Shown here: positions 1 to 32,815 of the stretch, in pieces | Numbering within the stretch: position 1 is the stretch's first letter | Layout: each line of letters opens with the position of its first letter | From: Micromonospora inaquosa | Lineage (GTDB): Bacteria > Actinomycetota > Actinomycetes > Mycobacteriales > Micromonosporaceae | DNA length: 32,815 bases | Direction: 5' to 3' | NCBI RefSeq assembly: GCF_003857055.1 | Contig: NZ_QGSZ01000137.1 | Span: forward strand, 1 to 32,815 | Position numbers and translations under genes: made by a program | Notes under the pieces: generated by a model | Database searches by the model: none | The model's input: only the letters and a program-made list of their open reading frames with translations | What the model was told of the DNA's origin: nothing

Positions 1-131
1 CCGCGTACGCCATGCCTGCTACCGACCTGGAGCGGGTGTTGGCCGACGTGTGGGCGCAGGTGTTACGCGTGCAGCGAGTCGGCGTACACGACAACTTCTT
101 CGAACTGGGCGGCGACAGCATCCTCGCCGTG
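1..131 (+). repeat. Direct repeat, copy 1 (PCP-coding)
   Basis: These 131 bases match 3142-3272 with a single synonymous difference (C at 128, T at 3269). They encode the N-terminal half of the carrier domain up to LGGDSILAV. The window starts exactly where the repeat starts. Confidence 0.95.
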
Positions 132-3100
132 CAGATCATCGGGGCGCTCGACCGGTTTGGGTTGACCGTCACCCTCGACGCGCTGTTCCGCGCGCCGACC
201 GTGTCCGCGCTCGGCGCCACGCTGACCGCGGCTACCCCGCACCAGCCGCTGCCCGAGCCGTTCGAGCTGCTCACCGAGCAGGAACGCGTCATGCTCCCAC
301 CCGGCGTCGAGGACGCCTATCCGATGACGGCCACCCAGCTCGGCATGTACCTGCAGAACCGGCTGCACGGCAACAGCCGGATCTACCACAACCTCAACAG
401 CCTCGAGGTAACCGGCCGGCTGGACCCGGACGCCTTCACCGCGGCGGTCGAGGCGGCGGTCGCGCGGACCCCGGCTTTGCGCACCGGGTTCGCGGTGGAC
501 GGCCTGATCCGTCCGCTGCAACTGGTCCACGCCACCGCGCCGGCCGACGTGACCTGCGCCGACCTGACCGGGTTCACCGAGGCCGAGCAGGAGGTGGCCA
601 TCGAGAAGGTGATCGCCGACGAGCTGGCCGACCCGTTCGAGCCTAGCCGGCCACCGCAGATCCGGTTCCGGCTGCTGCGCCGCGCCGCCGACCGGTTCCA
701 GCTGCTCGTCGTGGAGAGCCACCTGATTGTCGACGGATGGAGCTTCACCTCACTGCTCGCCGAGATCTTCGAGGACCACTGGTCGATCCTGACGACCGGC
801 TCGCCCGTCGACCGACCCCCGCTGCGGAGCTCGTTCGCCGAGTTCGTTCGGCTCGAACAGGCGGCGATCACATCCGACGAGTCGCGGCGCTTCTGGGCGC
901 GGCAGGTGGCTGACGCGCCGCCTACCCGGCTGGCCGACCTGGCCGAGCAGGAGGGCGAGCTGACGATCGCCCGGCAGCCGGTGGAGATCCCCCTGGCGGT
1001 CGAGCGGGGCCTGCGGGAACTGGCCAACCGGCTCGGCGTGCCGCTCAAGTCCGTACTGCTGGCAGCCCACCTGCGCGTGCTGGCCGGTCTGCTCGGTGCC
1101 CGCGAGGTCGTCAGCGGCATGGTCACTCACGGTCGGCCGGAGGGACCCGACGGCGACCGCATCAAGGGCCTGTTCCTCAACACCGTGCCGATCCGGCTGG
1201 CATTGGGCTCCGGCTCGTGGAGCGACATCGTCCGGATGACCCACCGCGCCGAGGTGGACCTGCTGCCCCACCGGCGGTATCCGCTCGGACGGATCCTGCG
1301 CGACCTGCACCGCTCGGAGCTGTTCGACGCCTCGTTTCACTTCGTCACCTTTCACGAGCTGAAGCGGGTGTTTCACGAGGACTCCCCGTGGGTGATCCGT
1401 CCGGACTCCCGGTCGTCGGAGAACACCCACTTTCGGCTGATGGCCGCGTTCTCGGTTCACCCGCCGGCCGACCGTCTCGGTTTGGTCCTCGTGCACGACG
1501 AGGTGACTCTGGGCCGGCACATCGGGCTGCTCGCCGACGCGTACCAGCGGGCCCTCGCCGCGCTCGCCTTCGATGCGGACGCCGCGCACGCCTCGTTCTC
1601 GCTGCTCGAGCGGGCCGAGTCATGGGCGCTCGGCGGCTCGATCGATGACTCGGCCGGCGTGGTGCCGTCGGTCCGGTCCTGGGTGGAACGGTCGCCGGAT
1701 GCGACGGCGGTGGTCGCGGGGGACGTGCGGTGGACGTACGCGGAGCTGTGGCGGCGTTCGGGCGTGGTGGCCGCGCGGTTGGCCGAGTCCGGGGTGGGGC
1801 GCGGTTCGTTCGTCGGGATCGGCCTGCCCCGGTCCGCCGACCTGATTCCGGTCCTGCTGGGCGTACTGCGTTCCGGCGCGGCGTACGTTCCGCTGCCACC
1901 CTGGTATCCGGCCGACCGCCTGCGGTTCATGATCGAGGACGTCGGGGTATCGCTCGTCGTCGGCGCGCTCGACGACGCCGACGTCCCGGTCCTGCCCACC
2001 GAGTCGTTGTGGTCCGGCGACGTGCCCGTGGGACCGGTCGCCGAGCTGTCGGCGGCGGATCCGGCTTACGTGATCTACACGTCTGGTTCGACGGGCCGGC
2101 CGAAGGGCGTGGTGGTCACGCACGGCAATCTCGGGTGGCTGTTGGCGTCGACGCGTCCAGTGGTGCGGCCGGGACCTGACGACGTGTGGTCGGTCTTTCA
2201 CTCGTATGCGTTCGACGTCTCGGTTTTCGAGATCTGGGGTGCGTTGGCGTCGGGTGGTGCGGCGGTGGTGGTGGGTGGTGATGTGGTGCGGTCGCCGCAG
2301 GCGTTTGGGCGGTTGTTGGTTGATGAGGGTGTGACGGTGTTGTCGCAGACGCCGTCGGCTTTCAAGCAGTTGGTGGGGCGGTTGCCGGGGGATTGCCGGG
2401 TGCGTTGTGTGGTGTTCGGCGGGGAACGGCTGGACATGGCGGCGGTGCGTTCGTGGCGGGCGGATCCGGTGGTGGCTGGTCTGTCGCTGCTGAATTTGTA
2501 TGGGATCACTGAGACGACGGTGCATGTGACGGCGCATGCGGTGGGCGTGGATGAGCCGGTGGAGTCGCCGGTGGGGTTGGGGATGGCGGGTACCCGGGTG
2601 TGGGTGTTGGACGGGTTCTTGCGTCCGGTTCCGGTGGGTGTGGTCGGTGAGATTTATGTCGGTGGGCAGGGTGTGGCTCTGGGTTACTGGGGTCGTGCGG
2701 GGTTGACCGCTGAGCGGTTCGTTCCGGATGTGTATTCGGGTGTGTCGGGTGCGCGGATGTATCGCAGTGGGGATCTGGCCCGGGTGCGTGCCGATGGTGG
2801 TTTGGAGTACATCGGTCGGGCTGATTCGCAGGTCAAGGTGCGTGGGCACCGGATCGAGCTGGGGGAGATCGAGTACGCGATCGCGGCGTTTCCGGGTGTG
2901 CGGTCCTGTGTGGTCTCGGCGTTGCGTGACGGCGAGGCGGTGCGGTTGGTCGCTTACGTGGTCGCGGTCGAGGGTGTGTCGTTGACGGTGGGGCAGTTGC
3001 GGGAGTTCCTGGCCGTGGGGTTGGCCGAGTACATGATTCCGGCGGTGTTCGTGTTCCTGCCGGAGTTGCCGTTGACGGTCAACGGCAAGGTCGACCGTTC

Positions 3101-3398
3101 CGCCCTGCCGGCGCCGGATGAGGACCGCCCGGAACTGTCCACCGCGTACGCCATGCCTGCTACCGACCTGGAGCGGGTGTTGGCCGACGTGTGGGCGCAG
3201 GTGTTACGCGTGCAGCGAGTCGGCGTACACGACAACTTCTTCGAACTGGGCGGCGACAGCATCCTCGCTGTGGGCATCGCCGCCGAGGCGCAGCTGCGGA
3301 CCGGCCGGCCGGTACACCTCGTCGACATCTACCAGGCGCCGTCCGTCCGCGCGCTGGCGAACCATCTCACCGAACCACTACTCGACTCTTGGGAGTGA
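1..3398 (+). CDS. Non-ribosomal peptide synthetase, 3' part (PCP-C-A-PCP)
   Basis: Open from the left edge, so the N-terminus lies outside the window; the first ATG (12) is internal, since the same residues sit inside the second PCP. Residues are counted from that ATG. PCP1 has LGGDSI with phosphopantetheine Ser36. The condensation domain (about 90-530) has the core motif SHLIVDG at 236-242: Ser replaces the first His, and catalytic His237 and Asp241 are kept. The adenylation domain (about 540-1040) has YTSGSTGRPKG near 690, YGITETT, YRSGDLAR and the NGKVDR lysine. The specificity residues read by eye are D-V-F-S-V-G-L-V-H-K, closest to threonine-type codes. PCP2 carries Ser1083. The protein ends right after PCP2 with no thioesterase, reductase or terminal C domain, so the chain must be handed to another protein. 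It is followed closely by the AT-ACP-ACP gene. Family is certain; substrate is tentative. Confidence 0.95.
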   Translation, partial: AYAMPATDLERVLADVWAQVLRVQRVGVHDNFFELGGDSILAVQIIGALDRFGLTVTLDALFRAPTVSALGATLTAATPHQPLPEPFELLTEQERVMLPPGVEDAYPMTATQLGMYLQNRLHGNSRIYHNLNSLEVTGRLDPDAFTAAVEAAVARTPALRTGFAVDGLIRPLQLVHATAPADVTCADLTGFTEAEQEVAIEKVIADELADPFEPSRPPQIRFRLLRRAADRFQLLVVESHLIVDGWSFTSLLAEIFEDHWSILTTGSPVDRPPLRSSFAEFVRLEQAAITSDESRRFWARQVADAPPTRLADLAEQEGELTIARQPVEIPLAVERGLRELANRLGVPLKSVLLAAHLRVLAGLLGAREVVSGMVTHGRPEGPDGDRIKGLFLNTVPIRLALGSGSWSDIVRMTHRAEVDLLPHRRYPLGRILRDLHRSELFDASFHFVTFHELKRVFHEDSPWVIRPDSRSSENTHFRLMAAFSVHPPADRLGLVLVHDEVTLGRHIGLLADAYQRALAALAFDADAAHASFSLLERAESWALGGSIDDSAGVVPSVRSWVERSPDATAVVAGDVRWTYAELWRRSGVVAARLAESGVGRGSFVGIGLPRSADLIPVLLGVLRSGAAYVPLPPWYPADRLRFMIEDVGVSLVVGALDDADVPVLPTESLWSGDVPVGPVAELSAADPAYVIYTSGSTGRPKGVVVTHGNLGWLLASTRPVVRPGPDDVWSVFHSYAFDVSVFEIWGALASGGAAVVVGGDVVRSPQAFGRLLVDEGVTVLSQTPSAFKQLVGRLPGDCRVRCVVFGGERLDMAAVRSWRADPVVAGLSLLNLYGITETTVHVTAHAVGVDEPVESPVGLGMAGTRVWVLDGFLRPVPVGVVGEIYVGGQGVALGYWGRAGLTAERFVPDVYSGVSGARMYRSGDLARVRADGGLEYIGRADSQVKVRGHRIELGEIEYAIAAFPGVRSCVVSALRDGEAVRLVAYVVAVEGVSLTVGQLREFLAVGLAEYMIPAVFVFLPELPLTVNGKVDRSALPAPDEDRPELSTAYAMPATDLERVLADVWAQVLRVQRVGVHDNFFELGGDSILAVGIAAEAQLRTGRPVHLVDIYQAPSVRALANHLTEPLLDSWE
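3142..3272 (+). repeat. Direct repeat, copy 2 (PCP-coding)
   Basis: Second copy of the 131-bp repeat found at 1-131. Beyond it the two PCP sequences diverge completely at the DNA level, so the sharp border suggests recent gene conversion or module duplication. Confidence 0.95.
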
Positions 3399-3403
3399 CG
3401 CTC

Positions 3404-5011
3404 GTGTCCCGTAACGCCTTCCTCTTCCCCGGCCAGGGCGCCTACGCCGACGGGGCCCTCGGCGCCCTGCGCCGGCAGCGACCCGAGGTCGACGACGTCT
3501 TCGCCGAGATCGACCGTGCTCTCGAGGCGCACGGCGTCCCGGCCGTCGCCGGCCGTCTACTCGGGGCGGATGCCCCGACGCTCGCCGAACTGCTCGACGG
3601 CGACCCGGTCCTGCTGCAGCTCGCCCTCTACGGCACCGACGTGGTGCTGTACCGGATCCTGACCGGCGCGGGCGTGCAGCCCGACGTGCTTCTCGGGCAC
3701 AGCCTCGGCGAGATCGCGGCGCTGGTGGCGGCCGGTGCTTTCAGCGTCGGCGACGGCGCGGTGATCGTCTCCGAGCGGACGGCGGTGCTGCGCCCGCTCG
3801 ACGGGTTGGGAGCGATGACGTCCCTGGCGACGAACCGGGGCCGAGCCGCCGCCCTGCTGGCCGTGATGGACCTGGCGGGTCTGGCCGTCGCGGTCGACAA
3901 CGGGCCCGAGCAGGTGGTCGTCTCCGGACCGCTCGCCGACTTGGACCGCCTGGAGGACGTCGCCCGCCGGATCGGGGTGGCGCTCACCCGGCTGCGGTCG
4001 CCGTACCCGTTCCACAACTCGCTGCTCGCCCCCGCCGCGGACGACTTCGGCCGGCGCATCCAGCACGTCCGGCAGCGGCCGCTGCGTGCCCGAGTGCACT
4101 CGCCGATCCTCGGCCGCGCCTACCACGACCTGGACGACCTGCCCGCGCTGCTGGCCCGGCACTTCACCATGCCGGTCGGCTTCCAGGACGCGGTCCGCGA
4201 CCTGCACGGCCGCGGTGTGCGCACCTGGGTCGAGTGCGGCGCCCGGGCGGCCCTGACCAGCCTGGTGCGGTCCATCGTTCCGGGCGTGGTGACGGTCGCC
4301 CCGCTGGACGGCCGGCGGGCGCCGGGCGAGACCCTTGCCGGGGCCGTCGCCACCCTGCGGCCGGCATCGCCGCCCACCCCGGCACCGCCCGCGCCGTCGG
4401 TCGCCCCGGCCGTCACGCCGCCGGCCGCCGCGATGCCGGCGTTGGGTCGTGACGACCTGGTTGCCGATCTGCGGGAGTTCTACGCGCAGGCGTTGGAGTA
4501 TCCGGTGGATGTGCTGACGGCGGACGCGGAGCTCGAGGCGGATCTCGGGGTGGACTCGCTGAAGCAGACCGAGCTGTTGACCCGGCTGGGTGAGCGGTAC
4601 GGCTTCGGCGCGTTGCCCGACGACTTCCGCATCACCGAGCTCAACACCCTGGACCGCATCGCGAGCCTGATCGTCCGGCTGACCGCGGCGCCCGCTCCGG
4701 ACGCCGGGACCACCGGTGCCGTCGCTGCGTTGCCGGCCGCCACGTTGCCGGCGTTGGGTCGTGACGACCTGGTTGCCGATCTGCGGGAGTTCTACGCGCA
4801 GGCGTTGGAGTATCCGGTGGATGTGCTGACGGCGGACGCGGAGCTCGAGGCGGATCTCGGGGTGGACTCGCTGAAGCAGACCGAGCTGTTGACCCGGCTG
4901 GGTGAGCGGTACGGCTTCGGCGCGTTGCCCGACGACTTCCGCATCACCGAGCTCAACACCCTGGATCGGATCGCCGATCTGGTCCGTCGCCTGCGACCCG
5001 TCGCGGTCTGA
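3404..5011 (+). CDS. Acyltransferase with tandem acyl carrier domains (AT-ACP-ACP)
   Basis: A 535-residue protein. The GTG at 3404 is chosen because GGGAG at 3391-3395 lies 8 nt upstream; a GTG at 3395 overlapping the NRPS stop is the alternative. The AT domain (about 1-310) opens with FLFPGQG, has the nucleophile motif GHSLGE (Ser100) and PYPFH (His204), which favours a malonyl-type extender over methylmalonyl. A Pro/Ala-rich linker follows. Two ACPs (about 345-425 and 449-530) each contain DLGVDSLKQTELL, with carrier Ser385 and Ser489. A discrete AT with tandem ACPs echoes PUFA synthases, which carry arrays of near-identical ACPs to raise flux. The likely role is to load and carry the growing acyl chain for the downstream megasynthase. 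Spacing to the next start is 9 nt, so the genes are probably translationally coupled. Confidence 0.93.
   Translation: MSRNAFLFPGQGAYADGALGALRRQRPEVDDVFAEIDRALEAHGVPAVAGRLLGADAPTLAELLDGDPVLLQLALYGTDVVLYRILTGAGVQPDVLLGHSLGEIAALVAAGAFSVGDGAVIVSERTAVLRPLDGLGAMTSLATNRGRAAALLAVMDLAGLAVAVDNGPEQVVVSGPLADLDRLEDVARRIGVALTRLRSPYPFHNSLLAPAADDFGRRIQHVRQRPLRARVHSPILGRAYHDLDDLPALLARHFTMPVGFQDAVRDLHGRGVRTWVECGARAALTSLVRSIVPGVVTVAPLDGRRAPGETLAGAVATLRPASPPTPAPPAPSVAPAVTPPAAAMPALGRDDLVADLREFYAQALEYPVDVLTADAELEADLGVDSLKQTELLTRLGERYGFGALPDDFRITELNTLDRIASLIVRLTAAPAPDAGTTGAVAALPAATLPALGRDDLVADLREFYAQALEYPVDVLTADAELEADLGVDSLKQTELLTRLGERYGFGALPDDFRITELNTLDRIADLVRRLRPVAV
4434..4653 (+). repeat. Perfect 220-bp tandem repeat, copy 1 (ACP1)
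   Basis: Read base by base, 4434-4653 is identical to 4746-4965 (offset 312). It covers almost all of ACP1. Identity at synonymous sites implies very recent duplication or ongoing gene conversion. Confidence 0.97.
4746..4965 (+). repeat. Perfect 220-bp tandem repeat, copy 2 (ACP2)
   Basis: Second, identical copy of the ACP-coding repeat. The copies differ only in the linker and after base 4966, where a GAC codon becomes GAT. Confidence 0.97.
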
Positions 5012-5020
5012 GAGGCAGTG

Positions 5021-8000
5021 ATGATCAGTTTTGCGGGAAAGACGGTGCTCGTCACCGGCGGCGTCCGCGGCCTCGGCCTGGAGATCGCCCGGACGTTCGC
5101 CGCCGCCGGCGCCTCGCTGGTGCTCAACTACTTCCATTCCCGGGACGCGGCGCGTGAGGTCGCGGCGGAGTTTCGTGACCAGGGCGTCGACGTCCACCTG
5201 ATCCGCGGCTCGGTGGCCCAGGACCGGCAGGTCGCGCGGATGTTCGACGAGCTGCGGGAACAGGTCGGGCACCTCGACGTGCTGGTCAACAACGCCGCTG
5301 CCGGGGCCTTGCTGCCGCCGGCGCAGTTGTCCGACGAACACTGGGCCCGCGCCTGGGAGACCAACGTCCGTGGATCCTGGCGGTGCGCGGAGGCGGCGCG
5401 ACCGCTGCTGGCCGCGCGGGGTGGCGGCGCCATCGTCAACCTCTCGTCGCTGGGCGCCGACTACGTCATCGGCAACTACGTCACCGTCGGCACCTCGAAG
5501 GCAGCCGTCGAGTCCCTGACCCGGTACCTCGCCGCGGAATACGCGTCGGACAATATCCGGGTCAACACCGCTTCTGGCGGGCTGGTTGACGGTACGGTCG
5601 CCGAGAAGTTCCCGGACGCTGCCGGGCTGCGCCGTGTGGTGTCCGACGCGGCCCCGCTCGGCCGGCTGGCCACCGAACGGGAACTTGCCAACGTGGTCCT
5701 GTTCCTCGCCTCAGAGCTGGCGTCCTGGGTGACCGGGCAGACGCTGCTGGCCGACGGCGGCCTGACGCTGGCCAACGCGATCATGACGCCGCCGTCGTTC
5801 CGCCCGGCGCCGCCACCGGTTGCCTCGCCGCCACCGGTTGCCTCGCCGCCACCGGTCGCGTCGCCGCCGGTCGCGGCATCCGGGCGCGAGGAGGCCCCGG
5901 CCGACGGCGACCTGGACGACGACGGCATCGCGGTCGTGGGGATGGGCCTGGTGTGCCCGGGAGCGCACAGCCCCGAGGAGTTCCTGCGGCTGCGCGGGCG
6001 TGACGAGGACGCTCTCGGTGAACCGGGGGACCGCTGGGACCACGCCGCCTTCTACTCACCCGATCCGGCGGCGGAGGATCGTACTCAGTCGCGCCGTGCC
6101 GGGTTCGTCACCGCCGCGGACGAGATCAGCGGCGGCCTGGAATACACGACGGCCTGGCTGCGCCGGGCGACGCGGCAGGCCCTGACCGGTGTCGCGCGCT
6201 CCGGCGACCGATCGCACGTCGCATACCTCGGCTACACCGCGGACGGCAGCCAGCACTTGGAGGAGGCCCTCGCAGCCGGGGGTGCGACAAATGGCCTGGT
6301 CGACCGGCTGCGGGCCGCCGGGCACGAAGACCGGGCTGCCCGGGTGGAGAAGGTGCTCGCGGCGGCGCTGCGCCGCGCCGGCACGACCCCCGCGACGCAC
6401 CTGCCGCACGCCGCGGTGCGGGCGGCCGTCGATGACCTGCTCCCGGACGGGACACCCGTCACGGCGGTGGACACCGCGTGCTCGTCGTCGCTGTACGCCC
6501 TCGACCTCGCCATCAAGGACCTGCGGGCCGGCGCGGCCGAGATCGCGGTCTGCGGCGGCGCGCACGCCATCGCCCCGCGTAACCCGGTGATGTTCGGCAA
6601 ACTCGGCGGCCTGTCCAAGAGCGACCGGATCCGGCCGTTCGACCGCCGCGGCGACGGCGTGCTGTTCGCCGACGGCGCGGCCGTCGTGGTCCTCAAGACC
6701 CTGCGCCGGGCCCGGGCGGACGGCGACGAGGTCCTGGGTGTCGTCCTCGGCGTCGGCACCTCGTCCGACGGGCGCGGCAAGGCCATCCACGCGCCCAATG
6801 CCGAGGGGCAGCGGCTCGCCGTCCGGCGCGCCTATGCCGCCGCGGGCGTCGACCCGCACCAGGTGGACTGGGTGGCCGCGCACGCCACCGGGACACGGGC
6901 CGGTGACAGCACCGAGTTCTCCGTGCTCGCTGACCTCTTCGGCGGTCCCGACGGATGCGTCATCACCTCGAACAAGGCGCAGATCGGCCACACCGGCTGG
7001 GCCGCGGGCGTGGTCTCGCTCATCGAGGTGCTGCTCTCCTACCGGGCCGAGGAGATCGCCCCGCAGTACGGGTTCGTGGAGAGCGATCCGGCTTTCGGGG
7101 CGGCGGGGACGAAGCTGACCGTGCCGACGACCGGCGTCCCGTGGCCGCGCACCGCCAACCGGCCGCGGATAGCCGGTGTGTCCGGGTTCGGATTCGGCGG
7201 CACCAACGCCCACGTGGTCGTCGCCGACCGGCCGGTGGCGCCGGCCCGACTGCCCGTCCGCGCCCCGGACGCCGCGACACCGGACGATCCGGTCGTGGTG
7301 GTCGCCTGGACCGCGCACGTACCTGGGGATCTTACCGACGACGACGTGACGGCATGGCTGGCCGGACACGGCGTCGCGCCGCCGCGCACGTTCGGCGACG
7401 ACTACCCGGCGCCGCCGGTTCGCCGGTTCCGGCTCCCACCGCCCATCATGCGAGCCTCGGACCGGACCCAGTTGATGGCCTTGGAATGCGTCGAACGGCT
7501 CCTGCGCTCACCGGTCGGCGAGGTGGTTGACAGGCACCGGGCCACCACCGGCGTGTTCGTCGGCCACCTCGGGCCGACGCGGCACGGCGCCATGTCCGCC
7601 TCCCGCTGCTACCTGAACCTGCTCTCCAGCGCGGTCCGCTCCGATCCGGAGCTGGCCGCCGACGAGGTGGTCGCCGACGCGCTCACCGCGTTCACCGAGG
7701 GGGTCCGAGCGGACTTCCCGCCGGTCGGTCCGGACACCCTTCCGGGTCTGATGACCAACATCGTGCCGGCGCGGGTGGCCAACTACTTCGACCTGCACGG
7801 CGTGAACATCGCGATCGACACGGGCCTGTCCTCGAGCATCGAGGCGGTCCGGGTGGCGAGCAAATATCTCCTGGCACCGGCCGCCGACACGCCCCTCGAC
7901 CTGGCCGTGGTATGCGGGGTCAACGGCAACACCACCGCCGAGCTGCGGCACGTCCTCGGCGACACGGTGTCGCGGCCGCTCGCCGAAGGCGCCTTCACCC

Positions 8001-10702
8001 TCGTTCTCGCGCGCCGCTCCACCGCGCGACGCACCGGACTGCCCGAGCTGGGCGTCCTGCGGGACGGCCCGGCCGCCCGGGCGGCTACCCTGGTCGCGGG
8101 CGGCAGCGGCGCGGACCCCACCTACCTGGGCGCGGACGCCGCCCGGATGATGGTGCAGGCCCTCGTCATGCCCGCACCGGCCGTCGAGATCGTCTGCACC
8201 GACCCGATCACCGGTCGCGAGGATCGCCTGGTGGTGGAGAAGCCGGCGCCATCCGCGGACGAATCCGTGACGCCGGCCGCCAACCGGTTCGTGGTCTCCC
8301 CGGTGCCGCTGCCGGCACTGCCCACTGTGGCGGGCGAGGTCCTCGACCGCAACACCCTCGTGCTGGTCGACGCGCCCGCCGGAGCGCTCGTCGAGGCCGG
8401 CGCGGGCACCGTCGTCGACTTGAGCGCACCCGGGCTCGACGACCGGCTGGACGCGGTCGCGCACCCCGTCTCGTCGATCGTGGTGATCTCCACGGCGGTT
8501 GCTGGCAGGGGTGTCCTCGACGGCACCGAGGCCGCGCTGTCCGTTCACGACGCGGTCTTCGGCGTGCTGAGCCGCTTCCACGCCGATCTCGGCACCGTCG
8601 GCGTGGCGCTGCTCGGTGCGGTGGGGGAGAGCCCGCATCCGGCGCTCGGTCTCTTCGACGGCCTGCTCAAGAGCATCCAGGCGGAGAAGCCCGAGGTGCG
8701 CACGGTGACGGTGGGATGCGACACGGTGGACCTGGTCGCCGGCTTCGACGCGCTGCGCGTGGAACTGGCGGCGGGCCCCAACCTGCCGCTGGTGCTCCGG
8801 CGCGGCGACGCGCGGTCGGCGCCGGTGGCCGCTGCGCACCTGGCCGCCCGGAACACCACCACGATCACGCAGATTCTCGGGGAGCGGCCGGTCGTCCTGG
8901 CCACCGGGGGCGCCCGCGGGCTGACTGCCGAGATCGCCCTGGCGCTCGCCGAACGGGCGGCCGCGCGCCTGTGGCTGCTGGGCACGGTCCCGCTCGAAGG
9001 CCAGCCGGCCTGGGTGACCGAGGGCACCGACGCCGAGTTCGCCGGACACCGCGCGACGTATCTGCGGTCCGCCCGCGAGGGGCGGACCTTCGCTCAGGCG
9101 AAACAGGACGCCGACCGGATGGCCCACGCCCGCGAGGCGCACCGCAACCTTACCCGGATGGCAGCGCACGTCGGCGTGGAGAACGTTCACTACCTGGTCT
9201 GCGACGTCACCGACCCAGCGGCGGTGGACACCGCAGTCCGTCGAGTCGTGGCACACGACGGACGCGTCGATGCGGTGATCCACGGCGCCGGGGTGAACCA
9301 TTCGGAGGCGCTCGGCAAGAAGTCGCTGGAGCGGTTCCGCCGGGTCCGCGACGTCAAGGTCCGCGGCTACCTCAACCTCAAGCGGGCGCTGGCCGCCTCG
9401 CCGCCGGCTTTCTGGTGCAACTTCGGGTCGGTGATCGGCTTCGCGGGCGGACCGGGCGAGGCCGATTATGCCTCCGCCAACGCATACCTGGCCACCGCCG
9501 CCCGCGCTGCCACGGCCGGGCGGGAGATCACCGTCGAGTGGCCGCTCTGGCGCGACGTCGGTTTCGCGGCCAACGGTCTCACCCGAAGTTTCCTCGGCCG
9601 CTCGGGCGGCTCCGAGGGCATCGGCACCGCCGACGGCATCGGCTTCTTCCTCGCCGAGGCGGCCGATCCCCGCAGCGCGGGTTCGGTGGTCTACCTGCAG
9701 CCGGAACAGCAGGCCGAGATCGGGAATCGGTGCCCCGGGCTGTTGCGCGGTGAGCAGATCCCATCGGTCAGCTCCGCGCGGTCTGCCCTCGCCGGCCCGC
9801 TGCGGCCGGACAGAGACGGGCGCTGGTGCGGCGTGCTGGACCTCACCGCGGAGGCCCACAGGTTCCTCGATCAGCATCTGGTCCGCGGCGTCGCCACCGT
9901 GCCGGGCGCGTTCCTGCTGGAGGCCGCAGCCGAGGCGGCGTGCGCGGTGCATCCCGGCCTGCCAGTGACCGCGGTGTCCGACGTCCGGTTCGTGGCGCCG
10001 GTGCGCCATCACCCCGGCCGCCCGAACACCTACCGCCTCAGCGTCGTCCCGATGCCACACATCGCGGCGGACCCCAGTCCGGCACTCACCGTTCGGATCA
10101 CCGGGGACGTGCACGCCCCGGACGGCACCCTGCTGCGATCGGACCGGCTCTACTGCGAGGCGGTCGTGCACCTGGGCACCCGTGGTCCCGCCGAGGCGGC
10201 GGGCGATCTCGACATCGGGAGCCCGGTCGGCCCGCCGATTCCGGACCCCTACCTGCGGGCCAACGAGTTCCTCCACCTCGCGGGCATCTTCGCTACGAAC
10301 GCCGACGGCCGGTGCCACGAACAGGGCTGCCGGACCACTTTCCGTCTGCCGCAGGGGCTCCTGCCGCCCCGCTTCGACGACTTCCGCCTACCGGCGATGT
10401 TGTTGGACGGCCTGTTCCGCGTCACGGTGCTACCGCACGTGCGTGACGGCCGGGCGCCGCTGCTGGCGCCCACCGCGATCGAACGGATCGAGTTCTTCGA
10501 CAGCCGCAACGACGCGCGCCTCGCTACCGATCTGCCGGCCGGCATCACCCTCAGCGCCGATCAGCACGGTGCGCTGGCCACCGCCACCACCTCGGTGGGA
10601 CAGGTGCTGGTTCGCATGACCCGAATGGTCGGTTCGGTGCTCGGCGAGGTCACCGTGGCACCCACACCGCACGAACGCCAAATGGACGGGATGAGATCAT
10701 GA
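5021..10702 (+). CDS. PUFA-synthase-like megasynthase: FabL-type ER - KS - CLF - KR - DH
   Basis: 1893 residues. ATG 5021 is preferred over GTG 5018 because AGAGG (5011-5015) is better spaced. Residues 1-255 form a short-chain dehydrogenase with TGGVRGLG, NNAAAG and a Tyr153-X6-Lys160 active site. Spacing and flanks (NYVTVGTSK, VNTASGG) match FabL enoyl-ACP reductase III of Bacillus rather than FabG, whose motif is Tyr-X3-Lys. A Pro/Val/Ala/Ser linker follows (about 260-295). The ketosynthase (about 305-745) has DTACSSS (Cys487), His621 in HATGT and His657 in GHTGW. A second KS-like domain (about 760-1090) reads IDTGLSSS, with Gly935 at the Cys position, as in chain-length factors. The ketoreductase (about 1285-1510) has TGGARGL and Tyr1483 in DYASANAY. 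The dehydratase (about 1600-1860) has HLVRGVATVP (His1619) and LLDGLFR (Asp1796). It lacks AT and ACP, which the preceding gene supplies. The predicted product is a reduced iterative acyl chain; its length is unknown. Confidence 0.92.
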   Translation: MISFAGKTVLVTGGVRGLGLEIARTFAAAGASLVLNYFHSRDAAREVAAEFRDQGVDVHLIRGSVAQDRQVARMFDELREQVGHLDVLVNNAAAGALLPPAQLSDEHWARAWETNVRGSWRCAEAARPLLAARGGGAIVNLSSLGADYVIGNYVTVGTSKAAVESLTRYLAAEYASDNIRVNTASGGLVDGTVAEKFPDAAGLRRVVSDAAPLGRLATERELANVVLFLASELASWVTGQTLLADGGLTLANAIMTPPSFRPAPPPVASPPPVASPPPVASPPVAASGREEAPADGDLDDDGIAVVGMGLVCPGAHSPEEFLRLRGRDEDALGEPGDRWDHAAFYSPDPAAEDRTQSRRAGFVTAADEISGGLEYTTAWLRRATRQALTGVARSGDRSHVAYLGYTADGSQHLEEALAAGGATNGLVDRLRAAGHEDRAARVEKVLAAALRRAGTTPATHLPHAAVRAAVDDLLPDGTPVTAVDTACSSSLYALDLAIKDLRAGAAEIAVCGGAHAIAPRNPVMFGKLGGLSKSDRIRPFDRRGDGVLFADGAAVVVLKTLRRARADGDEVLGVVLGVGTSSDGRGKAIHAPNAEGQRLAVRRAYAAAGVDPHQVDWVAAHATGTRAGDSTEFSVLADLFGGPDGCVITSNKAQIGHTGWAAGVVSLIEVLLSYRAEEIAPQYGFVESDPAFGAAGTKLTVPTTGVPWPRTANRPRIAGVSGFGFGGTNAHVVVADRPVAPARLPVRAPDAATPDDPVVVVAWTAHVPGDLTDDDVTAWLAGHGVAPPRTFGDDYPAPPVRRFRLPPPIMRASDRTQLMALECVERLLRSPVGEVVDRHRATTGVFVGHLGPTRHGAMSASRCYLNLLSSAVRSDPELAADEVVADALTAFTEGVRADFPPVGPDTLPGLMTNIVPARVANYFDLHGVNIAIDTGLSSSIEAVRVASKYLLAPAADTPLDLAVVCGVNGNTTAELRHVLGDTVSRPLAEGAFTLVLARRSTARRTGLPELGVLRDGPAARAATLVAGGSGADPTYLGADAARMMVQALVMPAPAVEIVCTDPITGREDRLVVEKPAPSADESVTPAANRFVVSPVPLPALPTVAGEVLDRNTLVLVDAPAGALVEAGAGTVVDLSAPGLDDRLDAVAHPVSSIVVISTAVAGRGVLDGTEAALSVHDAVFGVLSRFHADLGTVGVALLGAVGESPHPALGLFDGLLKSIQAEKPEVRTVTVGCDTVDLVAGFDALRVELAAGPNLPLVLRRGDARSAPVAAAHLAARNTTTITQILGERPVVLATGGARGLTAEIALALAERAAARLWLLGTVPLEGQPAWVTEGTDAEFAGHRATYLRSAREGRTFAQAKQDADRMAHAREAHRNLTRMAAHVGVENVHYLVCDVTDPAAVDTAVRRVVAHDGRVDAVIHGAGVNHSEALGKKSLERFRRVRDVKVRGYLNLKRALAASPPAFWCNFGSVIGFAGGPGEADYASANAYLATAARAATAGREITVEWPLWRDVGFAANGLTRSFLGRSGGSEGIGTADGIGFFLAEAADPRSAGSVVYLQPEQQAEIGNRCPGLLRGEQIPSVSSARSALAGPLRPDRDGRWCGVLDLTAEAHRFLDQHLVRGVATVPGAFLLEAAAEAACAVHPGLPVTAVSDVRFVAPVRHHPGRPNTYRLSVVPMPHIAADPSPALTVRITGDVHAPDGTLLRSDRLYCEAVVHLGTRGPAEAAGDLDIGSPVGPPIPDPYLRANEFLHLAGIFATNADGRCHEQGCRTTFRLPQGLLPPRFDDFRLPAMLLDGLFRVTVLPHVRDGRAPLLAPTAIERIEFFDSRNDARLATDLPAGITLSADQHGALATATTSVGQVLVRMTRMVGSVLGEVTVAPTPHERQMDGMRS
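5810..5875 (+). repeat. 18-bp in-frame tandem repeat (Pro-rich interdomain linker)
   Basis: Three 18-bp units (5810-5827, 5828-5845, 5846-5863) plus a partial fourth encode a PPPVAS-type repeat. It joins the FabL-like domain to the ketosynthase and is probably a flexible tether whose length can vary by slippage. Confidence 0.9.
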
Positions 10703-12069
10703 CTGCGCACCTTTTGACGGATCAGCACACCGATGAGACGGTGGACGTGCTGCGCCGGCACGTCACCGGTGACTTCTACGACCTGGTCATAGACCGGGAA
10801 CACAGCAACGGGTCGTGGATCGTCGATGCCCGGACCGGCCGGCGCTACCTCGACATGGTGGGCTTCTACGCCAGTTCCGCGATCGGGCACAACCACCCGA
10901 GCCTGACCATGGACCCCGGCTTCCGGGCGAAACTGCAGTCGATTGCCGGCTTCAAGCCCTCCAATCCTGACTTCCCGACCGACGTGCAGGCCGCCTTCAC
11001 GCGGACCTTCCTACGGGTCCTCGGCGACCCGGAGCTGCCTTACATGCTCTTCATCGACGGGGGCGCCCTGGCCGTGGAGAACGCCCTCAAGGTTGCCTTC
11101 GACTGGAAGACCCGGCACAACGGCCGGCGCGGAGTCGCCGTGGCCGGCTGGCGCGTCCTGCACCTGGAGAACGCGTTCCACGGGCGATCTGGCTACACGC
11201 TGTCGCTGACGAACACCGACCCGGCCAAGACCAGACTGTTCCCCGCGTTCGACTGGCCGCGCGTGCCCAGCCCGGCGGTGAATGACATGACGCTGTGGCC
11301 CGCACCCGGTCTGACCGTCACGGAACGGGCCGCGCTGGCCGCCGCCGAGGCCGCCTTCCGCCGGCACCCCGACGAGATCGCCTGCTTCATCGCCGAGCCC
11401 ATCCAGTGCGAGGGCGGCGACCGGCACCTGCGTCCGGCGTTCCTGCGGGCGATGCAGGACCTGTGCCACCGCCACGACGCGCTGTTCGTGCTCGACGAGG
11501 TGCAGACTGGGTGCGGTGTGACCGGCGTGCCCTGGCTCTACCAGCAACTGGGGCTCGCCCCCGACCTGGTCGCGTTCGGCAAGAAGACCCAGGTGTGCGG
11601 CGTGATGGGCGGGCGGCGGGTTAGCGACGAACCGATGAACGCCATGCGGACGCCCAGCCGGCTGAGTTCCACCTTCGGTGGCAACCTGTTCGACATGCTG
11701 CGGGCCACCCGCATCCTGGAGGTGATCGAGTCCGAGGAACTCATGGACGCCGCAGCGGTCCGCGGTCGCTACCTGCTCGACCTGCTCTGCGCCGCGGTCG
11801 ATCGCTTCGGCGGGGTCCTCGAGTACCCGCGCGGGCGCGGGCTGCTCTGTGCGGTCGACCTGCTCGACGCCGACCTGCGCGACCGCGTCGTCGAGATCGC
11901 GCGGGACGCCCATGATGCGCTGTTCGTCGGTGCCGGCGAGCGGACCCTGCGCTTCCGGCCGCCGCTGACCGTGACACTTGAGGAGTTGGACGAGTCGGTG
12001 GTCCGGATGACGGCAGCGATCGGTGACGCCGTCGCGGAGCGCGGGATCCCCGATGCCGGCCGGCGTTGA
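10699..12069 (+). CDS. lat: Lysine 6-transaminase-like class III aminotransferase
   Basis: 456 residues, starting with an ATGA overlap with the megasynthase stop. It looks full length for L-lysine 6-transaminase (LAT). Family landmarks seen are LDMVGFYASSAIGHNHP near the N-terminus, FIDGGALAVENALKVAFDWK, HGRSGYTLSLTNTDP, the cofactor aspartate in VLDEVQTG, FGKKTQVCG with the PLP lysine in the 295-296 pair, and STFGGN. Known LAT enzymes move the epsilon-amino group of lysine to 2-oxoglutarate, giving allysine, which cyclises to piperideine-6-carboxylate. Here it could supply such a building block to the NRPS, or aminate an aldehyde or ketone on the acyl chain. Its place between megasynthase and methyltransferase argues for a biosynthetic rather than catabolic job. 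Family call is strong; substrate is inferred. Confidence 0.9.
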   Translation: MTAHLLTDQHTDETVDVLRRHVTGDFYDLVIDREHSNGSWIVDARTGRRYLDMVGFYASSAIGHNHPSLTMDPGFRAKLQSIAGFKPSNPDFPTDVQAAFTRTFLRVLGDPELPYMLFIDGGALAVENALKVAFDWKTRHNGRRGVAVAGWRVLHLENAFHGRSGYTLSLTNTDPAKTRLFPAFDWPRVPSPAVNDMTLWPAPGLTVTERAALAAAEAAFRRHPDEIACFIAEPIQCEGGDRHLRPAFLRAMQDLCHRHDALFVLDEVQTGCGVTGVPWLYQQLGLAPDLVAFGKKTQVCGVMGGRRVSDEPMNAMRTPSRLSSTFGGNLFDMLRATRILEVIESEELMDAAAVRGRYLLDLLCAAVDRFGGVLEYPRGRGLLCAVDLLDADLRDRVVEIARDAHDALFVGAGERTLRFRPPLTVTLEELDESVVRMTAAIGDAVAERGIPDAGRR

Positions 12070-13471
12070 CCGGACGGCAGGCGCCCGGCGGGCCGCCGCG
12101 CTGCTCGCCGACCACCCCAGGGTGCTGCACGCCCAGGTCGACGTCGAGGCCGGCGACGCCGGCCGGGGCCGCCTGGTGGCCCGCCTGACGCCGCGACCGG
12201 TCTCGACGGGCGGCGCCGAGCGGGTGGCGCACCTGCAATCGATGTACGAATTGCTCTACAGCAAGACGGACGCGCCCGCCGACCCGGCATTCGACGTCCT
12301 GGGTTGGGTCAGTAGCTACGACGGCGCACAGATGGACCCGGCGGCCCTGCATGAGTGGGTGGACCTGACCGTCGCATCGGTACTGGCGAGCCGTCCCGCG
12401 CGGGTGATCGAGCTTGGCTGCGGCACCGGCCTGCTGATGTCGCGGATCGCACCGCACTGCGAACGGTACTGGGCGACGGACTTCTCCGTGGCGGCGTTGC
12501 GGCGGGCCCGCCGCGCCGTCCCGGAGGTCGCCGTCGCCCGGCGGGTGCGCCTGTTGCAGCGCCACGCGGACGACCTCACCGGCCTGCCCGGAGACGTGGA
12601 CGGCGTGGTGATCAACTCGGTGGTCCAGTACTTCCCCGACCTCGATTACCTCCGGCGCGTGTTGTCCGGGGCGGTGCACGCCGTCCGGCCCGGCGGCACG
12701 GTGTGGGTCGGTGACGTCCGCAGTCTGCCGCTGCACGAGGTGTTCCACGCCTCCGTGGTCACGGCGACCAGCCCCGACGCCGAGCCCGCTGCCCGCGCCG
12801 CCGCCGTGCTCCGACGGCTGGCGTTCGACCAGGAGCTGGTCATCGACCCGGCATTCTTCACTGGTCTGGTCGAGGAGCTGCCGGGCGTCGCAGGGGTCGA
12901 GGTCCGGCCCAAGCCCGCGGTGCACCGCAACGAGCTGAGCATGTTCCGGTACGACGTGCTCCTGCATGTGGGGGAGCGTGCTGCCGTGGTCGACGTGCCC
13001 TGGGAGGACGCGGACGCGTACGCGACCCCGGGCGCCCTGCGCGACCGGCTCGCGACCGATCGGCCCGACATTCTGGCGGTGACCGGCATCCCCGACGCCC
13101 TGGTGGCGCCAGCGGTGAGCGACTGGGAGGCGATTCGGCGCGGGACGCCGACCCGCCCGTGGTGCACCGGGCCCGCCCCGGAGGACGCGACCGCCCACCG
13201 TCTCACCCGTCTGGCCGACGGCCTGCCGTACCGGCTGCGGCTGGGCCTGACGGCGGGCCGCACGGACGGCGCGTTCGACGCGGTGTGGGTGCGCCAGCCC
13301 GGTCCGGTTCTGTGGTCGATCGCCGTGCCGACCGGCCCGGCGCGCGGTCCCCTGTCCAATCGGATGCCGCCCGGACCGCCGTCGTCCGATGAACTGGCCG
13401 CCTATCTGCGACCCTGGCTGGCGCCCGACCTGATCCCGAACGCATTCATTTGGCAGGTGGCGCCAGGGTGA
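12053..13471 (+). CDS. Free-standing methyltransferase resembling an excised NRPS MT domain
   Basis: 472 residues from ATG 12053, overlapping the transaminase by 17 bp; GTG 12023 is an alternative. The SAM-binding core begins at about 118 with VIELGCGTGLL, then IAPHCERYWATDFS, INSVVQYFP, RPGGTVWVGDVR. This pattern is typical of N-methyltransferase domains inserted between motifs A8 and A9 of NRPS adenylation domains. The flanks agree: residues 10-50 look like the A8-side strand region (VLHAQVDVEA, RLVARL) and residues 433-470 look like the A9 region (LSNR, LAAYLRPWLAPDLIPNAF). The latter stops before the A10 NGK lysine. It is probably a stand-alone N- or C-methyltransferase acting on a carrier-bound or free intermediate. 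Origin by excision is inference; methyltransferase family is clear. Confidence 0.85.
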   Translation: MPAGVDRTAGARRAAALLADHPRVLHAQVDVEAGDAGRGRLVARLTPRPVSTGGAERVAHLQSMYELLYSKTDAPADPAFDVLGWVSSYDGAQMDPAALHEWVDLTVASVLASRPARVIELGCGTGLLMSRIAPHCERYWATDFSVAALRRARRAVPEVAVARRVRLLQRHADDLTGLPGDVDGVVINSVVQYFPDLDYLRRVLSGAVHAVRPGGTVWVGDVRSLPLHEVFHASVVTATSPDAEPAARAAAVLRRLAFDQELVIDPAFFTGLVEELPGVAGVEVRPKPAVHRNELSMFRYDVLLHVGERAAVVDVPWEDADAYATPGALRDRLATDRPDILAVTGIPDALVAPAVSDWEAIRRGTPTRPWCTGPAPEDATAHRLTRLADGLPYRLRLGLTAGRTDGAFDAVWVRQPGPVLWSIAVPTGPARGPLSNRMPPGPPSSDELAAYLRPWLAPDLIPNAFIWQVAPG

Positions 13472-13473
13472 CC

Positions 13474-14166
13474 TCAGGAACCGCCGGGTGCGAGCGATTC
13501 GAGATAGCGCAGAACCGCGAGTACCCGGCGGTTGTGGTCCTGCTCGTCATGGGAGAGATCGAGTTTGGTGAAGATGCTGCGAATGTGTTTCTCGACCGAC
13601 CGTGGGGCCACGAACAACCGTTCGGCGATGGCGGTGTTCGTCAATCCCTGCGCCATCTGGGCGAGCACTTCGTATTCCCGGCCGGAGAGGCGGTCGACCA
13701 CCGAGCTGCTGCGCATTCTCGTCCGGGCGACGAGCTGCCCGACGACTTCCGGATCGAGGGCGCTGCCCCCGGCCAGCACCCGATGCACCGCCTCGACGAA
13801 GTCGTCGATGTCGGGAACACGGTCCTTGAGAAGGTAACCGATGCCGTGGGTGCCCCGGCTGAGCAGCTCGGTCGCGTACCTCTCGTCCACATACTGCGAG
13901 AGCACCAGCACCCCGATGTGCGGTTGCTCCGCTCGGATCCGAAGCGCCGCGTGGATGCCCTCGTCGCTGAAGGTCGGCGGCATCCGGACGTCGACGATCG
14001 CCAGATCCGGCTTTTGTTCCTCGATCGCGGTGAAGAGGGCGTCCACATCGCCTACCTCGGCTACGACGTCGATCCCCTCGTCCTCGAGCAGCCGAGCGAT
14101 GCCGGTGCGCAGCAGCACTGCGTCGTCGGCGATGACGACCCGGGGATGTTTCCCTACGGTTCCCAA
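13474..14166 (-). CDS. NarL/LuxR-family response regulator
   Basis: 230 residues. The receiver domain has the acidic pair in VIADD, phospho-acceptor Asp59 in IVDVRMPP and the lysine in GYLLKDRV. The C-terminal LuxR HTH (about 160-222) contains LSGREYEVLAQMAQGLTN and SVEKHIRSIFTKL. The start overlaps the end of the kinase gene by 13 bp, so the two are co-expressed as a two-component system. Its stop lies only 2 bp from the stop of the convergent methyltransferase gene, leaving no room for a dedicated terminator. Likely targets are its own operon and the divergent MMPL exporter. Confidence 0.93.
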   Translation of the reverse strand: MGTVGKHPRVVIADDAVLLRTGIARLLEDEGIDVVAEVGDVDALFTAIEEQKPDLAIVDVRMPPTFSDEGIHAALRIRAEQPHIGVLVLSQYVDERYATELLSRGTHGIGYLLKDRVPDIDDFVEAVHRVLAGGSALDPEVVGQLVARTRMRSSSVVDRLSGREYEVLAQMAQGLTNTAIAERLFVAPRSVEKHIRSIFTKLDLSHDEQDHNRRVLAVLRYLESLAPGGS

Positions 14167-15398
14167 GGAAGAATCGCCCTCACCTCAGTGGGCCCACCCG
14201 GCGGACTCTCCACTTCGAAGATCCCGTCCACCGCGTGCACCCGGTCCGCTAGCCCGGTGAGCCCTCCGTTGGCGGTGAGCTCGGCGCCGCCCATGCCCTC
14301 GTCGATGATCCGCACCTCGAGCTGGTCACCGGACGCATCCGCGATCCGGGAGAGCTTGATCGTGACTGGCGCCGCGCCAGCGTGCTTGGCGGCGTTCGCC
14401 AGCGCCTCTGACACGACATAATAGCCCATCGCCTCGATCCGGCGAGACGGACGCTCCGGAAGGTCGATGTCCAGTTCGACCGGCGAGGGGTGCCGGCCGG
14501 CCGCCGCCACGATCGCCGCGACGAGTCCGCGTTCGGTCAGGATCGGCGGGTGCGCGCCACGGGCGATGGCCCGTAGTTCCTGCACCGCAGCCGTTGCCTC
14601 CGCCTGCGCGGTGTCGAGCAGCTGGCGGGTCTTCGCCATGTCGGTGTCACCCAGCCGCTTTGCCCGGCTGACGGCCAGCGCCACCGTGAGCAGACGCTGC
14701 TGCGCGCCGTCGTGCAGGTTGCGTTCGATCCGCGCCCGTTCCCCGGCCGCCGCGTCGACCAGCGCGGCGCGGGTGGATTCCAGCGTGGCGATGCGGCGCT
14801 GCAACCCCACGGTTTCGTCCTCACCCTGGATCCACCGGCCGAACGTGGTCCGCACCAGGACCGCCCAGCGGGCCAGGTGCAGGGTGCCGGTGGCCAGCAG
14901 GAGACCGAGCGGAATGCCGACCACGGATGCGCCGTAGCTGATCGGGAAACCTCTTATGTTGGCGTAGTCGATCGGGATCATGGTGGCGATCCACGGCATG
15001 TTGACCAGCGTGAAGGCGATGAGGAGCAGCGCGGTGACGAGGGTGCCCACGCCGAGGGACCAGAACGCGATGGCGATGCTGTGCGCGAAGGCGCGCCAGG
15101 CTCGCCCGTCGACGAAGCCCCGGAGGCCGGGCGTGGGTGCCGGGTCTGGGGTCTGGACGCCGGCGATCAGCAGGGCGGCCCGGTCCAGCCGGACCGCCCA
15201 GCGCGCGGCGAACGTCGCCACCGGGATGAGCGTGAGGCCAATTAGGAAAGCGGCGATGCCGATCACCCCGGTGACCATCAGCAAAAAGGGCACGAGATAG
15301 AGGGGGACCAGCGAGAGTGACACCAGGAGATAGGCGCTCGCCCGCCACCCGTCCTCGCGGAGCAGAACGGGTTTTCGCTCCCCGAGCCATTTGTTCAT
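14154..15398 (-). CDS. Sensor histidine kinase (HisKA_3 type)
   Basis: 414 residues. The N-terminal 190 residues hold several hydrophobic segments (for example the stretch around LVPLYLVPFLLMV), forming an integral-membrane sensor region of the kind found in many actinobacterial kinases. The dimerisation/phosphoacceptor motif RIERNLHDGAQQRLL puts the phospho-His at about 229. The ATPase domain has the N box (SEALANAAKHA) and a G-box-like IIDEGMGG. GGAG lies about 8 nt upstream of the ATG at 15398. It presumably phosphorylates the response regulator encoded immediately downstream. The signal is unknown; cell-envelope stress or the local natural product is plausible given the adjacent exporter. 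Confidence 0.93.
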   Translation of the reverse strand: MNKWLGERKPVLLREDGWRASAYLLVSLSLVPLYLVPFLLMVTGVIGIAAFLIGLTLIPVATFAARWAVRLDRAALLIAGVQTPDPAPTPGLRGFVDGRAWRAFAHSIAIAFWSLGVGTLVTALLLIAFTLVNMPWIATMIPIDYANIRGFPISYGASVVGIPLGLLLATGTLHLARWAVLVRTTFGRWIQGEDETVGLQRRIATLESTRAALVDAAAGERARIERNLHDGAQQRLLTVALAVSRAKRLGDTDMAKTRQLLDTAQAEATAAVQELRAIARGAHPPILTERGLVAAIVAAAGRHPSPVELDIDLPERPSRRIEAMGYYVVSEALANAAKHAGAAPVTIKLSRIADASGDQLEVRIIDEGMGGAELTANGGLTGLADRVHAVDGIFEVESPPGGPTEVRAILPWEP

Positions 15399-15596
15399 CG
15401 TCTACTCCAGCTTCGTGTAGGGCGATGTTCACGACGCTACCGGTGCGCTCGGCGTCGCCGCGTGGCCCCGGACCCTTCAAAAGAGGTAGTGCTAGCCACA
15501 CCCCCGAGGGCGGGCTAACGTGCCAGCGCCTCCATTCGCCTGGTCGATAGCGTCAAATGACCGTCAGGACAGAAGCTCGGCCAACGGGAGGACCCC
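15399..15596. promoter_or_regulatory. Divergent promoter region, kinase / MMPL exporter
   Basis: The 198-bp gap between oppositely transcribed genes must hold both promoters. A short inverted motif TAGCC (15493-15497) / GGCTA (15513-15517) spaced by 15 nt is a possible regulator site. It is too short to be convincing alone. Confidence 0.35.
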
Positions 15597-17825
15597 TTGG
15601 GTGTCAAGGAGATCAACCAGCCACTGCCGCGACCGCCGGGCCTGGTGGGGGAAGGCAACCCCGCAGTCCCCCGTGGGCTGGCCGAACGCCTCGCGATGTG
15701 GAGCGCCCGCAGGCGAGTCCTCGTTCTCGTTCTCTGGCTGCTGCTGACCCTGACGGCCTACGCCTCCTCATTTCTGGTGCCAGGTACGGCGATCCAGGAC
15801 GCCGACTATCTCGACGGTGAGTCCGCCGTCGCCGAGCGCGCCGTGGACACCGCCGAGTTCGACGAGGGCGCCATGGAGACCGTCCTGATCCAGAGCCGCA
15901 GCGGCACCCTGGACCGCTCGACGGGCACCGCGGTCGCCGAGGAGTTGAAGCGGGCGTACGGAGGCGTCGGTGTGCTCACCGTCCGCGGACCGAACTTCTC
16001 GACGGACAACCGCTCGGCGATGCTGTCGGTGGAGCTCGACCGCGGGCGTGGGGAGGACCGCAAGGAACCGATCGAGGTCGTCGAGCCGATGCTCGACGCC
16101 ACGGCATCCGTGCAGAAGGCGCATGGCGACCTGCGGATCGAGCAGATCGGCGCCGGCTCGATCCGCAAGGATTTCTCCATCCAGGATGCCAAGGACTTCC
16201 GGCGTGCCGAGCTGATCAGCATTCCGATCACCCTGGTCATCCTGCTGATCGCGTTCGGCGCGCTCGCCGCGGCCGGCATCCCGCTGCTGCTCGGTCTCAC
16301 GGCCGTCGGCGCAGCCCTGGGCATCAGCGGGCTGGTGTCAGCACTCGTACCGATCAGCCCCTTCCAGTCGAGCCTGGTGATGCTGCTCGGCCTGGCGGTC
16401 GGCGTCGACTATTCGCTGTTCTACGTGCGCCGGCAGCGTGAGGAGCGGGCTGCCGGACGGAGCCTGCATGAGGCGCTGCTTCGCACCGCGGCCACGTCCG
16501 GCCGGGCCATCATCGTCTCCGGCGTCGCGGTCGCGATCGCGGCCGCGGGCATGTACTTCACCAACAGCGCCCTGTTCGACTCGCTCGCGACCGGTACGAT
16601 CCTGGTCGTCCTGATGGCTGTCCTCGGTTCGCTCACCGTGGTCCCGGCGATGCTGGCGCTGCTCGGCGACAAGGTGAACTCGCCGCGCATTCCGCTGCTG
16701 TGGCGGCGCTCACAGGCGGCCAGCGAGAGTCGGATCTGGAACACGATCCTGCGCCCCGTGCTCAAGTCTCCCAGCCTGACCGTGCTGCTCGGACTGGTGT
16801 TGATCGGCCTGATGACCGCTCCGGTGGCCGGGATGAAGCTGCAGATGCCCACCGACGACCAGTTGCCCAAGAGTTACCCGATCGTGCAGACCCGCGATCG
16901 GTTGGTGGCGGCGTTCCCTGGCGAGGGCTCCAGCCACACCGTCGTCGTCGAGGCCGATCCGGCCAGCGCCGAGCAGGTCCGCACGGCCATGGCCGACCTG
17001 ATGGCCCGCGCCGGCGCGACCGGTCAGTTCTCCGCGGTCGATGACCCGCGTATCACGACCTCGGTCGACGGGAGGACCACCCGGATGTTCGTGCCGTTTC
17101 CGCAGCGGGTCGACAGCCCCGAGGCGGAACAGACGCTGCAGTTGCTGCGGACCGAGCTGGCTCCGGCGGCGCTGGGCGGCATACCCGGGGCAACCTGGGC
17201 GGTCGGCGGCTCCACCGCATTCAGCTCCGACGTCTCCTCGGCACTGCGTGAACGCCTGCCACTGATCGCCGGCTTTGTGCTGCTGCTCAGCCTGATCGTG
17301 ATGCTGCTGGCGTTCCGATCGATCATCATCGCGGCTGTCACCACGGTGCTGAACATCCTGTCGGTCGCGGCGTCCTTCGGCATTCTGACGCTGGTGTTTC
17401 AGAACACCTGGGCCGAGGATCTGCTCGGGTTCGACTCCAGCGGGTTCGTGGTCGCGTGGATTCCGGTCATCCTGTTCGTCGTGCTCATCGGCCTGTCGAT
17501 GGACTACAACGTGTTCATCCTCAGCCGGATCCGGGAGCCGTTGCACCGCGGCGCTGACCTGCGCGACTCGGTCCGCCACGGCATCGCCTCGTCGGCCGGC
17601 GTGGTGACCAGCGCCGCGATGGTAATGGTGGCGGTGTTCGCGGTGTTCGCGACGCTGTCGACGTTGGAGATGAAGCAGCTGGGTGTGGGCTTGGCCATCG
17701 CCATCCTGGTGGACATCACGATCATCCGGGCGCTGCTGCTGCCGGGCATCCTGATGATGCTCGGCAAGGCACCGTGGAAGGAACACAAGGCGCTGCGCCG
17801 GGTTCCCTCCGTAGCGCACGAGTGA
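15597..17825 (+). CDS. MMPL/RND-family membrane exporter
   Basis: 742 residues from TTG 15597, preceded by GGGAGGA at 15586-15592; ATG 15696 is a possible alternative start. The protein has the two-fold MMPL layout: a transmembrane helix near residues 35-60, an extracytoplasmic domain, a five- to six-helix bundle with GVDYSLFYVRRQREE, then a second such half ending with IGLSMDYNVFILSRIREP and a final helix group. MMPL proteins use proton motive force to export lipids, siderophores or antibiotics. Its place next to a two-component system and a lipopeptide-type locus makes self-resistance or product export likely, but this is inferred from context only. Length is normal for actinobacterial MMPL transporters. 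Confidence 0.93.
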   Translation: MGVKEINQPLPRPPGLVGEGNPAVPRGLAERLAMWSARRRVLVLVLWLLLTLTAYASSFLVPGTAIQDADYLDGESAVAERAVDTAEFDEGAMETVLIQSRSGTLDRSTGTAVAEELKRAYGGVGVLTVRGPNFSTDNRSAMLSVELDRGRGEDRKEPIEVVEPMLDATASVQKAHGDLRIEQIGAGSIRKDFSIQDAKDFRRAELISIPITLVILLIAFGALAAAGIPLLLGLTAVGAALGISGLVSALVPISPFQSSLVMLLGLAVGVDYSLFYVRRQREERAAGRSLHEALLRTAATSGRAIIVSGVAVAIAAAGMYFTNSALFDSLATGTILVVLMAVLGSLTVVPAMLALLGDKVNSPRIPLLWRRSQAASESRIWNTILRPVLKSPSLTVLLGLVLIGLMTAPVAGMKLQMPTDDQLPKSYPIVQTRDRLVAAFPGEGSSHTVVVEADPASAEQVRTAMADLMARAGATGQFSAVDDPRITTSVDGRTTRMFVPFPQRVDSPEAEQTLQLLRTELAPAALGGIPGATWAVGGSTAFSSDVSSALRERLPLIAGFVLLLSLIVMLLAFRSIIIAAVTTVLNILSVAASFGILTLVFQNTWAEDLLGFDSSGFVVAWIPVILFVVLIGLSMDYNVFILSRIREPLHRGADLRDSVRHGIASSAGVVTSAAMVMVAVFAVFATLSTLEMKQLGVGLAIAILVDITIIRALLLPGILMMLGKAPWKEHKALRRVPSVAHE

Positions 17826-17832
17826 CCGGCGG

Positions 17833-17869
17833 GGCCGGCGGGTGATTCCGTAGTGGGCACCCGCCGGCC
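17833..17869. terminator. Bidirectional hairpin terminator between convergent genes
   Basis: A perfect 12-bp inverted repeat (17833-17844 and 17858-17869) with a 13-nt loop lies 7 bp after the exporter stop and 1 bp before the stop of the opposing HTH gene. No U-tract follows, as is common in actinomycetes. It can serve both transcripts. Confidence 0.8.
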
Positions 17870-17870
17870 G

Positions 17871-18179
17871 TCAACGATCCGCGGATTGGAGCCCTTTATC
17901 ATGCGGCGGACAGGGTGCTATGTCCTGGCGGGTCAACCCCAGACGAGCCGCCACCATCCCGGCCTGGAACCGCGATGCGACACCCAGGTGTTCGAGCAGT
18001 TCGGACACCCGGCGACTGTATGTTCGCCTGGACACGCCAAGCTTGCGGCACGCGGCCAGATCCGTGGCGCCGCTTGCCAATTGGTCGAGCACCTCGACTA
18101 GGTGGTCAGGCAGGTTCCGCCCAGCCGCCTTGCTCAATCCGGCCAGGTGTTGGCCGTGCCATTCCGCTATGTGTCTCAC
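17871..18179 (-). CDS. Small LuxR-type helix-turn-helix regulator
   Basis: 102 residues with a GTG start at 18179 and a G-rich Shine-Dalgarno (GGGGGGT) about 9 nt upstream, which supports a real short gene. Residues about 25-88 form a divergent LuxR HTH: DQLASGATDLAACRKLGVSRRTYSRRVSELLEHLGVASRFQ is the relevant segment at about 32-72. There is no receiver or ligand domain. Similar C-terminal HTH modules occur in larger actinobacterial regulators with an N-terminal sensor, so it is either a stand-alone DNA-binding protein or a truncated derivative. Target unknown. Confidence 0.7.
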   Translation of the reverse strand: MRHIAEWHGQHLAGLSKAAGRNLPDHLVEVLDQLASGATDLAACRKLGVSRRTYSRRVSELLEHLGVASRFQAGMVAARLGLTRQDIAPCPPHDKGLQSADR

Positions 18180-18409
18180 TGCTACTACCCCCCGTAGGTC
18201 ATTGCACTTCGGACATTAACCACCGACTTTTCTCGCCAGAACTGTCGACATCGCAGCGCGATCCTAGCGGCGCCGTCCGGTCACGTCCGCATTGGTGGAA
18301 GAGGCGGCCGGGTGGACCCAGCTTTATGTGGCCGGCGACCGATGCGTCGGTCCGGTTGGTGGCGTGTGCTCGGGCTGAGAAATTAATCATCGGGACTTTG
18401 GCGAGAGTT

Positions 18410-18615
18410 ACAGCCCATGGCGAAGAGGCCTTCGGTCCACTCGCCGGGATGGCGTCGAAGAGTCGGATGACCGACTGCTGTTCGAACGTGCCGACACCGT
18501 CGACGCGGCGGCGGATCTCCTTGTTCAACCGCTCATGCGAATTCTCCGGCCAAAATTGACGACAGATATCGCGGTAGGAGGCGGTGACCGCCAGGAGGTC
18601 GTAGCGGGTGGCGTC
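18410..18615 (-). pseudogene. IS256-family transposase C-terminal relic
   Basis: On the minus strand, conceptual translation gives DLLAVTASYRDICRQFW, then HERLNKEIRRRVDGVGTF, then SVIRLFDAI. This follows the IS256 transposase C-terminal pattern (ERLNKEIRRRTDVVGIF in intact members). No start, no DDE core and no long frame remain, and the frame is already shifted relative to upstream coding-like sequence. It is a decayed fragment. Confidence 0.65.
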
Positions 18616-19316
18616 GCGGTGTGGCTTCGACGGGGAATTTCACCTCGATCGCGGTCACGACACACTGGAGCCGGGCTCGGACCGCGTCGACGACCGGCTG
18701 GCCGAAGAGGGTCTCGGTCGCGCTGCCGGCCCGGATGACGAGTGCCGGCGCGATCGGTGCCGTGAGCTGCGGTTCGGACGGCGAAGCGCGATGGCCCTTC
18801 GCAGGCGCAGGATCGAGAGGGCTGCCGGTAAGCATGTCGGTCGAGTCACCCACGCACACCGGGCGGCCCGCCGGCCCGTGCGCCAGGTGCCTCCGGGCCG
18901 GCGCCGGTAACGACGGACACCGCAACTCGTTGTTGCCGAGAATGCGGTGTTCGGTGTTGTCGTCTCCGACGGCATCCGTTCATCTTCACCCGCCCCTGTT
19001 GGCGGGAGTGGGCCCCGGCTCCTGAGCCTGGTCGAACTCCCGCTCGTGTGCGAGGAATGCTGAGACCGGAGCGTCTCGTAGAGCTCACGGCGTCGCCGCT
19101 CGTAAAGCGCATTCGTGGTAGCAGCCGAGCCCCGGTGCCAGCGAAATTCCCCCGTGTGGATTGTCCCACGACGCAAGTTATCAAGGAGGGAGTGGACACG
19201 CAACGCTTCCGAATGTTTCTCCGCGGTGGCCGAAGTGCGAAGACTCGGCGGTAGCGGCTGGTGCGGGGGCGTTTATCGCAGGTCAGGTGCGCATCGCGGT
19301 GTGACGGACGTTCATT
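18616..19316. other. Gene-poor stretch, no supported gene
   Basis: Open frames exist on both strands, but none shows a recognisable domain or a good Shine-Dalgarno, and they overlap one another. The stretch lies between an IS relic and the lasso locus and is probably degenerate DNA. Confidence 0.5.
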
Positions 19317-19327
19317 GGGAGGTGATC

Positions 19328-19468
19328 ATGGCGGCGGTAAATGGCGTCCTTGTGCCAGTTGGCGCGCTGGATCAACTTCCCTTACTGGCGAAACCGGACC
19401 TTTCGGTGCAGCTTGAGCAAAGTCGTTCGCTAGCGTGCAGGAATGAGATCAGATCAATAAGATATTGA
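19328..19468 (+). CDS. Possible 46-residue small protein
   Basis: ATG 19328 is preceded by a strong GGGAGGTG at 19317-19324. The frame runs 46 codons, starting MAAVNGVLVPVGALDQLPLL, with one Cys and a basic C-terminus (RNEIRSIRY). It matches no family that I recognise. The good ribosome-binding site is the only positive evidence. It lies in an otherwise gene-free gap ahead of the SARP-type regulator, so it may be a small regulator, a peptide precursor or chance. The rest of the gap, 19469-19760, shows only presumed promoter sequence. Confidence 0.3.
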   Translation: MAAVNGVLVPVGALDQLPLLAKPDLSVQLEQSRSLACRNEIRSIRY

Positions 19469-19760
19469 CGCCTGCCTCGGACGATGCCTAGCCTCCGGAG
19501 CGGGCCAAGCGCAAGCGTCGGAGATCAGTGCTGCGTGGTGGCAATTCGTGTGTGCGGTGGACATGCCATTCGGGGGGCGGTTGAACCGTGGATCATGATG
19601 CTAGTGATTTCTGCTCCGGCCGCTGGCCCCTCCAGGCCCGATGGCGGCTCGCTGAGCAGGCGGGGCCCGCCGCGCCGCTCGCCGGGGGAGCCGACGTCGA
19701 CCGGGTGGCGCGGGCCAGCGGGGCGCCGACGGTTTGTACCCGGGCCGGGAGAACCGGACC

Positions 19761-21581
19761 GTGAAGGCCCGCCTACTGGGGCCGGTCGACGTCTGGTGCG
19801 CCGGTGAACGGATCGGCCTGCACGGCACGAAGATCAGGACTGTGCTGGCGATGCTGCTGCTCGCCCGCGGGCACGTCGTCGAGGACGAGCGCCTCACCCG
19901 GATGCTCTGGGGTGACCAGGCGCCGGCCACCGCCGCCGCCCAGTTGCAGACCTACGCCTCGCGGCTGCGCCGCATGCTCGCCGGGCACGGCGAGATCGTC
20001 CGACAGCGGCCGGGCTACCTCCTACGTCTCGGCCGGGCCGGCTGCGAGGTCGACCTGGTGGAGTTCGACCGGTTGTCGACCCGGGGCCGGATAGAACTGC
20101 GCCGCGGTGATCACCGGGCGGCGTCCGACGCGTTCACTGCCGCGCTCCAGCTGTGGCACGGACCCGCGCTGGGTGGGGTGAGTGACACCCTGATCGAGGC
20201 GGAGACCCCGTCTCTGCTGGAGCGACGCCTGGCGGTCGTCGAGGCCCGCATCGAGGCCGAACTCGCCCTCGGTCGGCACGCCGCGGTGATCTCGGAGCTG
20301 ACCGGTCTGGTTGCCGCCCACCCACTCCGGGAGGGTCTCCGGGGGCAGTTGATGACGGCGCTGTACCGCAACGACCGGCACGCTGACGCGCTGCGTGTCT
20401 ACCAGGAGTACCGCTGCCACCTGGTCGAGGAGCTGGGCATCGACCCGGGGCCGGCGCTGCAGGGGGTGAACCGGGCGGTGCTGCGCGGCGACGAGGCGAT
20501 GGCGCCTCCGCCGGTCCTGGCCGGTCCGACCCCGAACACGACAGCCGTGCCGGTCTGTCCGCAACCCCCGGCTCCACCCGCCGATTTCACCGGCCGCGAG
20601 TTCGAGCTGACCCGGCTGCGTGACGCATTGACCGGCGACCGCTCGTCGGGGGCCCGGATCGCCGCGGTGGTCGGGTTGTCCGGTACCGGCAAGACCGCGC
20701 TGGCGTTGCGGGCGGCGAACGACCTGAACGCTGCCTTCCCGGACGGTGCGCTCGTGGTGGCGATGCGGGACTCCGCAGGGCGGGCCCGTCCGCCCGCGGA
20801 GGTGCTGACCGAGATATGCGCCACGGTGGGCGGCGGGAGCAAGACGGACCCGGGCAACGCGTACCGGCAGTACGTCACGAGCCGCCGAATGCTGCTGGTG
20901 CTCGACGACGCCGTGGACGAGAAACAACTCCGCCCGCTGCTGACCGTCCCGATGACCTGCGCGGTGTTGATCACGAGCCGCGCTAGGCTGACCGCGCTGG
21001 ACGGTGTGCGACCGGTGCTACTGGGTGGGTTCTCGGCCAGCGAGTCGGCGCTGTTGCTCGCCCGGATCGCGGGGGAGGCCCGGGTGGTGGCAGACCCCGC
21101 CTCCGCCCACGCCATCGCGACCACCTGCGGCCACCTGCCCATCGCGGTACGCATCGCGGGCGCCCGACTGGCCGCGCGTCCGCACTGGAGCCTCGCCTCC
21201 TACGCCGCTCGGCTCATCGACCAACGGCGGACGCTGGACGAACTGAGGGTGGCGGACCTGTGCGTCCGTGCCGTCTTGAGCGCGACCTACTTGGCACTCG
21301 ACGACACCCGGCGCGTCGTGCTCAGGCAACTGGCGGCGGATCGGGCGACCACCATCACCGTCGACCATGCGGCGCGAGTCCTGGCCGTATCCCGAGCGGA
21401 GGCCGCCGAGCGTCTCGACGAGCTGGCCGAGGCACACCTGCTCGCAGTGGAGGGGGTGGACGGCCGGCTGGTCTATCAGCTACCCGCGCTGCTCCGGCTC
21501 TACGCGCGCGAGCAGCTGCCTGCGACCAGCACCGTGACCAGCGCGAGCTTGCGGCTCACCACGGTGGGCGATGCTGCGTGA
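19761..21581 (+). CDS. SARP/AfsR-type transcriptional regulator (HTH-BTAD-NB-ARC)
   Basis: 606 residues from GTG 19761, chosen because GGGAGAA (19747-19753) sits 7 nt upstream and translation then begins at the usual KARLLGPVDV. The winged-helix DNA-binding domain spans about 1-95, the bacterial transcriptional activation domain about 98-245 (ending LRVYQEYRCHLVEELGIDPGP) and the NB-ARC ATPase about 270-520, with P-loop GLSGTGKT at 305-312 and LLVLDDAVD as Walker B. It ends without the long TPR tail of AfsR. SARP-family proteins activate antibiotic clusters by binding direct repeats near the -35 region. As the first gene of the same-strand lasso locus, it is the likely pathway activator, though it could also act on the upstream NRPS/PKS locus. 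Confidence 0.92.
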   Translation: MKARLLGPVDVWCAGERIGLHGTKIRTVLAMLLLARGHVVEDERLTRMLWGDQAPATAAAQLQTYASRLRRMLAGHGEIVRQRPGYLLRLGRAGCEVDLVEFDRLSTRGRIELRRGDHRAASDAFTAALQLWHGPALGGVSDTLIEAETPSLLERRLAVVEARIEAELALGRHAAVISELTGLVAAHPLREGLRGQLMTALYRNDRHADALRVYQEYRCHLVEELGIDPGPALQGVNRAVLRGDEAMAPPPVLAGPTPNTTAVPVCPQPPAPPADFTGREFELTRLRDALTGDRSSGARIAAVVGLSGTGKTALALRAANDLNAAFPDGALVVAMRDSAGRARPPAEVLTEICATVGGGSKTDPGNAYRQYVTSRRMLLVLDDAVDEKQLRPLLTVPMTCAVLITSRARLTALDGVRPVLLGGFSASESALLLARIAGEARVVADPASAHAIATTCGHLPIAVRIAGARLAARPHWSLASYAARLIDQRRTLDELRVADLCVRAVLSATYLALDDTRRVVLRQLAADRATTITVDHAARVLAVSRAEAAERLDELAEAHLLAVEGVDGRLVYQLPALLRLYAREQLPATSTVTSASLRLTTVGDAA

Positions 21582-21598
21582 GCGCCTAACCCAGGCGC
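21582..21598 (+). terminator. Small hairpin after the SARP gene
   Basis: GCGCCT (21582-21587) and AGGCGC (21593-21598) form a 6-bp stem with a 5-nt loop right after the stop codon. It is weak and lacks a U-tract. The remaining bases up to 21737 probably hold the promoter of the lasso operon. Confidence 0.35.
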
Positions 21599-21737
21599 GG
21601 ACCGGCGGCCCGTGTCGGGTGGGATCCGGCGCCGACAGCGCGAATAGCTGGAATGTCGGCGACCGCCGGACTGTCGCCGAGCTACCCGTTGGCGGATCGC
21701 ACGGCGACGACCGTCGACCTCTGTGGAAGGACGGCGC

Positions 21738-23537
21738 ATGAGACGCACTGCCCGGATCCTCGGCCGATCGCCGCTGACGGCCCTGCTCGGCTACGTCCGC
21801 CCGCACGCGGGCAGTCTGCTGGCCGGGGCGGCGCTGATGTTCCTTGGCGGCGTGGTGACGCTCGCGCAGCCCCTGGTGGTGAAGCACCTGCTTGACGCGC
21901 TGACCACCGGCACCCCTTACACCCGTCCCATGTTCCTGCTCGGAGGGCTGCTGCTGGTCAGCGCCGTAGCCGGCGTCTGCGGCATGTACCTCTTGGAGTG
22001 CACGGCGGAAAGCGTCGTGCTGACCGTACGCCGACGGCTCATCGCCCAACTGCTCCGGCTGCGGGTACGGGTCCTGGACGACGTGGAACCGGGCGACCTC
22101 CTGTCCCGGGTGACCGGCGACACCACGCAGCTGCGAGCGGCCACGACCAGCAACGTCGTCGACCTGGTGGCAGGCAGCATCCAGCTCGTCGGCGCGGTTG
22201 TCCTGATGGCGCGCCTCGACGGCGTGCTGCTGACCGTGGTGGTGCTCGTCCTGCTGGTGCTCGGTGCCGTGCTGCTGGCCCTCGTACCCCGCATCCGTGA
22301 CACGAGCCTGCGGGCGCAGGAGGAGGTCGGCGGCATGGGTGCCGTCCTGGAACGCGCTCTCGGCGCCCTCCGCACAGTGAAGGCCAACGGGGCCGAGGAG
22401 CGCCAGGTCGCCGCCGTCCACGCGCTGGCGGGTCGCGCATGGCAGCGAGGCCGGCAGGCCGCGCAGTGGACGTCGGTCGCTGGCATCGCCACCGGTCTGG
22501 CCGTACAGCTCGCCTTTCTCGTGGTGCTCGGCGTCGGCGGGGCACGGGTGGCCGCCGGACAGCTCGCCGTGTCCTCGCTGATCGCATTCCTGCTCTACCT
22601 GTTCTATCTCACGGGCCCGGCGACGCAGGTGGTGGGCAGCGTCACCGGACTGCAGGCCGGTCTGGCTGCGGCCCGCCGGATCGAGCAGCTGGGTCAGCTG
22701 CCCGCCGAGGACCTGACCCGACCGGCGGAGGGGCGGGCCCCCGACGACGGCGTTCCCGCCAGCGTGACCTTCCACGCTGTCAGCCTCCGGCACCATCCGG
22801 GCGGTCCGCCGATTCTGCGCGACGTCGACCTTCGGATCCCGGCGACCGGCCTTACCGCACTGGTCGGCCCGTCCGGCGGCGGTAAGACAACCCTGCTCGC
22901 TCTGGTCGAACGCTTCTACGATCCCACCCGTGGGCGGGTGGAGATCGACGGACGCGACGTGCGCGACTGGCCGTTGGCGGAGCTGCGTGCCCGCATCGGC
23001 TACGTCGAGCAGGACGCCCCGGTGCTGTCCGGGACGCTGCGCGACAACCTGTTGCTGGGGACGGCGGGCGGCGTACCGGAGGACTGGATGGCGGCGGTGC
23101 TGGAGCGGACCCGCCTGGCCTCACTGGTACAGCGCCTGCCACACGGCCTCGACACCGTCGTCGGGCACCGGGGTGCTGCCCTGTCCGGCGGAGAGCGGCA
23201 GCGCGTCGCGGTCGCTCGGGCCATCCTCCGGCAGCCGGGTCTGCTTCTGCTCGACGAGCCGACCTCCCAGCTCGACGCCGTCAACGAGCAGGCACTACGC
23301 GAACTCGTTACCGCGCTGGCCCGGACCACCACCGTGTTGATGGTCGCCCATCGGCTGTCCACGGTGATCCGGGCCGATCGCATCGTGCTCGTCGAGGGGG
23401 GTCGGATCCGCGCGGTCGGCACCCATGCGCAACTTCTGGCCGGAGATGTGCTCTACCGGCGTCTCGCCACGACGCAGCTTCTCGCCGAGCCACTCACGGT
23501 CGGGGTGGTCGATAGCCGAAGTATGGAGCAGATATAG
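21738..23537 (+). CDS. lasD: ABC exporter (TMD-NBD fusion), lasso peptide export/immunity
   Basis: 599 residues; ATG 21738 follows AAGGA at 21727-21731. The N-terminal half has about six transmembrane helices. The C-terminal nucleotide-binding domain has Walker A GPSGGGKT at about 377-384, Q-loop YVEQD, signature LSGGERQR near 482, Walker B LLLLDEPTS near 500 and H-loop VAHRLST. This half-transporter works as a homodimer. Lasso loci usually encode such an exporter (D protein), which secretes the mature peptide and often gives immunity. Here it is the first gene of the operon and sits 94 bp upstream of the precursor gene. There is no N-terminal C39 peptidase, consistent with leader removal by the separate B2 protein. 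Confidence 0.92.
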   Translation: MRRTARILGRSPLTALLGYVRPHAGSLLAGAALMFLGGVVTLAQPLVVKHLLDALTTGTPYTRPMFLLGGLLLVSAVAGVCGMYLLECTAESVVLTVRRRLIAQLLRLRVRVLDDVEPGDLLSRVTGDTTQLRAATTSNVVDLVAGSIQLVGAVVLMARLDGVLLTVVVLVLLVLGAVLLALVPRIRDTSLRAQEEVGGMGAVLERALGALRTVKANGAEERQVAAVHALAGRAWQRGRQAAQWTSVAGIATGLAVQLAFLVVLGVGGARVAAGQLAVSSLIAFLLYLFYLTGPATQVVGSVTGLQAGLAAARRIEQLGQLPAEDLTRPAEGRAPDDGVPASVTFHAVSLRHHPGGPPILRDVDLRIPATGLTALVGPSGGGKTTLLALVERFYDPTRGRVEIDGRDVRDWPLAELRARIGYVEQDAPVLSGTLRDNLLLGTAGGVPEDWMAAVLERTRLASLVQRLPHGLDTVVGHRGAALSGGERQRVAVARAILRQPGLLLLDEPTSQLDAVNEQALRELVTALARTTTVLMVAHRLSTVIRADRIVLVEGGRIRAVGTHAQLLAGDVLYRRLATTQLLAEPLTVGVVDSRSMEQI

Positions 23538-23616
23538 GGGGCAGGCCGAAAGTTACCACCAGGCGGACCTGCTCGATGGTCCCACCCGAGCCGGGCCGTC
23601 CCAAGCCCCTACCCAG

Positions 23617-23625
23617 AAGGAGGTG
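23617..23625 (+). promoter_or_regulatory. Strong Shine-Dalgarno of the lasso precursor
   Basis: AAGGAGGTG is nearly ideal and lies about 7 nt before the ATG at 23632. It is the strongest ribosome-binding site in the locus, matching the need for high precursor output, and it fixes the start of this short gene. Confidence 0.85.
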
Positions 23626-23631
23626 AATCCC

Positions 23632-23766
23632 ATGGCCAAAAAGTCAGCGTACGAGCGACCCACCCTGTCGAAGGCGGGCACGTTCGCCCAGAGGACGGCC
23701 GGCAGTCTCTTCACGAACTGCCGCGAGTCCTTCGTGACCCAGAAGCCGCGCGCCGTCTGCAGCTGA
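23632..23766 (+). CDS. lasA: Lasso peptide precursor (class III-like core)
   Basis: 44 residues. The leader (1-23) has the lasso recognition pattern YERPTL, then GTF, with the conserved Thr22 at position -2 before the core. Cleavage after Ala23 gives a 21-residue core: ring GSLFTNCRE, then tail SFVTQKPRAVCS. Gly1 is the usual ring nucleophile, and Glu9 is the only acidic residue in the core, so a 9-residue Gly1-Glu9 macrolactam is the only option. The only cysteines are Cys7, in the ring, and Cys20, next to last in the tail; a bond between them gives the ring-tail topology of class III peptides such as BI-32169 (Cys6-Cys19). Hand-calculated monoisotopic mass with macrolactam and disulfide is about 2309.10 Da. 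Lys15, Arg8 and Arg17 make it cationic. Topology is predicted, not shown. Confidence 0.93.
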   Translation: MAKKSAYERPTLSKAGTFAQRTAGSLFTNCRESFVTQKPRAVCS

Positions 23767-23804
23767 CAGCCGACCCGCCGCGTCGAACGTGAGGAGTGGC
23801 ACCG

Positions 23805-25649
23805 ATGGCGGACGTTCCGGAGGCGGCTTCCGGCCTGTCGTGGTTCGTGGCGCTGCCGGACACCGATGCCGGCGATGTGGTCCTCAGTTCCCTTCGGCAG
23901 CGAGCCATCGGCCTTCAGATGATCACCCATGGCTCCGGGCGGCCGTGGCTGGTCGGCCGGTGGGCGGACGACGAGGCGGCGGTGGCCACGTTCGGCGACC
24001 GTCGCCTCGTCGTCATCGGTGAACACCGTCTGCGGACGAGCGACCTGCTGCGGCTGGGTGCGCATGCCCGGGACCCCGCGGACCTGTGCGCCGCCGTACG
24101 CGACCAGCCGGGGAGTTTCCACGTGCTGGCCGCCACACGCGCCGGCTCGGCGGCACAGGGCAGCCTCTCCGGGTTCCGTCGCGTCTACTTCACCACCGCC
24201 GGGGACGCTGTGCTGGTCAGCGACCGCGCCGATGTGCTGGCGGCACTTACCGGGTCGGACGTGGACGAGGAGTCCCTGGCCCTGCGGCTGCTGGCGCCGT
24301 ACGCTCCCTGGCCGTTGTTCTGGCAACCGGTCTGGCGCGGGGTGCACGCGGTCCGTCCGGACGAGCGCCTGATCCTGACCGCTGGCGCCGCCCCCCGCGC
24401 GACGGCGCGCTGGCACCCACCGGAGCCGGTGAGTGATCTGGCCACGGCAGCTGCGCGACTGCGTGACGCGCTGTCCGACGCCGTCGCCGTGCGGGTCCAC
24501 GATCGCGACGTGATCGCCAGCGACCTCAGCGGAGTGGACTCGACCGCCCTGTGCTCCCTTGCGGTACGGACCGGCACCCGCGTGGTGGGGCTGACGTGTG
24601 TGAGCCCCGACCCACTCGACGACGACCTGCCATGGGCCCGGCGCGCCTCCGTTGATCTCGGCGGGGTGATCCACGAGGTGGTGGACGGGAACGCGAATCC
24701 GCTGCCGTACGACGGCGTCGGAGAACCCACGGATCGCTTTGACGAGCCGAGTGCCGCCGTGATGTACCGTGCCGGGTTCCTGGCCGTCTCCCGTCGGGCC
24801 GCGGCGCACGGTGCCCGGGTACGACTCACCGGCTTCGGCGGCGACGAGCTGCTCACCACCGATCCCGTGCTACAGGTGACGCTCCTGCGGACGCATCCCG
24901 GCACCGCGCTGCGTCAGCTCTGGTTGATGCGCGCCGCGTATCGCTGGGGGCGCCGGGAAACGCTGCGGGCGCTACTCGACCGGCGTTCCTACGCCACCTG
25001 GATGGCTTCGCTCGCCGACGGGGTCGGTGCGAGCGGCAGCGCGTTGTCCGGCCCGCTGCTGGCCTGGGGCGCTCCGGTCTGGACGGCACCGTGGGTGGTG
25101 CCGGATGGTCGCAGATTGCTACAGCAGGTCCTGCGCGAGCGGGCCACCGAGGCGGTGCCACTGGTCAACGACCGCGGGCTGCACGGTCGCCTGGCGGGCG
25201 TCTACGCCGGGGCGGCAGCGGCGCGACACCTTGCCCAGACCACTCGACGGATCGGGGTGTCGGTCGCGCTGCCCTACCTGGACGACCAGGTGGTCGATGC
25301 CTGTCTGGCTGCTCCGGTGGTCGACGTGAGCTCCCCGCGTGACTACAAGCCGCTCGCCCGCGCAGCGATGCGGGGGGTGGTGCCAACGGCCCTGCTCGAG
25401 CGCACCACCAAGGCTGACACCTCGATCGCTGCGGATCGCGGCGCCCGCCGGCACCGAGCCGACCTGCTGGCGCTTTCCGAGGACTCCCGGCTGGCGGAGC
25501 GCGGCCTGATCGACGCGGCGGCCCTCCGTGCGGCGATCGAACACCCCCACGACCGCACCTGGTACGACCTCGACCAGACCCTTGCCTGCGAGACCTGGTT
25601 GCGCAGCCTAGAGGCCCGTGCCGGTGATCCGTTGACGGAGGAACGATGA
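23805..25649 (+). CDS. lasC: Lasso cyclase, asparagine-synthetase-like (C protein)
   Basis: 614 residues from ATG 23805, with GTGAGGAG about 8 nt upstream. The N-terminal third is a degenerate glutamine-amidotransferase-like domain; the C-terminal part is the ATP-dependent synthetase domain with PP-loop SDLSGVDSTALCSL near 239-252 and LTGFGGDELLT further on. In lasso pathways this enzyme adenylates the ring acid side chain (here Glu9 of the core) and forms the amide with Gly1 after the tail is threaded. It is co-transcribed with the precursor (38-bp gap) and overlaps the next gene by an ATGA. The first Gly of the usual SGG(x)DS loop is kept and the second is Val (SGVDS). This variation is tolerated in some homologues as far as known. 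Confidence 0.93.
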   Translation: MADVPEAASGLSWFVALPDTDAGDVVLSSLRQRAIGLQMITHGSGRPWLVGRWADDEAAVATFGDRRLVVIGEHRLRTSDLLRLGAHARDPADLCAAVRDQPGSFHVLAATRAGSAAQGSLSGFRRVYFTTAGDAVLVSDRADVLAALTGSDVDEESLALRLLAPYAPWPLFWQPVWRGVHAVRPDERLILTAGAAPRATARWHPPEPVSDLATAAARLRDALSDAVAVRVHDRDVIASDLSGVDSTALCSLAVRTGTRVVGLTCVSPDPLDDDLPWARRASVDLGGVIHEVVDGNANPLPYDGVGEPTDRFDEPSAAVMYRAGFLAVSRRAAAHGARVRLTGFGGDELLTTDPVLQVTLLRTHPGTALRQLWLMRAAYRWGRRETLRALLDRRSYATWMASLADGVGASGSALSGPLLAWGAPVWTAPWVVPDGRRLLQQVLRERATEAVPLVNDRGLHGRLAGVYAGAAAARHLAQTTRRIGVSVALPYLDDQVVDACLAAPVVDVSSPRDYKPLARAAMRGVVPTALLERTTKADTSIAADRGARRHRADLLALSEDSRLAERGLIDAAALRAAIEHPHDRTWYDLDQTLACETWLRSLEARAGDPLTEER

Positions 25650-25906
25650 GCTGGAGACTGCGCGACCGGGTCTCGTGGGCGCCGACTGAGTACGGTGGTG
25701 TCCTGCTGGACTGCGCGTCCGGTGAGTACTGGACGCTCAACTCGACCGCTGCGGCGGTACTCGCGGCCCTACTGGCTGGCGCCGACATCGCCGGCGCGAC
25801 GGCACATCTCGCCGGGGAGTTCGACGGCGACCTGGACGTGGTCGCCGTGGAGGTCCCGCAACTCGTCGCTGAGCTGCAGGGCGCCGGTCTGGTGGTCGAG
25901 CGGTGA
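25646..25906 (+). CDS. lasB1: PqqD-like leader-binding RRE protein (B1)
   Basis: 86 residues, starting inside the cyclase stop (ATGA). The PqqD-fold pattern is clear: GGVLLDCASGEYWTLNSTAAAV in strands and helix (about 17-38), then VPQLVAELQGAGLV at the end. B1 proteins bind the leader peptide, here the YERPTL region, and deliver the precursor to the B2 peptidase. Length is normal. It overlaps the B2 start by a GTGA. Confidence 0.92.
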   Translation: MSWRLRDRVSWAPTEYGGVLLDCASGEYWTLNSTAAAVLAALLAGADIAGATAHLAGEFDGDLDVVAVEVPQLVAELQGAGLVVER

Positions 25907-26343
25907 CCAACGAGCAGACGCTGGCGCACCACCCGGGCGGGCTGGGCCTGCGTCGGCGGTTGCTGGTGCATGCCGTGGTCGTGGTCGCCCGGCTGCTGTC
26001 CACCCAGACGCCCGCTCGGATCGAACGGGCCCTGCGCCGGCTACGCGGTGGGGCACGTCCAGCGAGCCGGGAGGAGGCAGCGGTGGCGCGCCGGCACACC
26101 GTCATGGTCAGCGCGTTCTGCAGCGGCCCGCTGGGATGTCTGCCCCGATCCATCGCCACGGTGCTGCTGTGCCGGCTGCAGGGCAGCTGGGCGACCTGGA
26201 GGGTGGGCATCCGGCGCTATCCGCCGTTCGGGGCGCACGCCTGGGTCGAGGCGGGTGGCGGGGCCGTGGACGAGCCGTATCCGGATGACTTCCACATCCC
26301 GCTGCTCACCGTCACCCCAGCCGAACAGCCGGCACCAGCATGA
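25903..26343 (+). CDS. lasB2: Transglutaminase-like leader peptidase (B2)
   Basis: 146 residues with a GTG start. The papain/transglutaminase-like triad is visible as Cys79 in GCLPRSIA, His112 in FGAHAWVEA and probably Asp123 in AVDEP. B2 cleaves the leader after position -1, freeing the amine of core Gly1 for cyclisation. The N-terminal 60 residues are basic and helical. It overlaps both the RRE gene and the MauE-like gene by 4 bp, so the whole set is one tightly coupled operon. Confidence 0.92.
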   Translation: MTNEQTLAHHPGGLGLRRRLLVHAVVVVARLLSTQTPARIERALRRLRGGARPASREEAAVARRHTVMVSAFCSGPLGCLPRSIATVLLCRLQGSWATWRVGIRRYPPFGAHAWVEAGGGAVDEPYPDDFHIPLLTVTPAEQPAPA

Positions 26344-26876
26344 ACACCACCCTGCTGTACGTCTCGCACATCTGCCGGGAAGCGGTCGCCTTCGTGTTCG
26401 TGCTCTCCGTCCTCGGCAAGATCCGCAGCCGGGCCGCGTTCGCGCGGTTCCGGCGCGCGGCGCGTCTGCTGTCCGGGCTGCCGGAGAAGTGGTCGGATGT
26501 CGTCGCCTGGTTGGTCGTGGTCGCCGAGATGGCCGTCGTCGCCGGTTCGGTGACCGCTTCCACCGCGGCCTGGGCGTTCGCCGGGGCCATGGCGCTGCTG
26601 TGTGCCTTTACCTGGGGACTGTCCCGAAGCCCTGCCTCGGCGATGGCGTCCGGGTGTGGCTGTTTCGGTCCGGTCGCCTCGACGCGGCGCACCGCGATCA
26701 TGCGCAACGTGGTGCTGCTGGTGGTCGCCGTCGCCGGCATCGGCAGCACAGCAGCCGTGCGGTTCGAGGCGGCGAACTGGGCTGCCGTGCTTGTGTGCAC
26801 GGTCGCCGCTGCGGCGCTGGCGGCCTTCCTTGTCAGGCTCGAAGACTTCGTCTCCCTGTTCACCACCCCGCTGTGA
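26340..26876 (+). CDS. MauE/DoxX-like membrane protein, candidate disulfide partner
   Basis: 178 residues with about four transmembrane helices. It resembles MauE, the membrane partner of MauD in methylamine dehydrogenase maturation: an early helix with SVLGKIRSRAAFARF, and the conserved cysteine motif SGCGCFG, with Cys106 and Cys108 between helices. MauE-type proteins are thought to relay thiol/disulfide exchange across the membrane. Its start overlaps the B2 stop (ATGA) and a thioredoxin-like gene follows 8 bp later. As the lasso core has exactly two cysteines, a role in forming or shuffling that disulfide is the simplest explanation. Function is inferred from context. Confidence 0.8.
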   Translation: MNTTLLYVSHICREAVAFVFVLSVLGKIRSRAAFARFRRAARLLSGLPEKWSDVVAWLVVVAEMAVVAGSVTASTAAWAFAGAMALLCAFTWGLSRSPASAMASGCGCFGPVASTRRTAIMRNVVLLVVAVAGIGSTAAVRFEAANWAAVLVCTVAAAALAAFLVRLEDFVSLFTTPL

Positions 26877-26884
26877 GGCCCTGA

Positions 26885-27469
26885 ATGCCTGTGCTCATCG
26901 CCGTGGTCACCCTGTGTGGGGTTGCGTGCGTGTTCAACACGGCCGTACTCGTCGCGGTGGTACGTCGCCTCCGGATCCAGTCGGAGCTCTTGTCCGAGAC
27001 CGAGGCGCGGGGGGTACCGGCGAGGGCGTTGCCGGTTGGCGCGACCGTCGGCGACTTCCTGGCGTACGACACGGAGGGGCGGGCGGTCACGGCCGCGATG
27101 CCGGCGCACACCCTGATCGGCTTCTTCAGTCCCACCTGTGGCTCCTGTCGTCGTGAACGCGGACGATTCCGGCGGGCCGCGGCACGCTGGCCGGGCGGAC
27201 GGTCCCAGGTGGTGGCCGTCGTCACTGGTCCGGACGCCTCGGCCCGCTTCCTCTCCCGGCTTACGGCAGTGGCCCGCATCGTGGTGGACCAGGACGAGAG
27301 TGTGCGGCACGCATTCGGTGTGCAGGGATTCCCAGCGGCCTTCGTGGTGGCGGATTTGGGCCGGTTGACCTGGACGGGCCTGCACGTCGATGTCGTGCCG
27401 GGGCTTGCCGAGGAGCCCGTAACTGTCAGCCCCGGTCGGCCGGAGACGGATTCGCCGACGGCTGTCTGA
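26885..27469 (+). CDS. TlpA/MauD-like membrane-anchored thioredoxin
   Basis: 194 residues. One N-terminal transmembrane anchor (about 1-28) is followed by a thioredoxin fold facing outside: VGDFLAYD, then FFSPTCGSC with active-site Cys85-Gly-Ser-Cys88, and the cis-Pro region FGVQGFPAAFVV. Paired with the MauE-like protein, it probably forms an extracytoplasmic oxidoreductase acting on the exported or exporting lasso peptide. It is the last gene of the operon; a hairpin with a short T-run follows. Other lasso loci for disulfide-containing peptides are known to carry oxidoreductase genes, which supports but does not prove this role. Confidence 0.82.
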   Translation: MPVLIAVVTLCGVACVFNTAVLVAVVRRLRIQSELLSETEARGVPARALPVGATVGDFLAYDTEGRAVTAAMPAHTLIGFFSPTCGSCRRERGRFRRAAARWPGGRSQVVAVVTGPDASARFLSRLTAVARIVVDQDESVRHAFGVQGFPAAFVVADLGRLTWTGLHVDVVPGLAEEPVTVSPGRPETDSPTAV

Positions 27470-27503
27470 GGGCTCGGTGCCCATCGTCCTCTGGGCCTGG
27501 TTC

Positions 27504-27532
27504 GCCTCGGGAACCGTGAGTCGAGGCCTTTT
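27504..27532 (+). terminator. Probable terminator of the lasso operon
   Basis: GCCTCG (27504-27509) pairs with CGAGGC (27522-27527) around a 12-nt loop and is followed by CTTTT (27528-27532). It lies 34 bp after the stop of the thioredoxin-like gene. Confidence 0.5.
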
Positions 27533-27680
27533 GCCGTTTCGTCTCACAGTTTCTCACGTACGTACGTACTGCTGGGTGGACGTAGACCCGTGTGCCGAGG
27601 GTGCCGCCGTCGGCGTGACCGGCCCAGGCCGCCAGGACGACGTCGAGAACCCGTCGCCGGCGAGCTAGGTCAGGCAGGCG
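27530..27680 (-). pseudogene. Possible tyrosine integrase C-terminal fragment
   Basis: On the minus strand this reads VLAAWAGHADGGTLGTRVYVHP, here described from about 27640 to 27580. It is reminiscent of the His and catalytic Tyr end of actinobacterial tyrosine recombinases (GHxDGG, then TxxYxHP). No upstream catalytic Arg region is present and it overlaps the glycosyltransferase fragment on the other strand. Identification is tentative. Confidence 0.3.
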
Positions 27681-27828
27681 CGTAGCCGCCGCCGCCCTGC
27701 GCGCCGTGAAGCGGCTCGACCCGGCGGACGGCGTGGCGCACGTGGCGGAAAATTTCTCGGCCACCCGTATGGCAAACGGCTTCGAGGCGGCCTACCGACG
27801 GTTCCTCGCCGGGGCCGGTGCCAGCTGA
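27643..27828 (+). pseudogene. Glycosyltransferase C-terminal fragment
   Basis: The + strand frame ending at TGA 27826-27828 encodes LDPADGVAHVAENFS, then MANGFEAAYRRFL. This is the typical tail of GT4-family glycosyltransferases (C-terminal helix with the ENFS and GYEALYRRLL pattern). No start, donor-binding site or upstream domain exists in the window, so only the last 50 or so codons survive. It marks a recombination junction downstream of the lasso operon. Confidence 0.55.
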
Positions 27829-27963
27829 CGATTCCGGGACATTGACAACCTGATCCGGTAATCGCTTCGGGTATGTGCGAGATGATCCGTTGGAGCTGGA
27901 ACGCTGAGCGGGTGGAGCAGCAATCGGGACGATCTGCGCGGGGACGGCTGCTGTCGGTCAGGC

Positions 27964-28569
27964 GTGCCCTGTGGTCGGTTAGCCGTCGGTGTCGTCGCAG
28001 GGATCGCCACCGCGCTGGTTGGGGCGCCGGAATTGACGCCGCTGGTGATCTGGACCATCGCGGCGGGCACGATCCTCGTCTGGGTGTGGCGGGCGTGCTG
28101 GTCGGCGAGTCCAAGGCGTACCGAGCAGCTTGCCGAGGCGGAGCAGCAGTCCCGGTCCATCGATGCGGCGATCCTGATCGCGTCCGCCATTAGCCTCGCC
28201 GCCGTGGCCGAGGCGCTCATCCGCTCCTCGAACCAGCAGGACGTCGTGGCTGTCACGCTGGTGATCCTCAGCGTCGTCGCGGTGGTCCTGGCGTGGGCGC
28301 TGGTGAATACGGTCTTCGCATTGAAGTACGCCCGGCTGTACTACCGCCACGGTGGCGGCATCGATTTCAAGCAGGAAGATCCACCCGCGTACGCCGACTT
28401 CGCGTACGTCGCCTTAACGGTCGGCATGTCCTACGCCCCGGGCGAGAACGAACCGACAACCAACCGCGTGCGCCGGATCGCGCTCGGGCATGCGCTGCTC
28501 TCCTACACCTTCGGAACTGGCATCCTGGCCGTCGCCGTCAACCTGGTCACCAATCTGGGCCAATCGTGA
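27964..28569 (+). CDS. DUF1345 family membrane protein
   Basis: 201 residues from GTG 27964. Hydrophobic segments lie at about 7-20, 26-42, 66-84, 92-118 and near the C-terminus. The conserved DUF1345 stretch is visible as YADFAYVALTVGMSY followed by HALLSYTFGTGILAVAVNLV. The family is a small integral-membrane protein of unknown function. The N-terminus looks slightly short and no strong Shine-Dalgarno is seen, so the start is uncertain. It sits alone among gene fragments, with no obvious operon partner. Confidence 0.75.
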   Translation: MPCGRLAVGVVAGIATALVGAPELTPLVIWTIAAGTILVWVWRACWSASPRRTEQLAEAEQQSRSIDAAILIASAISLAAVAEALIRSSNQQDVVAVTLVILSVVAVVLAWALVNTVFALKYARLYYRHGGGIDFKQEDPPAYADFAYVALTVGMSYAPGENEPTTNRVRRIALGHALLSYTFGTGILAVAVNLVTNLGQS

Positions 28570-28634
28570 CCCCCGCGCAGCGCGCAGTGGCGTGACCTTG
28601 CTAGCTGCTACGCCACCATGACGGCGCACGTCGA

Positions 28635-29183
28635 TCAGCTCTGCGGTTGTTGCCCCTGCGATCCCGCCAGCCACGTCGTGACCTGCCTCAGCGGCTGGCT
28701 GCTGTTGACGATCTTCTTCATCCGTTGCCACGCGGGCAGCCACAGCTGCACGCCGTACAGGTTGAACAGCGGCGCGAGGTCGCGGAACTGGTTGCCGTAG
28801 AACGCTCGCTCGAACTCGCCCACGACCACCGCGTCGAATCCCCGGCCAGGGTCCGCGAGAGCTGCCAGTGGTCGTGCGGCTTGCGGGCGGCGCGTCCAGG
28901 GCACCTGACGGGACTCGCCGACGTCGAAGAACTCGGCGACGATTACGCCCCGGCCGTCGATCACGTCCTCGGCGAAGTCAGGTTGCCACCGCGCCGACGA
29001 CAACCGGTCCTGGAACTCCCGCGTCGACATCCGGCCGTAGAACGCGAACGGGATACCGAGCGGCTTTGATGTTGCCTGGTACCGCGTCCGGGGGCGGCCC
29101 CGCCGGGGCGGCTGCCGTATCCACCAGCCGAGCAGGTCAGGGCCGTCGAGTTCCGGCGTGTACTGCATCAGGACCTCCCACAC
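28635..29183 (-). pseudogene. Truncated large serine recombinase
   Basis: 182 residues remain. After the N-terminal region ending RYQATSKPLGIPFAFYGRMSTREFQD (catalytic Ser in GRMST), the resolvase catalytic domain continues with DFAEDVIDGRGVIVAEFFDVG, then RGFDAVVVGEFERAFYGNQF and GVQLWLP. Intact family members go on for several hundred residues with the recombinase and zinc-ribbon domains. Here the homology stops at about residue 152 and an unrelated 30-residue tail runs to the stop. The missing DNA-binding part makes it inactive for integration. The motif strings are quoted in part from residues 35-152. Confidence 0.7.
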
Positions 29184-29286
29184 CGAGGCTTACGGTCAGC
29201 CCTCGGTATGGATGAACAACGATGTAGTGGTTTGTTGGACTCGGCCACTCACCACACCCGTCGGCGCGGAGGAGGGGTCAAGGCTA

Positions 29287-29640
29287 TTACTCGCCTGGCG
29301 CGGTGCGGGCGGGGTCGTCGCACCAGCGGCGGGGCAGATACAGCTCCCAGTCGATCAGCGTGCGCCCGGCTGGGCTGGTGTAGGCCAGGAACACCCCGAG
29401 TTGGCAGTTCTCCGTCCGCCCGGCCGTGCCCGAGTACTGACGCTTCACCCCCGCCGACTTGATGCCCTTCTTCAGGAATCCGGTCTCATCGACGATCAGC
29501 ACCCCGTCGTCATGGCCGAGGTGCTCGGTCACGTAGGCAAACAGGTCGTCGCGAACAGCGTCCGGGTCCCACGCTGACTTGTTGAGCAGCCGTTGCATCC
29601 GGTCCGGTGTCGCATCGCCGGCGGCCTCGGCCAAAGTCCG
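29287..29640 (-). pseudogene. IS701-family transposase internal fragment
   Basis: The minus strand encodes [18 protein letters not shown], a DDE-type [13 protein letters not shown] (first catalytic Asp), then [20 protein letters not shown] and LIDWELYLP. This is the N-terminal third to half of IS701-type transposases. Both ends are missing: upstream codons show no homology and the frame stops at 29287 after a divergent tail. It is non-functional. Confidence 0.75.
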
Positions 29641-29778
29641 AGTCCCTGGCGGACCACCGATCGCACCATTGTGGAAGGACGATGCAAAAGTGAGGCATTC
29701 CCTGACCATCCGTCCAGTGCATAGCGTCCTCAGCAGGTCGCGGCAAACAACGCCGCTACTCGACGAGGGGAAGCATCT

Positions 29779-30249
29779 ATGCAGAAGCTCATGAGGACGG
29801 TCCTGGCGACGTTGATCGTCGCCGCGGGAGCCGTCGCACCTCAGGCCTCGAGCGCCGCAGCCGCGGCGCCGGCCGGCAACATCACCACGAGCCACGTGGC
29901 AACCACCAGCACGGTCCCGGCTCCTTCGGCTCCGTTGGCGATCCAGACCGGGGAGTACGAATACAACTGCATCGGAACCGATGGCAGCAGCTTCTGGATC
30001 GGCCCTGGAAGGCCGACCACCGACTGTCACGGTAGCTACCTGCAGAAGTACCTCGACGGAAACCTGCTTGCGACCTACAACCTCGCCTACGGCGGCGGAG
30101 CAGCACAGAATCCCCCGTGGAACACCGGATGCGTCCTGGCGATCGCCGGCGGGGTTGCGCTCTTCGTCTTCCCTCCGACCGGCGTCGCGGCGTGGGTCAC
30201 ATTGAGCGGGCTGGCGGCCGCTAGCCTTCTCGACTCGTGCGTGGTCTAG
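29779..30249 (+). CDS. Small secreted Cys-containing protein, function unknown
   Basis: 156 residues with a good GAGGGGAAG Shine-Dalgarno at 29765-29773. Residues 1-31 form a Sec signal peptide (MQKLMR, hydrophobic core, cleavage near AAAAA-PAG). A Thr/Pro-rich spacer follows, then a central region with Cys64 and Cys83, then a Gly-rich hydrophobic C-terminus (about 115-156) bounded by Cys118 and Cys154. Four cysteines after the signal peptide suggest two disulfides. The hydrophobic Gly/Ala-rich C-terminal segment recalls membrane-active bacteriocin domains, but I recognise no family. Its stop codon overlaps the reverse-strand end of an IS630 relic, so the natural C-terminus may have been altered by insertion. 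Confidence 0.65.
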
Positions 30250-30480
30250 CGCGTCGCGCCGGAAATTCGCCTACAAAATGGTGTGAGTGATCCGAGGATC
30301 TCCTCGGCGATCTTGGCTCAGATGAATGGTCGTGGATCGCTGCTCCAGTCGGTGATCCACGACCGGAGGTCGGCTTCGAGGGACTGCACCGATTTGTGGA
30401 CGCCGCGGCGGACCTTCTGGTTGGTGAGGAACCCGAACCAGCGTTCGACCTGGTTGATCCAGGAGGATCCGGTCGGAGTC
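30246..30480 (-). pseudogene. IS630-family transposase C-terminal relic
   Basis: On the minus strand TPTGSSWINQVERWFGF, then RRGVHKSVQSLEADL and WITDWSSDPRPFI match the IS630 C-terminus. The next codon, Trp in intact members, is TGA (30318-30320). Beyond it the same frame continues as [20 protein letters not shown] to a TAG at 30246-30248, exactly as in intact members. So the fragment carries a nonsense mutation and also lacks the N-terminal DDE core. Confidence 0.8.
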
Positions 30481-30639
30481 AATGTGTCGGTTCGGTGCGG
30501 GTCCGACTGCTGCTCATCGATCAGCCCACCGAGAGGCTTGACCAGGACCTGCGGCGCCAGCTGCCCACAGTGGACAGGATGCATCCAACTCGTCCGGATC
30601 CTGTAGATCTTGACACAAAATAGAGCGAGGTGTTGACTT

Positions 30640-31065
30640 GTGGTCATGGGCCCGGCTTCAGGAGACCAAGGATCGTTCGCCAGTTCGGATGCGGCTGACC
30701 GCCAGCTTGTCGTTCCGAGGTGGTATTACGCGATACTCGGACTAATCGCGGGCGTTGCGGTCGTGGCATTTGCGCTTCTGCCGCAGCCGATCGCGGGCCC
30801 CTCTCTCGTCGTCGCAGCCCTGCTTGTGGCAGTGACGAGCCGTATCGCGGCGAAAGCCTCGGGAACTCGTCTGCCCATACCGGCCAGCGCTGTCGGCGTC
30901 GGTTATCTGGTAGCCCTGGCGGTCGCCCTGGTCGGGTCCTTGGTCGTGGTATGGACCGTGGTGCGTCCTGACGGTCCTTCCTGGCTCGCCTGGATGCTTG
31001 GCGCTCTTGTGTTCATGGTCGCACTCAGCGGGACCTGGGTGGCCAGGACGGGGCGTTCGGCATAG
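30640..31065 (+). CDS. Small hydrophobic membrane protein, unknown
   Basis: 141 residues from GTG 30640 (GCGAGG about 9 nt upstream); ATG 30646 is an alternative. After a 25-residue hydrophilic start there are four predicted transmembrane helices (around 29-46, 52-65, 84-106 and 117-133). No recognised motif is present. It lies between two IS relics with no operon partner. Codon use is typical of the genome, which supports it being real. Confidence 0.6.
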   Translation: MVMGPASGDQGSFASSDAADRQLVVPRWYYAILGLIAGVAVVAFALLPQPIAGPSLVVAALLVAVTSRIAAKASGTRLPIPASAVGVGYLVALAVALVGSLVVVWTVVRPDGPSWLAWMLGALVFMVALSGTWVARTGRSA

Positions 31066-31088
31066 GCCTCAGTGGTCCTCGGCCCTAA

Positions 31089-31361
31089 CGGGTCAGCATG
31101 CACCAATCGCATCTGCGAGTGCCCTCTGACCCGAGGATGACGGAACCCTGGAGAGCTCCCATCATCCAAGATCAGCAGCCTCATGATCCCGCTCGAGGTC
31201 TCGCCCAAAGATGGGTGAGAGTGAGACCGGCCGTGCGGTGACGTCGTCCCTCTGTGGTGCCGCAAGCCTGTAGATCAGCATGATGCTGGGAACCGCGTGC
31301 CAGGTACTTCAAGTTGTTGCCCCGAGCACGAGAGTCAGACCTCTTCGACCTGTTGGTTCCC
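31089..31361 (+). ncRNA. Bridge-RNA-like structured region upstream of IS110 relic (candidate)
   Basis: The non-coding stretch ahead of the recombinase frame holds nested complementary segments. First stem-loop: CGGGTCAG (31089-31096) with CTGACCCG (31126-31133), GCAC (31100-31103) with GTGC (31119-31122), and TCGCA (31107-31111) with TGCGA (31114-31118). Second: CAGCA (31276-31280) with TGCTG (31284-31288). Third: GGGAACC (31288-31294) with GGTTCCC (31355-31361), enclosing CAGGT (31301-31305) with ACCTG (31348-31352) around a 42-nt loop. IS110 elements are known to express a guide (bridge) RNA with large internal loops from the end upstream of the gene. Location and architecture fit; expression and loop function are not shown. 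Confidence 0.35.
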
Positions 31362-31404
31362 CTGCACAGCCACCTGATCGAACTCGGCTGCGGGGGAGGG
31401 CTTG

Positions 31405-32045
31405 ATGGACCTCATCCACGAACGGTGTGGAGGGATCGACATCGGCAAGGCCGACCTGAAGGCATGTATTCGGGTTCCCACCGCGGGTAGGCGCCGCCGC
31501 AAGGAGGTACGCACATTCGTGACCACCACCAACGCGTTGCTGGCGCTGCGGGACTGGCTGACGAGCGAGGGCATCACCATCGTCGGGATGGAAGCCGTGC
31601 TCAACGCCCGGCACATGCACAACGTCCCCGGCCGCAAGACCGTTCGGCCGGCAACTCGAACTCCTCAGCACCATCCCTGGCGTCAGCCAGCGGACCGCCG
31701 AAGTGATCATCGCCGAGACCGGCACCGACCCGCACCCTTCCCCACCGCCGGGCACCTCGCCTGATGGGCCGGGATATGCCCCGGCAAAAACGAATCCGCC
31801 GGCAAACACAAATCCGGCCGAATCCGAGCCGGCAACACTTCGCTCAGAGCCGCCCTCGGCGAAGCCGCCATGGCCGCGACCCGCACCAAGAAAACCTATC
31901 TGTCAGCCCGCTACCGAAGACTAACCGCACGACGCGGCTACAAAGACCCCTCGTCGCCGTCGCCCACACCATCCTCGTCGCCAGCTGGCACATACTCACC
32001 AACGACGCCACCTACCACGACCTCGGCATGTCGGTGCAGCGGACC
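31405..32045 (+). pseudogene. IS110-family recombinase relic
   Basis: The N-terminus reads HERCGGIDIGKADLKACIRVP (partly quoted; DEDD-type first Asp), then WLTSEGITIVGME. After that the gene is broken. About 20 codons are missing before NARHMHNVPGRKT, over 100 are missing after it, and the middle part (LELLSTIPGVSQRTAEVIIAE) is in another frame. The Tnp20 part returns to the first frame at PTAGHLA, where the catalytic Ser codon is replaced by TGA (31762-31764), followed by WAGICPGKNESAGKHKSGR and AAMAATRTKKTYLSARYRRL. A further frameshift near 31948 leads to VAVAHTILVASWHILTND. At least five lesions make it certainly inactive. Confidence 0.88.
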
Positions 32046-32072
32046 CGACTCACCCGACCGCTACGCCCTCAT

Positions 32073-32669
32073 TCAGGAAGAGCCCGTCGTACGGAGAAAC
32101 GCAAGACGATCGCGAGTGATCTGGACGGCGTCATCGATCAGCGAGAGACGAGACCCCGTCTCCATCGCCACGGCAACGAGGCCCACGATGCCGCAGAGGA
32201 GGAATTTTGCTTCCACAGTCGGATCGACGCTTGGCGAGATCAGACGCTTCTGCCGAGCCTCTTCGAGGTAGTCGGTAAGCCTGACATACCACCCGGACAA
32301 GCGACCGCCGAAGCCCTTGTCGCCGGAAACCTCCTCACCGAGTTTGATTGCCACCCGAGCCAGAGGGCTGTAGAGCACGTTCGTGGTCACGTGCTTGGCA
32401 ACCCACACGATCGCGTCGATCGGATCGCTGGCGGGACGAGGGGACCCCATGAAGACGCCCCCCGGGTACGCGAGATTGATCACAGCAGACGCCAGCGTCT
32501 GCTTGGTAGGGAAGTAATAGGTGACCAGCGACTTGGAGGTGCCGGCCAGCTCCGCGATGTGTTGGATGCTCGCCCGCTCGTACCCCGACTCTTCGAAGGC
32601 CCGAACCGCGGCCTCAAGGATCTCAGGCGCCGCATTTTCCTCGCGATTGTCACTCAGACTGATCTCCAC
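32073..32669 (-). CDS. TetR-family regulator, gamma-butyrolactone-receptor-like
   Basis: 198 residues with a GTG start at 32669. The N-terminal HTH (about 18-60) shows ILEAAVRAFEESGYERASI then IAELAGTSKSLVTYYFPTK. The ligand domain has ARVAIKLGEEVSG, WYVRLTDYLEEARQKRLI and AKFLLCGIVGLVAVAM, an arrangement seen in ArpA/ScbR-type autoregulator receptors. Such proteins repress antibiotic regulators until a butyrolactone signal binds. No butyrolactone synthase (AfsA type) is seen nearby. It might control the SARP-type gene in this window, but it lies 10 kb away among IS relics, so the link is speculative. The TetR assignment is firm; the subfamily is probable. Confidence 0.85.
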   Translation of the reverse strand: MEISLSDNREENAAPEILEAAVRAFEESGYERASIQHIAELAGTSKSLVTYYFPTKQTLASAVINLAYPGGVFMGSPRPASDPIDAIVWVAKHVTTNVLYSPLARVAIKLGEEVSGDKGFGGRLSGWYVRLTDYLEEARQKRLISPSVDPTVEAKFLLCGIVGLVAVAMETGSRLSLIDDAVQITRDRLAFLRTTGSS

Positions 32670-32741
32670 CGCTCGCAGAGCGGTATGCCTAAGGGACGTC
32701 TCGTAACTCGGTGAAGGCGTTGTCCGGCGCCGGGCGGGCGG

Positions 32742-32815
32742 TCAGCCCGCGAGGGCGATGTTGTGCAGGTTGGCGATGCCGGAAGCGGTGTCGGTCAATG
32801 TGCTGGCGGCGCGCC
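32742..32815 (-). CDS. Possible 3' end of a gene running off the window
   Basis: Reading leftward from the edge gives an open frame of about 24 codons ending LTDTASGIANLHNIALAG and a TGA (32742-32744). A 6-bp-stem hairpin (GCGGGC 32734-32739 with GCCCGC 32745-32750) straddles the stop. The tail is not one that I can assign; a transposase is possible given the neighbourhood. Too little is visible to be sure that it is coding. Confidence 0.25.
   Translation of the reverse strand, partial: RAASTLTDTASGIANLHNIALAG

What the first reader, a model, noticed from the sequence alone, without database searches (positions are those of the whole stretch)
23632..23766. Predicted new class III-like lasso peptide with ring-to-tail disulfide
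The core has Gly1, a single acidic residue (Glu9) and exactly two Cys: Cys7 inside the ring and Cys20 at the penultimate tail position. This forces a 9-residue Gly1-Glu9 ring and predicts a Cys7-Cys20 bond, as in BI-32169, a rarely seen topology. Unlike Trp/Pro-rich BI-32169, this core is cationic (Arg8, Lys15, Arg17) and hydroxyl-rich, so it looks like a distinct sequence family.
Basis: partly seen in the sequence, partly recalled or inferred. Interest (0 to 1): 0.85.

Follow-up and report, generated by a model that had tools for sequence, protein, structure and literature searches.

The report
Lasso peptide with own disulfide makers
This bacterial gene cluster encodes a small peptide predicted to be tied into a lasso and likely locked by one disulfide bond between ring and tail; its genes sit beside two redox genes that probably help make that bond, which would make it possible to test how such bonds arise.

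Summary
Window 23632-23766 encodes a 44-aa lasso precursor with a good ribosome site, a YxxPxL leader, Thr at -2 and the core GSLFTNCRESFVTQKPRAVCS (two Cys; Glu9 the only acid), inside a complete lasso operon (ABC, A, C, B1, B2). Twenty distinct precursors of the family, the window's included, all have two core Cys; 15 have Cys7/Glu9/Cys20. All 8 two-Cys clusters found in 300 genomes carry MauE-TDOR; none of 7 fetched Cys-free DUF5972 clusters does. In 130 B2 loci, MauE occurs in 4 of 10 with at least two core Cys and 0 of 53 with fewer. The cyclase tree places the family apart from class I, so its Cys pair and redox genes probably arose independently. Related TDORs often lie beside Cys-rich peptides, so the TDOR looks borrowed. 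Ring, threading and disulfide are not shown by sequence; other two-Cys cores, three of them ring-tail-like, lack MauE, and class I homologues are reported dispensable. Verdict: a new class III-like variant with a dedicated redox pair.

The parts
23632..23766 (+). Lasso precursor A, 44 aa; leader 1-23 (YERPTL, Thr at -2), core 24-44 GSLFTNCRESFVTQKPRAVCS
   Evidence: PF19397; NF033521
23616..23626 (+). Likely ribosome-binding site GAAGGAGGTGA before the precursor ATG
   Evidence: read
21723..23537 (+). ABC transporter, membrane plus ATPase domain; likely exporter (lasso D)
   Evidence: PF00664, PF00005
23796..25649 (+). Lasso cyclase C (asparagine-synthetase-like)
   Evidence: PF00733, 4.9e-32; best NCBIfam cyclase model below its cut-off; tree
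25646..25906 (+). B1, PqqD-like leader-binding protein
   Evidence: PF05402; NF033530 over cut-off
25903..26343 (+). B2 leader protease (transglutaminase-like)
   Evidence: PF13471; NF033537 over cut-off
26340..26876 (+). MauE-family membrane protein, several hydrophobic segments, Cys-Gly-Cys at 106-108; predicted redox partner of the TDOR
   Evidence: (PF07291, 5.5e-21)
26885..27469 (+). Thioredoxin-like TDOR (MauD/ResA-like) with one N-terminal hydrophobic segment and CGSC at 85-88; predicted thiol oxidase of the peptide
   Evidence: Redoxin over its cut-off, AhpC-TSA just under; weak, under cut-offs
19734..21581 (+). SARP/AfsR-type regulator (BTAD, NB-ARC) upstream, likely regulator; a SARP match also lies next to the ABC gene of the clusters in L026 and L029

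Best explanation
The window holds a lasso-peptide operon whose precursor is predicted to become a threaded lasso (Gly1-Glu9 ring) locked by a Cys7-Cys20 ring-tail disulfide, and the adjoining MauE and TDOR genes likely form or guard that bond during export. Steps: B1 would bind the YxxPxL leader, B2 would cut after Thr-Ala, and C would join Gly1 to Glu9 around the threaded tail (inferred from the families). The membrane-bound TDOR (CGSC), re-oxidised by MauE (CxC), would then join Cys7 to Cys20 as the ABC transporter exports the peptide (inferred; the side of the membrane is not determined). Shown directly: the genes, their order, the constant Cys7/Glu9/Cys20, and the co-occurrence of the pair with two-Cys cores in this family.
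For: Full operon A, C, B1, B2, ABC. All 20 distinct precursors of the family have exactly two core Cys, 15 of them at 7 and 20 with Glu9 (the second search profile was built from two-Cys precursors, which favours such hits). Core pN/pS 0.21 against leader 0.52. MauE plus TDOR follow B2 in 8 of 8 two-Cys clusters (window, L009, L026-L031) and were found in 0 of 7 fetched Cys-free DUF5972 clusters, L032-L038. CxxC is kept in all 8 TDORs and CxC in all 8 MauEs. In 300 genomes of the window's family the eight best TDOR hits (146.8-413.8 bits) are exactly these eight clusters; the next is 99.6 bits. Survey: MauE in 4 of 10 loci with at least two core Cys, 0 of 53 with fewer, 0 of 63 without a found precursor; Fisher p 3.5e-4, ignoring kinship. 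The other MauE loci are siamycin-like class I (L054) and class IV-like (L061, L073). Of 22 other TDOR loci (the best of 22 genomes), 11 lie beside small Cys-rich peptides (judged by eye), and all 22 have an ABC-transporter match.
Against: No mass, NMR or expression data. Six of the ten survey loci with at least two core Cys lack MauE: ring-tail-like L049, L098, L104, class IV-like L039, L140, and L096 (cut by the contig end); L061 and L073 have MauE but no TDOR found. Class I homologues are reported dispensable for the bonds: a sviF mutant still made sviceucin, found only in mycelia; mslE/mslF mutants still made MS-271 at lower yield, without thiol intermediates; arcumycin and 9401-LP1 clusters lack such genes (PMC9266682, passages). 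The eight clusters are one clade, so their co-occurrence is one event, not eight. Only 3 of the 11 Cys-rich cassettes showed a MauE. TDOR could act as a reductase: its weak PDB matches are a putative thioredoxin and a DsbE-type protein.
Confidence: 0.68

Rival explanations
1. The Cys7-Cys20 bond forms by itself once the tail is threaded; MauE and TDOR instead help export or quality control of the mature peptide.
For: Reported mutants of the class I homologues still make the bonds, and loss of sviF changed where sviceucin was found (PMC9266682, passages). Ring-tail-like cores without MauE exist (L049, L098, L104).
Against: Conserved CxxC and CxC motifs; the pair follows Cys in this family, and related TDORs often lie beside Cys-rich peptides.
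Confidence: 0.25
2. The core is a class I (siamycin-like) lasso that lost the Cys1-Cys13 bridge and kept its redox genes.
For: Same length as humidimycin, Cys7 and acid 9, tail Cys near position 19-20 (PMC7168211, passages); class I clusters also carry a DoxX-type and a thioredoxin-domain gene, and L054 shows a weak MauE match and a CxxC motif match.
Against: Cyclase tree: the family is one clade (100) in a group with six other lasso rows (95), five of them with Cys-free cores, while the class I rows lie elsewhere. The class I MauE match is weak (28.6 bits) and no class I TDOR was found by the family model.
Confidence: 0.06
3. The two Cys stay reduced or bind a metal, or pair between two molecules.
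For: Oxidation cannot be read from sequence; no mass data.
Against: Exactly two Cys in 20 of 20 precursors, one in the predicted ring and one within the last three residues, 13 apart in 17 of 20; redox pair next door.
Confidence: 0.06

Closest known systems
BI-32169 (class III lasso, one ring-tail disulfide)
   Same: Gly1, 9-residue ring (predicted here), one ring Cys and one Cys at or near the C-terminus, 13 apart (sequence in the PMC12427821 table, passages)
   Different: Cys6/Asp9/Cys19 instead of Cys7/Glu9/Cys20; Trp/Pro-rich; its gene cluster had not been identified by the 2022 review
9401-LP1 (class III)
   Same: Named as class III in PMC9266682 (passages)
   Different: Its cluster is reported to have only A-D genes; sequence not seen here
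Siamycin group, class I (humidimycin, sviceucin, MS-271)
   Same: Humidimycin: 21-residue core, Cys7, acid at 9, Cys near the end; clusters with a DoxX-type plus thioredoxin-domain gene pair
   Different: Four Cys with Cys1; distinct cyclase clade in the tree (L054 and L096 as class I rows)
Keywimysin-related RiPP (NCBI label), Pfam PF19397 DUF5972
   Same: Shared leader-type domain; NCBI gives this label to several close relatives
   Different: PF19397 also holds Cys-free cores; keywimysin's own sequence was not compared here
MauE-MauD of methylamine dehydrogenase maturation
   Same: MauE-family protein plus thioredoxin-like partner (the likeness to MauD is recalled); MauE is speculated to help disulfide formation (PMC7794033, passages)
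   Different: Different substrate; no other mau gene was seen among the window ORFs scanned

Membership tests
Lasso peptide | Precursor with YxxPxL leader, Thr at -2 and acid at core 7-9 | tested here: met
Lasso peptide | B1 (PqqD-like), B2 protease and asparagine-synthetase-like cyclase beside it | tested here: met
   (the NF033561 cyclase score, 238.9, is below that model's cut-off of 300; PF00733 is over its own)
Lasso peptide | Threaded isopeptide-ring product | not testable with these tools
   needs MS/MS and NMR
Class III lasso peptide | Exactly one ring Cys and one tail Cys | tested here: met
   given the predicted Gly1-Glu9 ring
Class III lasso peptide | Ring-tail disulfide formed | not testable with these tools
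   predicted only
Class I lasso peptide | Four Cys including Cys1, two disulfides | tested here: not met
   two Cys, Gly1
Class IV lasso peptide | Both Cys in the tail | tested here: not met
   Cys7 lies within the predicted ring
MauE/MauD-type redox pair | MauE domain and thioredoxin-like partner with CxxC and N-terminal hydrophobic segment | tested here: met
MauE/MauD-type redox pair | Oxidises thiols of the peptide | not testable with these tools
   no assay

The most novel reading that the evidence does not exclude
This is a class III-like lasso lineage that evolved its ring-tail disulfide independently of class I and recruited a ready-made disulfide module (MauE-TDOR) from ABC-exported Cys-rich peptide cassettes of the same bacteria; the module actively closes the lasso's lock at export.
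Probability: 0.38. Interest if true: 0.68.

Novelty: new variant of a known kind. Interest (0 to 1): 0.55.

Why it matters
A 2026 review says that the mechanism of disulfide formation in lasso peptides is unknown (PMC13352647, passages), and a 2022 review says very little is known about class III biosynthesis (PMC9266682, passages). If the prediction is right, this family offers one disulfide, two candidate enzymes and related Cys-free clusters as natural controls. The strongly conserved core suggests a specific, unknown target.

Tried and rejected
Plasmid tblastn with the precursor gave no match. Searching three 10-residue pieces of the core in papers found none; this covers only the held open-access library. 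PDB sequence searches with the core and with MauE gave nothing. A first TDOR model had a wrong segment for L028; it was rebuilt from seven seeds (L030 did not fit the seed pattern but was found by the model), with the same eight loci as result. Locus L096 (class I-like) ends soon after B2, so its lack of MauE is not informative; several other survey loci are short because their contigs end (for instance L083, L138, L146, L160). The MauE model was built from this family and the hits it first found, so very divergent MauE or DoxX proteins may be missed; a further hit in L105 was too weak to count (E 0.002). Of 130 survey loci, 63 gave no precursor by my pattern and 4 no B1/B2/C anchor; they are left out of the Fisher test. 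One survey place (G555:C93) is below the B2 model's cut-off, and two loci (L040, L164) overlap. Of the eight Cys-free DUF5972 places, one (G165) was not fetched with long flanks. The tree used 82 of 90 loci with a long cyclase match (score over 150). I considered a class I derivative (tree, quick method, speaks against) and non-lasso readings (the operon speaks against). Structure prediction was not run: I judged that a 21-residue lasso would not be modelled usefully.

Full report
Observation. The stretch 23632-23766 (+) encodes a 44-residue precursor with a strong ribosome site before its ATG. The core has Gly1, Cys7, Glu9 as its only acid, and Cys20.

Setting. The gene sits in an operon-like run on one strand: ABC transporter, precursor, cyclase C, B1, B2, then MauE (26340-26876) and a thioredoxin-like TDOR (26885-27469), with a SARP regulator upstream. 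Pfam names the precursor DUF5972; NCBIfam's lasso leader, PqqD and B2 models pass their cut-offs, its cyclase model does not. The TDOR has one hydrophobic segment at its start and CGSC; MauE has several hydrophobic segments and CGC.

Relatives. Two protein searches listed 6 and 17 proteins, the window's own included. With locus-derived ones there are 20 distinct precursors; all have exactly two core Cys, though the second search used a profile of two-Cys precursors. Fifteen share GSLFT[NS]CRES[FY][VLI]TQKP and Cys7/Glu9/Cys20; fourteen of those have no other core acid, one (P0010) has Asp21. Three have Cys6/Glu9 with Cys19 or 20; two have Cys7/Glu10/Cys22. In seven genes synonymous differences are common in the core and amino-acid ones few (pN/pS 0.21; leader stretch 0.52). 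This reverses the usual pattern, recalled, of conserved leader and variable core. NCBI names some relatives 'keywimysin-related RiPP'. The window's genus is probably Micromonospora: a same-genus genome (G019) has a contig of the same length as that of the Micromonospora echinospora precursor P0006. The family is probably Micromonosporaceae, since genome G176 matches Plantactinospora mayteni (L009) in contig length and place. Both are inferred.

Distribution. PF19397 occurs in 16 of 300 genomes of that family; eight carry two-Cys cores and eight Cys-free ones. Of 394 genomes of the class, only the window's own gave a full-length match to the precursor alignment; nine others matched partly and weakly. 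In these samples the two-Cys family was not seen outside Micromonosporaceae.

Redox pair. All eight two-Cys clusters have MauE and TDOR directly after B2; in seven fetched Cys-free DUF5972 clusters neither was found. A search for the TDOR in 300 genomes of the family ranks these eight first (146.8 bits and more); the next hit has 99.6 bits, although distant TDORs occur in many genomes (85 of 300 have some hit at 1e-15 or better, these eight included). So this TDOR form goes with this lasso family.

Wider survey. From 394 genomes of the class, 99 with a B2 match, I fetched every listed B2 place: 129 loci beside the window. MauE was found in 4 of 10 loci with at least two core Cys (window, L054, L061, L073), 0 of 53 with fewer, 0 of 63 without a found precursor; 4 lacked anchors. 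Fisher p is 3.5e-4 but kinship is ignored: L061 and L073 are sisters in the tree, so there are about three origins. Against the idea of a required pair, L039, L049, L098, L104 and L140 have two Cys and no MauE found; L096 has four Cys but is cut by the contig end; L061 and L073 show MauE without a TDOR. L098 is instructive: its close kin L062 and L092 lack both Cys, so the two Cys were probably gained or lost together.

Origin. The cyclase tree (82 rows, quick method, SH-aLRT) makes the eight clusters one clade (100). It joins them with six rows (95), five with Cys-free cores and one (L075) without a found precursor; class I and class IV-like rows lie together in another group (97). An independent origin of the ring-tail pair is therefore likely. 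Of the other TDOR hits I held 22 loci, the best one of each of 22 genomes: all 22 have an ABC-transporter match, 8 have a MauE hit upstream, and 11 lie beside small Cys-rich peptides with a shared leader (judged by eye, no chance control). MauE and such a peptide occur together in 3 (L186, L190, L192). This fits recruitment of a disulfide module, at least of its TDOR, but no MauE or TDOR tree was built.

Mechanism. Lasso formation by B1, B2 and C follows from the families. That MauE-TDOR makes the bond is inferred. The literature is divided: class I homologues are reported dispensable, with effects on yield or location (PMC9266682, passages), while PMC7168211 and PMC12427821 (passages) state that oxidoreductases form the bonds. 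Which face of the membrane bears the TDOR domain was not settled; it could also act as a reductase.

Print. Searches for the core pieces, for class III lassos, for keywimysin, for lasso with MauE/DoxX terms, for Micromonospora lassos with disulfides and for ring-tail lassos listed no paper that I recognised as describing this family or a class III cluster with such a pair; several listings were cut to the top papers, and all were judged by title and abstract start. I saw passages of PMC9266682, PMC13352647, PMC7168211, PMC12427821 and PMC7794033, and the abstract of PMC12670498. A lasso genome-mining paper that I looked up from memory is not held, so prior tabulation of this precursor cannot be excluded.

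Verdict. A real, well-conserved lasso precursor family of class III-like design with a dedicated redox pair; new variant of a known kind.

Noticed in passing
L185-L206 (22 loci, centred on TDOR relatives): Recurrent cassette: small Cys-rich peptide with a shared leader (about LGDRxLxxxVPxxxAxA), MauD-like TDOR and ABC transporter; MauE as well in 3 (L186, L190, L192), SARP in some. Clear by eye in 11 of 22. Five of the peptides have no NCBIfam match and no Pfam match over cut-off; 23 proteins matched their profile, none with a precomputed Pfam domain, and those named are called hypothetical or uncharacterised. Possibly an undescribed disulfide-rich peptide family.
   Followed up: partly
L031:9201-9341 and L031:9462-9590: Two precursors in one lasso cluster: GSINPFCSRENWWSVKPYAGGCVG, whose only acid is at position 10 (a 10-residue ring, or a shifted cut), and GTIRGCAKELIFARPPYLCS in the BI-32169 register. 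P0015 and P0016, each from a contig of 9356 bases, look like a second such pair.
   Followed up: partly
   Followed up: partly
L049 and L104: Further ring-tail-like cores GGCDYGNDNHYQTMCPSP and SLGRLSCNDILGFRALWTTSPAC without MauE; the cyclase of L104 is a long branch.
   Followed up: no
window 12-17825 (+): NRPS/PKS-type genes upstream: condensation/adenylation protein, acyltransferase protein, class III aminotransferase, methyltransferase, MMPL protein; ORF 13450-14421 had no match; the 1894-aa ORF 5018-10702 was not scanned.
   Followed up: no
window 29287-31809: By eye, fragments that look like transposase remnants downstream of the lasso operon; not tested.
   Followed up: no
window 29779-30249 (+): 156-aa protein with a signal-peptide-like start (by eye) and no Pfam match.
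   Followed up: no
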